Assembly (NCBI RefSeq): GCF_004339085.1
Contig: NZ_SMFX01000001.1
Coordinates: forward strand, 881,227-945,226
Source: Thiogranum longum
Lineage (GTDB): Bacteria; Pseudomonadota; Gammaproteobacteria; DSM-19610
DNA: 64,000 nucleotides
Direction of reading: 5' to 3'
Numbering within the stretch: position 1 is the stretch's first letter; each line of letters begins with the position of its first letter. Both the position numbers and the translations under genes were made by a program. Shown one piece after another: positions 1 to 64,000 of this stretch. Under the pieces are notes generated by a model. That model saw nothing but the letters and a program-made list of their open reading frames with translations, searched no databases and was not told the DNA's origin.

Positions 1-26
1 GGCGCGGCTGATGGGTGACGTTAGCG
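1..26 (+). repeat. attC site (3' part only)
   Basis: The window opens inside an integron attC site. Its right core site GTTAGCG lies at 20-26 and is the exact reverse complement of the CGCTAAC at 619-625 that closes the first cassette, which is what a cassette boundary should show. The left part of the site lies outside the window. Confidence 0.75.
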
Positions 27-51
27 CTAAGAATAAGGAGAATCAACAATA

Positions 52-624
52 ATGAATATTGCTATTAAGTTTTCAATGCTTGTTTTATTTGCAGCATTAG
101 TCGGGTGTGCAAATCCCCTCAACCGCGCAACATCTGATCGTTACTCGCAAACATGCTCGGAAGCTGAAAGAGCAGGAAACATGCAAGTAGCAGCGGAGGC
201 ATGCTATCGAGCCTACGTTAACGTCGAGTGGGGTAACTTAGGGCCAGAGGCGAAATCCGAGAAATTATATAATTTTGGTAGAGTGCTACGTAAATCAGGC
301 CGTTACACCGACGCAAAAGAGGCGCTTACAAGGTCGCTCGCTGAAGAAGAAAAGCTGTCTGGTAAAAGTAGTATAAAAAGTGGCAGAAGAATGGCAGAAC
401 TTTCAGCAACCTACCTAGAATTAAATCAGTTTGAAGATGGCGCTAAATATTTGGATGCCGTTCTTCCTATCACCGCCCAATACTCTAAGAGTGAAAAGCA
501 ATTTATTGCGGCACTGTTGTACTTTTATGGCAATAACCTAAAGGATGTACAAAAAGCTAAAAGCTACCATGCAAAGATGGCCGAGCTTGGTTACTCAGAG
601 GCAGATTTTGAGCAAAAGCGCTAA
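52..624 (+). CDS. TPR-like lipoprotein (integron cassette 1)
   Basis: A 190-aa predicted lipoprotein of unknown function. Residues 1-19 form a signal peptide with lipobox LVGC, so Cys19 would be lipidated. The rest is alpha-helical with TPR-like segments around residues 65-95 (YNFGRVLRKSGRYTDAKEAL) and 110-135. A ribosome site AAGGAG sits 10 nt upstream of the ATG. The stop codon lies inside the attC core CGCTAAC, so the gene fills its cassette completely. I do not recognise a named family beyond the TPR fold; a role in envelope protein interactions is inference only. Confidence 0.8.
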   Translation: MNIAIKFSMLVLFAALVGCANPLNRATSDRYSQTCSEAERAGNMQVAAEACYRAYVNVEWGNLGPEAKSEKLYNFGRVLRKSGRYTDAKEALTRSLAEEEKLSGKSSIKSGRRMAELSATYLELNQFEDGAKYLDAVLPITAQYSKSEKQFIAALLYFYGNNLKDVQKAKSYHAKMAELGYSEADFEQKR

Positions 625-690
625 CAAGGCGCTCGTTCGGACGCAAACTACGCTGCGCTTCGTTTGCGCCGCACAGCTTTGGCGTTATGT
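619..690 (+). repeat. attC site 1
   Basis: Integron recombination site of 72 bp. The left core CGCTAAC (619-625) pairs with GTTAGCG at 20-26 and the right core GTTATGT (684-690) opens the next cassette. The inner arms GACGCAAAC and GTTTGCGCC form the imperfect hairpin expected of an attC. A decayed relative of this site lies at 7955-8030. Confidence 0.85.
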
Positions 691-715
691 AGTTAATGAT
701 TAATTTAAACCGATC

Positions 716-904
716 ATGATAATTAATATGAAATACATAGTAGGTTCTTTAATTATAAGCTTTGGCATTATTTTTGTAGCGGTTGTATTGTTGATTTCGC
801 TGAATGTGCAAGCGCCAGAAAGTGTTATGAAATATTTGGGGTTGGCATGGGCTGTATTAGCGATTGTTTCATACCCACTAGCAAAAAAATTGATTCGTAA
901 TTAA
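716..904 (+). CDS. small membrane protein (cassette 2)
   Basis: A 62-aa hydrophobic protein with two predicted membrane helices (about residues 7-29 and 40-57) and a basic C-terminus KKLIRN. It is the only reading frame of its cassette. An alternative start at 728 would remove four residues; neither has a clear ribosome site. No family is recognised. Small two-helix proteins are common integron cargo, so this is annotated as a hypothetical inner-membrane protein. Confidence 0.6.
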   Translation: MIINMKYIVGSLIISFGIIFVAVVLLISLNVQAPESVMKYLGLAWAVLAIVSYPLAKKLIRN

Positions 905-928
905 TGAGGTGCCAACGTATTTAATGCC

Positions 929-994
929 ACATAACAACCGCCTCAAATTGACGCGGTGCGTAAACGCGCCTCACAATCTAGGCAAGCGTTATGT
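929..994 (+). repeat. attC site 2
   Basis: A 66-bp site with left core ACATAAC (929-935) and right core GTTATGT (988-994). The left core is the reverse complement of the core that opens this cassette at 684-690. The inner arms contain GACGCGGTG and TAAACGCGCCTC. Confidence 0.85.
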
Positions 995-1015
995 GTTTAA
1001 ACAACAGACTAATAA

Positions 1016-1558
1016 ATGAACCCTCAAGAAGTCATTGATTATTGGTACTCAGATCAGGTCAGAAGCCAGTGGTTTTCATCTACGCCGGAGTTAGATGCCG
1101 AGATTCGCAGTAAGTATGAAACTGTTTGGGAGCGAGCGGTAGAAGGCGAGCTAGATGGGTGGAAAAAGGATGCTCTGGGTAGCTTAGCTTTAGTTCTAAT
1201 ATTTGATCAATTTCCGCTCAATATGTTTCGAGGTGAAGCAAAGAGCTTTAAAACCGAGGGAGACGCGATAGAAGTTGCAAGAGCTTCTATTAATAATGGT
1301 TTTGTACCTCAGCTCAATGATGAGCAATTGTCATTTTTATTTATGCCGTTTATGCATAGTGAAAAAATAGAGGATCAAGACCTAGCGGTTAAGCTTTTCC
1401 GTGAAAACGAATTAGAGGGAAATCTTGAATTCGCGAAACATCACAGAGATATAATTCGGAAGTTTGGGCGTTTTCCTCACCGAAATAGAATATTGGGGCG
1501 AGAGAGCACTGTTAAGGAGCTTGAGTATTTAGGGAGTAAAGGTTCATTCAATGGGTAA
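1016..1558 (+). CDS. DUF924 family protein (cassette 3)
   Basis: A 180-aa soluble protein of the DUF924 family, a helical TPR-like fold found in many bacteria and lower eukaryotes with no established biochemical role. Family hallmarks are the N-terminal VIDYWYSDQVRSQWF (residues 6-20), the central SLALVLIFDQFPLNMFRG (about 57-74) and the late FPHRNRILGRES (about 154-165). Length fits the family. DUF924 members occur as integron cargo elsewhere. No toxin partner or membrane segment is visible. Confidence 0.85.
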   Translation: MNPQEVIDYWYSDQVRSQWFSSTPELDAEIRSKYETVWERAVEGELDGWKKDALGSLALVLIFDQFPLNMFRGEAKSFKTEGDAIEVARASINNGFVPQLNDEQLSFLFMPFMHSEKIEDQDLAVKLFRENELEGNLEFAKHHRDIIRKFGRFPHRNRILGRESTVKELEYLGSKGSFNG

Positions 1559-1564
1559 AGAAAC

Positions 1565-1681
1565 ACATAACCAGGCGTTCGAGCTGACCCAAAACCCGTG
1601 GTTTGAATTGCGGTGTCGCTTCGCGTCACTATACCGCAATTCAAACCACGGGTTTTGTGCTGCTCAACTTGGTCGTTATAC
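1565..1681 (+). repeat. attC site 3 with long perfect hairpin
   Basis: An unusually long 117-bp site. Left core ACATAAC (1565-1571) matches GTTATGT at 988-994; right core GTTATAC is at 1675-1681. The interior holds a perfect 24-bp inverted repeat (1591-1614 and 1633-1656) around an 18-nt loop, in contrast to the imperfect stems of the other sites in this array. Confidence 0.85.
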
Positions 1682-1709
1682 CTCTGAAAAATAATCGCTT
1701 TTATCTACA

Positions 1710-1738
1710 TTGACATGTACACGGAATGTACATACACT
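1710..1738 (+). promoter_or_regulatory. brnTA promoter and operator
   Basis: A near-consensus sigma-70 promoter: TTGACA at 1710-1715, 17-bp spacer, TACACT at 1733-1738. The spacer contains two TGTACA palindromes (1716-1721 and 1727-1732), a good candidate operator for autorepression by the BrnTA complex. The expected transcription start coincides with the A of the brnT ATG at 1745, so the mRNA would be leaderless. Confidence 0.75.
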
Positions 1739-1744
1739 TATCTC

Positions 1745-2026
1745 ATGGACTTTGAGTGGGATCCAAGGAAGGCTGCCGAAAATCTCCGCAAACGCGGGGT
1801 GGACTTCGCTGATGCGGTGATTGCTCTAGAGGATGAAAACGCTCTTACCATTGAAGATAGGGATCACCCGGAACAACGTTTTAAAACATTGGGACTGGGG
1901 CCGCAATTGAATGTCCTTTTCGTTGTTCACGCTGAACGTGGCGAAAATTGTATTCGCATTATTTCAGCCCGGAAAGCCGATCGCAGTCAAACCAAACAGT
2001 ATTATCAAGGCCTGAGCTATGAGTGA
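1745..2026 (+). CDS. brnT: BrnT family toxin (cassette 4)
   Basis: A 93-aa BrnT-type ribonuclease toxin with a RelE-like fold that acts on RNA in the cytoplasm and is neutralised by BrnA. Family signatures are FEWDPRKAAENLRKRGVDF near the N-terminus, the central EDRDHPEQRF and the C-terminal RIISARKADRSQTKQYYQ. The start at 1745 was chosen over 1715 because 1715 lies within the promoter; no Shine-Dalgarno precedes it, consistent with a leaderless transcript. The gene overlaps brnA by 8 nt, suggesting coupled translation. Confidence 0.88.
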   Translation: MDFEWDPRKAAENLRKRGVDFADAVIALEDENALTIEDRDHPEQRFKTLGLGPQLNVLFVVHAERGENCIRIISARKADRSQTKQYYQGLSYE

Positions 2027-2267
2027 AGATTTCAGTAAAGGAAAACGAGGCGCCGTAATCAAGCCTGACCCAAACAAGGTTCGTATCACCATTCGTTTAG
2101 ACGCGGACATTATTGAGCACTTCAAGAACCTGGTGCATGCTGCAGGAGGCGGAAACTACCAAACGCTTATAAACGAAGCATTGCGTGAGCATATCAAAGC
2201 ACACGATAAATCATTAGAAGATGCATTACGGAAAGTTATCAGAGAAGAGTTAAAGCAAGCGGGGTAA
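2019..2267 (+). CDS. brnA: BrnA family antitoxin
   Basis: An 82-aa ribbon-helix-helix antitoxin that should bind BrnT and the operator at 1716-1732. The region VRITIRLDADIIEHFKNLV (residues 21-39) carries the beta strand and first helix of the fold, followed by YQTLINEALREHI and a charged C-terminal tail that would wrap the toxin. It overlaps the end of brnT by 8 nt. The partner, order and length are typical of BrnTA modules. Confidence 0.87.
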   Translation: MSEDFSKGKRGAVIKPDPNKVRITIRLDADIIEHFKNLVHAAGGGNYQTLINEALREHIKAHDKSLEDALRKVIREELKQAG

Positions 2268-2268
2268 G

Positions 2269-2326
2269 GTATAACAATGCGGCCCAATCCGACGCGCGTA
2301 TGCGCGGCTGGCCTTAATCGTTATGC
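2269..2326 (+). repeat. attC site 4
   Basis: A 58-bp site with left core GTATAAC (2269-2275), matching GTTATAC at 1675-1681, and right core GTTATGC (2320-2326). The interior GGCCCAATCCGACGCGCG closely resembles attC site 6 at 3563-3623, so the two sites share recent ancestry. Confidence 0.85.
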
Positions 2327-2333
2327 CGCAGGG

Positions 2334-2361
2334 TTGACATACTATATAACGTATATATACT
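2334..2361 (+). promoter_or_regulatory. relE-xre cassette promoter and operator
   Basis: TTGACA at 2334-2339, a 16-bp spacer and TATACT at 2356-2361. The spacer is an AT-rich inverted repeat (TATATA-ACG-TATATA) that could serve as the Xre operator. The ATG lies 9 nt after the -10 hexamer, so any 5' leader would be three bases at most. Confidence 0.65.
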
Positions 2362-2370
2362 AATTAAGGT

Positions 2371-2652
2371 ATGTGGGAGATATACGAGCACAGGAAGGCC
2401 GTAAAGCAGCTTGCGTCGCTGCCAATTGACGTGCTCAAACGATATGAAAAATGGAAAGATATCATATTGATAAGTGGCCCTGATGGGTTGAAGCAAATTA
2501 GAGGCTTTAGGGATGAGGCGCTTCGTGGTGAATGGAAAGGGCATCGTTCATCTCGTCTAAACATTCAGTATCGCGTCATCTACAAAATCGAGAAGGATCT
2601 TGTTTTGGTTCAGGTGGTTAACGTGACGCCGCACGATTATCGTAGGAAGTAA
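2371..2652 (+). CDS. RelE/StbE-type mRNA interferase toxin (cassette 5)
   Basis: A 93-aa RelE-superfamily toxin that would cleave mRNA on the ribosome. Recognisable features are the helix EHRKAVKQLASLPIDVLKRYEKW, the strand segment LKQIRGFRDEALRGEWKGHRSSRLNIQYRVIYKI and the basic C-terminal VVNVTPHDYRRK, where the His/Arg/Tyr-rich end is typical of the catalytic surface. It is followed after one base by an Xre antitoxin. Toxin-first order resembles HigBA modules. The exact subfamily is uncertain. Confidence 0.85.
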   Translation: MWEIYEHRKAVKQLASLPIDVLKRYEKWKDIILISGPDGLKQIRGFRDEALRGEWKGHRSSRLNIQYRVIYKIEKDLVLVQVVNVTPHDYRRK

Positions 2653-2653
2653 G

Positions 2654-2914
2654 ATGAAAGATTATCGAAAAGCAAAGAAGTCGGTGGATGTCTCTGTTGG
2701 GGAGTCGGTTCGGATTCTTCGTGAATTACAGGAAATGAGTCAGAACGAGCTTTCTGAGCTAACGGGCATTCCGCAATCCACCATCTCTGCCATTGAGAAT
2801 GATCGAGTCAACCTTGGAGTGGAGCGGGCAAAGATTCTTGCCAGGGCGCTTAAATGCCATCCCGCTGTTCTCGTCTTTCCGGGTTGGGATGTTCGCCAAG
2901 AGTCTGCGGCATAA
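2654..2914 (+). CDS. Xre family HTH antitoxin
   Basis: An 86-aa helix-turn-helix protein of the Xre/Cro class, the expected antitoxin and repressor of the preceding RelE-type toxin. The HTH spans about residues 21-55, with LRELQEMSQNELSELTGIP as the first helices and QSTISAIENDR as the recognition helix. It follows the toxin stop by one base. Its own stop codon is embedded in the attC core GCATAAC at 2909-2915. Confidence 0.87.
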   Translation: MKDYRKAKKSVDVSVGESVRILRELQEMSQNELSELTGIPQSTISAIENDRVNLGVERAKILARALKCHPAVLVFPGWDVRQESAA

Positions 2915-2968
2915 CCAATCATTCGAACCGACGCTAGAAATCAGCGCGGTTCAATTCAATCGTTAGAG
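2909..2968 (+). repeat. attC site 5
   Basis: A 60-bp site with left core GCATAAC (2909-2915), matching GTTATGC at 2320-2326, and right core GTTAGAG (2962-2968). A nearly identical but truncated copy is found at 5694-5743. Confidence 0.87.
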
Positions 2969-3003
2969 AACTTAAGCGACTGATGCATATGCCGTTTATG
3001 GTG

Positions 3004-3012
3004 TGCTATTAT
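3004..3012 (+). promoter_or_regulatory. extended -10 promoter of parE-type TA cassette
   Basis: TGCTATTAT forms an extended -10 element (TGn plus TATTAT at 3007-3012). No good -35 is visible at the proper distance, as is normal for extended -10 promoters. The ATG at 3019 lies exactly where transcription should begin, again implying a leaderless mRNA. Confidence 0.55.
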
Positions 3013-3018
3013 TATCGC

Positions 3019-3264
3019 ATGGCAACTTCAGCACGCGAACTATATCAGCAGGCGATGGAACTCGAAGACGAAGAGAGGGCTTCGCTTGCTGGGCTTTTAT
3101 TGGAGAGTTTGGACACGGAAGTGGAGGAGGGGGTTGAAGCGGCGTGGCTAGAGGAAATAGAACGCCGGATGGCGGCGCTGGATTCTGGTGATGCCAAATT
3201 GGTTCCTTGGGAAGATGTAAGGAATCGACTCCTAAAAAGGCTGGATGCCGCAGAGAACAGTTAG
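3019..3264 (+). CDS. addiction module antitoxin (cassette 6)
   Basis: An 81-aa acidic helical antitoxin of the 'putative addiction module component' family that pairs with ParE/RelE toxins. The segment ARELYQQAMELEDEERASLAGLLLESLD is characteristic, followed by an acidic linker and the family-typical WLEEIERRMAALDSGDAKLVPWEDV. I chose the ATG at 3019 rather than 2983 because homologues begin at this point and the promoter -10 lies at 3007-3012. It overlaps the toxin gene by 20 nt. Confidence 0.83.
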   Translation: MATSARELYQQAMELEDEERASLAGLLLESLDTEVEEGVEAAWLEEIERRMAALDSGDAKLVPWEDVRNRLLKRLDAAENS

Positions 3265-3541
3265 ATTTCATTCGGCAGCAATTAACGAGGCTGATGCGGC
3301 CTTTAGTTGGTATGCGCAACGCAGCCTGCTTGCTGCCCGTGCTTTTACGCAAGAATTAAATCATTCGGTAGAGATGGTTCGAGAGGGTCCGGATCGATGG
3401 CCTCGATTCGGTACCAGGGCGCGTCGTTATGTAATGCCCCGGTTCCCATTCAGTCTTATATACAGGTTGAAGGGTCAGGAAGTCGAAATCATTGCAATTG
3501 CACATCACAAACGTAAACCTGGCTATTGGCATTCCCGTTGA
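3245..3541 (+). CDS. ParE/RelE family toxin
   Basis: A 98-aa toxin of the ParE/RelE superfamily. Visible signatures are the N-terminal VRFHSAAINEADAAFSWYAQRS, the central RWPRFGTRARRYVMPRFPFSLIYRL and the C-terminal IIAIAHHKRKPGYWHSR, in which AHHKRKPGYW is a hallmark of these partners of the addiction-module antitoxins. Whether it attacks gyrase (ParE-like) or ribosome-bound mRNA (RelE-like) cannot be told from sequence alone. Confidence 0.86.
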   Translation: MPQRTVRFHSAAINEADAAFSWYAQRSLLAARAFTQELNHSVEMVREGPDRWPRFGTRARRYVMPRFPFSLIYRLKGQEVEIIAIAHHKRKPGYWHSR

Positions 3542-3562
3542 TTGGTGTTTGCTGGATTCGCC

Positions 3563-3623
3563 CTCTAACCATGCGGCCCAGTCCGACGGGCGTACCGCGT
3601 GCGGCTGGCCTTAATCGTTAGAG
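3563..3623 (+). repeat. attC site 6
   Basis: A 61-bp site with left core CTCTAAC (3563-3569), complementary to GTTAGAG at 2962-2968, and right core GTTAGAG (3617-3623). The interior resembles attC site 4. Confidence 0.85.
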
Positions 3624-3664
3624 GTTGCATACTGCTAATCGCCTGAATTTTAATACATATAAAA

Positions 3665-3696
3665 ATATGGCATATTGGCCATATCCAGACTATACT
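3665..3696 (+). promoter_or_regulatory. brnT-like cassette promoter and operator
   Basis: A perfect 7-bp inverted repeat, ATATGGC (3665-3671) and GCCATAT (3678-3684), overlaps the expected -35 region. The -10 hexamer TATACT is at 3691-3696 and the ATG at 3703, seven bases from its last base. The -35 itself is poor, so the promoter may need help or be intrinsically weak. Confidence 0.65.
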
Positions 3697-3702
3697 GACC
3701 TT

Positions 3703-3984
3703 ATGAGCAAGGACAGCTTCGATTGGGATCCAGAGAAGGATCTAGCAAACCAGTTAAAACACGATATCTCGTTCTCGGAAGCGCAGTATGCTTTCGCCGA
3801 CCCGAGCAGGATAATTGCAGAAGACCTGGCCCATAGTAATAAAAAAGAAAAACGGTATTTTTGCTTTGGAAAGGTTGGAAGTGGTGTCGTGACGGTGAGG
3901 TTTACTTATCGCGCTGGTGTAATTCGAATATTTGGCGCCGGTTATTGGCGGAAAGGTAAAAAGATCTATGAGCGCGAAAATTAA
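3703..3984 (+). CDS. BrnT-like toxin (cassette 7)
   Basis: A 93-aa BrnT-family protein, distantly similar to the one at 1745-2026. DSFDWDPEKDLANQLKHDISFSEA corresponds to the family opening, followed by DPSRIIAEDLAHSNKKEKRYFCFG, VVTVRFTYR and a C-terminus rich in basic and aromatic residues. The start at 3703 fits homologues and has no ribosome site, in keeping with a leaderless message. It overlaps the following antitoxin by 17 nt. Confidence 0.83.
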   Translation: MSKDSFDWDPEKDLANQLKHDISFSEAQYAFADPSRIIAEDLAHSNKKEKRYFCFGKVGSGVVTVRFTYRAGVIRIFGAGYWRKGKKIYEREN

Positions 3985-4249
3985 ATATACCGATGAAGAG
4001 CTTGGTGAGCTGAAGGTGATAGCTGATTTCCTCCCATCTCCAGAGGAACTTGCCTTTAAGGAAGATACCGTAAAGGTCACCATTTCTCTTAGCAAAGAAA
4101 GTGTGGAATTTTTCAAGCAAGAGGCAAAAAAACATAAAACGCAATATCAAAAAATGATCCGGCGCTTATTGGATGTGTATTCAGCATCGCAACAGCAACC
4201 TCTAACAAGGCGCTCAACCGGACGCGCAAAAAAACGGCGTGCCTGTTAG
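3968..4249 (+). CDS. CopG/BrnA-like antitoxin with attC-encoded C-terminus
   Basis: A 93-aa ribbon-helix-helix antitoxin for the preceding BrnT-like toxin. VKVTISLSKESVEFFKQEAKKHKTQYQKMIRRLLDVY (about residues 42-78) holds the RHH motif. There is no stop before the attC: the last 15 or so residues, LTRRSTGRAKKRRAC, are translated from attC bases 4203-4246, giving a strongly basic tail. The start at 3968 is preferred over 3932 because it begins just inside the toxin 3' end, as in other pairs. Confidence 0.8.
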   Translation: MSAKIKYTDEELGELKVIADFLPSPEELAFKEDTVKVTISLSKESVEFFKQEAKKHKTQYQKMIRRLLDVYSASQQQPLTRRSTGRAKKRRAC

Positions 4250-4263
4250 CCTGGTCGTTATAT
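4200..4263 (+). repeat. attC site 7
   Basis: A 64-bp site with left core CTCTAAC (4200-4206), complementary to GTTAGAG at 3617-3623, and right core GTTATAT (4257-4263). It overlaps the coding sequence of the antitoxin that precedes it. Confidence 0.85.
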
Positions 4264-4289
4264 TTTGCAATAAACATCTGTTTTACCGC

Positions 4290-4317
4290 TTGACAAGGTA
4301 CTCCATTGGAGTATGCT
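4290..4317 (+). promoter_or_regulatory. higB2-like cassette promoter and operator
   Basis: TTGACA (4290-4295), 16-bp spacer, TATGCT (4312-4317). The spacer contains a perfect 6-bp inverted repeat ACTCCA-T-TGGAGT (4300-4312), a likely operator for the downstream HTH antitoxin. The ATG is at 4327, so the leader is at most about three bases. Confidence 0.75.
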
Positions 4318-4326
4318 TGATCTTAC

Positions 4327-4656
4327 ATGATTACCGTCGCAGAAACAGGGACGTTTCAAAGAAAAGCGAATCAGCTCCTTTCCGAAGAGGAAAAATCGGA
4401 TCTGATTGCTTATCTTTCGGAAAATCCGCAAAGCGGTGTCCTTATCCAGAATACAGGGGGTATCCGCAAGCTCCGATGGGCCAGGAGTGGTGGAGGGAAA
4501 AGTGGCGGAGTAAGGGTTATCTGCTATTTCCATAGCGAAATAATGCCTCTCTATCTTCTCACTGTTTTTGGGAAGAATGAAAAGGCCAATATTTCTATGA
4601 AGGAAAAGCAGGTGTTGTCCAGGCTCGTTAAAGAGCTGGTGAGTTTCTGGAGTTAG
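4327..4656 (+). CDS. HigB2-like RelE family toxin (cassette 8)
   Basis: A 109-aa toxin resembling the HigB2 group of RelE-type ribosome-dependent mRNA interferases. Characteristic segments are SEEEKSDLIAYLSENPQSG, VLIQNTGGIRKLRWARSGGGKSGGVRVICYF (central, with the basic loop) and LYLLTVFGKNEKANISMKEK. Family members of this length pair with an Xre antitoxin encoded downstream, as here after 4 bases. The start codon is not preceded by a Shine-Dalgarno. Confidence 0.87.
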   Translation: MITVAETGTFQRKANQLLSEEEKSDLIAYLSENPQSGVLIQNTGGIRKLRWARSGGGKSGGVRVICYFHSEIMPLYLLTVFGKNEKANISMKEKQVLSRLVKELVSFWS

Positions 4657-4660
4657 AGAG

Positions 4661-4948
4661 ATGGGTAAAGCATTTGATGAAATACAAGAAGGTTTAACCG
4701 ATGCGATCAGCTATTCCAAGGGAAAGAAAAGTAAAGTCGTCGAGCATACGCCGGAAGAAATAAACGTGAAGGCTATTCGTGAAAAAACCGGGATGAGCCA
4801 GCAACGATTCTGCGCGGCTTTTGGAATTTCACTTGGTACCCTGCGTCATTGGGAGCAAGGCTTGCGAAGCCCTAGAGGGGCTGCCCGGGTTTTACTCAAG
4901 GTTGTGCAAAAGAACCCGGAGGCGGTTATTAAAGCAATCTCGGAGTAG
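4661..4948 (+). CDS. HigA2/NadS-like HTH antitoxin
   Basis: A 95-aa antitoxin with a C-terminal Xre-type HTH (about residues 40-80: IREKTGMSQQRFCAAFGISLGTLRHWEQGLRSPRGAARVLL). The N-terminal 35 residues (AFDEIQEGLTDAISYSKGKK) are typical of the toxin-binding arm of HigA2/NadS proteins. It probably represses the operator at 4300-4312 with its toxin. Confidence 0.87.
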   Translation: MGKAFDEIQEGLTDAISYSKGKKSKVVEHTPEEINVKAIREKTGMSQQRFCAAFGISLGTLRHWEQGLRSPRGAARVLLKVVQKNPEAVIKAISE

Positions 4949-4952
4949 CCAA

Positions 4953-5024
4953 ATATAACCATGGCGTCGAGCAGACGTCAGGGACGCAGGCGCGCGCTGC
5001 CGCTACTCACGCCAACCGTTATGT
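4953..5024 (+). repeat. attC site 8
   Basis: A 72-bp site with left core ATATAAC (4953-4959), complementary to GTTATAT at 4257-4263, and right core GTTATGT (5018-5024). Confidence 0.85.
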
Positions 5025-5025
5025 G

Positions 5026-5418
5026 CTAAATCGCATTTTTTAAGCGTAGGTGCTTATGAAATGCCTGGAAGTCTTTATCGGAATGAAGTAATGGTAGACT
5101 ATACTCAATACAGAAGGTTGCGATAATCGAGTCTATAGTTTTTCTGACGGTAACGCCTTTCTTTCTTAACAACCTAAAATTATCAGCACTTTTTACAGCG
5201 ATGCTGGTATTGAGCATATTGAATACGGTAAGTGATGTAAGTAGATTCTTTGCGGTTTTGTAGTCCTTATCATTTCTGAAACCCTGCAAAACCTCAGCAA
5301 GAATCAAATCTCCTGTAGCAACCGGTTCAATGCCAAGCAATGAATCAAGCTTGTCAGTTTCAGGTGTCGGGTTGCCGTTGAAGTAATCAACCCAGACACT
5401 GGAATCGACAAAGATCAT
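5026..5418 (-). CDS. vapC: VapC family PIN-domain toxin (inverted cassette 9)
   Basis: A 130-aa PIN-domain ribonuclease. The acidic metal-binding residues are visible as MIFVDSSVWVDYF (Asp5), LILAEVLQGF (Glu42), a late DSIIATFCIEYSLPLLHSDKDF with two further aspartates. It is encoded against the direction of the array, so its stop codon abuts the right core of attC 8. It overlaps vapB by 4 nt. VapC enzymes usually cut tRNA or rRNA; the target here is unknown. Confidence 0.87.
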   Translation of the reverse strand: MIFVDSSVWVDYFNGNPTPETDKLDSLLGIEPVATGDLILAEVLQGFRNDKDYKTAKNLLTSLTVFNMLNTSIAVKSADNFRLLRKKGVTVRKTIDSIIATFCIEYSLPLLHSDKDFQAFHKHLRLKNAI

Positions 5419-5609
5419 CTGTTGAGTCTCATGCTATCAAGATCGCCGTCCCATTTGAGCTTGCCCTTAAATTTCTTGATCGCTTGCTGTTTATTTAATC
5501 TAATCAGTGCCTTGAGGCCAAGCTCAACTGCCTCACGCTTGGTTTTAGCGCCGGTGAGTTTAAGTGCATCAGCCATGAGTTTGTCATCGATAACAATATT
5601 GGTGCGCAT
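5415..5609 (-). CDS. vapB: VapB family antitoxin
   Basis: A 64-aa antitoxin of the type with N-terminal MRTNIVIDDKLMADALKLTGAKTKREAVELGLKALI, a DNA-binding swapped-hairpin or RHH-like region, and a toxin-binding tail (KFKGKLKWDGDLDSMRLNR). I chose the ATG at 5609 because GGAG lies 7 nt upstream; a GTG at 5615 would overlap that site. Unlike the other TA operons here, this one has a normal ribosome site. Confidence 0.86.
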   Translation of the reverse strand: MRTNIVIDDKLMADALKLTGAKTKREAVELGLKALIRLNKQQAIKKFKGKLKWDGDLDSMRLNR

Positions 5610-5620
5610 AACCACTCCGA

Positions 5621-5650
5621 ATGTGTATAATTAAGCGTGCGTGTACACAT
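5621..5650 (-). promoter_or_regulatory. vapBC operator
   Basis: A perfect 7-bp inverted repeat, ATGTGTA (5621-5627) and TACACAT (5644-5650), with a 16-nt spacer lies directly upstream of vapB. A possible -10 (TATACA, minus strand) overlaps the proximal arm. Typical position for VapBC autoregulation. Confidence 0.55.
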
Positions 5651-5693
5651 TAAAGCATATCTGCAGGGTTGGTTTCAAGCGTCCCCGTAGCGC

Positions 5694-5743
5694 ACATAAC
5701 CAATCATTCGAACCGACGCTAAAAATCAGCGCGGCTCAATTCT
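5694..5743 (+). repeat. truncated attC site 9, end of intact array
   Basis: Left core ACATAAC (5694-5700) pairs with GTTATGT at 5018-5024 and closes the vapBC cassette. The next 40 bases match attC site 5 almost base for base, but the match stops at about 5743 before the right core. The intact array therefore ends in a deletion or rearrangement junction. Confidence 0.8.
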
Positions 5744-5976
5744 AAAGTAGCCGGTCAGTGACGCTATTTGGCCACGGTCATGGATCGCTATTCGTGACGC
5801 CTGTTGGGTTGGGCGCTGGGCAAGGAGCGAACGGCTGCGCTGTCACGAAGAGCCCTGCGTCATGCCTTACGCGTGCGCCAGCCATCCAGTCACCGATGGA
5901 GTTTGATCAAGCATGTTTATAACTACGGGGTGTCAACTTTTTAGTAGGAACTCCCCGTTCAATTGAGACATAATAA
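5744..5976. other. non-coding segment after the broken attC
   Basis: No gene is seen in these 233 bases. They contain an inverted repeat TTCGTGAC (5791-5798) and GTCACGAA (5842-5849) with GC-rich flanks, possibly a degenerate attC-like fold, and the 15-mer at 5924-5938 that recurs inverted at 9041-9055. It may hold the nitrilase promoter, but no convincing hexamers are visible. Confidence 0.4.
5924..5938 (+). repeat. 15-bp inverted repeat, left copy
   Basis: TACGGGGTGTCAACT, whose exact reverse complement lies at 9041-9055. The pair brackets the nitrilase-to-YkgJ segment. Confidence 0.5.
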
Positions 5977-6912
5977 ATGACAAAGATAGCAATCATACAA
6001 GAGTCCTCCGTTTTACTTGATAGAGATAAAACGATTGATAAGGCAGTTCAATTGATAGAGCAAGCAGCATCAAACGGCGCCGAGCTGGCTATATTCCCTG
6101 AAGCATACATATCTGGCTACCCCGCCTGGATATGGAGGCTGCGTCCCGGTGGTGACTGGGGTGCAAGTGAAGAGTTACATTCTCGTTTATTAGATAGCGC
6201 CGTTGATATTGATGCCGGTGACCTGAAACCTCTATATGAAAGTGCGAAGAAGAATAAAATTAGCGTTATTTGTGGATTAAACGAACGAGACAATATAGTA
6301 AGTAATGCAACACTCTACAACACAGCAGTAATGATTAGTAAAGACGGTAATATTGTTAATCGTCACCGTAAACTTATGCCAACAAATCCTGAAAGAATGG
6401 TCTGGGGTTTTGGTGATGGTACTGGTTTAAATGTTGTAGAAACGACAGCAGGAAGAACAGGAACTTTAATTTGCTGGGAAAATTACATGCCTTTATCAAG
6501 GTATGCTCTTTATTCACAGAATCTCGAAATTTATGTTGCACTCACATACGATAGCGGCGATGGGTGGATAGGAACAATGCAACACATCGCGCGAGAAGCG
6601 CGTTGCTGGGTTATATGTAGCGGCGTAGTTATTACAAACCGCGACATTCCTAACGATTTTCCAGATAAAGAAACCTTTTATCCTTCTGATGAAGAATGGA
6701 TAAACCCTGGAGACTCTATAGTCGTCGCACCTGGTGGTGAAATAGTAGCGGGTCCAATGCATAAAGAAAAAGGTATTCTATATGCAGAGGTAGACTCAAA
6801 ACGAGTTGCTATTTCAAAACGTGACCTTGATGTTTCCGGGCATTACGCCAGACCAGATATTTTTACGCTTAGTGTCGATAAAAATACACAGAGTCCAATA
6901 AAATTCAAATGA
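5977..6912 (+). CDS. nitrilase family carbon-nitrogen hydrolase
   Basis: A 311-aa cytoplasmic nitrilase-branch enzyme that would hydrolyse an organic nitrile to acid and ammonia. The catalytic triad is visible: Glu in IFPEAYISGYP (about residue 42), Lys in NRHRKLMPTNPER (about 130) and Cys in GTLICWENYMP (about 164). The CWENYMP context favours a true nitrilase over an amidase. It lies beyond the truncated attC but decayed attC pieces follow, so it was probably cassette cargo. Base composition is AT-rich like the cassettes. Substrate unknown. Confidence 0.9.
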   Translation: MTKIAIIQESSVLLDRDKTIDKAVQLIEQAASNGAELAIFPEAYISGYPAWIWRLRPGGDWGASEELHSRLLDSAVDIDAGDLKPLYESAKKNKISVICGLNERDNIVSNATLYNTAVMISKDGNIVNRHRKLMPTNPERMVWGFGDGTGLNVVETTAGRTGTLICWENYMPLSRYALYSQNLEIYVALTYDSGDGWIGTMQHIAREARCWVICSGVVITNRDIPNDFPDKETFYPSDEEWINPGDSIVVAPGGEIVAGPMHKEKGILYAEVDSKRVAISKRDLDVSGHYARPDIFTLSVDKNTQSPIKFK

Positions 6913-6937
6913 AAAGCAAATCTGACAAATCGCTTAA

Positions 6938-6970
6938 CCGGACGCGCTACGTGCACATAACCACTAGAGA
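6938..6970 (+). repeat. decayed attC-like remnant
   Basis: CGCTTAACCGGACGCGC followed by GCACATAACCAC resembles the left halves of two attC sites joined together (compare the CAACCGGACGCGC in attC 7). The right core is missing. It overlaps or follows the 3' end of the nitrilase gene. Confidence 0.45.
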
Positions 6971-6983
6971 GAACGAGGGCTAC

Positions 6984-7382
6984 ATGAAAGAGATTACAGG
7001 GATAAATCACATTGGAATCAGGGTTGAAAACCTGGATGATGCGAGAAAGTTTTACGAACAACTCGGGTTTATATTTCTTGCAGGTCCTGTCGGTCCAGAA
7101 CCCGTCGCGATAATGGAGCATCCATCTGGTGTGAATATAAATTTTATTTTAAATGCGGATTCAGGAATTACAAAAAATATTCTAATGGATGTAAAGGAAA
7201 GATATCCAGGCTACACACATATTGCCCTGGATGTAAATGATATTAGTGCTGTTCAGAAACAAATAGAAGATCTAGGCATCAATATTACAGAAGGACCAAT
7301 AACACTACCAGATGGTGGAATCATGTTCTTCATACGTGACCAAGATAAAAATGTAATCGAGTTCCATCAAAATAGCGCTTAA
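6984..7382 (+). CDS. glyoxalase/VOC-fold protein
   Basis: A 132-aa vicinal-oxygen-chelate domain protein. ITGINHIGIRVENLDDARKFYEQLGF (residues 4-29) is the classic opening with a metal-ligand His, followed by HIALDVNDI (second His, about residue 75) and GIMFFIRDQDKNVIEFHQ with the late Glu ligand. These proteins include glyoxalases, dioxygenases and resistance enzymes; nothing here decides the reaction. The start at 6984 is chosen because it gives the standard family N-terminus. It probably travelled as integron cargo. Confidence 0.85.
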   Translation: MKEITGINHIGIRVENLDDARKFYEQLGFIFLAGPVGPEPVAIMEHPSGVNINFILNADSGITKNILMDVKERYPGYTHIALDVNDISAVQKQIEDLGINITEGPITLPDGGIMFFIRDQDKNVIEFHQNSA

Positions 7383-7402
7383 TGCACCATGATTTTCGAT
7401 TA

Positions 7403-7497
7403 CTTAACAACAACGATCTGTTGCACGCTGACGTTCTAAAGCGGCCACCGAAAAAGCAGGCCACAACTTTAGCGCGCAGGTGAGCCGGGCGTTAGGC
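7403..7497 (+). repeat. probable attC site, diverged
   Basis: TTAACAACAAC at about 7404 and GTTAGGC at 7491-7497 bound about 90 bases with internal complementary pieces (CTAAAG near 7436 and CTTTAG near 7467; GGCC pairs). This is consistent with an attC, but the cores do not match each other perfectly. Confidence 0.5.
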
Positions 7498-7517
7498 GAA
7501 AAAAGGAAAGTACCGTG

Positions 7518-7946
7518 ATGAGGAAGAAGCTGCAGATTATTGCGCCAATTGTTCTTGTCGCAACAAGTAACTTATTAACCGCAGATGAAGACCCAAGGCG
7601 GCTGGTTGAGCTACCAGAAATGATGCAGCAGCATATGATGTCAAATATGCGCGATCATTTAGTAGCCATAAATGAAATACTTATAAACCTGGCAAATGAG
7701 CAGCCAGACCAGGCAGCAGAAATAGCAGAATCGCAGCTGGGAATGAGTTCACTTGAATCACATGGAGCAAGTCACATGGCCAGGCTTATGCCGGAAGGTA
7801 TGCGCCAGGCGGGCACAAGCATGCACAGAGCAGCAAGCCGCTTTTCGCTAAAAGCTCAAGAAGGGGATTTATTGTCTACTTATAAGGCTCTTTCTGAAGT
7901 TACATCTGCTTGTGTGGCATGTCATACAGGTTACCGTATTCGATAA
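7518..7946 (+). CDS. exported class II cytochrome c (c'/c556-like)
   Basis: A 142-aa protein with an N-terminal signal peptide (to about residue 22, after LLTA) and a haem c site CVACH near the C-terminus. A single CxxCH at the end of a four-helix protein is the layout of cytochrome c'/c556. It would be periplasmic and act in electron transfer or NO binding. The ATG at 7518 is preferred over the GTG at 7515. It sits between two attC-like sequences, so it may be mobile cargo. Confidence 0.8.
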   Translation: MRKKLQIIAPIVLVATSNLLTADEDPRRLVELPEMMQQHMMSNMRDHLVAINEILINLANEQPDQAAEIAESQLGMSSLESHGASHMARLMPEGMRQAGTSMHRAASRFSLKAQEGDLLSTYKALSEVTSACVACHTGYRIR

Positions 7947-7954
7947 TCATAATA

Positions 7955-8030
7955 TCGCCCGATAATGCGCTCGTTCTGACGAAAGCTCCGCTGCGCCCCG
8001 TTTGCGCCGCACAGCCTGGTCGTATGTGCC
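7955..8030 (+). repeat. decayed attC remnant
   Basis: The stretch AATGCGCTCGTTCTGACG to CGTTTGCGCCGCACAGCCTGGTCGTATGT aligns with attC site 1 (619-690), but both core sites have lost bases (ATAATG for ATAAC, GTATGT for GTTATGT). It marks the last visible trace of the array. Confidence 0.65.
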
Positions 8031-8165
8031 TGAGGTTGACGTTCGCTATCAATCCAGTACTCTATCGAGATTTCCGATACTATCGATGCTATTAAGAGCA
8101 TAATCGGTTGTAAAATACCGTATTCTAACGGCTCCAGTCCTGAAATTATGTAGAGGAGAATACAA

Positions 8166-8333
8166 GTGGCCAAGCCCAATTACGCGTTTGAAAAGCGCCA
8201 GAAAGAAATCGCCAAAAAGAAAAAGAAGGAAGAGAAGCGGTTACAAAAAGCGGGGGTAGGCGATAGTCAGCCGCAGGATGCCCGGCCTGTACCTGGAAAT
8301 GATGATAAAGCGGCAACAACCGGCGACACGTAG
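8166..8333 (+). CDS. small basic protein upstream of cold-shock gene
   Basis: A 55-aa lysine-rich protein starting at GTG 8166 with GAGGAG 7-12 nt upstream. It opens MAKPNYAFEKRQKEIAKKKKKEEKRLQ, a sequence pattern I recall from short conserved proteobacterial proteins encoded near cold-shock genes, and ends in an acidic disordered tail. No function is known; the charge and neighbour suggest nucleic-acid binding, which is inference. Confidence 0.7.
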   Translation: MAKPNYAFEKRQKEIAKKKKKEEKRLQKAGVGDSQPQDARPVPGNDDKAATTGDT

Positions 8334-8382
8334 GTAAATAATCGAAGTTAATGAATATTAAACACACAAAGGAAAACACGAC

Positions 8383-8589
8383 ATGAGTACAGGTACCGTA
8401 AAGTGGTTCAATGCAGATAAGGGTTTCGGTTTTATCACCCCGGATGATGGTGGCAAGGATTTATTTGTTCATCATTCGGAAATCCAGAGTGGTGGTGGAT
8501 ATGCGACGCTTAGTGATGGTCAGAAAGTAGAGTATGAAGTTGGGCAAGGCCAAAAAGGGCCGTGTGCGAATAAGGTTACGCCACTCTAG
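8383..8589 (+). CDS. cold-shock domain protein (CspA family)
   Basis: A 68-aa single cold-shock domain. The RNA-binding motifs RNP1 (KGFGFI, residues 13-18) and RNP2 (LFVHH, about 27-31) are intact. It acts as an RNA chaperone binding single-stranded nucleic acid in the cytoplasm. It follows the small basic protein by 49 bases and may share its transcript. The start has AAAGGA upstream. Confidence 0.93.
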
Positions 8590-8671
8590 GCCGGGACGCT
8601 TCGCTACGCGCCCCTGGCGGCGAAAACAAAGCCTGTCGCTGAAGCTGATAATTCGTTTTCAGGCGATGTAA

Positions 8672-8995
8672 ATGGATGTCTATATTAAAAATGAAAAGTC
8701 GTTTATGACAATCGACGCTATAACGCTGCATGATACCGAGTTGACCTGTAGAAAATGTGAGGCCTACTGTTGCCGTTTAGAGGTGCTGCTCATTGGTGAT
8801 ACCGATGTGCCCGACAATTATATTGAGCTAGATGAGTGGGGCGGGAGGAGCATGGCGCGGCTAGAAGATGGCTGGTGTTCGGCCCTGGATAGAAACACCA
8901 TGATGTGTATGATTTACGAGAAGCGGCCAAAAATTTGCCGTGACCTTGAGATGGGGGGATACGAGTGTATTTCCGAACGAGCCGCCAATCTGTAG
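8672..8995 (+). CDS. YkgJ-type cysteine-cluster protein
   Basis: A 107-aa protein of the YkgJ/UPF0153 zinc- or iron-chelating cysteine-cluster family. The motif CRKCEAYCC (about residues 26-34) is followed by the later CSALDRNTMMCMIYEKRPKICRDLEMGGYEC. Members are small cytoplasmic proteins with no settled function. A start at 8708 (second Met) is also possible. The adjacent iron-storage remnants make an iron link tempting, but that is speculative. Confidence 0.82.
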   Translation: MDVYIKNEKSFMTIDAITLHDTELTCRKCEAYCCRLEVLLIGDTDVPDNYIELDEWGGRSMARLEDGWCSALDRNTMMCMIYEKRPKICRDLEMGGYECISERAANL

Positions 8996-9040
8996 ATGTA
9001 GAACAAGACAGTCAAGTCGTTCCGAGAGTGCCTGCGAAAT

Positions 9041-9055
9041 AGTTGACACCCCGTA
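9041..9055 (-). repeat. 15-bp inverted repeat, right copy
   Basis: AGTTGACACCCCGTA, the exact reverse complement of 5924-5938. It lies just upstream of the ferritin fragment. Confidence 0.5.
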
Positions 9056-9073
9056 TTAAATGAGGAGTAGTGT

Positions 9074-9169
9074 ATGTCAAATGAAGGCTACCACGAACCA
9101 ATCGACGAGCTTACTGATGAAACCAGATATATGCATAGAGTAATTACCTCGCTAATTGCTCACAAGTAA
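9074..9169 (+). pseudogene. N-terminal fragment of an encapsulated ferritin-like gene
   Basis: A 31-codon frame, preceded by GAGGAG, reads MSNEGYHEPIDELTDETRYM followed by HRVITSLIAHK and a stop. From memory this matches the first 25 or so residues of encapsulated-ferritin (EncFtn) proteins, which begin with an HEP-x-E-x-L-x-x-E-T motif and continue with a ferroxidase helix. The catalytic continuation (Glu/His around the diiron site) is gone, so this is a broken relic. No encapsulin shell gene is in the window. Confidence 0.6.
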
Positions 9170-9287
9170 CGGCCACTAAATTCCAGTTTATTCCAGCCTG
9201 TACCAGACAAGTCATTCAGGCGTGACATGCGCTCCGCTATGGGAATTTAACCCTAAGGTTAACCGCTCGGAGCCGAGAATCTGAACG

Positions 9288-10178
9288 ATGCTACTGAAAA
9301 CTGTGTTTGGGACAATGCGCCCCTCATTTCTTGTTTTGTCTCCCATTTGTGTATTTCTGGGTTTTAGTACTTCGCTTGCTGCCCGGTCACATGTGAGCCC
9401 AATTTTATTTTTTCTTGTTCTTACCGGTGCGGTCTTCGCTCATATAAGCGTAAACATGCTTAATGAATACTTCGACTTCAAAAGTGGGCTGGATTTCAAA
9501 ACCGAAAAAACAGCCTTTAGTGGTGGCAGTGGTGCACTTCCAGGCAACCCTGAAATGGCTAATGCAGTCCTGATTATCGGCCTGTTGTCGTTGATGGTGA
9601 CAGCCATAATCGGCGTCTACCTCATTCTTGAGCGGGGCATTCAGATCCTGCCTGTTGGCATTGCCGGTGTGGTTTTGATCATTACCTATACACAATGGCT
9701 TAACCGATTTCCATTTCCATGCCTGATCGCTCCTGGCCTGGGATTTGGGATTCTGATGGTTCTCGGTACACATATGATTTTAACCGGTGGGAATTCACAT
9801 TTACCCTGGCTGGTTTCCCTCGTGCCGTTTTTCCTGATAAACAACCTTCTTTTGCTAAATCAGTACCCGGACGTAAAGGCGGATGCCAGCGTTGGTCGCA
9901 ATACCTTTCCAATTGCATATGGTCTGGATAAAAGCACTGTCGTATACACGATATTTTTTGTGGCAGCGTATTTATCGATACTTGTCGCTATTGCTAAAGG
10001 ATATATACCAGGTCAGAGTATTATTGCTGTTATTCCTGCTGTATTTTCGTTGTATGCTCTTTCGGGGGCGCGCAAATATGCATCAAGAATCGGTGATTAC
10101 CCCCGATACCTGGGAGCGAATGTGGCTGCGGCTGTATCAACTCCATTATTGCTTGGTGTCTCGATAATCAATGGCTGA
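9288..10178 (+). CDS. UbiA/MenA-family membrane prenyltransferase
   Basis: A 296-aa polytopic protein of the UbiA superfamily. The first aspartate-rich motif reads NMLNEYFDFKSGLD (about residues 58-71) and the second NQYPDVKADASVGRNTFP (about 191-208); both bind the Mg-diphosphate of a polyprenyl donor. About eight membrane helices are predicted. Sequence features favour the MenA-like branch, which prenylates an aromatic head group for quinone synthesis. No men or ubi genes lie nearby, so the acceptor is unknown. Confidence 0.87.
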   Translation: MLLKTVFGTMRPSFLVLSPICVFLGFSTSLAARSHVSPILFFLVLTGAVFAHISVNMLNEYFDFKSGLDFKTEKTAFSGGSGALPGNPEMANAVLIIGLLSLMVTAIIGVYLILERGIQILPVGIAGVVLIITYTQWLNRFPFPCLIAPGLGFGILMVLGTHMILTGGNSHLPWLVSLVPFFLINNLLLLNQYPDVKADASVGRNTFPIAYGLDKSTVVYTIFFVAAYLSILVAIAKGYIPGQSIIAVIPAVFSLYALSGARKYASRIGDYPRYLGANVAAAVSTPLLLGVSIING

Positions 10179-10298
10179 CAAGTCGCCCGCGCCGGAGGGG
10201 CGCCTGTTACAGTTGGTGCGGCCAGAGTGACATTCTGGGGGGCGCTTGCCATGGTGTTAACTGCAGGTGTCGGGAGATTATTCGGTGTGGCCGCGTAG
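10179..10298 (+). pseudogene. C-terminal remnant of a VIT/CCC1-type iron transporter
   Basis: Starting directly after the stop of the prenyltransferase, and in its frame, 39 codons read QVARAGGAPV then TVGAARVTFWGALAMVLTAG then VGRLFGVAA and a stop. As recalled from the family, this resembles the last segment of VIT1/CCC1 (DUF125) iron/manganese transporters: A-x-x-G-G-A-P, then a FWGALAM-x-x-TAG-x-G helix. No start codon or upstream half is present, so it is a relic left by deletion. Confidence 0.55.
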
Positions 10299-10388
10299 TG
10301 ACATTCCGGCTGGCAGAGCTGGTGTTGCCTGAAACAATGCAATATATTCTTTATGATTAAACAACAAGCACCAAGTTAAAACACGCAG

Positions 10389-11024
10389 ATGACATTAAAT
10401 CCAACGCCTCTATTACTGGATAATTTATACTGGATAACGCTGCTGGCCGTCATTGTCTCGTCCGCATCAGGTGTTCTGAAGGCCGGCTTCAAACAGTACG
10501 ATTTGTTCGGCGTAATTATAATTGCTATAGCAACAGGCCTTGGTGGTGGTTCGCTACGCGACATGCTGCTGGACAGGGATACATTCTGGATTCGCGACCA
10601 GGTATTCTTTATGGCATCGCTTGCTAGTGCCATTGTGATCTTTATTGCGTCAAGGCTTGTTGTGGTTCCCCCGAGATTCTTCCTGGTTGCAGATGCCGCC
10701 GGTCTGGCAACGTTTGGTGTGGCAGGTACTCTGGTGTCGCTAATGGTTGGTGCCCCGCCTCTTATTGCAAGCTTTATGGGTGTTATTACAGGAACCATGG
10801 GTGGTGTTTTCCGTGACCTGCTATGCAACGAACCACCTGTTGTTTTTCTCAGCCCTTTATATGCAACAGTCTCGTGGGTCGGTTCTTTGTTCTTTATCGG
10901 TTTCCTGCACTTCGGTCTGGACATAACGCTGGCAGCTGTTATTGCAGGGCTGGGCATATTTATTTCACGCCTGCTGGCCATTTACTACAATATTACACTA
11001 CCCAAATTCCGTTTTAAGTCCTGA
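10389..11024 (+). CDS. TRIC/YicG-like (UPF0126) cation channel protein
   Basis: A 211-aa membrane protein with two repeats of three helices plus one, as in the trimeric intracellular cation channel family (UPF0126; YadS and YicG in E. coli). Each repeat carries a glycine-rich kinked helix: AIATGLGGGSLRDMLL (about residues 46-61) and GVITGTMGGVFRDLLC (about 134-149). It would conduct K+ or other ions across the inner membrane; the natural substrate is not established for most bacterial members. Confidence 0.9.
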   Translation: MTLNPTPLLLDNLYWITLLAVIVSSASGVLKAGFKQYDLFGVIIIAIATGLGGGSLRDMLLDRDTFWIRDQVFFMASLASAIVIFIASRLVVVPPRFFLVADAAGLATFGVAGTLVSLMVGAPPLIASFMGVITGTMGGVFRDLLCNEPPVVFLSPLYATVSWVGSLFFIGFLHFGLDITLAAVIAGLGIFISRLLAIYYNITLPKFRFKS

Positions 11025-11069
11025 TATCGCTAACAGGTAGCTATTCAATGCAGGTAATGCAGCCTTACC

Positions 11070-11600
11070 ATGAATCACCCTGAAAGTGAGTGTGTGAATA
11101 TTGCGCTCCGTTACCCTGAAGCTGTCAGGCGGCTACGGATATTGTTGGCCATATCTGCCGTAAGCCTGTTTGCGGGGCTGGTCACGCCCATTATCACCTT
11201 GAAGAAATTCGTACTGGTAGAGAATACTTTCTCTGTGCTGGGTGGTGTGCTGGAATTATTAAAAGAGGGGCAGGTGTTTCTGTTTGTTATTATTGCCGGT
11301 TTCAGTGTTGTGTTGCCGATCCTGAAAATCGGTGTTTTGTACCGGCTGCTTGGCAAGCGTGCAATGCCCGCCAACAACCTTGACAGGGCTTTGCGGTTGA
11401 TGCATTTGTACGGGAAATGGTCGATGCTGGATGTTTTTGTCGTTGCAGTGCTGGTAGTAGCTGTTAAGCTCGGCGTAATCGTCAGCGTCGAAATGCGTTT
11501 TGGATTATATGCCTTTGCATTGTCCGTATTGCTGACTATGTATATTACAGCCAGAGTCGTGACGTTGACGGACAGCTCATGTGCGACTGGGCACTCATAA
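11070..11600 (+). CDS. PqiA-like (paraquat-inducible protein A) membrane protein
   Basis: A 176-aa protein containing one PqiA domain with four predicted helices. Family features are the helix LAISAVSLFAGLVTPIITLKKF, the FSVLGGVLELLKEGQ segment and IAGFSVVLPILKIGVLYRL, then WSMLDVFVVAVLVVAVK. Full-length PqiA has two such domains and zinc ribbons; this is the short single-domain form. PqiA proteins work with MCE proteins in lipid trafficking between membranes, but no pqiB partner is present here. Confidence 0.82.
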   Translation: MNHPESECVNIALRYPEAVRRLRILLAISAVSLFAGLVTPIITLKKFVLVENTFSVLGGVLELLKEGQVFLFVIIAGFSVVLPILKIGVLYRLLGKRAMPANNLDRALRLMHLYGKWSMLDVFVVAVLVVAVKLGVIVSVEMRFGLYAFALSVLLTMYITARVVTLTDSSCATGHS

Positions 11601-11625
11601 CCGCCAGATAACGGGAGGTTCTTGC

Positions 11626-11808
11626 ATGAACAAACCGGGGGATACCACACCGATGAAATCATCCGGCCTGGTTGTTGTCGGTGTGACGGCCATTGGTGTG
11701 ATTGCAAGTCTGATTGGCGCCCTTTGGGTCGGTAAGCGGCAGCGTGAAAAAATGCGCTCCGGGTCAGACAGCGAAGCAGCGCGGAAGGACGGTAATGATG
11801 AAGAATGA
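11626..11808 (+). CDS. small single-pass membrane protein
   Basis: A 60-aa protein with one helix (SGLVVVGVTAIGVIASLIGALWVG, broken here for length at about residues 13-36) followed by a basic then acidic cytoplasmic tail. GGGAGG lies 7 nt upstream of the ATG at 11626. It sits 26 bases after the PqiA-like gene and 21 before the DUF3465 gene, so it is likely part of the same transcript. No family is recognised. Confidence 0.65.
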   Translation: MNKPGDTTPMKSSGLVVVGVTAIGVIASLIGALWVGKRQREKMRSGSDSEAARKDGNDEE

Positions 11809-11829
11809 TATGACGGGTGGTTCAATGCT

Positions 11830-12288
11830 ATGAAGAAGGGTGCCAAAAAACCGCTGTTTCTTGTTATTGCCTTGGCGCTGGTTTACGGGATAGCCCAGGA
11901 GCGGGGGATTACCCTGCCCGGACTGGCAGGCCAGGATCAGGTTTCGGGTGAGGTTTCGGGCAATGCATTGCAGCAGGCCATCAGTAACCGGAAAAGCGAC
12001 GTCCAGGTCCGGGGTGAAGGTGTGGTGGTGAAAGTCTTGCCGGATGATCTTGATGGTTCAAGGCATCAACGATTGCTCGTCAAACTTCCCGCCGGTCAGA
12101 CTATCCTGATTGCACACAATATTGACCTTGCGCCACGAGTGGCCAATCTGCGTGCCGGTGATACGCTGGCATTCTACGGTGAGTATGAATGGAATGAAAA
12201 AGGGGGCGTTGTACACTGGACGCACCATGACCCGGGTGGGCGCCATATTGGTGGCTGGCTTGAGCACCAGGGAAAGACTTATCAATAA
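11830..12288 (+). CDS. DUF3465 family exported protein
   Basis: A 152-aa protein with an N-terminal membrane anchor or signal (residues 8-22) and a C-terminal DUF3465 domain. The domain looks like a small OB-type barrel: VQVRGEGVVVKVLPDDLDGSRHQRLLVKL, ILIAHNIDLAPRV, LRAGDTLAFYGEYEW and the conserved end VVHWTHHDPGGRHIGGWLEH. The HWTHHDP motif is diagnostic. The protein is expected in the periplasm; its function is unknown. Confidence 0.85.
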   Translation: MKKGAKKPLFLVIALALVYGIAQERGITLPGLAGQDQVSGEVSGNALQQAISNRKSDVQVRGEGVVVKVLPDDLDGSRHQRLLVKLPAGQTILIAHNIDLAPRVANLRAGDTLAFYGEYEWNEKGGVVHWTHHDPGGRHIGGWLEHQGKTYQ

Positions 12289-12369
12289 TCGAGACTGCAT
12301 CAGGCGTCCCCGGTCAGAACGTCTGGCAGTGTGGATGTCGTCAAGGATATTATGTTCTAGCGGTGGTGC

Positions 12370-14937
12370 CTACGTGCTCAGCTCCTTGAGCTTGTACAAC
12401 AGTTCCAGTGCCTGCCTTGGCGTCAGGTTGTCGGGGTCGATGCCCTGGAAGGCTTCGGCCAGCGGGTGTTCCCGGTCACCCGGAAACAGGTCGATTTGCG
12501 TGGTGTCACTGTCTGCTACCGCCTGTTGATGCAGTTTGTTTTCCAGTAGCTGTAACTGCTTCCGGGCTTCGATCAATACCTTTTCCGGTACACCGGCCAG
12601 TGCCGCCACCTGCAGGCCGTAACTGCGGCTGGCCGGGCCTTCCTTCACCGTATGTAAAAACACAATACGGTCACCGTGCTCCACGGCATCGAGATGTACA
12701 TTGGCAATCCCGTTACATTCCTCGGGCAGGCTGGTGAGTTCGAAGTAATGTGTGGCAAACAACGTCCAGGCGCCGATAGCGGCCAGTTCCCGTGCTACCG
12801 CCCAGGCCAGTGACAGGCCATCGTAGGTGCTGGTGCCGCGACCGATTTCATCCATCAGCACCAGGCTGCGGTCGGTCGCATTGTTGAGGATGTTGGCGGT
12901 CTCGGTCATTTCCACCATGAAGGTGGAGCGGCCACTCACCAGGTCGTCGGATGCGCCGATGCGTGTGAAGATGCGGTCTACCGGACCGATTTCCGCCGCG
13001 TCCGCCGGCACGAAACTGCCCATGCAGGCCATTAGCACCACGAGCGCGGTCTGACGCATGTAGGTTGACTTACCACCCATGTTCGGCCCGGTGATGACCA
13101 GCATGCGTTGCTTGTCATCGAGTCTGACATCGTTGGGAACAAACGGGTCGTCGCTACACTGCTCGATGACCGGGTGACGACCGCCGCGGATCACGATACC
13201 GGGTTCATCACAAAGCACAGGGCGCGACCAGCCAAGCCGCTCGGCGCGTTCGGCCAGCGTGGTAAGCACGTCAAGGCTGGCGAGACCTTCGGCGCAGGCT
13301 GTCAATGGTTGCAGACGCTCCATCAACAGCTCGAGCAGTTGCTCATAGAGCTGTTTCTCGCGCTCCAGCGATTTGCTGCGCGCACTCAGCACCTTGTCTT
13401 CGTGTTGTTTCAGTTCCGGGGTGATGTAGCGCTCCACGCCCTTCAGGGTCTGGCGGCGCTGGTAGTCGTCCGGCACCTTGTCGGCCTGCAGTTTGCTGAC
13501 TTCGATGTAGTAGCCGTGCACCCGGTTATAGCGGATTTTCAGTGCGTTGATGCCGGAGCGTTCGCGTTCGCGTGCTTCCATGTCCAGCAGGATCTGGTCG
13601 CTCTGTTCGGACAGGCGGCGCAGTTCGTCGAGTTCTTCATCATAACCGGTGGCGATCACGCCGCCGTCGCGAACCAGTGCCGGCGGAATATCGGGGATCG
13701 CCCGGCGCAATAATTTCACCAGTTTCGGGTGCTCGCCAATGCGACTGGACAATTGGCCCAGCAGCGGGTCGCTGTCACTGCGCAGCAGTTGCTGGAGGTC
13801 GGGCAGTCGCGCCAGGGTGTCACGCAGGGCGCTGAGATCACGCGGACGCGCCGAGCGGAGCGCAATGCGCGACAGAATGCGTTCCAGGTCACAACTGCCA
13901 CGCAGGGACTCGCGCAGGGACTCGAACAGGTTTGCCTGCAGCAGCGAGTCGATACATTGATGACGACGGGCCAGGGTGTCGCGATCGCGCAGCGGCCGGT
14001 GCAGCCAGCGTCGCAGCATACGCCCGCCCATGGCGGTGACGCTCTTGTCCAGCACCGCGATCAGGCTGTGTTTTTTCTCACCGGACTGGGCCTGATCGAG
14101 CTCCAGGTTGCGCCGTGTGGCGGCATCCAGGATCACGCTGTCTTCGTGGCGTTCGGTGTGCATGCCACGCAAGTGCGGCAGGGCGGCGCGCTGGGTGTCT
14201 TTGACGTATTGCAGCAACGCGCCGGCGGCGCCCACGGCAACCGGCATGTCCTGGCAGCCGAAGCCGCTGAGATCGTGGGTGCCGAACTGCTGGTTGAGTT
14301 GTTCGGCCGCGCTGCGGGTGTCGAAGTGCCAGGGCGGTAGCCGGCGCAGGCCGGCGCGTTGGTGCAATGCCGGGGGCAACGTCAGAGCCTCGCTGACCAG
14401 CAGCTCGGCCGGTTGCAGCCGTGCGACCTCGCCCAGCAGGGCGTCCTCGCCGTTGAACTCCTGTACCGTGAAGCGGGCGGCGGACAGATCCAGGGCCGCC
14501 AGTCCGTAGTAGCCCTCGTCATCGCGGTGCAGCGCCACCAGCAGGTTGTCGCGGCGGTCGTCCAGCAGGGCCTCTTCGGTGAGGGTGCCGGGGGTGACAA
14601 TACGCACCACTTTGCGCTCTACCGGCCCCTTGCTGGTGGCCGGGTCGCCGATCTGTTCGCAGATCGCTATCGATTCACCGAGGCGCACCAGTTTGGCGAG
14701 GTACTGCTCGATGGAATGCACCGGTACGCCGGCCATGGGGATGGGTTCGCCGGCCGACTGGCCGCGCGCGGTGAGGGTGATATCCAGCAACTCCGCGGCA
14801 CGCCGCGCATCTTCGTAGAACAGTTCGTAAAAATCACCCATCCGGTACAGCACCAGGATATCCGGGTGCTCGGCCTTGATGCCCAGGTACTGCTGCATCA
14901 TGGGCGTGTGCTTGCGTGTCTCGGGGGCGGCTGACAT
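12370..14937 (-). CDS. mutS: DNA mismatch repair protein MutS
   Basis: An 855-aa MutS. The mismatch-recognition Phe-x-Glu lies in [14 protein letters not shown] near the N-terminus, the lever and clamp regions follow, and the ATPase holds Walker [13 protein letters not shown] (about residue 620), Walker [12 protein letters not shown] and the C-terminal HTH/dimerisation region. Length equals the E. coli enzyme. I chose the ATG at 14937 ([18 protein letters not shown]); longer reading upstream lacks homologous features. It recognises mismatches and starts methyl-directed repair with MutL. Confidence 0.97.
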
Positions 14938-15033
14938 GGTGCGCCAGTCTAGCCCAATTGAAGCGCCGGCCATAGCTTGCACATCCGGCCGGTGTTTGAT
15001 ACTGATGGAGTCATAACAGGAGAGGAGCAGGGC

Positions 15034-15351
15034 ATGAGTCTGGACCGGCGATCATTCGACGAAAAGCGGGATTTCATTCGCGTACCGGTGGACTGCGATA
15101 TTTCCCTTGAAGCCGTGGATACCGGACGGCATTTCACCGCAGAGGGGCGCAACCTCAGCGGTAACGGGGTGTTGTTTGTGACCGATGAGACACTGCAGCC
15201 CGGCGATCGGCTAAACCTGCGCATCGAGGCAACACAGGTGCTGATGTCGGTACTGGACGCCACTATCGAAGTGGTGCGTGTCGAGGCGCTGGCAGAGGAA
15301 TCGCGGTTTGTGGTCGGCGGTTTGATTTGCACCATCAATAGCGGCGACTAG
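15034..15351 (+). CDS. PilZ-domain protein
   Basis: A 105-aa single PilZ domain that should bind cyclic di-GMP. Both ligand motifs are present: RDFIR (RxxxR, residues 12-16) and NLSGNG (a variant of D/NxSxxG, about 41-46). GAGGAGCAGG precedes the ATG at 15034, which decides the start over 14977. It stands between mutS and pncC; such stand-alone PilZ proteins are signalling adaptors whose partner cannot be deduced. Confidence 0.88.
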
Positions 15352-15356
15352 CGACC

Positions 15357-15854
15357 ATGCCGGGGGGGATTGCAGCGCGGGTCGTTACTCTGGCCGAATA
15401 CTTGCAGGCACGCGGTGAGTACCTCGCCTGCGCTGAATCCTGCACCGGGGGCTGGGTGGCCAAGGTGTGTACCGACATGCCGGGCAGTTCCGGCTGGTTC
15501 GAGCGTGGATTTGTGACTTATACCGACCTGGCCAAACAGCAGATGCTGGGCGTGCTGCCCACAACGCTGGAGACATACGGCGCGGTCAGCGAAGCGACAG
15601 TCAGGGAAATGGCGGACGGCGCGCTGGCCAACAGTGCGGCCCACTGGTCGCTGGCAATAAGCGGGATTGCCGGGCCGGGTGGTGGCACGCCCGACAAGCC
15701 GGTCGGCAGCGTGTGGATGGCCTGGGCCGGGCCGGACGGCTGGCAGAAGGCGATGCATTACCATTTCGAGGGCGACCGGGAGAGGGTGCGCCGTCAGTCC
15801 GTGGCGGCGGCCTTGCAGGGCCTGCTGGAACGGCTGGAAACCGGTGCCCGCTGA
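15357..15854 (+). CDS. pncC: nicotinamide-nucleotide amidohydrolase (PncC/CinA C-terminal type)
   Basis: A 165-aa protein of the CinA C-terminal family, which deamidates nicotinamide mononucleotide to nicotinate mononucleotide in NAD salvage. Signatures: YLACAESCTGGWVAKVCTDMPGSSGWF (with the catalytic Ser region), YGAVSEATVREMA and AISGIAGPGGGTPDKPVGSVWMAW. It lies just upstream of recA as in many gammaproteobacteria and overlaps thpR by 11 nt. Confidence 0.93.
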   Translation: MPGGIAARVVTLAEYLQARGEYLACAESCTGGWVAKVCTDMPGSSGWFERGFVTYTDLAKQQMLGVLPTTLETYGAVSEATVREMADGALANSAAHWSLAISGIAGPGGGTPDKPVGSVWMAWAGPDGWQKAMHYHFEGDRERVRRQSVAAALQGLLERLETGAR

Positions 15855-16359
15855 AGGCAAACGGCGACTGTTTTTTGCGCTGTGGCCGGATGATGCTGTG
15901 CGCCAGCAACTTGCCGCCGTGTCCCGTCAGTTGTGCAGGCAGCCGGTGCCGGCACACAACCTGCACCTGACGCTGCGCTTCCTGGGCATGCAGGACGAGT
16001 CGGCCCGGCGCTGCTTTTGTCATGCCGCTGCACAGGTCAGCGCTTGCCCGTTTACACTGTCACTGGATCGCTATGGTGGCTGGGCGCGTAAACGCATCCA
16101 GTGGCTGGGGCCGTCGGCACCGCCGGCAGCGCTCGGTGAGCTGGTCGACAGGCTGAACGGCGCTCTTGAAGCGTGCGGTACAGAAGCTGAGACACGACCT
16201 TTCGTTCCCCACGTAACACTTTCTCGCAAGGCAAAAAATCCCGTTGAAGACCCGTTGCCGGAGCCCCTGGTCTGGCCGGTGGACAGCTTTGTGCTGGCCG
16301 AATCCGTACCGTCTCCTGATGGCGTCCGATATGTCGTTCTTGAACGATGGGCGCTGTAA
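15844..16359 (+). CDS. thpR: RNA 2',3'-cyclic phosphodiesterase (2H family)
   Basis: A 171-aa enzyme of the 2H phosphoesterase family (ThpR/LigT). Both catalytic motifs are present: HLTLRF (residues 41-46) and HVTLSR (about 121-126). The start is taken as the GTG at 15844, which overlaps the end of pncC by 11 nt and gives RRLFFALWPDD at the right distance; upstream in-frame ATGs lie inside pncC and yield non-homologous sequence. The in vivo role, RNA ends or tRNA ligation, is unsettled for the family. Confidence 0.88.
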   Translation: MPAEGKRRLFFALWPDDAVRQQLAAVSRQLCRQPVPAHNLHLTLRFLGMQDESARRCFCHAAAQVSACPFTLSLDRYGGWARKRIQWLGPSAPPAALGELVDRLNGALEACGTEAETRPFVPHVTLSRKAKNPVEDPLPEPLVWPVDSFVLAESVPSPDGVRYVVLERWAL

Positions 16360-16412
16360 TCTGCAAGCTCGACGGCCTGTCGGGTATTGGCTGACACGGA
16401 TCAGAAACACTA

Positions 16413-16428
16413 CTGTTTATTTTTACAG
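16413..16428 (+). promoter_or_regulatory. LexA (SOS) box upstream of recA
   Basis: CTGTTTATTTTTACAG matches the gammaproteobacterial LexA operator CTG-N10-CAG with the typical AT-rich middle. It overlaps a possible -10 (TACTGT, 16411-16416) with TTGGCT 18 bp upstream as -35. This is direct evidence that recA, and by readthrough recX, belong to the SOS regulon. Confidence 0.85.
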
Positions 16429-16534
16429 TGGTATGCGGCATACTGCCTGTCATTCAACCGGGAGACGCCCGGTTGCCGCGGAAAGCCCGCCCCGGGGTCC
16501 GTGTTCTTGAAGATGCAACAGTCGGGAGAAGACG

Positions 16535-17584
16535 ATGGACGATAACAAACGCAAGGCACTCAGCGCAGCACTTGGTCAGATCGAAAAACAGTTTGGCAAG
16601 GGCTCGGTCATGCGCATGGGCGATGTGGGCGCGGTACGTGACGTGGACGTTGTTTCCACCGGTTCGCTGGCACTGGATGTGGCGCTGGGGATTGGTGGTC
16701 TGCCGCGTGGACGCGTTGTCGAGATTTACGGGCCTGAGTCATCCGGCAAGACTACGTTGACCTTGCAGGCCATCGCCGAGTGCCAGAAGGCCGGCGGCAC
16801 GGCGGCCTTTGTCGATGCCGAGCACGCGCTGGACCCGGCGTATGCCGAGAAGCTGGGCGTGCAGATCGACGATCTGCTGGTCTCGCAGCCGGATACCGGC
16901 GAACAGGCACTGGAAATCACCGATATGCTGGTGCGCTCCGGCGCGGTGGATATCGTCGTGGTCGATTCGGTGGCGGCACTCACGCCCAAGGCCGAGATCG
17001 AGGGCGACATGGGCGATTCGCATATGGGCCTGCATGCACGGTTGATGTCACAGGCATTGCGCAAGCTGACGGCTAACATCAAGCGTTCCAATACACTGGT
17101 GGTCTTCATTAACCAGATTCGTATGAAGATCGGCGTCATGTTCGGCAGCCCGGAAACCACCACCGGTGGTAATGCGCTCAAGTTCTACGCCTCGGTGCGA
17201 CTGGACATCCGCCGTATCGGCGCCATCAAGAAGGGTGACGAGATTGTCGGCAACGAAACCCGTGTCAAGGTAGTGAAGAACAAGATGGCGCCGCCCTTCC
17301 GCCAGGCCGAGTTCGAGATCCTGTACGGTGAAGGTATTTCACGTGAAGGTGAGCTGATTGACCTGGGCGTCAAGAACGACCTGATCGACAAGGCCGGTGC
17401 CTGGTACAGCTACAACGGTGACCGTATTGGCCAGGGTAAGGACAATGTACGCAAGTACATGAAGGAACATCCCGAGATGGCCGTGGACATCGACCGTCAG
17501 TTACGCGCCATGCTGCTGGAAACCAACACAGTGGAAGAGACGAAAGTGGATGAAGAGGTCGACGCCGCAGAAGTCAAACACTGA
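16535..17584 (+). CDS. recA: recombinase RecA
   Basis: A 349-aa RecA. Walker [14 protein letters not shown] lies at about residues 67-79, Walker B in [12 protein letters not shown] (about 140), and the DNA-binding loops L1 and L2 ([16 protein letters not shown] and [21 protein letters not shown]) are intact. The acidic C-terminus [16 protein letters not shown] is normal. It forms filaments on single-stranded DNA for recombination and LexA cleavage. GGGAGAAG precedes the start. It overlaps recX by 35 nt. Confidence 0.98.
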
Positions 17585-18062
17585 GCCGGACGCCGAATGC
17601 AGTTTTGCGGAAGCCTGTCAGAAGGCCTACGCCTGTGGACTGAGGCTGCTGGTGCGCCGCGAGCACAGTGAACGCGAACTGCGCTTCAAGCTGGAGCGTC
17701 GCGATTACAGGCCTGCTGTCATCGACGAAGTGCTGTCGCAACTGGTTGATGACGGTTATTTAAGCGATGCGCGCTTCGCGGAGGTGTTTGTCCGCAGCCG
17801 ACACGAGCGGGGTACCGGGCCACTGAAGATCCGCGCCGAGTTGCGCGAGCGGGGTGTGGACGAAGGACTGGTTGAAGACGCGTTCCGCGAGCTGGGAGCG
17901 GACTGGTTCGATGCCGCGCGCCGGCAGCGTGATCGGCGCTTCGGTGTTACCCCGCCGCAGGACTTCAGGGAGCGCGCACGCCAGTTGCGTTTCCTGCAGC
18001 AGCGGGGGTTTAGCGGTGAACAGGCGCGTGCCGCACTCGCGTCGGCGCCGCGTTACCCCTGA
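17550..18062 (+). CDS. recX: RecA regulator RecX
   Basis: A 170-aa RecX, made of three-helix tandem repeats: [26 protein letters not shown] (about residues 27-52), [28 protein letters not shown] (about 58-85) and the C-terminal [25 protein letters not shown]. It limits RecA filament growth. The ATG at 17550 lies within recA, so the two are translationally coupled; a start nearer to the recA stop is possible. Confidence 0.92.
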
Positions 18063-18165
18063 GTCGCTCCGGGGTTACTCCCGGGTTCGGGATTTCCCAT
18101 ACTTTACAGCAGCTAACTCGCGATATGGATGCAATTGGCGACAATATCCTGTACCTTTCCGCGCC

Positions 18166-20772
<2,607 letters not shown>

Positions 20773-20847
20773 TTAAACGGTTTTATCACACCTCGATTTG
20801 TAGTCTAATGCACCGTTTTGGCGCGGACACTGGATTGGCAAGCTGAA

Positions 20848-22077
20848 ATGGCGTTAATCGTTCAAAAATATGGTGGGACTTCAGTCGGCACGCCCGAGCG
20901 TATCGAGGCGGTGGCGGACAAGGTCATTGCCTACCGCGATCAGGGGCACCAGCTCGTGGTGGTGGTGTCTGCCATGAGCGGTGAAACCAACCGTCTGCTG
21001 GAACTGGCTGGCCAGATCAGCGACCGCCCTGTACCCCGTGAGCTCGATGTCCTGCTTTCCACCGGCGAGCAGGTCACCATTGCCCTGTTGTCAATGGCGC
21101 TGGAAAAGCGCGGTTGCCCGGCGCGCTCCTACACCGGTGGACAGGTCCATATCCTGACTGACAACGCACACAACAAGGCGCGTATCCAGGACATCGACGC
21201 CGAGCGGGTCGGTGCCGACCTGTCGGCGGGCCGGGTGGTGGTGGTGGCCGGTTTCCAGGGTATCGACGAGGAAGGAAACATCACCACACTGGGCCGTGGC
21301 GGTTCAGATACCACCGCCGTGGCACTGGCTGCAGCGTTAAAAGCTGATGAATGCCAGATATTTACCGACGTTGATGGGGTATACACCACAGATCCGCGGG
21401 TTGCACCTGATGCGCGCAGGCTGGATCGTATAACTTTCGAGGAAATGCTCGAAATGGCCAGCCTTGGCTCAAAGGTACTGCAAATCCGTGCTGTGGAGTT
21501 TGCGGGGAAGTACAATGTGCCTCTGCGTGTACTGTCCAGTTTCGAGCCGGGCAACGGCACGCTGATTACCTATGAGGAAGAAGGAATGGAACAGGCACTG
21601 ATCTCCGGTATCGCGTTCAATCGCGACGAGGCGAAGCTCACCGTGCTCGGTGTGCCGGATCAGCCGGGTATTGCGCACCTGATCGTCGGGCCGATCGCCG
21701 ATGCCAACATCGAGGTCGACATGATCGTCCAGAACATGGCGCCGGATGGCAAGACCACCGATTTTACCTTCACCCTTCACCGCAATGACTATGCGCGTGC
21801 AATGGAGATTCTTCAGGCGACCGCCAATGAGCTGGGCGCCAGTGAAGTATCGGGTGACGACAAAATCGTCAAAATTTCCCTGGTCGGTGTGGGTATGCGC
21901 TCACACGCCGGTATCGCATCAACGATGTTTGAGACATTGGCGAAAGAGGGGATTAATATAAGGATGATTTCGACCTCCGAGATCAAGGTTTCGGTGGTGG
22001 TTGACGAGAAGTACCTCGAACTGGGTGTTCGCGCCCTGCACGAGGCGTTTGAGCTTGAGCAGGAAGCTGTAAATTAA
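20848..22077 (+). CDS. lysC: aspartate kinase
   Basis: A 409-aa aspartokinase that phosphorylates aspartate, the first step of lysine, threonine and methionine synthesis. It opens with the nucleotide-binding VQKYGGTSVG, has LGRGGSDTTAVALAAAL (about residues 163-179) and FTDVDGVYTTDPR, and ends with two ACT domains (about 265-400) for feedback control. Length and architecture match the alpha-only Chromatiales/Pseudomonas type. The ATG at 20848 is used; an in-frame TTG at 20818 gives a non-homologous extension. Confidence 0.96.
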   Translation: MALIVQKYGGTSVGTPERIEAVADKVIAYRDQGHQLVVVVSAMSGETNRLLELAGQISDRPVPRELDVLLSTGEQVTIALLSMALEKRGCPARSYTGGQVHILTDNAHNKARIQDIDAERVGADLSAGRVVVVAGFQGIDEEGNITTLGRGGSDTTAVALAAALKADECQIFTDVDGVYTTDPRVAPDARRLDRITFEEMLEMASLGSKVLQIRAVEFAGKYNVPLRVLSSFEPGNGTLITYEEEGMEQALISGIAFNRDEAKLTVLGVPDQPGIAHLIVGPIADANIEVDMIVQNMAPDGKTTDFTFTLHRNDYARAMEILQATANELGASEVSGDDKIVKISLVGVGMRSHAGIASTMFETLAKEGINIRMISTSEIKVSVVVDEKYLELGVRALHEAFELEQEAVN

Positions 22078-22253
22078 GTCTCCAAATAAGCATTCGCGCA
22101 AAATAAAATATCCAATAAAAACAAAAAACTGAAGTTGTGTTTTAGTTTTAATGGGGGTGGCCGACACTAGATTGTACGTTGGTTGCCTTATGAATATGTG
22201 CCAGCCCTTTAATGTGGGCAGGTGAAAAAGTGCAGGTCAAGGAGACAAAAGGA

Positions 22254-22466
22254 ATGTTAATACTTACAAGACGGGTCGGTGAAACTCTCATGATCGGTGA
22301 CGAAGTAACCGTCACTGTGCTGGGCGTAAAGGGTAACCAGGTCCGTATCGGCGTTAATGCGCCGAAAGAAGTCGCTGTGCATCGTGAAGAGATCTACGAT
22401 CGCATCAAGCGTGAACAGGATTCAGGTACTGCCTCGAAGGAGGCTGTCGATAACAACGAGTTTTAA
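22254..22466 (+). CDS. csrA: carbon storage regulator CsrA
   Basis: A 70-aa CsrA, a dimeric RNA-binding regulator that blocks ribosome sites containing [26 protein letters not shown] and [22 protein letters not shown] are near-invariant, including the RNA-contact Arg44 and the GxxN loop. The ATG at 22254 is preceded by GGAGACAAAAGGA: two GGA motifs overlap the translation start, a layout consistent with autoregulation by CsrA. It follows lysC and precedes tRNA-Ser, the usual order. Confidence 0.96.
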
Positions 22467-22535
22467 CTTTACCTCGCAGATCGACGCCGGTATCCTTGCC
22501 GCCTCTGAAATCGCGTAATTACTGATTGTCAGACT

Positions 22536-22626
22536 GGAGAGGTGGCCGAGCGGCTGAAGGCGCTCCCCTGCTAAGGGAGTATGGGTTAATAGCCCATCGA
22601 GGGTTCGAATCCCTCCCTCTCCGCCA
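22536..22626 (+). tRNA. tRNA-Ser (GCT)
   Basis: A 91-nt class II tRNA including encoded CCA. Acceptor GGAGAGG pairs with CCTCTCC; the anticodon stem CTCCC/GGGAG encloses CTGCTAA with anticodon GCT; a long variable arm (TATGGGTTAATAGCCCATC) is followed by the T arm GAGGGTTCGAATCCCTC. Confidence 0.95.
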
Positions 22627-22632
22627 AATATC

Positions 22633-22659
22633 AAAAGACCCCGCAAGGGGTCTTTTTTT
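22633..22659 (+). terminator. intrinsic terminator after tRNA-Ser
   Basis: The stem AAAAGACCCC/GGGGTCTTTT with loop GCAA is followed by a T run to 22659. It is symmetric enough to work on both strands. Confidence 0.85.
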
Positions 22660-22723
22660 GTCTACGGAAGAGCGAATGTCCTTGAGTTTTAGCGCGTGCT
22701 TATGGATAATCTCGCGCTTCTAC

Positions 22724-22800
22724 GCGCCCGTAGCTCAGCTGGATAGAGTACCTGGCTACGAACCAGGCGGTCGGGAGTTCGAATCTCTCCGGGCGCGCCA
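22724..22800 (+). tRNA. tRNA-Arg (ACG)
   Basis: A 77-nt tRNA with encoded CCA. Acceptor GCGCCCG/CGGGCGC, D arm GCTCAGCTGGATAGAGT, anticodon stem CCTGG/CCAGG with ACG anticodon, T arm TCGGGAGTTCGAATCTCTC. Its last 45 bases are repeated at 23981-24025, so the gene is the attachment site of the element that follows. Confidence 0.95.
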
Positions 22801-22856
22801 ATTTTCTATTCATATCAGCATGTTACATGCATTCCGCATAGCCGGTTTCCTCATGT

Positions 22857-22895
22857 CTGTCCAATAGGGGGGAGAATATCCATTCTATTGGACAG
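22857..22895. repeat. inverted repeat CTGTCCAATAG, left cluster
   Basis: A perfect 11-bp inverted repeat (CTGTCCAATAG at 22857-22867, CTATTGGACAG at 22885-22895) with a 17-bp spacer. The same core occurs at 23852, 23914 and 24083. Confidence 0.75.
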
Positions 22896-23093
22896 GTGCC
22901 GTCTTTTTGCGCCTTCATCTGAACGACTAATCCCCGCGCAAGTACTCGCTGCACATAAGAAAAGTTCATTGTGCCGTGGTTCTTACGATGAACTGTTGAA
23001 TATTGCACGTCTGGGTGGGACCTGTGTGATGACGATCTGCTACAGGCGCTGTTTTAGTTGTGATGAGTTTACTATCCGTATCGTTACCGAACC

Positions 23094-23144
23094 TCCCAAA
23101 TTGGGATATTTCTACTTGCTCCCATAACGGGAGGATGCTAGAGT
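23094..23144 (+). promoter_or_regulatory. higBA promoter with two operators
   Basis: TTGCTC (23116-23121), 17-bp spacer, TAGAGT (23139-23144). Two inverted repeats flank and fill it: TCCCAA-A-TTGGGA (23094-23106) and CTCCC-ATAAC-GGGAG (23119-23133). The ATG of higB at 23151 lies seven bases beyond the last base of the -10, so the message should be leaderless. Confidence 0.6.
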
Positions 23145-23150
23145 GAGCCG

Positions 23151-23456
23151 ATGAGAGTGATCGCAAAGTCCATGCTGCGGAAGTTTTGGGAGAGTAGTCC
23201 GAAATACAGAGATGCAAGGAAGCAAATGACGGAATGGTATAACTTCTGTGCAGCGGCAGAGTGGAGTACGCCGCACAAATTAAAGGCGGATTTACGTAAT
23301 GCGAGTATCTTAAAGAATAACCGTGTTGTTTTTAATCTATGTGGGAACAAGTACAGAATTGTAGTGCTTGTCGATTATATCCGGCACGGGATGCTGATTC
23401 GCTTTGTAGGGACACATAAGGAATACGACGAGATTGAGGATATTGAGAATATTTGA
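23151..23456 (+). CDS. higB: HigB-type mRNA interferase toxin
   Basis: A 101-aa toxin of the HigB family, which cuts mRNA within translating ribosomes. Signatures: WYNFCAAAEWSTPHKLKADLRNASILKNNRVVFNLCGNKYRIVVLVDY (central beta sheet) and IRFVGTHKEYDEI, where THKEYD is a hallmark of the host-inhibition-of-growth type. It is encoded before its antitoxin, the HigBA order. No ribosome site is evident upstream of the ATG. Confidence 0.88.
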   Translation: MRVIAKSMLRKFWESSPKYRDARKQMTEWYNFCAAAEWSTPHKLKADLRNASILKNNRVVFNLCGNKYRIVVLVDYIRHGMLIRFVGTHKEYDEIEDIENI

Positions 23457-23461
23457 GGTGC

Positions 23462-23815
23462 ATGATGAAACTGAGGCCCATCAAAAATGAACGTGAACTG
23501 AATCGTGCGTTAAAGCGCATCGATGAGCTTTGGGGTGCAAAACCCAATACGCCAAGAGGCGATGAACTGGATGTTCTGATGTTGCTCGTAGAAAAATATG
23601 AAGATGAGCATTATGCCATTCCCGCATCAGATCCCGTTGAGGCGATCAAGTTCTTGATGGAGCAGAACAGCTTGTCGCGCAAAGACCTGGAACCGTATAT
23701 CGGAACGAGTGGGCGTGTGTCCGAGGTATTGGGTAAAAAGCGAAATTTGACGCTGACAATGATCCGGAAATTACATGAAGGCCTGAAGATTCCGTACGAG
23801 TGTCTCATTGCGTGA
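23462..23815 (+). CDS. higA: HigA-type HTH antitoxin
   Basis: A 117-aa antitoxin. The N-terminal arm (LRPIKNERELNRALKRIDELWGAKPNTPRGDELDVLMLLVEKYEDEHY) is the typical toxin-binding part of this HigA group, followed by an Xre-like HTH (about residues 62-105: VEAIKFLMEQNSLSRKDLEPYIGTSGRVSEVLGKKR). Two adjacent ATGs (23462 and 23465) are possible starts; GAGGTG lies close upstream. It should repress the operators at 23094-23133. Confidence 0.88.
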   Translation: MMKLRPIKNERELNRALKRIDELWGAKPNTPRGDELDVLMLLVEKYEDEHYAIPASDPVEAIKFLMEQNSLSRKDLEPYIGTSGRVSEVLGKKRNLTLTMIRKLHEGLKIPYECLIA

Positions 23816-23851
23816 AGTGATCACAAGTACTAAGTAACATGAGTAAATCAC

Positions 23852-23924
23852 TTGTCCAATAGAAAGCATCAAATAACCCCAAATACAGGCAAATATAGCC
23901 AAATAGCCCGATTTTATTGGACAG
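23852..23924. repeat. inverted repeat TTGTCCAATAG, right cluster
   Basis: TTGTCCAATAG (23852-23862) and its near reverse complement TTATTGGACAG (23914-23924) flank an AT-rich segment with AAATA repeats. A further copy (TTGTCCAATAG, 24083-24093) lies just outside the tRNA repeat. Confidence 0.7.
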
Positions 23925-23980
23925 TGTATCTCGTATAAAAGCTAATAATTACAACAATATACAGGGGTTCAGTCGGAACA

Positions 23981-24025
23981 CTACGAACCAGGCGGTCGGG
24001 AGTTCGAATCTCTCCGGTCGCGCCA
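23981..24025 (+). repeat. att repeat: duplicated 3' end of tRNA-Arg
   Basis: Forty-five bases identical to tRNA-Arg positions 22756-22800 except one (T at 24018 for G at 22793). It covers the anticodon loop through the CCA end, the usual crossover segment for tyrosine integrases that use tRNA genes. It lacks the 5' half and is not a functional tRNA. Confidence 0.9.
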
Positions 24026-24185
24026 TAATTCTTTTTTAAATCAACTTGTTATAGCGATCTATTTGGCCGATTCTGTTAGTGGTTGTCCAATAGCGTTTAT
24101 AAAGACCCGTTTAAACAGGTAAGTGCTGTCATTACATGGGTATGGTATTGCCTGATGATGTGACGCAGCCACGCCGTCCCAACTG

Positions 24186-25679
24186 CTATTTCGGTTTTTC
24201 CACACCCAGGGACTTCATCCGTGATGCCAATGTTGTAGGTTTGATGCCAAGTAATTCAGCGGCACCATCCTTGCTCGATATTTTGCCGTTGGTGATCCGT
24301 AAGGCTGTAAGGATATTGGCACGGTCACGGGCCAGTCGTTCTGTTTCGGGGAAGGTGACATCTTCCGCTATTTCTCCTGCGGATCCGGTATATACAGTGT
24401 CTGTCTCAATGCCCTCACTCGGCAAACTGAACTGCAGCCGCCTGCCTTTGCTCACTATCAAGGCCCGCTCAATGACATTCTGCAGCTCGCGTATATTGCC
24501 AGGCCACTGGTAAGCCTGTAGCTGTCTGATATTAGTTTGTGTGAGGTTTGGTTCCGGGCGGTTCAGGCGGCGGCAGACCAGGGTGATGAAATGTGTAGCC
24601 AGCAACGGGATATCATCAATACGGTTTCTCAACGGTACTGCTTCAACGGGAAATACATTCAGTCGGAAGTACAGGTCCTCGCGAAAACGCCTGGATTCGA
24701 TATCCTCTTTCAGGTCACGGTTTGATGCGGCAACAACACGCACATCAATCGTACGGGTTTTTTCCTCGCCGACCCGTTCGAACTGCCCTTCCTGCAAGAC
24801 ACGCAGCAGCTTGCTTTGCAGCTCCATGGGGATTTCCCCGACTTCATCCAGAAAGATGGTGCCGCCATTAGCGAGTTCAAACCGGCCGGTGCGGTCCTTG
24901 AGTGCGCCGGTAAAGGCGCCTTTGACATGGCCGAAGAATTCGCTCTCGAACAATTCGCGGGGTATCGCCGCGCAATTGACCCGGATTAATGGGCGTTCGT
25001 TCCGGGTGCTCTGCTCATGTATTGCGCATGCAATTAATTCTTTGCCAGTCCCTGATTCCCCGCTGATCAGGACGCTGGCATCGGTGGGTGCGACCAGTTC
25101 AATCTGGTGTAATACCTGCTGGACGGCATGGCTCTGTCCGACAATGCCCGCGAAGTTCCTTTCAACCTTGATCTCTTCCTGCAGATAAATGTTCTCGGCT
25201 TCCAGGCGTCCTTTCATCTGCTCGACTTCGGCATAAGCCTGGCGTAATTCCTGTTCTGCCTGTTTACGTTCCGAGATGTCCTTGAATACCACTACAGCGC
25301 CAGCCAGCTCTCCGTTTTCGATGATGGGTGTACTGGTATATTCCACTGGAAAGCTGCTGCCGTCCTTGCGCCAGAAGACTTCATCTTCCACGTGATGCAC
25401 GATGCCATCCTTGAAGGCAGCATAGATAGGGCATTCCTCCCTGGGAAATGGTGAGCCGTCAGCCCTGGTGTGGTGGTGCAGTGAATGCATGGGTTGACCA
25501 ATAAGCGCGTCTGTTTCCCACCCAAGCATGCGTGCGGCGGCAGGATTGACGAAGGTCGTCTTACCTTCACAATCGAGGCCATAGAGACCTTCACCGGCCG
25601 CCTGAAGAATCAGGTCATGCAGTTGTTTGATTTGCTCCAGCTCGGTTTGTGACTGAGATGATGATTTTCCTGCTTCCAT
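24186..25679 (-). CDS. PAS-domain sigma-54 dependent transcriptional activator
   Basis: A 497-aa regulator: an N-terminal PAS domain (about residues 20-140, LHDLILQAAGEGLYGLDCEGKTTFVNPAAARMLGW), a coiled linker, an AAA+ sigma-54 interaction domain (Walker A GESGTGKE, the GAFTGA loop that contacts sigma-54, Walker B GGTIFLDEVGE) and a C-terminal Fis-type HTH (NGKISSKDGAAELLGIKPTTLASRMKSLG). The ATG at 25679 is chosen because AGGAGT precedes it; 25724 is an alternative. It is divergent from the hydrolase cluster and is its likely regulator. The PAS ligand is unknown. Confidence 0.9.
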   Translation of the reverse strand: MEAGKSSSQSQTELEQIKQLHDLILQAAGEGLYGLDCEGKTTFVNPAAARMLGWETDALIGQPMHSLHHHTRADGSPFPREECPIYAAFKDGIVHHVEDEVFWRKDGSSFPVEYTSTPIIENGELAGAVVVFKDISERKQAEQELRQAYAEVEQMKGRLEAENIYLQEEIKVERNFAGIVGQSHAVQQVLHQIELVAPTDASVLISGESGTGKELIACAIHEQSTRNERPLIRVNCAAIPRELFESEFFGHVKGAFTGALKDRTGRFELANGGTIFLDEVGEIPMELQSKLLRVLQEGQFERVGEEKTRTIDVRVVAASNRDLKEDIESRRFREDLYFRLNVFPVEAVPLRNRIDDIPLLATHFITLVCRRLNRPEPNLTQTNIRQLQAYQWPGNIRELQNVIERALIVSKGRRLQFSLPSEGIETDTVYTGSAGEIAEDVTFPETERLARDRANILTALRITNGKISSKDGAAELLGIKPTTLASRMKSLGVEKPK

Positions 25680-25759
25680 GTTCCGGGTACTCCTGGCTAA
25701 TCCTGACAGGCCCTGCCTTTCCATCTACAGGCTTGTTCCGCTCGATTGAGCATAGTTTG

Positions 25760-25783
25760 ATCTCGTGAATTACACAACGAGAT
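25760..25783. promoter_or_regulatory. candidate upstream activator site
   Basis: A perfect 7-bp inverted repeat ATCTCGT-N10-ACGAGAT in the divergent intergenic space, 24 bp in total, suits a dimeric Fis-type HTH. About 90 bp downstream, TTGGCACG (25873-25880) resembles a sigma-54 -24 element, but its -12 half (GTGAA) is a poor match. Confidence 0.45.
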
Positions 25784-25947
25784 TTCGTTATTCGCGATTA
25801 TTCGTAACAACCGTCATGCCCATGAAACACAGTAATTATTGTTTATACAAGCAGTTACCAATACTCAATAAGTTGGCACGCATAGTGAAAAGGAAGAAGT
25901 GAGCAAGTAGAGAGCTCGCTGACAATACATCCAATATGAGAGAGATC

Positions 25948-26538
25948 ATGATGAAGAGGTATGGCGTTATTTTGATTCTGTTGTTCTTTCCGGTCATGAC
26001 ACATGCGACCAGTGAGGCACCAATTGACTTGATCCGCACAACCACAGAGCACGTGTTGGCCAGGCTTGACGCGGATCCAGAGATCAAGACGAACCTTGAG
26101 AGGTTGTTTGTACTGGTTGAAGAGAACATTGCGCCCAACATTGATTTCAGGAAGCTATCACGCCTGGCGATTGGTAAACACTGGCGAGTGGCAAGTATCG
26201 ACCAGCAACAACGGTTCACAGGTGAATTCAAGCAACTACTGATTCGGACCTACTCAACCGCACTAGCCGAGTACTCCGGTCGAGGGATTACCTACCAGGC
26301 ACTGAATGCGAAAACAGTCGGGAAACGTGCGGCCGTCCGGGCGACGGTTGAACGATCTGGCGGCCCATCGATTGAAATCGACTACAGCCTGTATCAGGCA
26401 AAAAGTGGCTGGAAGATTTACGACATGAAAGTCGAGGGTATCAGTTTGGTTCTCAATTACAGAACCAGCTTCAACCGGGAAATACGTACCAATGGAATGG
26501 ATGGATTAATCAGACATCTTGCAGTCCTGAATCAATAA
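25948..26538 (+). CDS. MlaC/Ttg2D-like phospholipid-binding periplasmic protein
   Basis: A 196-aa exported protein of the MlaC family, which ferries phospholipids across the periplasm. A signal peptide (to about residue 19, VMTHA) is followed by IRTTTEHVLARLDADPEIKTNLERLFVLVEENIAPNIDFRKLSRLAIGKHWRVAS, a classic opening, and a C-terminal VEGISLVLNYRTSFNREI. The usual partners mlaABDEF are absent, so this orphan probably serves the adjacent cluster. The start could also be 25936 or 25951. Confidence 0.87.
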   Translation: MMKRYGVILILLFFPVMTHATSEAPIDLIRTTTEHVLARLDADPEIKTNLERLFVLVEENIAPNIDFRKLSRLAIGKHWRVASIDQQQRFTGEFKQLLIRTYSTALAEYSGRGITYQALNAKTVGKRAAVRATVERSGGPSIEIDYSLYQAKSGWKIYDMKVEGISLVLNYRTSFNREIRTNGMDGLIRHLAVLNQ

Positions 26539-26632
26539 TCGCTGAGGTACACATTCTCGACATTATTCTTGCGATTTCAGTGAAAACGGCCGGAATGCCG
26601 CTTGAGGCAAACCATACACAAGAGGAGACACC

Positions 26633-27625
26633 ATGATGAAGACATCAATTATATTTTCAAAAGCACTACTGGTTGTGGCGCTGGTTGCCACGGGATTTAC
26701 CCATGCAGCCAATCAATCAACGTTGGCGACGGATCAACATGTCGAGGTAGCCACCACACAAACACTGCACAAGACCATCAATATCGATGGCGTGGAGATA
26801 TTTTACCGAGAGTCGGGTCCGGTGAATGCACCTGTGATCCTGTTACTACACGGGTTTCCGACTTCATCCCACATGTTTCGTAACCTGATGCCGGCGCTGT
26901 CGGACCGCTTTCACGTGGTTGCGCCTGACTATCCCGGTTTTGGAAACAGTGCACAGCCGGGTGTGGATGAGTTTGATTACACATTCGACAACCTGGCGAA
27001 TATTACGCAGAAATTCGTTGATAAACTGGGCCTGAAACGCTACAGCCTGTATTTAATGGATTACGGTGCACCGGTCGGTTTTCGTTTGGCGGTGAAGCAT
27101 CCTGAACGGATCGATTCACTGATCGTGCAGAACGGCAATGCGTACGTAGAAGGGCTGCGTGAATTTTGGGACCCGATCCGCAAGTACTGGAAAGATCGCA
27201 CGCCCGAGAATGCGCAGCCCCTGGCCGGGTTTATTGCACCGGACGGTGTGAAGTGGCAATACACCCATGGTGTCAGGAATGAAGCAGCGATCAGTCCGGA
27301 TAACTGGAATGTCGACCTGCGGCACCTGACGCGGGAAGGTAATCCTGATATCCAGCTTGCGCTTTTCTACGACTACCAGAGTAACGTGCCGCACTATCCG
27401 GCATGGCAGGCCTACTTCCGCAAACATCAGCCACCGACCCTGATTGTCTGGGGAAAGAACGACTACATCTTCCCGGCAGAGGGTGCGCATCCCTACAAAC
27501 GTGATTTGAAAAACCTCGAGTTCCACTTGCTGGATACCGGGCATTTTGCGCTTGAAGAAGATGGCCAGGTGATTGCCAATGCTATACGGCGGTTCCTGAA
27601 CCAACAGGTTGCACTGGTGAGGTAG
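26633..27625 (+). CDS. exported alpha/beta hydrolase
   Basis: A 330-aa alpha/beta-fold hydrolase of the haloalkane-dehalogenase/epoxide-hydrolase branch. A signal peptide ends at about residue 25 (GFTHA). The oxyanion motif [15 protein letters not shown] (about residues 79-93) precedes [15 protein letters not shown], where Asp replaces Ser in the nucleophile elbow (D-Y-G-x-P), as in dehalogenases and epoxide hydrolases. The late Asp ([10 protein letters not shown]) and His ([10 protein letters not shown]) complete the triad. Good AGGAG ribosome site. Substrate unknown. Confidence 0.87.
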
Positions 27626-27646
27626 GTCGCGCGGTCGTCAGCGTGT

Positions 27647-27678
27647 CAGGGAGCCCGCGGAAGTTTGCAGGCTCCCTG
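27647..27678. other. intercistronic stem-loop
   Basis: CAGGGAGCC (27647-27655) and GGCTCCCTG (27670-27678) form a strong 9-bp stem between the alpha/beta hydrolase and the cysteine hydrolase. There is no T run, so it is more likely an mRNA-processing or stability element than a terminator. Confidence 0.5.
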
Positions 27679-27734
27679 AACATTACACCTTCAGGTTATC
27701 CGAATAGTTTGACCGAAACCAGGGAGATCCGAAC

Positions 27735-28475
27735 ATGAACATAAAGACCGCTATTACTGCATCGCTACTGATTCTTTCGCAGGCAATTTCCGGTATGACA
27801 CACGCAGCGTTGCCCGATCCGGGACTGCATGTTGAAAAAGGTCGCACGGCACTTGTCATAACCGATCCACAAAACGATTTCCTGAGCCCCAAGGGTGTGA
27901 CGTGGGGTGTAGTCGGCAAGAGTGTGACCGCGAACAACACGGTCGAGAATATCGAGACATTGCTCAAGAGCGCGAAGGCCAACGGCATCCCGGTGTTTAT
28001 TTCCCCTCACTACTACTTTCCCCACGACCACGGCTGGCAGTTCGAGGGTGCACTCGAGAAGCTGATGCACAACATCGGCATGTTCGACCGCAAGGATGCT
28101 CTGAGCGTGGAGGGATTCGAGGGTTCCGGTGCCGACTGGCTGGAACGATACAAGCCCTACATCGAAGATGGCAAGACCGTCGTGACCAGTCCACACAAGG
28201 TCTACGGACCGGAGACCAACGATCTTGTTCTGCAACTGCGCAAGCGCGGTATTGACAAGGTCATCCTGGCCGGCATGTCCGCCAATCTTTGCACCGAGTC
28301 ACACATGCGGGAGTTGATTGAGCAGGGCTTCGAAGTGGCTGTCGTGGAGGACGCAACAGCTGCTGCGCAGGTCGAGGAAGGTGATGGTTATGCCGCTGCG
28401 CTAGTGAATTTCCGCTACATAGCCAACACGGTATGGACGACCAAAGAAGCTGCGCAGGCAATACGAGGAAACTGA
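27735..28475 (+). CDS. exported isochorismatase-like cysteine hydrolase
   Basis: A 246-aa protein of the isochorismatase/nicotinamidase fold with a signal peptide (to about residue 22, MTHA). The catalytic Asp lies in ALVITDPQNDFLSPKG and the nucleophile Cys in ILAGMSANLCTESHMRELIEQGF, with the cis-peptide just before. Export of this fold is uncommon. It follows the alpha/beta hydrolase and is four bases upstream of the SDR gene. The substrate is not predictable. Confidence 0.86.
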   Translation: MNIKTAITASLLILSQAISGMTHAALPDPGLHVEKGRTALVITDPQNDFLSPKGVTWGVVGKSVTANNTVENIETLLKSAKANGIPVFISPHYYFPHDHGWQFEGALEKLMHNIGMFDRKDALSVEGFEGSGADWLERYKPYIEDGKTVVTSPHKVYGPETNDLVLQLRKRGIDKVILAGMSANLCTESHMRELIEQGFEVAVVEDATAAAQVEEGDGYAAALVNFRYIANTVWTTKEAAQAIRGN

Positions 28476-28478
28476 GTC

Positions 28479-29258
28479 ATGGAATTTTCAAACAAAGTAG
28501 TCCTTATCACGGGCGGTGCCACCGGTATCGGGCGGGAAACTGCACGTGCCTTTCTGGAATGTGGTGCCAACGTCATCCTGAATGGTCGGCGTGAGATTAA
28601 ATTGCAGGAAGCGATCACAGAACTTGACCCAACGGGTAAGCGCGTGGCTTATCTGGTGGGCGATATCGGTAAGCCGGAAACGGCTGGCCGGTTGGTTCGG
28701 GTAGCCGTTCAGTGCTTCGGAGGTGTCGATATTCTTGTAAACAATGCCGGTATTTTCAAGCCAACCCCCTTTCTTGATCATACTGTGGAGGACTACAACG
28801 ACTATGTAAGCATAATTCTTGGCGGCACATTCCATGCCTCTCAAGCGGCCATTCCTGAAATGCAAAAGCGTGGCGGTGGTGCGATCGTCAACACCGGCTC
28901 GATGTGGGCCAGCCAGGCGATAGGCGCCACGCCGTCCAGTGCGTACTCGGCTGCCAAGGCAGGTGTCCATGCCCTGACCAGGAACCTGGCCATCGAATTT
29001 GCAGCAGACCGTATCCGCGTGAATGCCGTAGCCCCCGCTGTGGTGGAGACGCCGGTCTACAACACGTTTATGAGTGATGAGGAAGTCAGGACAGTGCTGC
29101 CGCAGTTTAATGATTTTCATCCGCTTGGGCGTAATGGGCAACCTGGAGATGTGGCCTCAGCCATTCTTTTTCTGGCTGGCTCACAGGCGGACTGGATCAC
29201 TGGTGTGGTACTACCGGTGGACGGTGGAGTGACTGCAGGTCGGCACGTGAATGAGTGA
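28479..29258 (+). CDS. SDR family oxidoreductase
   Basis: A 259-aa classical short-chain dehydrogenase. Cofactor motif TGGATGIGRETA (residues 11-22), NNAGI (about 87-91), catalytic Ser in NTGSMWAS, and YSAAK (YxxxK, about 157-161) are all present. Arg after the glycine motif region (NGRRE) suggests NADP preference. It ends with VVLPVDGGVTAG, typical of the family. It starts three bases after the cysteine hydrolase stop and lacks a signal, so it acts in the cytoplasm. Confidence 0.92.
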   Translation: MEFSNKVVLITGGATGIGRETARAFLECGANVILNGRREIKLQEAITELDPTGKRVAYLVGDIGKPETAGRLVRVAVQCFGGVDILVNNAGIFKPTPFLDHTVEDYNDYVSIILGGTFHASQAAIPEMQKRGGGAIVNTGSMWASQAIGATPSSAYSAAKAGVHALTRNLAIEFAADRIRVNAVAPAVVETPVYNTFMSDEEVRTVLPQFNDFHPLGRNGQPGDVASAILFLAGSQADWITGVVLPVDGGVTAGRHVNE

Positions 29259-29307
29259 CAGGGAGAGATCTTGATGTTCGACTATCCGGAAAAGGAGACT
29301 TGTCGTC

Positions 29308-29841
29308 ATGAGACGTGAGACAAGAACAAACCGCAAACATACGTTCCTGAACGGCTTGCTGTTCCGTCACCAGCCAGGCCAGCCCTTGTCCGTCGTAGTG
29401 AAGGCCGGCCTGGGCGGGTTACTCGCGATTGGTGCCGTAGCATGGCTGAGTCATGTCACTGGAAACCCGTTACTCATGGCGCCATTCGGGGCGACCTGTG
29501 TGCTGTTGTTCTCCGTACCCAATAGCCCACTCTCTCAGCCGGCAAACGTCATCGGTGGGCACCTGGTGTCAACAGCCATCGGGCTCCTGTTGCATATGAT
29601 GTTGCCCGTGGAATGGTGGAGCCTGGGGCTGGCGGTGGGGTTGGCGATTGCAGCGATGGCGGTCCTGCGGGTGACGCATCCGCCCGCGGGGGCAGACCCG
29701 CTGGTGGTGTTCTTCGACAACCCGGGCTGGGTGTATCTGGGATTTCCTGTCGCGTTCGGCGGCCTGGCACTGATAATGATCGCGTGGTTGTTTCACCGTC
29801 TTCCGCCCAGCGTTGTCTATCCGACAACCAAACAGGGCTGA
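29308..29841 (+). CDS. HPP family membrane protein
   Basis: A 177-aa four-helix membrane protein of the HPP family, named for the conserved His-Pro-Pro seen here as RVTHPPAGADPLVVFF (about residues 113-128). Other hallmarks are PLLMAPFGATCVLLFSVPNSPLSQPANVIGGHLVS. Some HPP proteins transport nitrite; this has not been shown generally. A second HPP protein lies at 37249-37971. Its stop codon adjoins the integrase remnant. Confidence 0.88.
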   Translation: MRRETRTNRKHTFLNGLLFRHQPGQPLSVVVKAGLGGLLAIGAVAWLSHVTGNPLLMAPFGATCVLLFSVPNSPLSQPANVIGGHLVSTAIGLLLHMMLPVEWWSLGLAVGLAIAAMAVLRVTHPPAGADPLVVFFDNPGWVYLGFPVAFGGLALIMIAWLFHRLPPSVVYPTTKQG

Positions 29842-30071
29842 GCATTTCCACCACAGATTTGGCAATTCGGTTCAATACCGCCAACCGGTCCTCCCGTTTT
29901 GACCTTCTTCCCCGGAATGATGAACACCGAGGTGTTCAGTTCCGGTACCTGGATTTCCCAATCCCGGCGCAGCTGGCAGGCCTCCTGTTCCCGACAGCCC
30001 GTATTGACCTTGTACAGGCACATACGGGCCTGATGATCCGGGAGTGCCTGGAACAACGCACGTTGCTCCAT
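29842..30071 (-). pseudogene. tyrosine integrase remnant (frameshifted)
   Basis: On the minus strand, one frame reads EQRALFQALPDHQARM and then KVNTGCREQEACQLRRDWEI, containing the catalytic Arg box (TGCREQE) of phage-type integrases, followed by VPELNTSVFIIPG. The continuation VLNRIAKSVVEM is in another frame near 29845-29880. Both termini are missing, so this is the middle of a dead integrase, truncated at the HPP stop codon. Confidence 0.75.
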
Positions 30072-30093
30072 CAGGTGATTACACCTGGTCGCT

Positions 30094-30645
30094 TTAGCCG
30101 CCAGTAGCCCTGCGCATTTTCATGTCCATCTTGTAACGTTGAACACACCTGTTCCAAAAGAGCTTCGCCTGTTCGAGACCAAGTTGTCGATGGCGGATCC
30201 CCTTCACCCCATCTACGCAAGGGTCGTTTTTGGTTCTGCCTTCGCGTTTCATGGCAGACATCCGCGTAGCCATTTCCTCTACGGTCGTGGGCATGGTGAT
30301 TTCGTCTTCGACGGATGCGGTTTCTGGCGATTTGTAGTTGTTGTAGGCCCGTTTGCAACGTTCCATCTGGGCCAGTTGCTGCTCTTGGCTTGGCGGTTTT
30401 CTATTGCTACCTGACAGGCCTTGATATGCCCTGCTGCAGGCAAGGCTACATTCGTCGACCAGTGTATTATTATACTGGCCTGTTTTACGGTTCATAGCAG
30501 AAGCCTGACTGCACTCCCTGGCTTTCCCTACAGCATCATCGGCAAGTGCTTGCATGGACGATGCATCGGCATATACCACGCCGGTCGATACGTAGCCTGC
30601 AAAGAACAGGCAAGCCGAGGTTAGGTATCTGATAATTTTTTGCAT
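30094..30645 (-). CDS. exported hypothetical protein
   Basis: A 183-aa protein with a clear signal peptide (to about residue 26, VVYA) and a helical, charged mature part with seven or so cysteines in C-x3-C style spacings (VDECSLACSRAYQG, MERCKRAYNNYKS, FWNRCVQRYK). These pairs suggest disulfides in the periplasm. AGGAGG lies just upstream. It is the last of three consecutive minus-strand genes for exported proteins (30094-33772). I do not recognise the family. Confidence 0.72.
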   Translation of the reverse strand: MQKIIRYLTSACLFFAGYVSTGVVYADASSMQALADDAVGKARECSQASAMNRKTGQYNNTLVDECSLACSRAYQGLSGSNRKPPSQEQQLAQMERCKRAYNNYKSPETASVEDEITMPTTVEEMATRMSAMKREGRTKNDPCVDGVKGIRHRQLGLEQAKLFWNRCVQRYKMDMKMRRATGG

Positions 30646-30656
30646 ATATCCTCCTG

Positions 30657-31340
30657 TTACTTGTAGGCTTCTGGCTTCTTGCAGTACATTCTGGCTTTGA
30701 AGTCAGTTTTAACCCTGCGTCCCTTGTTGGAAACGAGTATTTCTGCATTCCGCCTGCCGTAGCATTGGCAATAGGCCTCCGGGTCATGCCCCCCCGTATC
30801 TTGATTAAACGCGTTGTGCTGGACGCATTGCTTGTATTTAAACTCTCGGAACCCCTTGGCATTCGGGCACTGGTTCTTGTCGAGTATCAGACTCCGCAGA
30901 CTCTCTTTGTTTCCCTTCGTCTCTGCCAGGAGCCCATCCTGAAACTTGCGGGCGACACATTCGCAATCATTTTGAATCCGCACCGAGGCTTTTTTATAAC
31001 ACCAGGCCTTAACCTCCTCGGCTTCCTTCGCTACCGCAGGACTGGCAGCAACAGCAGGAGGAGGCGTTGAAGCTTTAACGGGTTCTACCGTCGTCTCTGC
31101 GACGGTTGCCGCAGGAGGAGCGCTGTCTTGCTTGGGTGCAGTATCAGATGTCTTTTCACTTTTGTCGGAAGGCCGGAAAATATCCTTAAGGTCCGTGGAC
31201 TTGATTTTATCGACGATGTCACTGGGAAATAAATCTCCGAGCCCCCCGGCAGATGACATCTGTGGCACAAGCAGCAGCGAAAGGCATATCACCATAGCGA
31301 ACACCTGTAAAAAATCAGAATTACCGTGAGTTCGGTGCAT
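30657..31340 (-). CDS. exported hypothetical protein, cysteine-containing
   Basis: A 227-aa protein. The ATG at 31340 has AAGGAGAA upstream and gives a signal peptide ending near SSAGG; an ATG at 31391 is less likely. A Pro/Ala/Lys-rich low-complexity linker (about residues 60-105) separates it from a C-terminal domain with repeated Cys motifs (WCYKKASVRIQNDCECVARKF, YCQCYGRRN). Like its neighbour it may be disulfide-bonded. Family not recognised. Confidence 0.72.
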   Translation of the reverse strand: MHRTHGNSDFLQVFAMVICLSLLLVPQMSSAGGLGDLFPSDIVDKIKSTDLKDIFRPSDKSEKTSDTAPKQDSAPPAATVAETTVEPVKASTPPPAVAASPAVAKEAEEVKAWCYKKASVRIQNDCECVARKFQDGLLAETKGNKESLRSLILDKNQCPNAKGFREFKYKQCVQHNAFNQDTGGHDPEAYCQCYGRRNAEILVSNKGRRVKTDFKARMYCKKPEAYK

Positions 31341-31408
31341 GTGTTTCTCCTTGTTACTTAACAGACGGGTATGTGAATAAAAATGATTCATGTATCAGGC
31401 TCCACGGC

Positions 31409-33772
31409 TTACTGTCGGGCACTTTGAACAGCGCCTCGCTGTACAAAAGGCAGACTGATGTCATAAGGGTGCAGACGCCGCAGTCGGAAACCGGCATTGC
31501 TTTGCGTCATGCCGCTGGCAGGCACTGGCTTGCGGGCCAGCTCTTTTCCATCCAGCGAGACACTGACCAGTTCCTGTAAATTACCCCGCATTACACTGAA
31601 CAGGATGCGGTTCTTGTCCGGCAACACAAGATAACTTGCGTCATGATACAAGGGCGTCGACCAGACAGCCTGCGCCGCCGAGGCAAAAGCACGGTTCTGC
31701 GCATGAATTTTCTCGTCTGCGTAAAAGTGGCTGAGACGCGTGAGTTTTTTGCTGCGAATATCATAGAGCCAGGTACCTAGCTCGTTCAATCCACCTTTAC
31801 GGATCGGATAGACATAACGGTTCTCATCGACCCAGACAACGCCCTGCCTGCTTGCCACGTCACCGAACAGAGGTAAGGAAATCGCCTTACCCGTTACACG
31901 TTCGAGCCGGTAGCGTTTTTTGATCTGCTTATCTTTCTGCGCGTCTGTTGATTGCAAGAACCCGGTATAACTCACTTCTATATGACGATCACCGGGAATC
32001 GGCAACATATCGAGTGGCCTTATACTATAAGGCAAATCCTTGACGACCCCGGCAAAGTCATGTGGACTGATACGCTTCCGATTGGTGAGATCGAACCAGC
32101 CGAACTGCCGTGAACTCCAGAACAAGCCCCGCCCGACCCATGACTGGACCATGATTGCCTGCGCCAAGGCGGGCTGTTTTTGTGTGCCGACATAATGTCG
32201 ACCGTCAAAGCTGGCATCCAGAGTAAAAGTCTCAAGACTGCGAAGGTCGGCGACATACAGGTTACTTTTGGCACCTTGCGCTGAATGCACCATGCGCCCG
32301 TCACTGGTGAAAAGAAAACAGCCGTCAGGACTGCCCTGGGCCGAGTGATGAAGCGCCTTGCTTTCGGACATTTCCTTCAGCTCGCCGGATTGCGTGTTAA
32401 CGCGCAGGATGGGTTTGTCTGACGCCTGCGGATTGAAAAAGAACACGTGTTGTTCACACCATGCAAAGGGCTTGAGATTATTCAGCACACCGATGCCGGT
32501 CAGATTTTGGGGTGCACTGGCAGTACCAGCCTGCCAATCCAGTGTGCCGGCCCAGACATCACCTTGTTTCAGGCTGACATAGCGCGACAAGTCTGACGCT
32601 ACCCAGGTTGGCGCACTGATACCTGCCAACGGGTTGAACGATACGCGTTTGGGATCCTCGGTATGCACGTCGCTGGCGCGGTAAGCGCCGAAAGGTGCCG
32701 AGGTCAACTGGTAGTTAGTCTGCATAGGCCAGAAGCGGCCCGGCAGGTTCGTCACCTGCGCCAGTGGCTGGATTCCCCAACCATCGCTAACCCGTTCCAG
32801 GGTATTCACATTGATCAGCATATTACCCAGCTGTGCATAGTCGGATTTATCCCCCTCGAACTGCCAGGGCGCGCGTTCGCGCTCAAAAGTCTGCCTCAAT
32901 AATTCGCTCTTCGAGCGGCTTAAGGGAATAACAGGCCCGCGTCGCGCCACCAGTTGATCGTCCTCCAGCGACACACGGTACAGTGTACGAGGCACACCCT
33001 TGCCGGCGGGGCTGGCGGGCTTGATCTGCAACGTCAGGCTCCCGGCAGGCCCCATGAGGACGAAGGGATTGCTCAGTCCCTGATTCGGGTAATCAATGAT
33101 GCCTTCCAGCGAGTGATCACCCGTCTGTTTGAGTGCGCGCAGCACCACAGGCGACCCCTTATAGGCACCCCAGGTCTCCTCGCCCCAGATAGCCTTCTGG
33201 TCACCGAACATACCCAGGAGCTGTTGAACGGGACCTGCCAGAGCGGGTTTAGAAGCTTTCGCTTGTGAGTTCACGGGCGTGGCTGGAGCGAGTGACGCTG
33301 CCTCCGCTTCGTTGTCGACAATGACAAAACCCGCCGGGTAGCTGCCCAGTGGCAAGCCTGCTTCATTCTCGGCACCAGGACTCAGAACCACCTGTATCTG
33401 ATTGGCACCGAGGCCGCCGGTATCGGCCACCACAGCCTGACCCTTCAGCACAATGCGCTCACCCTTTGGCCGGGTCTGGCGCACCAGCTGCTTGCCATCG
33501 TGTTGCTGGCCAGTCCGCCTGTATAAGGGTTCTTTCAGCTCGACGATGACTTCCAGCGCCAGTTGATTGATGCTGACGGGGCCTTTTCGTACCTGCTTGA
33601 TCAGGCTGTGGGACCACTCGCGCAATTCGTAGGCGGCATCCAGTTGTTGGCGGATGGCCTGTTCAATTTCCGTTTTCGGGAGTGTGTCGGATTCGGCCTG
33701 AGCCATCAGAGAGAACAGGACAGGCACAATGAACAGAACAAACACCCGTGCTGGTGCCAGCAGATTTGACAT
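31409..33772 (-). CDS. large exported hypothetical protein, possible beta-propeller
   Basis: A 787-aa protein with a signal peptide (to about residue 26, MAQA). From about residue 330 it holds repeated short beta-strand units separated by W/D-rich turns (VSLKQGDVWAGTLDWQAG, LKPFAWCEQHVFFFNPQ, GCFLFTSDGRMVHSAQG, LYVADLRSLETFTLD), reminiscent of a TolB/WD-like propeller as in prolyl-oligopeptidase N-domains. No hydrolase triad is visible. It heads the three-gene cluster. Confidence 0.75.
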   Translation of the reverse strand: MSNLLAPARVFVLFIVPVLFSLMAQAESDTLPKTEIEQAIRQQLDAAYELREWSHSLIKQVRKGPVSINQLALEVIVELKEPLYRRTGQQHDGKQLVRQTRPKGERIVLKGQAVVADTGGLGANQIQVVLSPGAENEAGLPLGSYPAGFVIVDNEAEAASLAPATPVNSQAKASKPALAGPVQQLLGMFGDQKAIWGEETWGAYKGSPVVLRALKQTGDHSLEGIIDYPNQGLSNPFVLMGPAGSLTLQIKPASPAGKGVPRTLYRVSLEDDQLVARRGPVIPLSRSKSELLRQTFERERAPWQFEGDKSDYAQLGNMLINVNTLERVSDGWGIQPLAQVTNLPGRFWPMQTNYQLTSAPFGAYRASDVHTEDPKRVSFNPLAGISAPTWVASDLSRYVSLKQGDVWAGTLDWQAGTASAPQNLTGIGVLNNLKPFAWCEQHVFFFNPQASDKPILRVNTQSGELKEMSESKALHHSAQGSPDGCFLFTSDGRMVHSAQGAKSNLYVADLRSLETFTLDASFDGRHYVGTQKQPALAQAIMVQSWVGRGLFWSSRQFGWFDLTNRKRISPHDFAGVVKDLPYSIRPLDMLPIPGDRHIEVSYTGFLQSTDAQKDKQIKKRYRLERVTGKAISLPLFGDVASRQGVVWVDENRYVYPIRKGGLNELGTWLYDIRSKKLTRLSHFYADEKIHAQNRAFASAAQAVWSTPLYHDASYLVLPDKNRILFSVMRGNLQELVSVSLDGKELARKPVPASGMTQSNAGFRLRRLHPYDISLPFVQRGAVQSARQ

Positions 33773-33952
33773 ACAGGATCCCCCGAATTGTTGTTATGAC
33801 GCCAGGATAACCTGTGTGGCAACCGCGTCCATGCTTGTTATTTTTTCAGACTGAAGGAAAGTATAACGATCACCTGTATGAGGTGGCAAATCAGTTATTG
33901 AAGGTGTGTTTACGCACGAAGTAAACCTGTTAGCTTGTCTGTCGCTATCAGG

Positions 33953-33982
33953 TCACTCCCACTCAATCGTCGCCGGCGGCTT
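33953..33982 (-). repeat. guaA 3'-end remnant (island att site)
   Basis: On the minus strand this reads AAG CCG CCG GCG ACG ATT GAG TGG GAG TGA, i.e. KPPATIEWE and a stop, the invariant C-terminus of GMP synthase. No guaA coding sequence precedes it in frame. The guaA 3' end is a common integration site for genomic islands, and displaced copies of this end mark island borders. The rest of 33773-34080 shows no gene. Confidence 0.7.
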
Positions 33983-34080
33983 ACCTGTACCCGCCCGGCC
34001 ATTTCAGAGAAACGCCTGTCACTGACGAATCAGGGGAAGGTTTGCTATGAGCTGAAAACCCGTATCGTGGTTGCACGACC

Positions 34081-34260
34081 CACGTCATCGAGGATGAGAC
34101 ATTACATTTCATTGAGCAGCATAAACTGATGGGGCAGGGAGTCGGTTATATTGATGCGCATTTGCTGGCCGCCGTGGCGCTGGAAGGCACCGCCCGGTTG
34201 TGGACACGGGACAAGCGGCTGCACACCGTAGCCGAATCATTGTCACAGGCTGCCAGTTAG
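34081..34260 (+). pseudogene. VapC-type PIN-domain C-terminal remnant
   Basis: A frame ending at 34260 reads HVIEDETLHFIEQHKLMGQG then VGYIDAHLLAAVALEGTARL then WTRDKRLHTVAESLSQAAS. YIDAHLLAAV and LWTRDKRL are the last two acidic motifs of VapC PIN toxins. The N-terminal half with the first catalytic Asp is missing and no antitoxin is near. Confidence 0.75.
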
Positions 34261-34290
34261 CGACTAAAATGCTAACGGCGAACAAGGCGC

Positions 34291-35286
34291 TCAGGGCACT
34301 GTTGGCCCTGGTTTTCCTTCAAGGTTGGCGCTGACCAGCGTAGCAAGAAAGTCAGTGAAAGGCGCAATATCCTCAGTGCTGCTGGCGGCTTCGAGTGCTT
34401 TCATATAGGCGTCGCGTTCCTCTACAGGAATGACCGTCCACGGATAGCCGCCGGCGGCCAGCATAACATTCATTAAAAACCGTCCCAAGTGCGTCCATTG
34501 CCATCCATATAAGGGTGGATATATACAAACATGAAATGCCCCAGTACAAACCGAACAGCCGGGGATGACAGGCTGTTTTGTTTCAAATGGATCAGATTCG
34601 CGCACGTCATAATCGGCGGCGCGCATCGTTGCCACAATATCGTCTGCCGTGCGATCACGCCCCATATTGCGAAAGGCGCCAGCCAGCCGCCCGGCAATGG
34701 TGGTATGTCCACCTTCAAGGAGTCTTGCAAGGATTTCAGAGGCATCAGAAATAATGGAAAGTGCAGCGCGAATATCGGTCGGGTTTTGTTGAAATAATCT
34801 GGGCGTGCATTCAATCAGGGCTGGCAGCAGGGCATACAGGTTCATGCCATTTTTTGTTTCTATGTCCCGCTTGTCCGGCATGCTGTACCTGACAGTCAAG
34901 AGTGACGTGCCATGGGGGAGTTCTGTGATCTTGTTATCACTCTTCGGCGAACGGACTAAAAGCTGGCGCGGTACGGTGCGGTTACCGGCGTGCAGTTGCA
35001 GGGACGGCTCTGGAGACAGGCACCAGTTTGTGCCAAACCGCTCGTTCAGATATGAAGCGCAAAAATCCCGGAATGAGGCATACCAGGCGGTGCTTTCCCC
35101 GGCCACCTCATCAGGGCGGGACGGGATGTACCACCCTTTCATGACGGGCTGTAGAAAGCCGTTCTTAACAAGGCGTTCCCGGTCGGTACGTCCCAGGTCA
35201 CTTGAGCGGATAGCGACCACGCCAAGATCCTGAAGCGCTTTCAAAGCTTCCAGCGATCGGGCCAGTTTTTCTGAGGGCACAGCCAT
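34291..35286 (-). pseudogene. Fic-family gene with internal deletion and frameshifts
   Basis: The first 245 or so codons (MAVPSEKLARSLEALKALQD...) match the N-terminal winged-helix region of a group of about 500-aa Fic proteins I recall. The middle, about 165 residues, is missing after ESDPFE. The catalytic motif HPYMDGNGR survives at 34491-34517 but in another frame (VLGHFMFVYIHPYMDGNGR); the main frame resumes at GRFLMNVMLAAGGYPWTVIPVEERD. So a single open frame spans the locus by accident while the AMP-transferase site is destroyed. Very likely non-functional. Confidence 0.75.
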
Positions 35287-35355
35287 GTTCTACACGCTCT
35301 TCATCGGTTTTTGTGTTGTATTTAACCCAGGATATTAAGTTGTACCATTAATAGG

Positions 35356-35460
35356 TTATTCTTCGAATCTTTCCAGGTGCGCAATACGTCTCAAATGCTC
35401 GGGTGCAAGATGGGTATACCGCAACATCCCGCTAAGTATCCGGCCTGCCGCTAACATGTA
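35356..35460 (-). pseudogene. tyrosine integrase C-terminal remnant
   Basis: The minus strand ends ...MLRYTHLAPEHLRRIAHLE plus RFEE and a stop. RY-x-HLAPEHL contains the nucleophilic Tyr and the closing helix of phage-type integrases. Upstream in this frame there is no integrase core, only about 35 codons are convincing. A piece of a second dead integrase or of the one at 29842-30071. Confidence 0.65.
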
Positions 35461-35602
35461 TCGAAAAAAACGATAACAGCATTCAATAAATATCATTATT
35501 CGAATAGCCTGACGCGACCTATAGTCACGCACGACAAAGTAGCTCGATACCGTAAGCAGGTAGCGGCTGTTTGAAAAGAGGTTTTTCTTTCGAGGTGAAG
35601 CA

Positions 35603-36244
35603 ATGATTGCCGTGCGAGTGTTTATGAAATTCACGAATGAACCCCTGAAGCGTACGCCGGTGGTGATTCAAATGGATGCGGATGGTGTTGAGACCGGGCC
35701 GATACCGACCGATCGGACCGGGGTCGCGCATTTCGATTTGCCGCCGGGCAGTGGCAAGGTGCTGGTCTCGGGCGTGGAGCGCTATCACGGTCGCCTTGAG
35801 GGTGAAATTCCCGTGGCGTTGTGGTCTGTCACCGAGTCGGCCAATGAGTCGACCGGTGCACCGGGTGAATTTCCGGCCGGCAGTAATGCCTACCCGGGCA
35901 TGACGACTTGCCCCGTTGAGGTGGAAGGTCGAACGATTCTGACCGACAGTGAGGGCTATCTGGTGAATCCCGCCGACTGGTCGGAGGCATTTGCAAAAGT
36001 TCAGGCTGCGCGTGAGGGGCTGACGCTCACTGGCGAGCACTGGGAGGTTATCCGGTTTCTACGTAAGCACTACGCTGAACACGGTCACCAGGCCAGTGTC
36101 CGTGACATGATCAAACATTTTCGTAAGCTCTGGGATGCGGAGCGTGGCTCCAATCGTTATCTGCATACGCTATTTCCTGTTGGCGGTCCGCAGAAACAGG
36201 GCAACCGCCTTGCCGGACTGCTGCGTACCAAGGGCGAACATTGA
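35603..36244 (+). CDS. DsrC/TusE-like protein with N-terminal extension, lacking redox cysteines
   Basis: A 213-aa protein. Residues 1-75 form a beta-rich domain (MIAVRVFMKFTNEPLKRTPV, then a GVAHFDLPPGSGKVLVSG strand pair) of Ig/carboxypeptidase-regulatory appearance; residues 104-213 are a DsrC/TusE domain (VEVEGRTILTDSEGYLVNPADWSEAF, HWEVIRFLRKHYAEHG, RYLHTLFPVGGPQKQGNRLAGL). Canonical DsrC ends with two redox cysteines; here Asn201 stands at the inner one and the tail ends TKGEH, so both are absent. It is likely regulatory or structural rather than a sulfur carrier. GAGGTGAAG precedes the ATG. Confidence 0.85.
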   Translation: MIAVRVFMKFTNEPLKRTPVVIQMDADGVETGPIPTDRTGVAHFDLPPGSGKVLVSGVERYHGRLEGEIPVALWSVTESANESTGAPGEFPAGSNAYPGMTTCPVEVEGRTILTDSEGYLVNPADWSEAFAKVQAAREGLTLTGEHWEVIRFLRKHYAEHGHQASVRDMIKHFRKLWDAERGSNRYLHTLFPVGGPQKQGNRLAGLLRTKGEH

Positions 36245-36268
36245 TGCAGGTTGAGGAAGGACGACCCG

Positions 36269-37132
36269 TCAGGTAACGGAGCCGCTGGTCTGTTCCTGTA
36301 GCGCGAGTTCACGCAATCCGGCAAGGCCCGACTGTAACACCTCACTGTCCGCCTCGCGCGGGAACACCATATAGGCGGGATGCAGAAATTCGGGGGCGTC
36401 AGCCACACGAAACAGGCGGCCGGCCTGAATGAAGGAGCGGGCCATACGGACTGGCAGGAAACAGGAGCCCCCGTTTGCCAGGATGAGCTGAATACCCAGC
36501 CAGCCGATGTTGACGACCTGCGCCGGCCGTTCAAGGTCGGGATAGCTTTCAAGATGCCTGGCATAAAAGCCCGGGCCCCATTCCACGTAAATGTAGTCCT
36601 CACCTGGCCAGCGTGTATCAGGATGCGTGCTGACCATGACCAGTGTCTCGTCGAACAGGCGTTCCACGATCAGGCCCGGCGCGTGGCTCGGCGTGTACAT
36701 CAGCCCGATATCGAGTGTGCCTTCGATCAGTCGCCTCATCAGGTCTTCCTCGAACCCGATCTCGCTGCGGATAGAAACGTCCGGTGCGGTTCGGCGCATC
36801 CAGCCAACCCAGGACGGCAGGAAGTCCTCCCACAAGGCGATACGTCCCCCAACCCGCAGGCTGGCGCTGAAACGGCTGGGCAATCCCACGTCATGGCGCG
36901 CCTGTTCCACGGTCAGCACCAGGGTCTTGGCATGTTGCAGAAAGCGTTGCCCGGCCGGTGTCAGGCTGGCCCCGGCCCGGTTGCGCACAAACAGCCTGGC
37001 ACCCAGTTCATCTTCCAGGTTCTGGATGCGGGCGCTGACGGTCGATTGGGTGACATGCAGGCGCCGGGCTGCCTCCAGGAAACTGCCATGGGCTGCAATC
37101 GCAAGAAAAGTGCGAGCCTGGTCGATATCCAT
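36269..37132 (-). CDS. LysR family transcriptional regulator
   Basis: A 287-aa LTTR. N-terminal HTH: DIDQARTFLAIAAHGSFLEAARRLHVTQSTVSARIQNLEDELGARLFVR (residues 2-50), followed by the periplasmic-binding-like effector domain (about 90-275). It is divergent from the HPP gene at 37249, with two palindromes in between, and convergent with the DsrC-like gene after 24 bases. The effector is unknown; control of the HPP transporter-like gene is the natural hypothesis. Confidence 0.92.
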   Translation of the reverse strand: MDIDQARTFLAIAAHGSFLEAARRLHVTQSTVSARIQNLEDELGARLFVRNRAGASLTPAGQRFLQHAKTLVLTVEQARHDVGLPSRFSASLRVGGRIALWEDFLPSWVGWMRRTAPDVSIRSEIGFEEDLMRRLIEGTLDIGLMYTPSHAPGLIVERLFDETLVMVSTHPDTRWPGEDYIYVEWGPGFYARHLESYPDLERPAQVVNIGWLGIQLILANGGSCFLPVRMARSFIQAGRLFRVADAPEFLHPAYMVFPREADSEVLQSGLAGLRELALQEQTSGSVT

Positions 37133-37153
37133 CCTGATGCATTCATGCCCTAT

Positions 37154-37192
37154 ATATCGAAAATTCCGATATTATCATGAAATATATTTCAT
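37154..37192. promoter_or_regulatory. LysR-type binding sites
   Basis: Two dyads in the divergent intergenic region: ATATCG-N7-CGATAT (37154-37172) and the perfect 16-bp palindrome ATGAAATATATTTCAT (37177-37192). Tandem recognition and activation sites of this spacing are typical for LTTRs. Confidence 0.6.
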
Positions 37193-37248
37193 TAGTCACC
37201 TATAGACTGCACTACTATGATGCAAAACTTCAGCTAAAAGGAGCATTC

Positions 37249-37971
37249 ATGAACCTTGCAGAGTTTCTGGATCTGATCGGTTTTAGCCGTCAAAAAATAA
37301 ATGTCCGTGAGAAATTGCTCTCCACGCTGGGAGGTTTTCTCGGTATTTTCGCTATTTTCATGACCAGCCAGTGGCTGCTGGACCCGGCAGTTTCGGTAAT
37401 GATCGTGCCGTCCATGGGGGCGAGCGCTGTGCTGCTCTTTGCCGCGCCACATGCGCCTTTCTCACAACCCTGGAACGTACTGGGCGGGCACGCAATATCC
37501 GCAGTGATTGGCGTCGCGTGCTGGCAATGGATACCGGACTACGCGGTGGCAGCGTCTGCCAGTGTCGGTCTGGCTATCGGCGCCATGTACTTTGCGCGCT
37601 GCATCCATCCCCCCGTCGGTGCAACCGCGCTGGCTGCCGTGATCGGGTCGGAGAAACTGCATCAGTTGGGTTACGCCTATGAATACGCGCCCATCCTGCT
37701 TAATACGATCACCATACTGCTTGTCGCTATCGCCTTTAACGGGTTGTTCAAATGGCGCCGTTATCCGGTTCATCTGCATTTGAAGCGCGCCGCGCCCGGA
37801 CCGGTCGTCAAGGGGTATGAGCCGATCAATCACGAAGACTTCGTTTATGCCCTGAGTCACATTGATACTTTTGTCGATGTTACCGAGGAGGATCTGCTGA
37901 AAATCTATAAGCTGGCGACCCGGCGGCATGTAGAATCTGGCGCGCGGCCTCAGGGGTACGACCACGGGTAG
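37249..37971 (+). CDS. HPP family membrane protein with C-terminal cytoplasmic domain
   Basis: A 240-aa protein: residues 1-170 are an HPP domain with four helices (SMGASAVLLFAAPHAPFSQPWNVLGGHAISAVIG and ARCIHPPVGATALAAVIGSE), then about 65 extra residues that include a helical cytoplasmic tail. It is longer than the 177-aa paralogue at 29308. Start at 37249 has AAAGGAG upstream. Likely an inner-membrane transporter controlled by the adjacent LysR; substrate not known. Confidence 0.87.
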   Translation: MNLAEFLDLIGFSRQKINVREKLLSTLGGFLGIFAIFMTSQWLLDPAVSVMIVPSMGASAVLLFAAPHAPFSQPWNVLGGHAISAVIGVACWQWIPDYAVAASASVGLAIGAMYFARCIHPPVGATALAAVIGSEKLHQLGYAYEYAPILLNTITILLVAIAFNGLFKWRRYPVHLHLKRAAPGPVVKGYEPINHEDFVYALSHIDTFVDVTEEDLLKIYKLATRRHVESGARPQGYDHG

Positions 37972-38125
37972 CAGAAGCAGGTTGCATTCCAGTAATTTTT
38001 TAGCCGTATTGGCACAGAGCTGATTCAGTACGTTGATGGCGTGCCACCTGGCGGAAATTTGTCGGGCATTAATACTCTTGATTTATGTTTGTTTTCATGT
38101 GGTTGTATGGGTCTGGAGATGTATC

Positions 38126-38163
38126 TGCGAACCAGGCAGTCGGGAATTCGAGCCGGGGCGTGC
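38126..38163 (+). repeat. degenerate tRNA-Arg 3' fragment
   Basis: CTGCGAACCAGGCAGTCGGG followed by AATTCGAGCCGGGGCG resembles the anticodon-to-acceptor part of the tRNA-Arg at 22724 (ACGAACCAGGCGGTCGGGAG TTCGAA...). The T arm is degraded and there is no 5' half. Probably an old att repeat. Confidence 0.5.
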
Positions 38164-38389
38164 GCAGCGCGACGAGAAACGTCACAAGCGCTTCATAATT
38201 TATAAAATGACTTCAAGCGGTCAACGGTTTTACTGTTCGTCGCTATTTTTCTTGTCCTCCCTGGGCTGCGCGGGTCTCCGGAGACGGTAATTACCCTGTT
38301 TTTACCAACACTAATCTGGATTGGCATTTGGTGTTTCGGCGTCAGTCTTAAGTCAGCGGTTTCGGGTGATAATTTTTAAATCTGCCACT

Positions 38390-38418
38390 TTCAGAAAATT
38401 GCCCGCTTGTGATATCCT
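38390..38418 (+). promoter_or_regulatory. possible aprM promoter
   Basis: TTCAGA (38390-38395), 17-bp spacer, TATCCT (38413-38418), four of six matches each. It would give a 5' leader of about 135 nt. Other promoters cannot be excluded. Confidence 0.35.
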
Positions 38419-38560
38419 AGGCAGTCAACGCCTGTTCATTGGGACTGTCTTGGTACGGACGTCGGGTCAGAGCGTGGACTTGAGGTGGTAATACCGTGGG
38501 TAGAGTGGTTCACAATAATCGCGTAACAGTTTTTGAGATAACAATTCTGAGGATAATTTA

Positions 38561-39412
38561 ATGTTCACGAGCAATCCCTTTTCTGAGCTTTCGGCGTCTA
38601 TACCAGCCTCTGTTATGCAGGCATACGTCATTTTGATGGTGCTGATGGTCATAGGCGGCACCGTGCTTGATATGATCCACAAGAAAAGCGCGCAGTATTT
38701 TTTTGAGAATGCGAAAAAAGCGAAAAAGAACGCGAAGCGGTCTGTAGGCACGGGTGAAAAGGCAGCGATTGCCGTTCGGGTGCTGGCTAATGAAGTCCTG
38801 ACTTCCGGTGAATTCTGCAACGTAAAACGCAGGCTCTCCCACCTTCTGACCATGTATGGCTTCATTATTTTTATCGTTACATCAGCCATCATGATTTTTG
38901 CCTATCCGACGCCGGCGACGCCCACGCCAGCCATCCTGCCGGAACTGTGGCACATCGGCGCACTGATGCTGGCTATTGGTGGATACTGGTTCTGGTTTTT
39001 TATCCGCGTTGATGTGTCTGCGGAAGGCCTTCGGTGGTATCGCTTCGAACGTGCGGATTTGTTTATTGTCTCGCTTCTCGCAACCGCGACGTTCGCTTTG
39101 ATCTGGTCCTATACACAGTCGAACGGCATTGCCGGATGGTCGACCTTGTTCTTCGTTTTGTTCGTCATCTCGAGCACGACAGTCTTTAGTACCGTTCTAT
39201 GGTCCAAGTTCGCACATATGTTCTTCAAGCCTGCCGCCGCCTTTCAAAAGCGTGTTACCAAGGCAGATGGTTCAAGGGAAAATTTACCTGCTGATTACGA
39301 TCTGACAGATCCTGCAGTACAGGCAAAATTCCCGGATATCCCGCAATACATGGGTAAGAACCCGCCTTACATGGGGCTTGGTATCAAGCGTGAGCCACCA
39401 AACCACTACTAA
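38561..39412 (+). CDS. aprM: APS reductase membrane anchor AprM
   Basis: A 283-aa integral membrane protein with five or six helices, encoded directly before aprBA. It opens MFTSNPFSELSASIPASVMQ, has a basic cytoplasmic loop (KKAKKNAKRSVG, about residues 50-65), helices around residues 105-125, 130-150, 165-185 and 195-220, and a proline-rich C-terminus (IPQYMGKNPPYMGLG). In sulfur oxidisers without QmoABC, AprM passes electrons from AprBA to the quinone pool. No qmo genes are in the window. Confidence 0.88.
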   Translation: MFTSNPFSELSASIPASVMQAYVILMVLMVIGGTVLDMIHKKSAQYFFENAKKAKKNAKRSVGTGEKAAIAVRVLANEVLTSGEFCNVKRRLSHLLTMYGFIIFIVTSAIMIFAYPTPATPTPAILPELWHIGALMLAIGGYWFWFFIRVDVSAEGLRWYRFERADLFIVSLLATATFALIWSYTQSNGIAGWSTLFFVLFVISSTTVFSTVLWSKFAHMFFKPAAAFQKRVTKADGSRENLPADYDLTDPAVQAKFPDIPQYMGKNPPYMGLGIKREPPNHY

Positions 39413-39451
39413 AATTCAGTTACGATTCTTTAAGGAAAGAGAGAATATATT

Positions 39452-39934
39452 ATGCCAACTTTTGTATATATGACTCGTTGTGATGGTTGTGGCCAGTGCG
39501 TTGATATCTGCCCATCTGACATCATGCACATCGATAAAACGCTTCGTCGTGCTTACAACATTGAACCTAACATGTGCTGGGAATGTTACTCCTGCGTAAA
39601 AGCCTGCCCTCATCAGGCAATTGACGTACGTGGCTATGCTGACTTTGCTCCTCTGGGTCACAGTGTTCGTGTTCTCCGTGACGAGGAAAAAGGCACCATT
39701 GCGTGGCGCATCAAGTTCCGCAACGGCAAAAAAGACATGGAGCTTTTAGCGCCTATCACAACCAAGCCCTGGGGCACAGCCATTCCTCAGCTAGCTAGTG
39801 AAGCATCGCCAGGTAACGAAATGCGTGACAGTGAGCTATTGTTCAACGAGCCCAAGTATATCCGCATGGATGAAGGTGGCTTGCACACGCTTGAGTCAAA
39901 TGGCCTGAAATTGAAAGAAGGGGTGTACTACTAA
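39452..39934 (+). CDS. aprB: adenylylsulfate reductase beta subunit
   Basis: A 160-aa iron-sulfur protein that carries two [4Fe-4S] clusters. All eight ligands are present: CDGCGQCVDIC (residues 10-20) and CWECYSCVKAC (about 47-57) with the following prolines. The C-terminal tail (residues 100-160) wraps around AprA in known structures. It overlaps aprA by one base. AAGGAAAGAGAG precedes the ATG. It works in sulfite oxidation to APS in the cytoplasm. Confidence 0.96.
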   Translation: MPTFVYMTRCDGCGQCVDICPSDIMHIDKTLRRAYNIEPNMCWECYSCVKACPHQAIDVRGYADFAPLGHSVRVLRDEEKGTIAWRIKFRNGKKDMELLAPITTKPWGTAIPQLASEASPGNEMRDSELLFNEPKYIRMDEGGLHTLESNGLKLKEGVYY

Positions 39935-41799
39935 TGGCCTACAAAACTATTATTGAAGACGATATCGACGTCCTGGTTGCAGGTGCGGGCCTCGGTGGTA
40001 CCGGTGCTGCATTTGAAGCAAGATACTGGGGCAAGGACAAAAAGATTGTCATTGCGGAAAAAGCCAACATCGATCGTTCTGGTGCAGTAGCCCAGGGTCT
40101 TTATGCGATCAACTGCTACATGGGTACACGCTGGGGTGAAAATAACCCGGAAGATCACGTCCGTTATGCACGTATGGATCTGATGGGCATGGTGCGTGAG
40201 GATCTGGCTTTTGATATGGCGCGTCACGTTGACTCCGCGGTTCACCAGTTCGAAGAGTGGGGCCTGCCGTTGATGAAGGACCCCAAGAAGGGCACCTACA
40301 TGCGTGAAGGGCGCTGGCAGATTATGATTCACGGTGAATCATACAAGCCGATTGTTGCAGAAGCCGCGAAAAAATCAGCGGATAAGGTGTTTAACCGTAT
40401 CTGCGTAACCCATCTGCTAATGGACGATGGCAAAGAGAACCGCGTCGCGGGCGCTGTTGGCTTCAATGTGCGTACGGGTAACTACCACGTATTCAAGTCC
40501 AAGACCGTTATCTGTGGTGCCGGTGGTGCTTCCAACATCTTCAAGCCACGCTCAGTCGGTGAAGGTGCGGGTCGTGTCTGGTATGCCCCATGGTCATCTG
40601 GCTCTGCATACGGTCTGATGATCGAAGCAGGCGCGAAGATGACACAGATGGAAAACCGTATCGTACTGGCTCGATTCAAAGACGGTTACGGCCCTGTCGG
40701 CGCGTACTTCCTCCACCTCAAAACGTATACCCAAAATGGTCTGGGTGAAGAGTATGAATCCAAGTGGTTCCCGAAGCTGACCGAAATGGTCGGTAAAGAA
40801 TACCTGGATACCGAAGGTCAGCATTTGTCGCATAAGCCAATTCCGACCTGCTTGCGTAACCATGCCTTTATCTCTGAGGTGAATGCCGGTCGTGGTCCTA
40901 TCCACATGGTCACCATGGAAGCCTTCCAGGATCCTCATCTTGAAGAGATCGGCTGGCACAACTTCCTGGGTATGACCGTTGGTCAGGCGGTACTTTGGGC
41001 GGCAACAGACGTTGATCCCAAGTACGAAAACCCTGAATTAACGACTTCCGAGCCCTACGTCATGGGTTCACATGCCACCGGTTGTGGCGCCTGGTGCTCA
41101 GGTCCGGAAGATGTTTCCCCTGATGAATACTTCTGGGGCTATAACCGTATGACCACCGTTGAAGGTCTGTTTGGTGCAGGTGATGCGGTCGGTGGTACAC
41201 CTCACGCATTCTCATCAGGTTCTTTCACTGAAGGTCGTCTGGCTGCCAAAGCGGCCTGTAAATATATTGATGATGGTAAAGCTGAAGGCATTCGGGTCTC
41301 TGAAAAGCAGATTGAAGACCTTAAGACCAGAATCTACAAACCATTGGAAACCCATAGGGTTTATAGCAACGAAGTCGTTGCTGGCTCGGTTAATCCAAAC
41401 TTTATTAATCCAAGACAGGGTCTGGATCGTTTGCAGAAACTGATGGATGAGTATTGTGGTGGTTTTGGTGTCAACTATATGACCAACGAAAAACTGCTCC
41501 AGATCGGTCTCAAGAAGATGAAACTGCTTGAGGAAGATATGGAGAAAATTGCGGCAGAAGATATACACGAGCTGTTGCGTGCATGGGAATTACATCACCG
41601 TGTTCGGACTTCTGAAAGTGTGTTCCAGCATACTTTGTTCCGTAAGGAAACACGTTGGCCTGGTTACTACTACCGTGGTGATGCGATGAAGCTGGATGAT
41701 CAAAACTGGCACGTACTGACAGTTTCTCATCGTGATCGCAAAACAGGTGAGTACACTATGGAGAAAGCACCCCTTTATCACCTGGTAGGCGATGAATAG
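39934..41799 (+). CDS. aprA: adenylylsulfate reductase alpha subunit
   Basis: A 621-aa flavoprotein of the succinate-dehydrogenase/fumarate-reductase family, the catalytic subunit of APS reductase. FAD motif DVLVAGAGLGGTGAAFEARYWG (residues 11-32); substrate-site regions EKANIDRSGAVAQGLYAINCY and SHATGCGAWCSGPED; C-terminal capping domain with HHRVRTSESVFQHTLFRKETRWPGYYYRGD. Length is normal. In this setting it runs in the oxidative direction, sulfite plus AMP to APS. Confidence 0.97.
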   Translation: MAYKTIIEDDIDVLVAGAGLGGTGAAFEARYWGKDKKIVIAEKANIDRSGAVAQGLYAINCYMGTRWGENNPEDHVRYARMDLMGMVREDLAFDMARHVDSAVHQFEEWGLPLMKDPKKGTYMREGRWQIMIHGESYKPIVAEAAKKSADKVFNRICVTHLLMDDGKENRVAGAVGFNVRTGNYHVFKSKTVICGAGGASNIFKPRSVGEGAGRVWYAPWSSGSAYGLMIEAGAKMTQMENRIVLARFKDGYGPVGAYFLHLKTYTQNGLGEEYESKWFPKLTEMVGKEYLDTEGQHLSHKPIPTCLRNHAFISEVNAGRGPIHMVTMEAFQDPHLEEIGWHNFLGMTVGQAVLWAATDVDPKYENPELTTSEPYVMGSHATGCGAWCSGPEDVSPDEYFWGYNRMTTVEGLFGAGDAVGGTPHAFSSGSFTEGRLAAKAACKYIDDGKAEGIRVSEKQIEDLKTRIYKPLETHRVYSNEVVAGSVNPNFINPRQGLDRLQKLMDEYCGGFGVNYMTNEKLLQIGLKKMKLLEEDMEKIAAEDIHELLRAWELHHRVRTSESVFQHTLFRKETRWPGYYYRGDAMKLDDQNWHVLTVSHRDRKTGEYTMEKAPLYHLVGDE

Positions 41800-41843
41800 G
41801 GTATTGGCTGAGTAAAAAATCAACGATGATTTTTGCTTGTCTC

Positions 41844-41881
41844 AAAAAAAAGACCAACATATTATTTGTTGGTCTTTTTTT
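41844..41881 (+). terminator. intrinsic terminator after aprA
   Basis: AGACCAACA/TGTTGGTCT (41851-41859 and 41867-41875) with a 7-nt loop, flanked by an A run and followed by a T run. It separates aprMBA from the following gene, though the A/T flanks allow it to act in both directions. Confidence 0.85.
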
Positions 41882-41912
41882 CTTTCTATCTATGGTTTAA
41901 ACGAGCAGTAGA

Positions 41913-42266
41913 ATGACGAATATTATTGAAAAAACAGATGAAGAGATATTGGCACTGGCACACCCGATGTGGGCTGATCTTGTTAAATACTCGAATGAAC
42001 AAAACTACGGTGCTTTCACCCGCAATTTCGCAACCGCCATGCTGATGGGTGCAAATGAAATCGAGATGGGTAAACAGTTTGCAAGAAGTGAATTGACAAA
42101 AAACCTGGCTGAAGATTACGAATATCTTGGCATGATACGCCGTGGTGAACATGTAACGGTTTTGTATAAGCAAAGACATACCAAGAAAGAGGGTGAATGG
42201 CTGGGCAGACTGGTGCTGGGTTATGAAAAGGACAAGGTGAAAATCTTTGGTGCTACGCTGTTCTAG
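41913..42266 (+). CDS. conserved small protein of the apr locus
   Basis: A 117-aa soluble protein without signal or membrane segment. It is predicted as mixed helix then beta: helices in EEILALAHPMWADLVKYSNEQNYGAFTRNFATAML, then beta strands in EYLGMIRRGEHVTVLYKQRHTKKEGEWLGRLVLGYEKDKVKIFGATLF. The layout recalls SnoaL/NTF2-like small folds but I cannot place it. It begins 31 bases past the apr terminator and is followed by slyD-like and TPR genes, so it may be an accessory to APS reductase. Confidence 0.75.
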   Translation: MTNIIEKTDEEILALAHPMWADLVKYSNEQNYGAFTRNFATAMLMGANEIEMGKQFARSELTKNLAEDYEYLGMIRRGEHVTVLYKQRHTKKEGEWLGRLVLGYEKDKVKIFGATLF

Positions 42267-42298
42267 GGCAGCTTTATCGATAACAGGTTTTGCTAGTC

Positions 42299-42808
42299 AT
42301 GTCAGATACAATACAAAACGAGAAATTCGTTGAACTGAATTACAAGGTCATCGATCAAAAAACCGGTGATGTACTCGTTACTGTTGATTTCCCTCTGGGC
42401 TATGTTCACGGTGTGAATGATGTTCTGTCTGAGCAGGTGACAAAACAACTGGATGGTAAAAAGGTCGGTGATGTCATCGAGGTGCCTGTCGATACCAGGC
42501 TGCTATATGGTGAGAGAGACGAATCACTTGTATTTACCGACCATATCGAAAATGTACCTGAAGAGTATCGAGAGATCGGTATGACCATTACCATGGAAAA
42601 TGAAAAGGGTGAGCCCAGAAATTTTATCGTCACCCGTTTCGATGATAAAACATTAACCGTCGATGGAAATAATCCACTGTGTGGCAGAGACGTTATTTTC
42701 ACGTTGGAAGTGTTGAATATACGTGAAGCTACCGAGGAAGAAATTGACCTTGGCGGAGCTGTTGATGCCGATCCGGACATAAATGAGGTTCTCAGTCGGG
42801 CAAAATGA
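42299..42808 (+). CDS. FKBP-type peptidyl-prolyl isomerase, SlyD-like
   Basis: A 169-aa SlyD-type isomerase: FKBP half-domains (residues 8-60 and 120-150) split by an insert-in-flap chaperone domain (about 65-120, VPEEYREIGMTITMENEKGEP). LNYKVIDQKTGDVLVT and VNPLCGRDVIFTLEVLNI equivalents (here NNPLCGRDV) are family marks. It lacks the His/Cys-rich metal tail of E. coli SlyD. Overlaps the TPR gene by four bases (ATGA). It may help fold or load apr proteins. Confidence 0.85.
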   Translation: MSDTIQNEKFVELNYKVIDQKTGDVLVTVDFPLGYVHGVNDVLSEQVTKQLDGKKVGDVIEVPVDTRLLYGERDESLVFTDHIENVPEEYREIGMTITMENEKGEPRNFIVTRFDDKTLTVDGNNPLCGRDVIFTLEVLNIREATEEEIDLGGAVDADPDINEVLSRAK

Positions 42809-43827
42809 AATTCTCTAATACTTACCTGTTTTACCCGGTCAATAAGGCCCTGGAACTCTCGATAGCAAATACAATAGCCAGGCTTGGTGACGCTCTGGCT
42901 GACGTTGCTGCGCCGGATACCAGCGTAACTGCCGCTGATAATTTTCTTTATACGCGGGGAAATTATGAACAGCATCGCTTCAGTTCCAATGTTCTTGACA
43001 GCGCGCGTGAGGCACTTGAGGCAAACCTGACAGATGAATATCGCGAGCAGGCGCCATTAGCCTGGGCTGAGGCCCGGAACAGTCTTGGCAATATTCTTGC
43101 GGCACAGGGGCAACAGCTGAGAGATGTTGAATTGTATGAAAAAGCTATTCAGTGTTTTAACAATGCGCTGGAAGTGTTTAACCAGGAAGAGTCGCCACTC
43201 GACTGGGCCGCAACCCAAAATAACCTGGGAACCGCAAAGCAGGCCCTGGGCCGGCAGCTGGATAACGCGAAATTATTGAAAGAATCCAGTGATGCTTATA
43301 CCAGTGCCTTGTTGGTATGGTCTCGAAAAGAGACGCCTGAGGAATGGGCATCGGCCATGCATCAACTGGGTGCAACGTTCCACACGTATGGCAGGTTTTT
43401 AAAAGGTAACCGAACTTTTCAAAAGTCCGTGGTCGCCTATAAAAATGCAATCGCAGAGTTCGATGCTGATAATAACGCTTTCGAGCTGGCCGCCACACAC
43501 AATAACTGTGGTGCAGTACTGCACCATTTGGCTGAATCAGAAGAAAATGCGGAACGCCTTGAAGAAGCCATAAGATCGTATGAGACGGCATTGACAGTCT
43601 GCATGGAGCAGCAACTCCCCATTCATCTTGCCGTGCTATGCCGGGTAAACAAGTCGACTGCTCGAAGCGTGCTGGCTGAGTTAACAAAAGATGCGTCACT
43701 CACCGATGAAGTGGCTGATGAATTTGAATTGATTATCGAATGTTTTCCGCATGCTCTTCAACCCCTGTGTTTAAAGCATTGCGAGGAACAAATTAGTAAG
43801 GCAAAGTGCCCTGGCACCGTCGATTAG
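42805..43827 (+). CDS. TPR-repeat protein of the apr locus
   Basis: A 340-aa protein with at least five TPR-like units, several starting with the pattern LAWAEARNSLGNILAAQGQ, DWAATQNNLGTAKQALGRQ, EWASAMHQLGATFHTYGRF and LAATHNNCGAVLHHLAES. No signal peptide, so cytoplasmic. Its start overlaps the isomerase stop, implying translational coupling. Probably a scaffold or assembly factor; the partner is not evident. Confidence 0.85.
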   Translation: MKFSNTYLFYPVNKALELSIANTIARLGDALADVAAPDTSVTAADNFLYTRGNYEQHRFSSNVLDSAREALEANLTDEYREQAPLAWAEARNSLGNILAAQGQQLRDVELYEKAIQCFNNALEVFNQEESPLDWAATQNNLGTAKQALGRQLDNAKLLKESSDAYTSALLVWSRKETPEEWASAMHQLGATFHTYGRFLKGNRTFQKSVVAYKNAIAEFDADNNAFELAATHNNCGAVLHHLAESEENAERLEEAIRSYETALTVCMEQQLPIHLAVLCRVNKSTARSVLAELTKDASLTDEVADEFELIIECFPHALQPLCLKHCEEQISKAKCPGTVD

Positions 43828-43948
43828 TACTGGCAGATTTGTCGGGAAACAGAAGGGCGTCAGATTTTGTTGTTTATGTCAGTTAAGTGGGAGGAGCTGA
43901 CAAACCTGTTTATATTCCTCTCGTTTCAACCATTTAGGAGTTATGACT

Positions 43949-44110
43949 ATGAGCGATGCACCAAAAACCCGACCCAAGGTTCCTGAAGGTAAGTCACGTT
44001 ATCTGACAACCACTCAGATGGCGGCTAATGAAAAAGGCTACGTTGGCTATAAAACCACCTGGGAATCTTTCCAGAAAGAAGTGCCTTACAAGACCCCCAA
44101 GAAGCCCTGA
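43949..44110 (+). CDS. 53-aa conserved-looking small protein
   Basis: A short basic protein beginning MSDAPKTRPKVPEGKSRYLT and ending KEVPYKTPKKP. AGGAG lies 8 nt before the ATG at 43949 (an ATG at 43943 is too close). No membrane segment. It lies downstream of the apr accessory genes and has its own strong ribosome site. Family not recognised; aromatic and lysine-rich composition suggests interaction with a larger partner. Confidence 0.65.
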   Translation: MSDAPKTRPKVPEGKSRYLTTTQMAANEKGYVGYKTTWESFQKEVPYKTPKKP

Positions 44111-44149
44111 GACATTCAGCCGCGCGTACCTGCAAGGGTCGCGCGGCTA

Positions 44150-44566
44150 CTACAGGCGCTCAGAAAGCTGGTAATCCACATTAATAAAAGCACCAATATC
44201 TGCCAGAAAACGAATCGTTCTGGCGCCGAAACCAACATCGGGTGCTGTTTCGTTTTTATCGACTGACAAAACCATGACCACGCCAATTCTGGGCGACAGG
44301 TTGTGGCTTTTTATCACTTCAAGAATCTTTTCCCTGGCCGGTTCAATCTGCTTGATAAGTTCGTTCGTCAATTCATAAACATCAACATCATCAGTCATCG
44401 TTTCCGTTGATAACTCCCATGAACTGATCACGGGTTTATCCAGTCCACTGCGTGCACCTGAAGCATCGACTGTCGTGGGTTCTATGCCAAGCAGTTGAGT
44501 GATGTTATCGGGGTTGAAATGATAGCCGCTAAGCGCGAAGTAGGCCCTTGCTTTATTGGAAGCCAA
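44150..44566 (-). CDS. DUF4279 family protein
   Basis: A 138-aa protein of the DUF4279 family, small alpha/beta proteins often seen near TA or immunity genes. Features: ARAYFALSGYHFNPDNITQLLGIEPT near the N-terminus and GVVMVLSVDKNETAPDVGFGARTIRFLADIGAFINVDYQL at the end. No ATG is available; the TTG at 44566 is preceded by AGGGA at a good distance and gives the family N-terminus. Function unknown. Confidence 0.72.
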   Translation of the reverse strand: MASNKARAYFALSGYHFNPDNITQLLGIEPTTVDASGARSGLDKPVISSWELSTETMTDDVDVYELTNELIKQIEPAREKILEVIKSHNLSPRIGVVMVLSVDKNETAPDVGFGARTIRFLADIGAFINVDYQLSERL

Positions 44567-45006
44567 AATATTTCCCTGATCAATTGATTGTAAATATGTG
44601 CGAGTGATTATAGCGCATAGGTTTAACAAGCACAGGCAACCACAGACTACTTCTGCGCAGTCAATACGAGAGTCGGTTGCGCATTGTTATGCAAAATTGT
44701 CAACGGAAATATATAATTACGCAAATAAATACAATAAGATACAGGATTTCTCTAACCGCTGTTCAGGCTCGGCACAACTCGTGCGGGACTTTTGCGGCTG
44801 CCTTCGTCGCACAACTCACCGGGTCGCACGAGCTTCGCAGAGGGATCTGCAACCAGGATGGCCGGCGTGTGACTATAATGAACAACAGAGAAAACATTGA
44901 GCCACGACAGCGAAAACAAGCGGTCGGGTAAGGTGTGTTGTCCCAGGTTTGCGTTTAGTGAACCTGGCGCTTATTTCAGCAAGATCAACATACGAGGAGA
45001 AGAATC
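44567..45006. other. intergenic region
   Basis: I see no gene here. There is an inverted repeat CCAGGTT/AACCTGG at about 44945-44969 upstream of the exported protein that follows, which might be regulatory. Short frames in this stretch have no ribosome site or family likeness. Confidence 0.4.
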
Positions 45007-45963
45007 ATGAAGATTCCCGGGCTTGTTTGTTTTCTGCTATGCCCTCTACTGACCAGTGTCGCTCTTGCCGACAAGTACCAGGTCGTCACGCTGAAAGATT
45101 CCGGGGTGAATTCATCCTACTGGCATGTGCCGTCGAACTTCAAATGCTTCATCAAGGTTCCGGACGATCCGACGGCCTTCTGTAAAAACCCTGATGGTGT
45201 GGTGTACCACAGGGGGGCCCTCAAATCCTCCCCGTACACGATCGGCCCCGAGCAGCTTGTCAACAATATAGTTGAACAGACAACTGCACAGAACAAAGCG
45301 GTGGTTACCCGGCGCTACCGGGTGCCGGAAATTACACAACACCAGCTGCAATTGGACAGCCAGCTGCTTTACAAACAAGGTCAGCAGGCTGCCAGCTATG
45401 CATTTGACTTTGAAGACCAGGAGGAAAAAACGATTGGCACGGCTGTGTTCGTGGTCGGCGTTATCCCGAATAACGGTGCTCCGATGTCAATGGTGGACTA
45501 TTACGGTGTTTCGATACCGGCATCCCGTAGAAACGCTTTCAAGGAAATACGGGACGAGTTCTTCCGCTTCGTACGCTCAAGCAAGTATGACCCGGCCTAC
45601 GTGCAGGGCCTTAATTCGCAGCACATGCAATTTCTGAACAACAAAAACGCACGTCAGCGAGCTTTCAACATGCGCCAGCAGCAGATCCACCAGAACAACA
45701 TGGATACCAGCGACAGAAGCTTCAAGGCCTGGCAGGATCGCAACGCAGCATCGGACCGGTCGCAGCAGCAATACGTGGATTCCATCCACGAGCGCCGGCA
45801 AATGACCGATCCGAATACTGGCACGCAGTACCAGGTGGAGGGCTACCATGACTATAATTACGTCAATCCGAACGATTCCAGTATGTCGATTCAGACCGAT
45901 GACGCGTTATATGACCCCAACGTCAACACCAACCAGGGCGAGAACTACAATCTGCTGGAGTAA
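45007..45963 (+). CDS. exported hypothetical protein
   Basis: A 318-aa protein with a signal peptide (to about residue 21, SVALA). The mature part starts DKYQVVTLKDSGVNSSYWHV with two cysteines (Cys41 and Cys59 area), has a mixed alpha/beta domain to about residue 200, and then a long Gln/Asn/Arg-rich segment (residues 200-260) and a Tyr/Asn-rich tail. GAGGAGAAG precedes the ATG. No family recognised; the composition suggests an extended periplasmic or surface protein. Confidence 0.75.
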   Translation: MKIPGLVCFLLCPLLTSVALADKYQVVTLKDSGVNSSYWHVPSNFKCFIKVPDDPTAFCKNPDGVVYHRGALKSSPYTIGPEQLVNNIVEQTTAQNKAVVTRRYRVPEITQHQLQLDSQLLYKQGQQAASYAFDFEDQEEKTIGTAVFVVGVIPNNGAPMSMVDYYGVSIPASRRNAFKEIRDEFFRFVRSSKYDPAYVQGLNSQHMQFLNNKNARQRAFNMRQQQIHQNNMDTSDRSFKAWQDRNAASDRSQQQYVDSIHERRQMTDPNTGTQYQVEGYHDYNYVNPNDSSMSIQTDDALYDPNVNTNQGENYNLLE

Positions 45964-46103
45964 TTCTGGTGCATGAGGGTTCAGCGCTTGAAAAGTGCCT
46001 AGCCTTCAACATGTTCGACCCACATAACCCGGGATGAATCTGGCTGGTGGCCGGTTGATATATTCAATGAGCTCAATGACTCACACATGGCAGGAGAAAA
46101 GAC

Positions 46104-46709
46104 ATGAAGATTAATGTTCGGGGTTTACTGGCAGTCACCGCATTGATAACAGCCAGCACGTTCACTCTGGCAGGGAATCTTGCACCTGATGCTGATATAC
46201 AAGCTCGCATTGATGAGGCTAACACTACGGCGGCCGCCTTTCTGAAACAGCTCGGCGGGACCATGAAGCATGAAATGCAGTCTGGTGGACCGGTCGCTGC
46301 CATGTCGGTCTGCCGGGATGCTGCACCAAAGATAGCCAATGACATCTCGCTGAAGAAAGGCTGGAAAGTGACACGCGTCGGTACGCGAGTGCGCAATCCG
46401 ATGCTTGGTATGCCGGACGCCTGGGAGCAGCGCGTTTTGCAGTCATTCGAAAAGCGCGCCGCACAGGGTGAAAAATATTCCGGCATGACACACTATGAGG
46501 TGGTTGAAGAGCCGGCTGGTAAATCACTGCGCTACATGAAAGCCATCGGGACAGCGCCACAGTGTATGGTTTGCCACGGCAGCACGGCACAAATTGCCCA
46601 ACCGGTTCGCGAACGATTGAACGTCATGTATCCACACGACAAGGCGGTTGGCTACAAACCCGGTGATCTGCGCGGTGCGGTCAGTATCAAGCAACCACTT
46701 GAAGACTGA
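46104..46709 (+). CDS. exported haem-binding DUF3365 (Tll0287-like) protein
   Basis: A 201-aa protein with a signal peptide (to about residue 23) and one c-type haem site, QCMVCHG (about residues 152-158), within a DUF3365/Tll0287-like PAS-type domain. Family marks: AMSVCRDAAPKIA and WKVTRVGTRVRNPMLGMPDAWEQRVLQ. Such proteins sense redox state or gases through the haem. Here it stands alone, without a fused kinase, and precedes the flavoprotein gene by 25 bases. Confidence 0.88.
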   Translation: MKINVRGLLAVTALITASTFTLAGNLAPDADIQARIDEANTTAAAFLKQLGGTMKHEMQSGGPVAAMSVCRDAAPKIANDISLKKGWKVTRVGTRVRNPMLGMPDAWEQRVLQSFEKRAAQGEKYSGMTHYEVVEEPAGKSLRYMKAIGTAPQCMVCHGSTAQIAQPVRERLNVMYPHDKAVGYKPGDLRGAVSIKQPLED

Positions 46710-46734
46710 TAACCGCTTCACGAGGAGGTGCGAT

Positions 46735-47871
46735 ATGAGCAGCACACCGGACATTACAGTGGCAGGTGCAGGTTTCGCGGCGCTTACTGCATTACGCAAG
46801 CTGCGCAAACGCCTGCCTGAGGCACGGCTGACACTGGTCGCGCCCCAGCCTGAATTTATTTACCTGCCGAGCCTGATCTGGGTGCCTTTCGGTCTGCGCA
46901 AGGGCAGTGACCTGCGCTTTGATATTCTCCCGCTGTTAAGCAAACTCAATGTCAGCTATCACCAGGGGCAGGCGACCGGGTTGTCCGATGAAGGGCGCGT
47001 ACTGAATACGACGGAAGGTGAGGTCAGAAATGATGCGTTGCTGATCGCTACCGGTGGTCGCTTCATCAAGAAGTTGCCCGGCATTGAGCATGCGCTGACC
47101 ATTTGTGAAGGCATACCGGCTGCCGAAGCGATACGCGATCGGCTACAGGCTATGGATAGCGGCACTGTAGCATTGGGGTTTGGCGGTAACCCCAAGGAAC
47201 CCTCGGCCATGCGTGGTGGCCCGATGTTCGAGTTGCTGTTCGGCCTGGATACCTGGCTACGCCAGCAAGGCAAGCGTGACGCGTTCAGGCTGGTGTTTTT
47301 CAATCCGGCACCGCAGCCGGGCAAGCGGCTCGGGGAAAAAGCCGTTGAGGGCCTGCTTTCGGAAATGAAAAAACGCGATATCGAAACGCATCTTGGCCAC
47401 AAGCTCCTGCGTTTCGAGAAAGACAAGGTGGTCACCGAAGGCGGTGAGGTGTACTCCGACCTGACGTTGTTCATGCCCGGAATGACAGGACCGGCATGGA
47501 TTGCAGTCACTCCCTTGCCGCAGTCACCCGGCGGGTTTGTGCAGGCAGAAGCAAACTGTCGTGTCGATGGTTTCGAGCGTGTTTATGTTGCTGGTGACGC
47601 GGGCAGTTTCCCGGGTCCCGACTGGATGCCCAGGCAGGCGCACCTTGCAGACCTGCAGGCAAAGGCAGCGGCTGAAAATATCGTTGCGGAACTGGCGGGC
47701 AGGGTGGCACAGGCCACATTCAAACCGGAACTGGTGTGCATTGTTGATACGCTGGATAAAGGCATACTGGTATTTCGCAACAAGAAACGTGCCCTGGTTT
47801 TACCGGCCATGCGTGTCATGCACTGGGCGAAAAGCCTGTTCGAACGCATTTACCTGCGGGATCTTTCGTAA
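46735..47871 (+). CDS. SQR-like FAD-dependent oxidoreductase
   Basis: A 378-aa flavoprotein of the sulfide:quinone oxidoreductase/flavocytochrome c family. FAD motif ITVAGAGFAALTALRKLRKRLP (residues 6-27), LLIATGGRF (about 99-107), and the second FAD motif VYVAGDAGSFPG (about 282-293). Three cysteines exist (about 122, 275, 343), but the spacing is not that of classical SQR, so sulfide oxidation is uncertain. The ATG at 46735 follows GAGGAGG. No signal peptide. Confidence 0.83.
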   Translation: MSSTPDITVAGAGFAALTALRKLRKRLPEARLTLVAPQPEFIYLPSLIWVPFGLRKGSDLRFDILPLLSKLNVSYHQGQATGLSDEGRVLNTTEGEVRNDALLIATGGRFIKKLPGIEHALTICEGIPAAEAIRDRLQAMDSGTVALGFGGNPKEPSAMRGGPMFELLFGLDTWLRQQGKRDAFRLVFFNPAPQPGKRLGEKAVEGLLSEMKKRDIETHLGHKLLRFEKDKVVTEGGEVYSDLTLFMPGMTGPAWIAVTPLPQSPGGFVQAEANCRVDGFERVYVAGDAGSFPGPDWMPRQAHLADLQAKAAAENIVAELAGRVAQATFKPELVCIVDTLDKGILVFRNKKRALVLPAMRVMHWAKSLFERIYLRDLS

Positions 47872-47964
47872 TTGTCCAGTCTTCGACGAATATTTCCAGA
47901 TCCGGGAACCTTCTGCCTGTGTGCAGCATTTATGTTGTACCTATTCATATTGCAGGAGAACAAG

Positions 47965-48570
47965 ATGAAGTCAACCAACCCTATAAACCGTGTCCCGCGC
48001 GCAGAGAATAAAGTCAATAACCCCAGACGGGATTTTCTGTTTAGCTCGATGAACGTCGCATTGTCCGGCACAGCAGTCGCCATGCTTGCCGGTTGTTCAG
48101 GTCGGGTGCTTGCCGGTGGCGCCTCAGACGCACAGGTTGCCAGTGATATTCATATCCTTAATACTGCGCTGGGTGCCGAGCGTGAGGCGATCGCAGCCTA
48201 CGGAGTGGGTGCCGGGAGTGGGCTGCTTGAGCCAGCTGTACTCAAGGTTGCTGTAACGTTCCAGGGGCACCACAAGGCGCACAGGGATGTACTGGCCTCG
48301 ACGGTTCGCGGACTCGGTGGTGAGCCGGTAGAGCCTCCGGCTTCATACGATTTTCCGGTCAGTCAGCTCAACACCCAGGCTGATGTGTTGAAGTTTGCCG
48401 CCGGCCTGGAACGTGGCGCCGTGACCGCCTATGCAGGCGCAATACCGAAGTTTGATAACCGCGATCTGTCCCTGGCCGCAGCCAGCATTCTGGCTGATGA
48501 AGCCATGCACTGGGCGGTTCTGCGACAGGCGCTGGGCATGGAACCGGTACCTGGTGCATTCTTTTCGTGA
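47965..48570 (+). CDS. Tat-exported ferritin-like domain protein
   Basis: A 201-aa protein with a twin-arginine signal (NPRRDFLFSS, about residues 19-28, hydrophobic core ending AGC) and a ferritin-like four-helix domain. Carboxylate and His residues fall in the helices: GAEREAIAAYG, FQGHHKAHRDVLA, GLERGAVTAYAG and LADEAMHWAVLRQAL. Tat export implies folding with cofactor before export. A lipobox-like LAGC suggests a lipoprotein. AGGAGAAC precedes the ATG at 47965. Confidence 0.83.
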   Translation: MKSTNPINRVPRAENKVNNPRRDFLFSSMNVALSGTAVAMLAGCSGRVLAGGASDAQVASDIHILNTALGAEREAIAAYGVGAGSGLLEPAVLKVAVTFQGHHKAHRDVLASTVRGLGGEPVEPPASYDFPVSQLNTQADVLKFAAGLERGAVTAYAGAIPKFDNRDLSLAAASILADEAMHWAVLRQALGMEPVPGAFFS

Positions 48571-48694
48571 ATGATATGGCTATCCGTGCACTTGTTACCT
48601 GCTCTGAAGGGACGGGTGCAATATATCGCCAGGGTATGGAGCGCAGAGAACAGTGACCGTATTTGCGAGAGACCATCCTCATGGGGAGAACTGT

Positions 48695-49405
48695 ATGCGG
48701 GAGTCCGTAGCTGAATTCAGCGGTGCAGACCGGGCCTCCTGGCTGTCTGCACCTGACGAGGTCGCTATTGAACGGGTACGTGGGGGTGATGCGCAGGCTT
48801 ATGAAATCATTATGCGGCGCTATAACCAGCGGCTATACCGTGTAGCGCGCAGTATTCTGCGGGATGACGATGCTGCGCAGGATGCCGTTCAGGAGGCCTA
48901 TGTTTCCGCTTTTTACAAGCTTGAGCATTATGCGCCAACCGGAAGTTTCGCTGCCTGGCTCACGCGGATAGCTGTTAACGAGGCACTCATGATCAAGCGT
49001 AAAGACCGGAAGTATGAAAAGCACAGCAGTTCCATGAACATGGAAGATCATCAGTCAGATGATCAAATGGCTGCAAGTCGTACGGATCCGGCCAGTGTGG
49101 CCGCAAACGGTGAGCTTGGTCTGCTGCTCGAAGCAGCCGTGGACCAGTTGCCGGCTGATTTTCGCACAGTATTTGTCTTGCGAGCCATACAACAACTGAA
49201 TGTCAGGGAGACGTCTGAAAGTCTGGGTATTAAAGAAGCCACCGTCAAAACCCGCTACCATCGGGCAAGAGGTCTCATGCAGGAAATACTGAACCAGTAC
49301 ATGGAGGCTGCTGGCCTTCAGGTTTACGAATTTGCCGGCAAGCGCTGTGATGCCATGGTGATGAACGTGCTGAACAGGCTGGCAATGAGCGCGGTACAGG
49401 GATAG
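48695..49405 (+). CDS. ECF-type RNA polymerase sigma factor
   Basis: A 236-aa sigma-70 family ECF factor. Region 2: GDAQAYEIIMRRYNQRLYRVARSILRDDDAAQDAVQEAYVSAFYKL (about residues 32-77); region 4: LPADFRTVFVLRAIQQLNVRETSESLGIKEATVKTRYHRARGLM (about 155-198), followed by a 35-residue extension. GGGGAG sits 8 nt before the ATG at 48695. The same-strand genes upstream (haem sensor, flavoprotein, ferritin-like) may be its regulon. No anti-sigma gene is adjacent. Confidence 0.93.
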   Translation: MRESVAEFSGADRASWLSAPDEVAIERVRGGDAQAYEIIMRRYNQRLYRVARSILRDDDAAQDAVQEAYVSAFYKLEHYAPTGSFAAWLTRIAVNEALMIKRKDRKYEKHSSSMNMEDHQSDDQMAASRTDPASVAANGELGLLLEAAVDQLPADFRTVFVLRAIQQLNVRETSESLGIKEATVKTRYHRARGLMQEILNQYMEAAGLQVYEFAGKRCDAMVMNVLNRLAMSAVQG

Positions 49406-49414
49406 CGCTTGTGT

Positions 49415-50998
49415 CTACCAATGATTTGCCGATGCTTCGTTCCAGTCGGTTTGCCAGCATCCCTCTCTACCTGAATCCGAGAGCAGGCTGCCGTTGCTGA
49501 TGCAGGGGTAGAGTTCGGCATAGTTCCGGGTTTCTGTTCCATCCACACGCCGATTGATATGCCAGGGCCTGAGTTCATTCAGACTATCCAGGCCGGCTGC
49601 AGCCACCAGTTCCGTCAGGTTTTTAATCATGGAAGCATGGTAATTCGCTACACGGACTGATTTATCCTCAACATCAAGCGCCTTGTAGCGGGCCGGGTTC
49701 TGTGTGGCCACCCCGGTCGGGCAGGTGTCCTGGTTACAGTGCCGCGACTGGATGCAACCGAGGGCGAACATCATGGCGCGCGCCGAGTTTATGGTATCCG
49801 CACCCAGTGCCATCAGTCGAAGCATGTGAAAGGCAGACATGACCTTGCCCGAGGCGATAATGCGAATCCTGTCGCGCAGACCGGTTCCGATCAGGGCGTT
49901 ATGGATAAAAATCAGGCCATCGCGTAAAGGTGTGCCAACGGAATTGGTCAGCTCAATGGGCGCAGCGCCGGTACCGCCTTCTGCGCCATCGACCGTAATA
50001 AAATCCGGTGCAATACCCGTTTCGAGCATTGCCTTGCAAATCGACAGAAATTCGCTTTTTCGTCCAATACAGAGTTTGAACCCGACCGGTTTCCCCCCGG
50101 AGAGCTCGCGTAAGCGGGCAACAAATTCAAGTAAACCGGTCGGTGTTGAAAAGGCGGTGTGCGCGGGAGGAGACACCACATCCTGGCCCATGGGAACATG
50201 CCGGATATCAGCAATTTCCTGGGTCAGTTTAACCGCAGGCAGTATGCCACCATGCCCAGGCTTGGCGCCCTGCGAGAGTTTGATCTCGATCATCTTCACA
50301 ACTTCAAGGCCGGCTTTTTCCGTAAATAACGCCTCGTCAAATTCGCCATTGGCGTTGCGGCAGCCGAAATAGCCCGTGCCGATTTGCCAGATCAGGTCGC
50401 CACCATGCCTGAGATGATAGGGGCTGAGGCCACCCTCACCGCTGTTGTGTGCAAAGCCGTCAATTCTGGCGCCTTTATTCAGGGCCATAATGGCATTTTT
50501 GCTTAATGCGCCAAAACTCATGGCAGAGATATTCAGTGGTGACGCTGCGTAGGGCTGAAGGCAGTCCGGACTGCCAAAAAGGACTCTCGGATTTTTTTCG
50601 TGCACCGCTTTTGGTGCAAGAGAATGATTGACCCATTCGTAGCCATTACGATAAACATCGAACACGGTGCCAAACGGTCGTGTATCACGCACGCCCTTGG
50701 CGCGCTGGTAGACCAGCGCCCTGAACTCACGGTTAACCGGTTGTCCGTTGGTGTCGGATTCAACGAAATATTGCTGGATCTCGGGGCGTATGTACTCAAA
50801 TATAAAGCGCATGTGACCAATGACGGGGTAGATGCGCAGAATCGTATGTTTGCGCTGAAGCAGGTCGTAAATACCCAGCGCGATCAAGGGCAGGATAATA
50901 GCGAATAACCACCAGGCGGGTGGCCAGAAGCGGGCCAGTACCAGCGTGGCGAGGGGGACTATTATCGAAAGTAGTTTGAACTGGTTACGTACAAGCAT
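49415..50998 (-). CDS. FMN-binding glutamate synthase family protein
   Basis: A 527-aa protein with two N-terminal membrane helices (residues 6-40) and a glutamate-synthase central domain. FMN barrel: LNISAMSFGALSKNAIMALNKGA, and KPGHGGILPAVKLTQEIA; the 3Fe-4S ligands are in ALGCIQSRHCNQDTCPTGVAT (about residues 410-430, listed here in part). No glutaminase domain, so it cannot make glutamate from glutamine by itself. The natural reaction of this membrane-attached group is unclear. Confidence 0.9.
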   Translation of the reverse strand: MLVRNQFKLLSIIVPLATLVLARFWPPAWWLFAIILPLIALGIYDLLQRKHTILRIYPVIGHMRFIFEYIRPEIQQYFVESDTNGQPVNREFRALVYQRAKGVRDTRPFGTVFDVYRNGYEWVNHSLAPKAVHEKNPRVLFGSPDCLQPYAASPLNISAMSFGALSKNAIMALNKGARIDGFAHNSGEGGLSPYHLRHGGDLIWQIGTGYFGCRNANGEFDEALFTEKAGLEVVKMIEIKLSQGAKPGHGGILPAVKLTQEIADIRHVPMGQDVVSPPAHTAFSTPTGLLEFVARLRELSGGKPVGFKLCIGRKSEFLSICKAMLETGIAPDFITVDGAEGGTGAAPIELTNSVGTPLRDGLIFIHNALIGTGLRDRIRIIASGKVMSAFHMLRLMALGADTINSARAMMFALGCIQSRHCNQDTCPTGVATQNPARYKALDVEDKSVRVANYHASMIKNLTELVAAAGLDSLNELRPWHINRRVDGTETRNYAELYPCISNGSLLSDSGREGCWQTDWNEASANHW

Positions 50999-51034
50999 AT
51001 TGGGTTATCCAGGTTACAGGACAGCATCTGTTGG

Positions 51035-52675
51035 TTACACGGGACAAACGAGCTGTCCCAGTTTTTCGGTCAGTTTCATGTTCTCGGAGTAATCAACGGG
51101 AACGTCGACGATAACGACAGTTTTATCTGCAAAGGCTTTTTCAAGCGTGGCTTGCAGGTCCTGGGTTTTCTCGACACGGTAGCCTTTTGCGCCAAAGGAT
51201 TCGGCGTATTTCACAAAATCGGGGTTATTGAAGCTGATATTATTGGAGTGGCCAAAACGCCGTTCCTGGTGCCACTTTATGAGGCCGTATTCACTGTCAT
51301 TCCAGATCATGATCACGATCGGAACCTGGTAGCGTAATGCGGTTTCGATTTCCTGTGAGTTCATCATAAACCCGGCATCACCGGTGATGGTCAGTACATT
51401 TTTGTCCGGGAAGGCCATCTTGGCCGCAATGGCGCCTGGCACCCCGATTCCCATGGAGGCAAAGCCATTCGAGATGATGCAGGTGTTGGGTTTCTCCGCG
51501 CGGTACAGTCGTGCAATCCACATTTTGTGCGCGCCCACGTCAGAGATAAGGATATCCTCATCGCCCATGACCTGCCGTGTATCGAAAAGAATCTTCTGGG
51601 GCTTTATCGGGTAATGATCATCGCTGGCGTAATCATCCAGCTCCTCCATGATGATGCCTTTGAGGTTTTCGGTTTTACCGGCGTGTGTCTTGCCGGCGTG
51701 CGCGGCAATGCGTGTCAGTGAATCCGAGATATCACCCAGCACACCTGCTTCCAGAATATAGTGCGCATCGACTTCAGCGTAGCTCAGATCAATATGAATG
51801 ATTTTCTTGTCTTTGTTCGGGTGCCACAAATACGGGTGATATTCGACCATGTCATAACCAATGCAGATGACTACATCTGCCCGGTCAAAACCACAAGCAA
51901 CATAGTCGTGCGCCTGAAGGCCGACACTGCCGAGCGACAGCGGGTGCGAGAAAGGCATGCAGCCCTTCGCCATAAAGGTCTGGGTGACGGGAATATTCAG
52001 TTTTTCCGCAAAGGTCACCAATGCATTGCTTGCATGATTTCGAATAACACCATTGCCCGCCATGATCAGCGGAAATCTTGCCGAATCGATAATCTGTGCG
52101 GCTTGCCTGATTTTCGCTTCAGGTGCAGCCGGCATTAGCGGACTTTGTACTTTGAGGGGAGAAACATCATCGGCGATGTCCGAAGCGGCAATATTTTCGG
52201 GAAAACTGATGAAAGCGCCGCCTGGCTTTTCTGCCTGCGCATCTTTAAATGCCTTGCGCACCAGTTCGGGAATTATTTCAGGCTCCAGAACTTCCGCGCT
52301 GTATTTCGAGATAGGCTCAAACAGGCTGACCAGGTCCAGTACCTGGTGGCTTTCCTTGTGCATGCGGGTTGTCGCACCCTGTCCGGCAATGGCAACCACG
52401 GGTGAGCGATCCATATTGGCATCGGTAAATCCGGTGATCAGGTTGGTTGCGCCGGGCCCAAGCGTCGCCAGGCAAACGCCGGCCCGGCCTGTCAGGCGCC
52501 CGTGCACATCGGCCATAAAGGCGGCAGCCTGTTCATGTCTGACGGTGATGAATTCAATTGTGCTGTCGCGCAGCGCTTCCATGATGTCCAGGTTTTCTTC
52601 GCCGGGGATTCCGAAAATCTTGTCGACACCTTCATTCTCCAGGCATCGTATGAAGAGTTGTGCAGCGTTAGACAT
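51035..52675 (-). CDS. acetolactate-synthase-like TPP enzyme
   Basis: A 546-aa thiamine-diphosphate enzyme of the acetolactate synthase large-subunit family. Catalytic Glu in FITVRHEQAAAFMA (about residue 47-50), LGPGATNLITGF, and the C-terminal TPP/Mg motif GDAGFMMNSQEIETALRYQVPIVIMIWND (about 430-458). No regulatory ilvH subunit is adjacent, so it may be the catabolic (AlsS-like) type making acetolactate from pyruvate. Malic enzyme, a pyruvate source, is encoded nearby on the same strand. Confidence 0.88.
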   Translation of the reverse strand: MSNAAQLFIRCLENEGVDKIFGIPGEENLDIMEALRDSTIEFITVRHEQAAAFMADVHGRLTGRAGVCLATLGPGATNLITGFTDANMDRSPVVAIAGQGATTRMHKESHQVLDLVSLFEPISKYSAEVLEPEIIPELVRKAFKDAQAEKPGGAFISFPENIAASDIADDVSPLKVQSPLMPAAPEAKIRQAAQIIDSARFPLIMAGNGVIRNHASNALVTFAEKLNIPVTQTFMAKGCMPFSHPLSLGSVGLQAHDYVACGFDRADVVICIGYDMVEYHPYLWHPNKDKKIIHIDLSYAEVDAHYILEAGVLGDISDSLTRIAAHAGKTHAGKTENLKGIIMEELDDYASDDHYPIKPQKILFDTRQVMGDEDILISDVGAHKMWIARLYRAEKPNTCIISNGFASMGIGVPGAIAAKMAFPDKNVLTITGDAGFMMNSQEIETALRYQVPIVIMIWNDSEYGLIKWHQERRFGHSNNISFNNPDFVKYAESFGAKGYRVEKTQDLQATLEKAFADKTVVIVDVPVDYSENMKLTEKLGQLVCPV

Positions 52676-52750
52676 GCTATTTCACCTTGTCAGTATTAAC
52701 AGAAGGATTAATGATGGGTGCCAGGCGGTTATTTTTGCATCGTGTGTTAC

Positions 52751-53692
52751 TCATGGCCGAAAGCATTCCATATCGTCAGCGAACGCAACAGGTCCCTTGT
52801 ATTCGCGCTGTATGATAGCGAGGGTTTGTGCCTCATTGCCCAGCGTCCTGCGCATGCGGTGTGACAGTACAAGCTGTTTTACGCCGGCACCTGAAGCAAT
52901 TGCACCGATAACCGATGGCGGCATGTGAAGGTTTCGCGCCACGCCGGTTGCGCTTTCAGGGATGGCGTTGTGAGCGACCAGGATATCCGAGTTTTTGGCG
53001 AGCTTCCCCAGTGTATGGTTGTCACCGTTCATGTCACCGGAAAAGGTGATCGAATGACCTGCGATATCGACCCGCCAGGCCAGCGCGGGCACAGGGCCGT
53101 GATGCACGGGAATGGCCGACAGTTGCAAGCGTTCATTCCGAAAGCCGGACCATGTGTGTTTCCCGGCAGCGGCTATGTCAGCCGCAACAAGTTTGTAGGC
53201 ACTCGGTTGCGTGTCATCGATAAAGTCGCTCAGGTAACGAAAAGCCCCGTGCTGTGGGCCGAACAGGTCCTGAATAAAATCCCGGGCGGATGGCATCAGT
53301 CTGTTTCCGTCAGGTCCGAACAGGGGCAGGTCTCGCGTACGCTCCCCAAAATAGGATGACTTGACCATTGCCGGCAGGTCGGCACTGTGGTCTACATGAA
53401 AATGGGTGAACACAATGGCGTCCAGGTCACTGAATACGGCACCGCTTTTGCCAAAGTGAAGCGCGCTGCCGCCACCGGCATCTACCAGCAGACGGGCCTT
53501 GCCATTCAACCACACCAGGTAGCTGCTGGAGGCACGGCTGTCCTGCATGATTTCCGGTCCGCCGGAACCCAGCACCTGCAGCTGCACAGCCTTGGCGTTA
53601 CAGCTGGCCTGGACCGGATTCACGATCGGCGCGATCAACAGCAGTGTCGCTATCAGTCCGGTGTATTGTTTTCTGATGGTGTTGATCGTCAA
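52751..53692 (-). CDS. exported metallo-beta-lactamase fold hydrolase
   Basis: A 313-aa MBL-fold enzyme with a signal peptide (to about residue 29, VQA). The metal site HFHVDHSADL (HxHxDH, about residues 99-108) is complete and later ligands appear in FSGDMNGDNH and the terminal LSHRM. The fold variant resembles RNase Z/arylsulfatase-like hydrolases. It would act in the periplasm on an unknown ester or sulfate substrate. It lies between the TPP enzyme and malic enzyme. Confidence 0.86.
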   Translation of the reverse strand: MTINTIRKQYTGLIATLLLIAPIVNPVQASCNAKAVQLQVLGSGGPEIMQDSRASSSYLVWLNGKARLLVDAGGGSALHFGKSGAVFSDLDAIVFTHFHVDHSADLPAMVKSSYFGERTRDLPLFGPDGNRLMPSARDFIQDLFGPQHGAFRYLSDFIDDTQPSAYKLVAADIAAAGKHTWSGFRNERLQLSAIPVHHGPVPALAWRVDIAGHSITFSGDMNGDNHTLGKLAKNSDILVAHNAIPESATGVARNLHMPPSVIGAIASGAGVKQLVLSHRMRRTLGNEAQTLAIIQREYKGPVAFADDMECFRP

Positions 53693-53711
53693 TCCTCTAC
53701 TACCGTTTTAG

Positions 53712-55340
53712 CTAGTAAGTCGGGTCGTACATCAGTTCCTCTATGGCTGCCCTCAGGTCTTTTGGCCGGGGCTCACGGGCGAGGTTCTGTTCATAGGCGC
53801 GTTCGGCAACCGCTGTTGCAATGTCCAGAGAGATGGTTCGAATCTGTGCCAACGGTGGATAGACGGCACCGGATTCCAGGTCGGTCGCGGAGACTGAGTC
53901 CGCCAGCACGCGCGCGGCATCCAGGAACATGTCTTCGCTAACCCGGCTGGCATTGCAGGCGATGACGCCGAGGCCGATGCCGGGGAATACATAGGCATTA
54001 TTCCCCTGGCCCGGGCGCAGGGTGTGGCCCTGATAATCGACGCCGGGGAAAGGACTGCCGCTGGCGAAAACGGTGCGGCCGTCACTCCACCGGTAGGCTT
54101 GCTCAGCGGTGCATTCGGCCCTGGAAGTCGGATTGGACAGGGCAAATATCACGGGTCTTTCGTTGATCTCCGACATTCGTTTCACAACGTCTTCGGTGAA
54201 GGTGCCGGGAGCGCCGGTAGCGCCAATCAGTACCTGCGGTTGTGCCATCCGGATGGCAGCTTCGAAGTCTGTCCGGGGTGCATTTCGCGCATAGGGCACG
54301 ATGTGCGGCGCAAGATCATCGCGATCCGCCACCACAAGCCCGGATTGATCGACAAACCAGAGTCGATCACGCGCGGCTTCACCGGAAAGTCCTGCTTCCT
54401 GCAGGGCAGCCTGTATCAGTTCGGCAATACCCGTGGCTGCAGAGCCCGCACCCAGAAACATAATACGCAGATCGGAAAATGGTGTGCCGGTGATTCTGCA
54501 GGAGGCCAGTACTCCGGCCAGCGCCATAGCCGCTGTACCCTGGATATCGTCGTTAAAGCAGCGCACACGATCACGATAGCGTTGCAACAGGCTATAGGCA
54601 TTGGGCGTGAGGAAGTCCTCAAACTGGATCAGCACCCTGGGGAAGACCTTTTGTACAGCATCGACAAATTCATCAACCAGCGAGGTATAGGCTTCGCCGG
54701 TCAGGCGGGGCTGCTTGACACCGAGATACAACGGGTCATCGCGCAGCGATTCGTTACCGGTCCCTACATCCAGTAATACGGGCATGCATTGCCTTGGAGG
54801 TATACCGGCACACGCCGAATACAGTGACAGCTTGCCTATCGGAATACCCATACCGTTGGCGCCCAGGTCACCAAGGCCAAGGATGCGTTGACCGTCGGTC
54901 ACCACGATCAGACGGACATCACGCTCCGGCCAGTTTGCCAGCATTCCCTCGATATGGCCGCGGTCGCCAGGGGTGATATAAAATCCGCGTGGTTGCCGGA
55001 AGATGTGCGCGAACTCCTGACAGGCCTGGCCTACCGTCGGTGTATAGACGATGGGCATGAGTTCTTCGATATTTTCGATCAGCAACCGGTAAAACAGGCG
55101 CTCGTTACGTCCAAGCAGCGCCATGAGAAAGATGTAGCGTTCGATATCGGAGTCTTTTCGGTGCAGGTTGCCCAAAACCCTGACCAGTTGTACTTCCTGG
55201 GTGAAAATAGTGGCGGGCAACAGGCCGCGAAGGCCATACTGTTCACGTTCCTGTGCGGTAAATGCCGTGCCCTTGTTGAGTTCTGCGTTATCCAGCAGTT
55301 CGCGGCCAACCGGTTGGCGGGTATTCGTTTTAGCGTGCAT
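53712..55340 (-). CDS. maeA: NAD-dependent malic enzyme
   Basis: A 542-aa malic enzyme converting malate to pyruvate, CO2 and NADH. Motifs: MPIVYTPTVGQACQEFAHIFRQPRG (catalytic Tyr, about residues 90-114), VVTDGQRILGLGDLGANGMGIPIGKLSLY (about 148-176), metal-binding IQFEDFLTPNAYSLL and NDDIQGTAA, and the NAD site LRIMFLGAGSAATGIAEL. Length fits the large prokaryotic SfcA type. The gene is the first of a four-gene minus-strand series. Confidence 0.94.
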   Translation of the reverse strand: MHAKTNTRQPVGRELLDNAELNKGTAFTAQEREQYGLRGLLPATIFTQEVQLVRVLGNLHRKDSDIERYIFLMALLGRNERLFYRLLIENIEELMPIVYTPTVGQACQEFAHIFRQPRGFYITPGDRGHIEGMLANWPERDVRLIVVTDGQRILGLGDLGANGMGIPIGKLSLYSACAGIPPRQCMPVLLDVGTGNESLRDDPLYLGVKQPRLTGEAYTSLVDEFVDAVQKVFPRVLIQFEDFLTPNAYSLLQRYRDRVRCFNDDIQGTAAMALAGVLASCRITGTPFSDLRIMFLGAGSAATGIAELIQAALQEAGLSGEAARDRLWFVDQSGLVVADRDDLAPHIVPYARNAPRTDFEAAIRMAQPQVLIGATGAPGTFTEDVVKRMSEINERPVIFALSNPTSRAECTAEQAYRWSDGRTVFASGSPFPGVDYQGHTLRPGQGNNAYVFPGIGLGVIACNASRVSEDMFLDAARVLADSVSATDLESGAVYPPLAQIRTISLDIATAVAERAYEQNLAREPRPKDLRAAIEELMYDPTY

Positions 55341-55544
55341 GATGGTTATTGTTCCTCTTGCTATCCATGCGCTGTTGCGGCGTAACTCAGTGGGCTACTG
55401 GAACATCTTCGAGTTCAACCACTCGTGCTCGAAGGTACCGGATTCAGTCGTCACGCGCCAGCCTTGCGCTGGAGGGTAATGAAAGCGCCGATTGCGGGTA
55501 AAGTGACTTCCATCCGGTTGAATTACCAAGTACATTCAGTTGCC

Positions 55545-56147
55545 ATGTCAACGTCTGAACTATCTCGCATGCCTGCCCTGCTTACACAGACCCTTTCGGG
55601 CGTTATTTTTGTAGCACTGATGGTTTCCTGTACCAGTCTGATACACAGGCCTGCCGGTACAGCGGATGATATTGAATACGCCCGGCAGCTGTGGTCTGTT
55701 CTGGTACAGGAGCACAGGGTGGGCAGGGTGGCTAAAGTCCTGAAGCCCTTCATCGGTGCCGCCAGACCCCACGGCTGGGTGCTGGAAGTGGATTCCGGAA
55801 TGGTTGAGGTCGCTGGCCACAGAGGCTTTGTCGTGGTCAAGAAAAATTATGAAGGAAGTCATATCAGTGTGGCAGACGTGGAAAAAGACCGTGCGAAATA
55901 CCTTGTTTCAATCAGTGTCATGTTCAAGCGTGAAGCCGGCTACGACCCGGAAGACAAGGACTGGTTCTGGGCGCAGTACCAGCCTGACGGAAAACTGGTT
56001 GTCATGCGCAAGATGGGTATGAAAGTCGCGATGGCAGGCAGACTGATGAAAGGCTCGACCCCGGATAAAAATCGCGGGTGTATTTACTGCCACAGTTCCG
56101 CCGGTGGTGGTGACTATATTTTCTATCCGGACATTACGGTTCCATAG
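55545..56147 (+). CDS. P460-type cytochrome lipoprotein A
   Basis: A 200-aa predicted lipoprotein (lipobox LMVSC near residue 29 of the chosen start) with a haem c site CIYCHSS close to the C-terminus. The block VMFKREAGYDPEDKDWFWA is shared with the neighbour at 56205-56801. The layout is that of the cytochrome P460 family, in which a Lys cross-links to the haem and hydroxylamine or NO is oxidised. Start uncertain (55545 or 55569). Convergent with its paralogue. Confidence 0.8.
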   Translation: MSTSELSRMPALLTQTLSGVIFVALMVSCTSLIHRPAGTADDIEYARQLWSVLVQEHRVGRVAKVLKPFIGAARPHGWVLEVDSGMVEVAGHRGFVVVKKNYEGSHISVADVEKDRAKYLVSISVMFKREAGYDPEDKDWFWAQYQPDGKLVVMRKMGMKVAMAGRLMKGSTPDKNRGCIYCHSSAGGGDYIFYPDITVP

Positions 56148-56204
56148 ATCGGCAGGCGGAGGTGATAAAGCCCCCGCCTGCACTGTGTTACGAAAATGCA
56201 GGTG

Positions 56205-56801
56205 CTAGCGGACCTGAATGCCGTTGGCAAAGACAAAGTCACCGCCTGGCGCACCCCGATGACAACTGATGCAGCCTTCGGGTTTACCTTTCGCGACACG
56301 ACCGGCCAGCTTGATCTTCATGCCCATTTTTTCTTTCACGTGCAGGCCGCCATCCGGTGTGTATTTTGCCCAGAACCAGTCCTTGTCTTCGGGGTCGTAA
56401 CCGGCTTCGCGCTTGAACATTACCGTTACCGCTTTCAGGTATTTGGCGCGATTGGCATCGACGTTGCTGATCGAGACGTCAGGGCCATTATAGTTTCGCT
56501 TTACGATAGCTATTCCGCTATGGCCGTTCACACTGATCTGTTGATGTAAGGTTTCCAGCACTTTACCGTGAGGAGGAGTACCCATGTAAGGGCTTGATTT
56601 TTCAGCTTGTGGCCCGACCAGATGCGCGCTTTGCAGTGCTTTCCACAAATCTTGTGAATCGGCAACATCTGTCGAAGAACCCATTGGTGGGCCCATTCCC
56701 ATGGTTTGCATCGTCGTCTGGCATCCGTACAGCGTGACAGCGCCGAGTAACGTTAATAACGGGAATGCGACGCTGCGCCAACCTTTTCGTGTCAGTTTCA
56801 T
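56205..56801 (-). CDS. P460-type cytochrome lipoprotein B
   Basis: A 198-aa predicted lipoprotein (signal ending LYGC at about residue 26) with haem site CISCHRG near the C-terminus and the same central block as its neighbour. The ATG at 56801 follows AAAGGATC; an upstream extension to 56897 is not family-like. A Met/Gly/Pro-rich segment follows the lipobox. Two P460-like genes facing each other suggest duplication and inversion. Function: periplasmic oxidation of a small nitrogen compound is the family's known chemistry. Confidence 0.82.
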   Translation of the reverse strand: MKLTRKGWRSVAFPLLTLLGAVTLYGCQTTMQTMGMGPPMGSSTDVADSQDLWKALQSAHLVGPQAEKSSPYMGTPPHGKVLETLHQQISVNGHSGIAIVKRNYNGPDVSISNVDANRAKYLKAVTVMFKREAGYDPEDKDWFWAKYTPDGGLHVKEKMGMKIKLAGRVAKGKPEGCISCHRGAPGGDFVFANGIQVR

Positions 56802-57013
56802 TTTCTGATCCTTTATTCTATGAGGGAATCGATAACCGTTAGTTTGTCGTGCGAGGGGATGATTTATTACAGCTATTTCAACATATCGTAATGGCAACGT
56901 TATAACTCAGTCGTATCTGGTTTCAAATAGATTTAATGCCACCGCCATCCGTAACAATTGCACGGCAAATACGACTACTAATTGAGCAGAACGCGTGTTT
57001 CGAAGGATGCCTC

Positions 57014-58105
57014 ATGAAACGGCTTACACCGTCGCCACGGCATGTGATGTATAAAATGTTCCTGACAGGATCGGCTTGCCTGGGCCTGATTTTTATCGCA
57101 TCAGGATCTGTATTCAGTAATGCGGCTGCATCGAATGGAGCCGGAAATTCTTCTTACCGTTTTGAATTTATCAATGATTTCTATTTTGGAACCGATCAGG
57201 AAGTGTCCGGATCGTGGTCGATTCAGAAGCATACGGCGGTGGCCGATAGTTGGGACAAACTGGAAGATGTTCCTGGTGTTGTCAGACGGTTTGGGGCAGC
57301 GATACCGACACTGACTGCCGATGGAAGGGTATATCGCACGAGTTTCGCGCTTGGCCAGATTACACAAACCCCTGTCGACCTGAAGCGGCGAGACCTTATC
57401 AAGGAAGACGTACCTTATGCAGGAGCGCTGGTGTTCTCTGCAAGCTGGTATGGCTTTAACGATAAGGAGTTCAGTGGCTTCGAGTTGGTCGGAGGGGTCG
57501 TTGGGCCTGCATCACTGGCCGAGCAGGCACAGAAAGGCACTCACAAGCTTATCGGTATTACCAGCCCCAGGGGCTGGGATAACCAGCTCGAGAATGAACC
57601 AATTATTAATGTAAATTATATGCGCAAGCGGAAGCTGTCACATGTTGGTAATCCTGCGGGTCTGTCGTTTGACTCGGCAATTAACGGTAATGTCTGCCTG
57701 GGCAACCTGACGACCCGGGTGAGTACTTCCGTCGAAATGCGGTTTGGTCGTAATATGCCCGGAGGGTTTGTCTATATTCCTGAATCCGCAGGTTTTGGAA
57801 TGAACTATAAAGGTACATTGAAATTGCCGAACCCACACAAGGCGGCTTTATACGGCTCGCTCGTTCTACGTGGCACAGGTGTCTTGCATGACATCTTTCT
57901 GGACGGTAATACGTTCAGGGATAGCCACAGTGTTGACAAGAAAGATCTTGTTGGCCTGGCCATAGTTGGCCTGCACTACCAGAGAGCAAACTGGTCGGCG
58001 AGTTTTAATCTAATGTTCCCGACGGATACCGTTGATACAAGTCGCGCTACGGAGGTTGAAGGGCGGGGCGAGCTGGGCGCTTTAAGCATAGAGTGGAAGC
58101 TGTAG
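57014..58105 (+). CDS. lipid A deacylase LpxR family protein
   Basis: A 363-aa outer-membrane beta-barrel of the LpxR (DUF2219) family, which removes the 3'-acyloxyacyl group of lipid A. Features: FINDFYFGTDQEVSGSW at the start of the mature protein (with the conserved N-D), DLKRRDLIKEDVPYAGALVFSASW and LIGITSPRGWDNQLENEP, including the IGxxxPxGxAxQ-like motif; a C-terminal aromatic residue pattern fits barrel insertion. The second ATG, at 57014, is chosen. A signal peptide precedes residue 45. Confidence 0.87.
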   Translation: MKRLTPSPRHVMYKMFLTGSACLGLIFIASGSVFSNAAASNGAGNSSYRFEFINDFYFGTDQEVSGSWSIQKHTAVADSWDKLEDVPGVVRRFGAAIPTLTADGRVYRTSFALGQITQTPVDLKRRDLIKEDVPYAGALVFSASWYGFNDKEFSGFELVGGVVGPASLAEQAQKGTHKLIGITSPRGWDNQLENEPIINVNYMRKRKLSHVGNPAGLSFDSAINGNVCLGNLTTRVSTSVEMRFGRNMPGGFVYIPESAGFGMNYKGTLKLPNPHKAALYGSLVLRGTGVLHDIFLDGNTFRDSHSVDKKDLVGLAIVGLHYQRANWSASFNLMFPTDTVDTSRATEVEGRGELGALSIEWKL

Positions 58106-58240
58106 CCTCCTGGTGACTAATCCATGGATTGTAATGATTCCAGGGGACAGGAGGCCTGACAGCAACTCCGGATGTGCGTATTGCGTACCCTGTTGCCGGT
58201 TAACCGCTCTTGCCGGGTAGCGACAGGTATTCGCTTCCAT

Positions 58241-58432
58241 TTATTGACTCTCGATACTATCTGCCTCGAAGGTGGAAAATTCTGTCTGTTTTCCAAAATC
58301 AATTCCTATGGCATTGGCAACTGTTATGCCATCTTTCGTCTTTACATTAAGAGAAACCAGTCCCGCAGCCAATACTGCGATAAACATGGCGGCCATGGCA
58401 AAACCTCGTTGATTTGATCGTTGCGAAATCAT
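58241..58432 (-). CDS. small single-pass membrane protein
   Basis: A 63-aa protein starting at 58432 with AGGAG 8 nt upstream. One helix (GFAMAAMFIAVLAAGLVSL, about residues 11-29) is followed by a short periplasmic tail. It opens ISQRSNQRGFAMAAM, reminiscent of a prepilin-like or signal-anchor N-terminus. No family is recognised. Confidence 0.6.
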   Translation of the reverse strand: MISQRSNQRGFAMAAMFIAVLAAGLVSLNVKTKDGITVANAIGIDFGKQTEFSTFEADSIESQ

Positions 58433-58714
58433 CGTATTCTCCTGTAGCTTATAATTCATGCTCACCTGTTTGTCGGTCCGGGTACAAAATGTATTACAAA
58501 AATATACCGTGCTGGTCACTGTAAGAAATGAGGTGCTGTAGCGACTAATTGCACTGCTCAAGATCATGGGCAACCCCGCTGTTGCACGCATAATAATCAG
58601 AGGCTCCCTGGATTCAGGGAGATATTGATATATTGCCCAGGAATATTAATCATCCATAAAGCGTCTTTATGGCGCTGGTAATGCATTCAGTATTTCGCCA
58701 CAAAAGGAGTTTTT

Positions 58715-59194
58715 ATGCGCTATACGAAAATCCTGTTTATAGTTTGTTTAAGTCTTTCTGCATCCCTGGTTATGGCCGCGCAGCAGTTCCCCTGGGGGCA
58801 TGCGAAGGTGACTCCCACCGAGTATGAGCCGATGAAGGTTGTTTACGATGTTACAACGGGCGATGTCGATGAACTGCTGCATGTGCTGGATCGTGTGAGT
58901 TACCTGAGTAATACTACTGGCGCAGATCCATTTGAACAATCGATCGTTATTGTGTTGCACGGACTTTCACCCCGGTTTTTCGCTATAAATAATTATGAGA
59001 AATATAAAGACCTGCAAACCCGGGCACAAAGTCTGACAGTGGGTGATGTCATACAGATCAAGATGTGCAAGCTTGCTGCCGAAGGGCAGGGGCTAAAGCC
59101 GAAAGATATACAGGGGTTTGTTGAGCTGGTGCCAATGGGTGATGCGGAGATTGTGCGCCTTCAGTTTTCAGAAGGGCACGCCTATATGCAGTAG
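58715..59194 (+). CDS. periplasmic DsrE-family-like protein
   Basis: A 159-aa protein with a signal peptide (to about residue 22, VMAA) and a DsrE/YchN-like alpha/beta domain: MKVVYDVTTGDVDELLHVLDRVSYL, IVIVLHGLSPRFFA, LTVGDVIQIKMCKLAAEGQGL and the closing DIQGFVELVPMGDAEIVRLQ. One Cys sits in the fourth strand-helix turn (KMCKLAA), the site of the DsrE sulfur-binding cysteine in relatives. Could be part of periplasmic sulfur metabolism; not proven. AAAGGAG precedes the ATG. Confidence 0.82.
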   Translation: MRYTKILFIVCLSLSASLVMAAQQFPWGHAKVTPTEYEPMKVVYDVTTGDVDELLHVLDRVSYLSNTTGADPFEQSIVIVLHGLSPRFFAINNYEKYKDLQTRAQSLTVGDVIQIKMCKLAAEGQGLKPKDIQGFVELVPMGDAEIVRLQFSEGHAYMQ

Positions 59195-59209
59195 GTGAAA
59201 TATTCCGGT

Positions 59210-59494
59210 CTAATCGTCGTTGGCATGATCATTAGTATTGTCACGTAGTCGTGAAAGTATGCGGGCGCTGGCTTCTTTTGACAGTGTCTGACGTTCTGGA
59301 CGGGATGTACCTTCTTTATCAGCAGATCCGTAGCGTTGCGACGCGGCACGTAACAGTTCCAGCTGCCGCGCCATACGTTTACAGGCATTACACATGAGAA
59401 GATGGGTTTTCACGCTGATCCGTTCACGTAGCGTGAGCTTACGGTCATGCGATTCCGACACCATAAAACATATGTCTTTGCAGGACAGCTTCAT
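59210..59494 (-). CDS. zinc-finger anti-sigma factor
   Basis: A 94-aa soluble protein with the ZAS motif HLLMCNACKRM (H-x3-C-x2-C) and an upstream CKD-x-C, which bind zinc and hold the sigma factor. Its ATG shares one base with the stop codon of the sigma gene (TGATG), so the two are translationally coupled. No membrane segment, so it would be a cytoplasmic, possibly redox-sensitive, anti-sigma. Confidence 0.85.
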   Translation of the reverse strand: MKLSCKDICFMVSESHDRKLTLRERISVKTHLLMCNACKRMARQLELLRAASQRYGSADKEGTSRPERQTLSKEASARILSRLRDNTNDHANDD

Positions 59495-60105
59495 CAGGTA
59501 TCCTGGGTCTTGTCACAGGGCCACTGTACATCGATACAACGCCTGAGACCCATACGGGCGCGGTACAGCATGACGCTACAGTTGGTCGCGGTGATGTTGA
59601 GTTTATTACAGATTTCTTCATTTGACAGGCCAGAGAGCTCCCTGAGCGTGAAGACCTGTGCAAGTGCGGGTTTTAGATGACGCATGCATGCTTCGAAAAT
59701 TTCAAGGAACTGGTGGTTATACAGATCCTTGTCCGGATTACCCCAATCCCGGGGTGGGCAGACCCAGTGACCGCGTGCGTCAAACAGGTTGTCCATCTCG
59801 TTTTCCACTGTTGCATCGTACAATGCACTTATATCATCAACAGTCGTTTCCCGTATTTGCTTGCGGATAAAGTCAACGATCTTGTGCTTCAGGATACCAA
59901 CGAGCCAGGTTTTTTCTGACGCCAGGCCTGAGTAGCTCGTACGCGACTGAAGCGCCGCCACAAGGGTTTCCTGCACCATATCTTCCGCATGACTTGTATC
60001 GTTGAGCCGGCCCAGTGCGTAGCGGAACAGCATGTCGCCGTATTCCTCCAGCCAGCGTGAGGGGTCGAGTTCTACTGCAGTGAGGCTGTTCACGTCAGTG
60101 TTCAT
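59494..60105 (-). CDS. ECF-type RNA polymerase sigma factor
   Basis: A 203-aa ECF sigma. Region 2: WLEEYGDMLFRYALGRLNDTSHAEDMVQETLVAALQ; region 4: HLKPALAQVFTLRELSGLSNEEICNKLNITATNCSVMLYRARMGLRR. The CNKLNITATNCSVMLYRARMGL form is typical of the group with zinc-finger anti-sigmas. The ATG at 60105 (MNTDVNSLTAVELD) is preferred to a longer start at 60165. The DsrE-like and P460 genes nearby are candidate targets. Confidence 0.93.
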   Translation of the reverse strand: MNTDVNSLTAVELDPSRWLEEYGDMLFRYALGRLNDTSHAEDMVQETLVAALQSRTSYSGLASEKTWLVGILKHKIVDFIRKQIRETTVDDISALYDATVENEMDNLFDARGHWVCPPRDWGNPDKDLYNHQFLEIFEACMRHLKPALAQVFTLRELSGLSNEEICNKLNITATNCSVMLYRARMGLRRCIDVQWPCDKTQDT

Positions 60106-60288
60106 GACAGTTGGGAATATCTGTCCCGGGTTGCAGCAAGTAACTATCCGACCAATATATGGCACAGATGGTTCCTTCGGGAAGATATTGGCAGATTACC
60201 CGAACGAGTCTACCGGATAGTAATTTTCATGCTACCTTGCTACGCAAGGTGTGCTGGTTAGCACTTCATTGCCACGTTTCTCCGAAAA

Positions 60289-62112
60289 TCAGCGTTTCCC
60301 GGCCTGCTTTTTCCTGGAGACTTTTTTCCCCGGTTTTGTATTTGTTCCTGCGCACTTCCTGGCCCTGGTCTTTGATTGTTTCTTTGACTTGAAGGACAGC
60401 GGTTTACGCTTTCCTTCGGGTTTTGCTTCTCCGGCCACGCTGATATTCATGCGATGCTGGCAGACACGTGTCTTCTTCAGTGCAAAGAAGGTCTCTTTCG
60501 GCATGTCGGCTGGCAGGTCAACGGTTGAATGATCTTCGAAGATTTCGATATGACCAATGTACTCGCTGTCCAGGTCAGCTTCGTTGGCGATGGCGCCGAC
60601 GATGTTACCCGGTTTTACGTCGTGCTGATAACCTACTTCGATGCGGAAGCGCAGCATCTCGACTTCAGGATGGCCTTTTAAAGTCAGCGCTTTGCCTGAG
60701 CCGGCACTTTTGTTTCGCTTCTGGGCACGCTTCTCGTCTCTCGATCTGCCGCGCTCCCCACGTTCTTCGCGTACGGGGCGGAGTGCTTTTTCCGAAAGCA
60801 GCAAGGGTTCATCGCCCTGCAGCAGTCCGGCCAGTGCGGCTGCAATTTCCAGTGGCTCGGCGCCTTCTTCTTCCTGGACCTCGGTCAGCAGCTGGTAGTA
60901 AAGCTCGTTTTTGTCGTCGGCAAGGCTTTCACGAACGCGTTGTTTGAAACGCAGCATGCGCTGCTGGTTGATGTCTTTTGCCGTTGGCATCTGCATCGGT
61001 TCGATGGGCTGCCGCGTGGTCTTTTCGATGGAGCGCAGCAAGCGTTTCTCGCGCTGCGATACAAACAGGATCGCATCGCCGGTCTTGCCGGCACGACCGG
61101 TTCGGCCGATGCGGTGAATGTAGGCTTCCACATCGGTAGGAATATCGTAGTTAATGACATGGCTGATGCGCTTGACGTCAAGGCCACGTGCGACCACGTC
61201 AGTGGCAACCAGAATATCGAGCTGGCCTTTCTTCAGGCGCTCGACAATGCGTTCACGCATGTTCTGTGCGATATCACCGTTCAGTGCGGCACAGGCGTGG
61301 CCACGCGCTTCCAGCTTTTCAGCCAGTTCTGCAGTCGCGGTCTTGGTGCGTACGAACACCAGCATGGCGTCGAAGTTCTCGACTTCCAGTATACGGGTCA
61401 GCGCATCGAGCTTGTGCAGGCCGCTGACCGGCCAGTAACGCTGCCGGATGGTTTCTGCCGTTGCGGTTTTCTGTGCCACCTTGATAATGGTCGGCTTGTT
61501 CAGGTGCTGTTCGGCAACCTTGCGGATTTCCTTCGGCATGGTGGCGGAGAAGAGTGCGATCTGGCGGGTGTCCGGGGTTTGTTCCAGCACCCATTTCACA
61601 TCATCGATAAAGCCCATGCGCAGCATTTCATCGGCTTCATCGAGCACCAGGGCCTGCAGGCTGTTGAGTTTCAGCTTGCCGCTACGCATGTGGTCCATCA
61701 CGCGCCCCGGGGTGCCGACGACCACGTGTACGCCACGGCGTAGCTGACGCAGTTGTATTTCATACGACTGGCCGCCGTAGATCGGCAGTACGTGGAAATC
61801 TTTCATGTGGCGCGCGTAGGTCTGGAAAGCTTCCGCCACCTGTATGGCCAGTTCGCGGGTCGGCGCCAGAACCAGTAGCTGTGGCTCACGGCGCTTCAGG
61901 TCCAGGCGTGACAGTAGCGGCAGTGCAAAGGCGGCGGTTTTGCCCGTACCTGTCTGTGCCTGGCCGAGCAGGTCCTTGCCTTCCAGGAGGACCGGAATGC
62001 TTTCCGCCTGGATGGGTGAGGGCTGCTCATAACCCACATCTTCAATGGCCTTGAGCAGTGCGGGGGCAAGATCCAGTTCGGAAAAACTGGTGGCGTGTTT
62101 TGAATCTGACAT
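60289..62112 (-). CDS. deaD: DEAD-box ATP-dependent RNA helicase (DeaD/CsdA-like)
   Basis: A 607-aa helicase. All core motifs are intact: Q motif YEQPSPIQAESIP, Walker A AQTGTGKT, PTRELA, TPGR, DEAD, SAT, ARGLD-type VVARGLDV and HRIGRTGRAGKTG. A C-terminal RNA-binding domain (about 470-545) and a basic tail KKQSKTRARKCAGT follow, as in CsdA/DeaD, which unwinds RNA in ribosome assembly and at low temperature. Confidence 0.95.
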   Translation of the reverse strand: MSDSKHATSFSELDLAPALLKAIEDVGYEQPSPIQAESIPVLLEGKDLLGQAQTGTGKTAAFALPLLSRLDLKRREPQLLVLAPTRELAIQVAEAFQTYARHMKDFHVLPIYGGQSYEIQLRQLRRGVHVVVGTPGRVMDHMRSGKLKLNSLQALVLDEADEMLRMGFIDDVKWVLEQTPDTRQIALFSATMPKEIRKVAEQHLNKPTIIKVAQKTATAETIRQRYWPVSGLHKLDALTRILEVENFDAMLVFVRTKTATAELAEKLEARGHACAALNGDIAQNMRERIVERLKKGQLDILVATDVVARGLDVKRISHVINYDIPTDVEAYIHRIGRTGRAGKTGDAILFVSQREKRLLRSIEKTTRQPIEPMQMPTAKDINQQRMLRFKQRVRESLADDKNELYYQLLTEVQEEEGAEPLEIAAALAGLLQGDEPLLLSEKALRPVREERGERGRSRDEKRAQKRNKSAGSGKALTLKGHPEVEMLRFRIEVGYQHDVKPGNIVGAIANEADLDSEYIGHIEIFEDHSTVDLPADMPKETFFALKKTRVCQHRMNISVAGEAKPEGKRKPLSFKSKKQSKTRARKCAGTNTKPGKKVSRKKQAGKR

Positions 62113-62143
62113 TGTCTGTATTCCCGTGGTCCGGTCGAAAGCG

Positions 62144-63676
62144 TCAGGCGAGTTCGTCTACCGCTATATGATAGCGCGGATCTTCCATAACGTTTACTTC
62201 TACCAGGTCGCCGGCTTTGTGCAGGACCTTGACACATTCCGGGCTAAGGTGGCGCAGGTGAAGGGTTTTTCCGGCATTCAGGTAGCGTTCGGCCAGCGAG
62301 TCGATGGCATCGATTGCCGAGTGATCCATGACGCGCGAATGCTGGAAGTCGATAATAACGTCATCAGGGTCTTCCCTGATATTGAAAAAGTCCTGGAAAT
62401 TCTTGACCGAGGCAAAAAACAGCTGGCCATGCAGTTCGTAGACTTTCGAGCCGTTTTCGTCAATATGGCTATCGACGCGTATGTGTTTGGCATGTTCCCA
62501 GGCAAACACCAGCGCGGACACAATCACGCCAACAACCACAGCGATCGCCAGGTCCGATATAACGGTGACGGCGGATACCAGTACCAGCACAAACGCATCA
62601 CTGGCCGGGATTTTGCGGATAATACGCAGGCTTGACCATTCAAAGGTGCTGATAACGACCATGAACATCACACCGGTCAGGGCCGCAAGCGGGATTTTTT
62701 CGATCAGGCCCGAGGCAAACAGGATAAACAGCAACAGGAACAGTGCGGCGCTGATGCCGGACAGCCGGCCACGTCCCCCGGAATTAATATTGATAATGCT
62801 CTGGCCGATCATGGCGCAACCGCCCATACCACCAAACAGCCCCGTGACACTGTTGGCTACGCCCTGGCCGATGCACTCACGGTTGCCCTGGCCGCGGGTT
62901 TCGGTGAGTTCGTCGATCAGGCTCATGGTCAGCAGGGATTCGATCAGGCCGATGGCAGCAAGAATAACCGAGTAGGGCAGAATAATTCTCAGTGTTTCCA
63001 GGTTGAACGGCACCATCGGGAGGTGAAACTCCGGCAGGCTACCGGCAATCGACGCCAGGTCACCCACGGTGCGGCTATCCAGGCCGACGAAGATTACCAG
63101 CAGGGAAACGGTCACAATGGCTGCCAGCGATGAAGGTACAGCCGTGGTCAGTTTCGGCAGGTACTTGATGATGAGCATGGTCAGCGCAACCAGGCCCAGC
63201 ATGATCCACAGTGCTGGACCCTGCATCCACTGAAGGTTGCCGGCCTGATCCTCGATTTTGAAGTTGTTCAGCTGGGCAAGAAAAATGACAATCGCAAGGC
63301 CGTTGACGAAACCCAGCATGACCGGGTGCGGCACGATACGAATAAACTTGCCGAGCCTTAACAGACCGACGCTGATCTGTATAACGCCCATCAGCACGAC
63401 AGCAGCGAACAGGTATTCGACACCATGCCGGGCCACCAGGCTGACCATGACTACGGCGAGTGCACCGGTTGCACCGGAGATCATCCCTGGTCGGCCACCA
63501 ATCACTGCGGTAATCAGTCCGACCATGAAAGCCGCATACAGTCCGACCAGTGGTGCGACACCGGCCACAAAAGCAAATGCCACCGCCTCGGGCACCAGCG
63601 CCAGGGCGACGGTCAGGCCGGACAGGATATCGTTCTTGGGGCAGCCCCTTTCGGTGCATTCGAAGTTAAAAAGCAT
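62144..63676 (-). CDS. SulP family inorganic anion transporter
   Basis: A 510-aa transporter with about eleven membrane helices and a C-terminal STAS domain (about residues 400-500: [39 protein letters not shown]). Sulfate-permease features: [18 protein letters not shown] and [26 protein letters not shown]. SulP proteins move sulfate, bicarbonate or other anions with H+ or Na+. Sulfate efflux or bicarbonate uptake are both plausible in a sulfur oxidiser; the sequence cannot decide. Confidence 0.92.
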
Positions 63677-63785
63677 GGACGCCCTCTAAGGCATGGGAAA
63701 TCAACGGCGGAAAAGCCGACAATATTAGCATATTAAGAGCCGCTAAACAAAAGAGCCGGCGTGAATGGGATGTTCCAGACCCTGG

Positions 63786-64000
63786 TCAGCTTGAGCCCGT
63801 CTTGACGGGCAGGCCAGCAGTCTTCCATTCCGGGTAACCGTCTTCCAGGCGTCGTGCCTTCAAACCCCTCTCTCTTAAACGCGCAACGGCGTCATAGGCG
63901 AGTACACAGTGCGGGCCACGGCAATAGGCTACAATTTCCTGGTCAGGGTTAAGCGCCATGAGGTGATCTTCCAGCTCGGAGAGCGGAACGTTGATCGCGC
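63786..64000 (-). CDS. rhodanese-domain protein (C-terminal part, cut by window end)
   Basis: The last 70 codons of a minus-strand gene whose start lies beyond the window. The visible part is a rhodanese domain with the active-site loop YCRGPHC, then a C-terminal ARRLEDGYPEWKTAGLPV. The CRGPHC loop is the type often found fused to an N-terminal ArsR HTH, so the full gene may be such a regulator, but the N-terminus is not seen. Confidence 0.82.
   Translation of the reverse strand, partial: AINVPLSELEDHLMALNPDQEIVAYCRGPHCVLAYDAVARLRERGLKARRLEDGYPEWKTAGLPVKTGSS

Follow-up and report, generated by a model that had tools for sequence, protein, structure and literature searches.

How does a 1.2-kb segment that encodes a toxin–antitoxin pair and nothing else come to lie between two copies of a tRNA 3' end when it has no integrase of its own? 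We analysed the locus in a 64-kb window, by which we mean the whole stretch of DNA under study, positions 881227-945226 of a complete 2.92-Mb genome. The original prediction had described a minimal island at tRNA-Arg and had offered two origins for it: a satellite that uses another element's integrase, or the addicted stump of a larger island. The features that define the segment are the following.

22724-22800, forward strand: intact tRNA-Arg(ACG), the integration site (ARAGORN)
22756-22800, forward strand: att copy 1, the 45-bp 3' end of the tRNA-Arg gene
23151-23456, forward strand: higB toxin gene, 101 aa (Pfam PF09907 HigB_toxin, 9e-27)
about 23462-23815, forward strand: higA antitoxin gene, about 117 aa (PDB HigA 5ifg/5ycl, E 2.5e-5)
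23981-24025, forward strand: att copy 2

The 45-bp repeat said to flank the segment is present, its two copies being 44/45 identical with a spacing of 1225. When a 35-base att core was searched for with up to 3 mismatches allowed, these copies were the only two sites in the whole 2.92-Mb genome, and the backwards control of the core gave 0 matches there. Between them (22801-23980), no credible genes other than higB and higA are present, as had been claimed: HigB is identified by Pfam and by its match to E. coli HigB in PDB 5ifg (E 3e-6), and HigA by PDB, while a Pfam search gave no family for HigA and NCBIfam returned 0 matches for either protein. With a HigB of the RelE-like fold family, a HigA-type antitoxin and the toxin gene first, the pair is predicted to be a type II toxin–antitoxin system of the HigBA type. 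HigA also matched positions 1-118 of the 402-position PADLOC profile PD-Lambda-2_B. PD-Lambda-2 systems comprise further genes beyond the B protein. This defence system was rejected, as the antitoxin match is partial and there is no third gene in the HigBA unit. Both higB and higA are under purifying selection (dN/dS of 0.05-0.07 for higB and 0.04-0.07 for the two genes together), and at such values both proteins are evidently maintained; the pair may also help to retain the segment.

Tyrosine recombinases were sought with an HMM built from 24 sequences taken as members of this class. Sixteen unit stretches, from the window, Thiohalobacter, G308, G281 and OFTM106, were scanned in six frames, and four control loci were positive. 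The sole match at E < 0.05, an integrase C-terminal tail, came from the left end of a single Fic unit. The HigBA unit and the units with differing cargo among these 16 stretches gave no tyrosine recombinase, in agreement with the integrase-free segment originally described. A Pfam tally of 61 ORFs, showing 25 of 94 families, cannot alone exclude a recombinase. The possibility that the left end is a decayed integrase tail, as in Fic units, was rejected, since the window's HigBA unit gave no such match. The unit is without integrase, relaxase and conjugation genes, which is the gene content of a CIME; an autonomous tRNA island, IME or phage satellite was dismissed because the unit has no integrase of its own. 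Integrase-less units carry Fic, AbiE, TOTE primase-helicase, Schlafen helicase, mer/cus efflux and nitrate-related genes.

If the segment was inserted by an integrase, its ends should be informative, and both have a structured layout.

22801-22920, forward strand: left end, sharing homology with those found in Thiohalobacter sp. 356-308 and SZUA-186
22858-22867 (forward) and 22885-22894 (reverse): left arm-like sites, TGTCCAATAG twice in inverted orientation with 17 bp between, following att copy 1
23846-23980, forward strand: conserved right end (model R1)
23853-23862 (forward) and 23914-23923 (reverse, 1 mismatch): right arm-like sites, inverted and separated by 51 bp, ahead of att copy 2
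23870-23905, forward strand: CAAATA four times at exact 10-bp intervals, flanked by the right arms

Exact TGTCCAATAG occurs four times in the 2.92-Mb genome, at 22858(+), 22885(-), 23853(+) and 24084(+), each of them less than 130 bp away from one of the att copies of the tRNA-Arg(ACG) locus; a fifth copy at 23914(-) has 1 mismatch. With up to 1 mismatch there are 6 matches in the 64-kb window, a number reached by 8 of 100 shuffles and hence at chance level. The count alone is therefore not above chance, and it is the exact clustering and the pairing that are unusual. The phasing of the CAAATA repeats (four repeats in 10-bp steps) was found in 0 of 100 shuffles. Known att sites of tyrosine integrases contain arm-type sites and a helically phased accessory (excisionase-like) site. 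By analogy, we infer that the TGTCCAATAG motifs are recombinase arm sites, and the phased CAAATA repeats are a candidate excisionase-like or accessory binding site. An att copy and putative arm sites thus appear to be kept on both sides, corresponding to the retention of attL and attR in CIMEs.

The same ends were then found elsewhere, including in metagenome-assembled genomes (SZUA-186, OFTM106, also designated G385, and Thiohalobacter sp. 356-308, the last being the closest named relative of the window in the genome collections). Scanning these collections for an inverted TGTCCAATAG pair gave 46 stretches, six of which lie at tRNA-Arg-like ends: L129 (Thiohalobacter sp. 356-308), L107 (SZUA-186) and L094, L102, L105 and L124 (OFTM106). 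The pair is spaced by 17 bp in all six; in L105 an insertion sequence lies between pair and att. A seventh 17-bp pair, L099 (Thalassotalea), was treated as chance because the locus has no tRNA or att match. For the remaining 39 pairs, the surrounding sequence was viewed in L109, L112, L114 and L121, and the other 35 were judged from the scan table.

Right ends with the identical 51-bp arm spacing occur in OFTM106, and the window end aligned with those of three OFTM106 elements has a mean column identity of 81%. The sequence-only model R1, trained on these four ends, matched 5 of 369 gammaproteobacterial genomes (the window's own, G308, G281, G175 and G075). The independent matches in G308 (1.4e-25) and G281 (1.4e-24) both lie directly before a tRNA-Arg end; the weak ones in G175 (5e-5) and G075 (6e-4) have no att or paired arms and were treated as chance. 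Among 23 chosen genomes, R1 matched in G385, G281 and G308 only. The arm spacing is 51 bp in all six full right ends (the window, two in L166, L168, L180 and L181), the second arm being degenerate in one L166 end. The 136-bp right end is thus kept in five other elements of three other genomes with unrelated cargo, and the units that share the cassette ends carry a Gp49/HTH_37 toxin–antitoxin-like pair, nitrate genes or mer/cus genes. Sixteen further genomes from the genus of the window gave no R1 match, which counts against a cassette. Fic-unit right ends in Thiohalobacter match R1 weakly (E 0.001-0.002) and have the layout in common. In OFTM106, the nitrate-related and mer/cus blocks with HigBA-type ends (L168:2812-19001 and L166/L167) are about 15-20 kb long and without a tyrosine recombinase.

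A second repeat could also arise if the tRNA end were duplicated locally and nothing inserted, which the original prediction had named as the finding that would overturn it. We found nothing in favour of this. Relatives' ends and junctions exclude this: both the left and the right end match elements elsewhere, the second repeat is followed by the left end of another element, and in G002 the tRNA directly adjoins different sequence, with no att copy in the 14 kb examined. We regard local duplication as extremely improbable.

The left end that follows the second repeat places the HigBA unit in a longer structure.

24026-24104 (end approximate), forward strand: left-end remnant of a second, decayed element of like type, first arm (24084-24093) kept and second arm degraded
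29820-30071, reverse strand: integrase gene fragment, 69-72% (blastn) to the L049/L058 integrase genes
34291-35286, reverse strand: pseudogene of a 516-aa Fic-domain protein, about 186 residues deleted and the frame changed
38128-38151, forward strand: third, degraded att copy (22/24), with inserted sequence like that of the L050 att copies
38279-40000, forward strand: chromosomal right flank of the array, 83% over 1.7 kb to L059:5300-3582, the flank of the G003 array

L107 and L043 have left ends 81% identical to stretch 23981-24093. The integrase fragment matches the recombinase HMM (E 2e-9), and its family adjoins tRNA-Arg in Thiohalobacter G016 and G003. The Fic pseudogene has 82-93% DNA identity to Fic units in L044, L046, L048, L050 and L180. 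Given the second left end, the integrase fragment, the Fic pseudogene, the third att copy and the G003-type flank, whose genes (38279-40000) we take to be sulfur-oxidation genes, the array extends from 22756 to about 38278; from these borders, the whole of 24105-38127 would have been acquired. Judged from its sequence, the HigBA unit is the tRNA-proximal and sole intact member of a decayed tandem array of about 15.5 kb. The description as a minimal island therefore holds for the 1.2-kb HigBA-only unit and is incomplete, as the unit belongs to this array. The end motifs, the second left end immediately past 24025 and the remainder of the array up to about 38278 had gone unnoticed in the original prediction. 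G010, G011 and G016 also have arrays of units without an integrase, delimited by tRNA-Arg ends.

Several further features of the arrays were observed. The 516-aa Fic protein (gene at L044:1469-3019, homologs in L046, L048, L050 and L180) is the commonest single cargo of the mapped tRNA-Arg units in the genus and occurs in G308 as well. In L050:1652-1770 and 3801-3919 and in the window at 38128-38200, the T-loop region of the att copies is split by an insert of about 70 bp, and these inserts resemble each other in separate copies. From the second left end to the integrase fragment (24186-29258), the window carries genes for a sigma-54 regulator and for hydrolase-like, isochorismatase-like and SDR-like proteins, the latter three named by eye from sequence; relatives of the regulator (41%) and the SDR protein (35%) are found in an OFTM106 unit with window-type ends.

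An array in this state invites the explanation that a larger island lost its integrase and most of its cargo in place and left HigBA with its att ends as an addicted, immobile relic. The decay of the rest of the array, with its integrase fragment and Fic pseudogene, favours it, and CIMEs are defined as such decay products (PMC5704250, PMC7563491). Decayed members would, however, be expected far from the tRNA, and the HigBA unit is proximal. The recurrence of the unit in other genomes also bears on this explanation. G308 (L180) carries the unit in full. The window and G308 copies are colinear over 1270 bp, at 85.6% identity over 938 bp (higB, higA and right end) and 75.8% over the 120 bp of the left end, and the intervening spacer gave no blastn match; in G308, higA is followed by the window-type right end at an identical junction. 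The next unit in G308 has a window-type left end and a different toxin–antitoxin-like pair (Gp49 + HTH_37), relatives of which precede a window-type right end in G281 (L181). In SZUA-186 (L107), the HigBA unit lies at the same alaS-lysC-csrA-tRNA-Ser-tRNA-Arg place as in the window and is 83.5% identical over 782 bp; this contig is anchored to chromosomal genes and ends inside higA.

In both genomes the unit is closer to the window than the core genes are. The alaS genes of the window and G308 are 68% identical, and synonymous divergence is 0.52 for higA and 0.79 for higB compared with 1.97 for alaS; in SZUA-186, identity is 72% for alaS and 74% for lysC, and dS is 0.59 for higB, 1.38 for alaS and 1.78 for lysC. 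Stretch 16515-17493 (recA, named by eye) is 81% identical between the window and SZUA-186. The integrase-less HigBA unit recurs in two other genomes at 83.5-86% identity against 68-72% for alaS, and, as it does so without an integrase, it would have spread after losing one or without ever having had one. Since L180 is a 7.5-kb contig of array DNA only, a binning error could mimic transfer in G308. With higBA and right-end DNA as query, 14 of the 369 genomes of the class had some match, and the two occurred together in the window and G308 alone; Thiohalobacter G008 and G002 have higBA 81% identical without the conserved cassette ends. The tRNA-Arg of SZUA-186 (L107:730-786) is apparently some 20 bp short, with positions 1-13 joined to 33-77, and may be broken or misassembled.

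For the HigBA unit, these data speak against the relic. The gene order and the right-end junction are identical in the integrase-less unit of G308, SZUA-186 shares the unit as far as its contig reaches, identity exceeds that of core genes in both, and deletion in place would have to have repeated itself identically. The relic is accordingly unlikely in our estimate: the predicted stump of a larger island is made less likely for the HigBA unit by the identical junctions in G308, and fits the remaining array DNA, from 24026 to about 38278, well.

Alternatively, the unit could spread only within larger DNA (arrays or chromosomal segments, through homologous recombination or transformation), its own ends not being recombined. 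The identity to G308 is not extreme (85.6%), G308 shares the Fic unit with Thiohalobacter arrays, and the search described below gave no cognate integrase, all of which would suit this explanation. However, in SZUA-186 the flanking alaS and lysC genes are at 72-74% and the unit at 83.5%, which puts an edge of similarity near the tRNA, and the noncoding ends are kept in elements with unrelated cargo. We therefore consider passive spread quite unlikely.

A cassette moved by a foreign enzyme calls for an integrase with matching arms, and none was found in the OFTM106 stretches around cassette ends. IMG/VR patterns, phages and plasmids gave 0 matches to the cassette ends or a matching enzyme, so that we know of no carrier, and no autonomous parent element with identical ends was found in the genomes, IMG/VR, phages and plasmids searched. 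That no integrase with matching arms was found counts against such a cassette.

The integrases adjoining tRNA-Arg in G016, G003 and OFTM106 are 367-369 aa long and share 69-91% identity among themselves. Their arm-like repeats are of another kind, TGCGGGA, and lie in the coding sequence of the C-terminal tail. These repeats encode the tail SRKSPAL, conserved in the tRNA-Arg members, and look like the family's own arm sites. The five loci of the family are L049:3721-4824, L058:6647-7750, L171:7626-8729, L172:7748-8857 and L170:8102-9310; in each, 16-20 bp separate the end of the gene from the 3' end of a tRNA, which is tRNA-Arg four times and tRNA-Met once. Such integrases may serve by accretion through the common core, and not as the matching enzyme.

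Other helpers are not favoured. XerC/XerD were considered, as were the genome's other tyrosine recombinases (443 and 426 aa), which are 25-35% similar to the tRNA-Arg integrases and only locally so. In the stretches examined around these two there is no tRNA-Arg att and no TGTCCAATAG, L062 having short, chance-level tRNA matches only; the 426-aa enzyme lies at tRNA-Ala. In OFTM106, a 402-aa Arm-DNA-bind_2 integrase beside a cassette tandem was rejected because it is sited at a different, tRNA-Ser-like end (a likeness seen by eye), and a 377-aa integrase that neighbours both tRNA-Arg(TCG) and a left end with TGTCCAATAG is not favoured either, because its gene encodes the other arm type.

Taken together, we consider it fairly likely, from the sequence comparisons, that the HigBA segment is a non-autonomous, att-bounded, CIME-like cassette moved by an integrase from elsewhere. 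Its HigBA cargo would be bounded by a left and a right end, each with an arm-like pair, and by the tRNA-Arg att core. The tyrosine integrase of another element would bind the arm-like sites and either insert the cassette at the tRNA-Arg 3' end or release it from there. The cassette would move in trans, or jointly with an adjacent element that has the same core and encodes an integrase (accretion). Of the two predicted origins, another element's integrase is the better supported, now with matched arm-like sites at both ends and the integrase-less form in other genomes; the cassette probably travels with such help.

The closest known elements are CIMEs (Pavlovic 2004, cited in PMC5704250), which the HigBA unit resembles in having no integration or transfer genes, both att sites, and a tandem position with others at one target gene. 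Classical CIMEs of S. salivarius are reported to span 1.2-13 kb in PMC7563491, where surveyed CIMEs are always the most distant from the target gene, whereas the HigBA unit is tRNA-proximal. CIMEs are also described there as decay in place, while the integrase-less HigBA form recurs across genera with identical junctions and conserved ends; this recurrence argues for an old loss of the integrase. The Dehalococcoides ssrA islands (PMC3146451) likewise stand in tandem between copies of the 3' end of an RNA gene, and 15 without an integration module were called possible cis-mobilizable elements; they involve ssrA and a serine recombinase, whereas the HigBA array involves tRNA-Arg, presumably a different integrase, and toxin–antitoxin and defence cargo. 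Tycheposons of Methylophilaceae (PMC10872708) are also tRNA-bounded cargo elements involving tyrosine recombinases, but they measure 4-200 kb and carry a recombinase gene, in contrast to the 1.2-kb HigBA unit. E. coli HigBA (PDB 5ifg, 6kml) also has the toxin gene first and matches both proteins by sequence; the window's HigBA differs in being the sole cargo of an att-bounded unit. We recognised no described integrase-less toxin–antitoxin cassette at tRNA genes in the open-licence PMC literature. CIMEs are already known, and the HigBA unit differs from them as minimal, tRNA-proximal and itself widespread.

Integrase-less islands are usually dismissed as relics, yet this 1.2-kb element keeps a complete conserved end pair and recurs in other genera. 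If our interpretation is true, it would be among the smallest known toxin–antitoxin carriers whose site-specific movement depends on the enzyme of another element. The conserved ends provide a searchable signature for cassettes that are invisible to integrase-based annotation and make trans-mobilisation at tRNA genes directly testable. Toxin–antitoxin cassettes are common in integrons. Integron cassettes have attC hairpins, whereas the HigBA unit has a tRNA 3' end and double-stranded arm-like sites, and no integron integrase; a CALIN or integron cassette was accordingly rejected, there being no attC and the bounding repeats being tRNA-Arg 3' ends. A likeness nevertheless exists with CALINs, integrase-less cassettes moved in trans according to the review PMC11389934, in that the integrase is encoded elsewhere, as we propose for the HigBA unit. 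We tentatively raise the possibility of a tRNA-based analogue of the integron, in which integrase-less cassettes with a shared, conserved pair of attP-like ends would be inserted and stacked in trans at tRNA-Arg by an integrase encoded elsewhere, the small toxin–antitoxin ones thus circulating as units between bacterial families, the cargo of the cassettes comprising toxin–antitoxin pairs, possible defence genes, and genes for metal resistance and nitrate use.

Follow-up and report, generated by a model that had tools for sequence, protein, structure and literature searches.

A discrete clade of cysteine-free DsrC homologues encoded at the meeting point of nitrogen-oxide metabolism and Dsr-type sulfur oxidation

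What is the role of a DsrC-like protein that has lost both of the cysteines by which DsrC carries sulfur? The question is raised by a gene at positions 35603-36244 (+) of the window, i.e. the whole stretch of 64,000 nucleotides of Thiogranum longum DNA analysed here. The open reading frame is uninterrupted, has an ATG start and 213 codons, and is preceded by a ribosome-binding site, GAGGTG (35592-35597, +), five bases 5' of the ATG. In a profile search PF04358 (DsrC) covered residues 106-208 (E 1.6e-32), the NCBIfam model TIGR03342 (dsrC_tusE_dsvC) gave 94.5 bits against a cut-off of 53.5, and the nearest solved sequence was A. vinosum DsrC (1yx3, E 3e-22). Profile and fold both place the 213-residue protein in the DsrC/TusE superfamily.

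The arm is another matter. Its sequence KQGNRLAGLLRTKGEH is colinear with KQACKxAGLPKPTGCV, and the longer tail GGPQKQGNRLAGLLRTKGEH (36182-36241, +) is in register with GPAKQACKxAGLPKPTGCV of DsrC. Asn201 (codon 36203-36205, +) stands at the position of the inner cysteine, Glu212 (codon 36236-36238, +) at that of the outer, penultimate one, and His213 is the end of the chain; the sole cysteine of the protein, Cys103, lies outside the arm. The two arm cysteines of a functional DsrC are thus missing, and both replacements are invariant or nearly so in the clade described below. The protein does not qualify as a TusE either, with Glu212 at the penultimate cysteine and a score of 91.6 bits in the TusE equivalog model (cut-off 191). 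The initial annotation, made from the sequence of the window, had proposed that DsrC signatures are retained while both redox cysteines are gone, and that the protein cannot carry sulfur as DsrC does; both statements hold.

A frameshift, a misassembly or a decaying DsrC copy could give the same appearance, and a nearby gene (34291-35286, -) does have frame breaks. This explanation is ruled out by full-length homologues, 55-88% identical, which have this same tail and come from dozens of independent assemblies, and we assign it a negligible probability. The hidden cysteine tail that the initial annotation had considered does not exist: the tail GGPQKQGNRxAGxxxxKGEH, free of cysteine, is almost unchanged across 96 distinct homologues, 94 of which end in GEH, and it was the most conserved region in an alignment of 65 members. 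The architecture and tail of the protein recur in about 60 independent records, confirming that this is a real two-domain protein. As for the nearby gene, it is Fic-like, and its HPYMDGNGR motif is in another frame than the rest of the open reading frame, as if two compensating frameshifts flanked the motif; either the gene is decaying or there are local sequence errors.

A tree was built from 113 domains of the DsrC family; in it, the homologues with this tail (the KGEH clade) formed one side of a branch (SH-aLRT 99), with the two-domain members as one group inside the clade (support 84). A second cysteine-free clade, with a tail ending in KGGY, was separate from it (support 97); members of this second clade occur near dsr genes in many genomes, among them that of Thiogranum (L012, minus strand, about 6 kb from dsrC) and loci L208, L210, L216 and L219. 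By its sequence, then, the protein can be classed as a non-redox paralogue of DsrC belonging to a discrete cysteine-free clade with a fixed KGEH tail.

Is the N-terminal half an essential part of this protein family? An AlphaFold2 model built with 65 family members (pLDDT 88, pTM 0.82) shows residues 2-73 as a beta sandwich that a weak linker joins to the DsrC domain (102-203), followed by an arm end of low confidence. The tail is disordered in the model, as expected for a tail of the DsrC type. The initial annotation had described a beta-rich N-terminal region of 100 residues; it is indeed predicted to be beta-rich, but the structured part comprises only the first 75 residues or so, at high confidence, followed by a loose linker of about 25. 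The C-terminal domain with the arm (residues 102-213; 35906-36241, +) was matched by Foldseek to DsrC structures with E values from 5e-9 (1yx3) to 3e-4. The N-terminal domain (residues 1-80; 35603-35842, +; pLDDT about 90 for residues 1-70) matched transthyretin-like proteins weakly (2gpz, E 5.5e-3) and, when used alone, CnaB2 and carboxypeptidase-D regulatory domains with Z 8-9, a value that may reflect a common arrangement only. No Pfam match was found for this domain in the window copy (best in the family, MG4, E 0.005), and a PDB sequence search with its profile gave nothing significant.

In 369 genomes, strong matches to the N-terminal domain were all in KGEH genes, one of them truncated by a contig end. 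The idea of a widespread module was rejected, as there were just weak matches outside these genes: one exported protein, and stand-alone transthyretin-like frames of 72 residues that adjoin a gene for a CysQ-like phosphatase (L150 1498-1716 and L152 1516-1734). Since the start of the 213-residue protein does not resemble a signal peptide, we assume that the protein is cytoplasmic.

The two-domain form was present in the genus Thiogranum and its family and, as the initial annotation had thought worth a search, widely in further sulfur oxidisers, Chromatiaceae among them, with records from Thiocapsa, Thiocystis, Thiorhodococcus, Allochromatium humboldtianum, Imhoffiella, Thiohalocapsa, Thiodictyon, Cocleimonas and Thiohalobacter. 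A form without the N-terminal domain (the single-domain form) was found in Burkholderiales, Hydrogenophilales, Sulfuricaulis and further gammaproteobacteria. Within the family, the form with the beta domain is one variant. The gene of genome G307, which branched at the base as a single-domain form, is probably of the two-domain type and interrupted by the ends of contigs, because its N-terminal half closes a contig 20 bp after narK. In plasmid and phage records only the DsrC part found matches, which were TusE-like or weaker, and the two-domain form did not occur.

To characterise the surroundings of the gene, neighbours within 8 kb were scanned at 81 loci, using a codon-based gene caller; NnrS, Rrf2, CBS and molybdoenzyme genes were identified by Pfam, whereas Nap, Nor, Moe and NsrR were named by eye. 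The LysR regulator seen in the window recurred at 32 of the 81 loci, always on the opposite strand, and an orthologue of it (at least 51% identity) stands beside the two-domain form in 35 loci. Genes for a CBS-domain protein (17 loci), HPP (15) and NnrS (14) were also recurrent; sigma-54-type regulators, Rrf2 (NsrR-like), Nap, Nor-like and molybdenum-cofactor genes were less frequent. In the window the LysR-type regulator (36269-37132, -; PF00126/PF03466) is convergent with the two-domain gene, from which it is usually divergent, and an HPP-family membrane protein follows (37177-37971, +; PF04982, E 2.9e-50). A second HPP-family gene is found at 29308-29841 (+), so that two of them flank the DsrC-like gene within 8 kb. 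The initial annotation had pointed to the LysR/HPP pair and to APS reductase genes as neighbours. Their positions are correct and both members of the pair recur, but apr genes are near the DsrC-like gene in the window alone, and the APS reductase link is incidental.

As the 81 loci were biased towards close relatives, 369 genomes spread evenly over the class were sampled, of which 21 carried the gene (173-205 bits; the next family member reached 121). Locus counts were made by hand from labelled gene lists. In seven of the sampled genomes a single-domain copy lies behind narGHJI, directly in six and after a gene of 136 codons in one; in every one of the seven, narG on the contig of the copy itself exceeded its curated cut-off, and NarH, NarJ and NarI were named by similarity. 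In a further six, the single-domain copy is part of an operon of the narK/nirB/nirD/nasA type. In five of these six nirB was above its cut-off on the same contig, and the nirB and NarK identities were confirmed; the sixth (G204) was assigned from a molybdoenzyme membrane subunit only. All but one of the single-domain copies in nar- and nas-type operons are separated by 11-250 bp from an upstream gene on the same strand. The molybdoenzyme of nas operons at L183-L185, L197, L198 and L206 has a fused FeS/DmsC-like membrane partner of 610-620 residues; this points to a quinol-linked reduction of nitrate, although the operons are otherwise of the assimilatory kind.

Two-domain copies in the sample were near genes for NirK, NnrS and NsrR; for HPP, NnrS and NsrR; for NsrR; near narK; near LysR and PtsP; and, in the window, near HPP and LysR, while one was near NirS and heme-d1 genes (named by eye). 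When only nitrate or nitrite enzymes and NarK were counted, 16 of 21 carriers were positive, compared to 1 of 20 control loci around other DsrC paralogues (Fisher p 3e-6); inclusion of HPP, NnrS and NsrR raised the carriers to 19 of 21 (p 2e-8). The one control locus with nitrate genes, L206, is the nas cluster of Thiogranum itself, which contains another DsrC paralogue, and it was retained in the count. Placement in or next to nitrogen-oxide genes was found across families. The window copy itself is adjoined by HPP and LysR only and is not in a nitrate operon; its genome is without narG, and its nas cluster is about 40 kb away.

That cluster (G000:C1:867767-878191; L206 768-11192) is of the narK-nirB-nirD-nasA type and ends about 3 kb before the window. 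It comprises a divergent narK, nirB, nirD, two molybdoenzyme catalytic subunits and a FeS/DmsC-like subunit of 623 residues, and inside it is a DsrC paralogue with the inner cysteine only (875165-875479), another nitrate-linked DsrC variant. In the related records L116, L119 and L128 a paralogue of this type adjoins the two-domain gene, and in L194 one is near the LysR gene, which ties the two kinds of DsrC protein together. In total the Thiogranum genome has ten DsrC-family genes, the true DsrC and nine others, and in four of the ten, that of the 213-residue protein included, both arm cysteines are absent.

The sulfur-only framing of the initial annotation was thus incomplete, the recurrent partners being nitrate, nitrite and NO genes, but a link to dsrAB does exist. 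With kinship left uncorrected in all three of the following comparisons, dsrA was present in 20 of 21 carriers (two partial) compared to 99 of 348 non-carriers (p 7e-10); among narG-positive genomes the gene was found in 9 of 28 with dsrA and in 0 of 34 without (p 3e-4); and narG or nirB was present in 21 of 21 carriers compared to 39 of 59 other dsr-positive genomes (p 0.001). The one carrier in which dsrA was not found is a MAG of 81% completeness, and a congener of it does have dsrA. Most dsr-positive nitrate reducers are without the gene, which is therefore not essential, and the restriction to Dsr organisms could partly reflect the common ancestry of sulfur oxidisers.

In an Ideonella MAG (L134 331-11170) the KGEH gene follows dsrEFHC-MKLJOP-N and precedes a uroporphyrinogen-III C-methyltransferase gene of the siroheme route. 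DsrE, F, H, C, K and O reached their NCBIfam cut-offs, DsrM and DsrP matched with scores below theirs, and DsrL, J and N were named by position and Pfam. A second Burkholderiales record (L135) has the same end of the dsr operon, dsrN and then the KGEH gene; a third (L133) is short and consistent with it.

The class of explanation offered by the initial annotation, a sensing, decoy or regulatory role, is a sensible one, and we consider that the KGEH protein probably helps to coordinate sulfur oxidation with the use of nitrogen oxides. Our preferred reading, tentative and possible rather than probable, is that it imitates DsrC without redox chemistry, docks on one of the Dsr proteins (most likely DsrAB) when nitrite or NO is present, and thereby slows or shields the Dsr pathway. 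The protein would be made while nitrate, nitrite or NO is handled. Since the DsrC body and the arm length are retained, it may dock at the sites of DsrC; and since the tail is both inert and near-invariant, it would be placed in a specific channel there, rather than reflect a loss of function. In Thiogranum and Chromatiaceae the transthyretin-like domain would probably offer an additional site for binding, and expression of the two-domain gene is probably under the control of the LysR protein encoded beside it. Co-occurrence suggests that the shared target is probably one of the Dsr proteins, because narG (missing in 12 of 21 carriers) and nirB (not above its cut-off in 4 of 21) are not universal in carriers, and dsrA nearly is. 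Siroheme sulfite reductases in general react with nitrite, and the siroheme of DsrAB would do so too. A more specific version, which we regard as rather unlikely, is a brake at the protein level: the cysteine-free mimic would fill the DsrC channel of reverse DsrAB, guard the siroheme from nitrite and halt sulfur oxidation, and the fused domain in purple sulfur bacteria and Thiogranum would add a second input.

DsrC of A. vinosum has reportedly been proposed to bind DNA, and the cysteine-free DsrC homologue RspA to act in the regulation of gene expression, for which no cysteine would be needed. In the same manner the helix-turn-helix-like DsrC body of the KGEH protein might bind DNA or LysR and tune nitrogen-oxide and sulfur genes. 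The LysR orthologues beside the two-domain form, together with NsrR-type regulators beside other copies, argue for such a regulator or co-regulator, which is somewhat unlikely in itself and yet nearly as likely as docking on a Dsr partner. On the other hand, conservation peaks in the flexible tail and not in a DNA-reading helix, and the single-domain form is without a constant regulator partner and stands at the end of enzyme operons. That operon position, behind narI, nasA or the nitrate reductase membrane subunit, would also suit an accessory factor that acts on nitrogen enzymes and not on Dsr, by helping with the insertion or transfer of siroheme or by assembling or guarding NirB, NasA or NarGHI. 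The siroheme enzyme gene nirB in many of the operons, the dsrN and uroporphyrinogen methyltransferase genes on either side of the Ideonella copy, and nirS with heme-d1 genes in one genome point the same way. We nevertheless find an accessory factor somewhat unlikely as well, as no nitrogen enzyme is common to all carriers and none of the 34 narG-positive genomes lacking dsrA has the gene.

Nitrate-coupled sulfur oxidation is of major importance in sediments, in oxygen-minimum zones and in symbioses, and to our knowledge there is no settled account of how siroheme sulfite reductase is protected in the cell against disturbance by nitrite and NO. A cysteine-free DsrC look-alike in narGHJI and nas operons, found almost only in bacteria with dsrAB, provides a concrete candidate for control of this kind, with an invariant tail that offers a simple target for mutation. 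There is also a practical consequence: in such genomes the label 'TusE/DsrC/DsvC family sulfur relay protein' includes proteins unable to relay sulfur, and counting such annotations as dsrC in metagenomes is misleading. DsrC homologues without cysteines were known before, RspA among them, and the Thiogranum genome has three others. A search of the open literature found no paper on a gene of the DsrC type within narGHJI or nas operons, and neither the KGEH clade, its Dsr-dependent placement in nitrate operons nor the transthyretin-like fusion turned up there, nor RspA in any paper on the DsrC protein; a prior mention in subscription papers is possible.

Compared to DsrC of A. vinosum (1yx3), the sulfur carrier and DsrAB partner, the 213-residue protein has the same fold and profile and an arm of the same length and position, with 41% identity over the structural match. 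It differs in Asn201 and Glu212, in KGEH instead of PTGCV, in the extra N-terminal domain and, as a family, in the nitrate-linked context. TusE, of the sulfur relay for tRNA 2-thiouridine, belongs to the same superfamily and provides the best plasmid and phage matches (about 45%), but it needs the last cysteine, which the 213-residue protein does not have (91.6 compared to 191 bits). The predicted fold of the N-terminal domain resembles those of transthyretin-like, CnaB and carboxypeptidase-regulatory domains (Z 8-9), perhaps in general arrangement only; it differs from these domains in that it has no significant sequence family match in the window copy, is presumed cytoplasmic and is fused to a DsrC domain. 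With RspA the protein shares a DsrC fold without arm cysteines. However, it is the KGGY clade near the dsr genes that may be the classical RspA, and the KGEH clade is separate from it in the tree.
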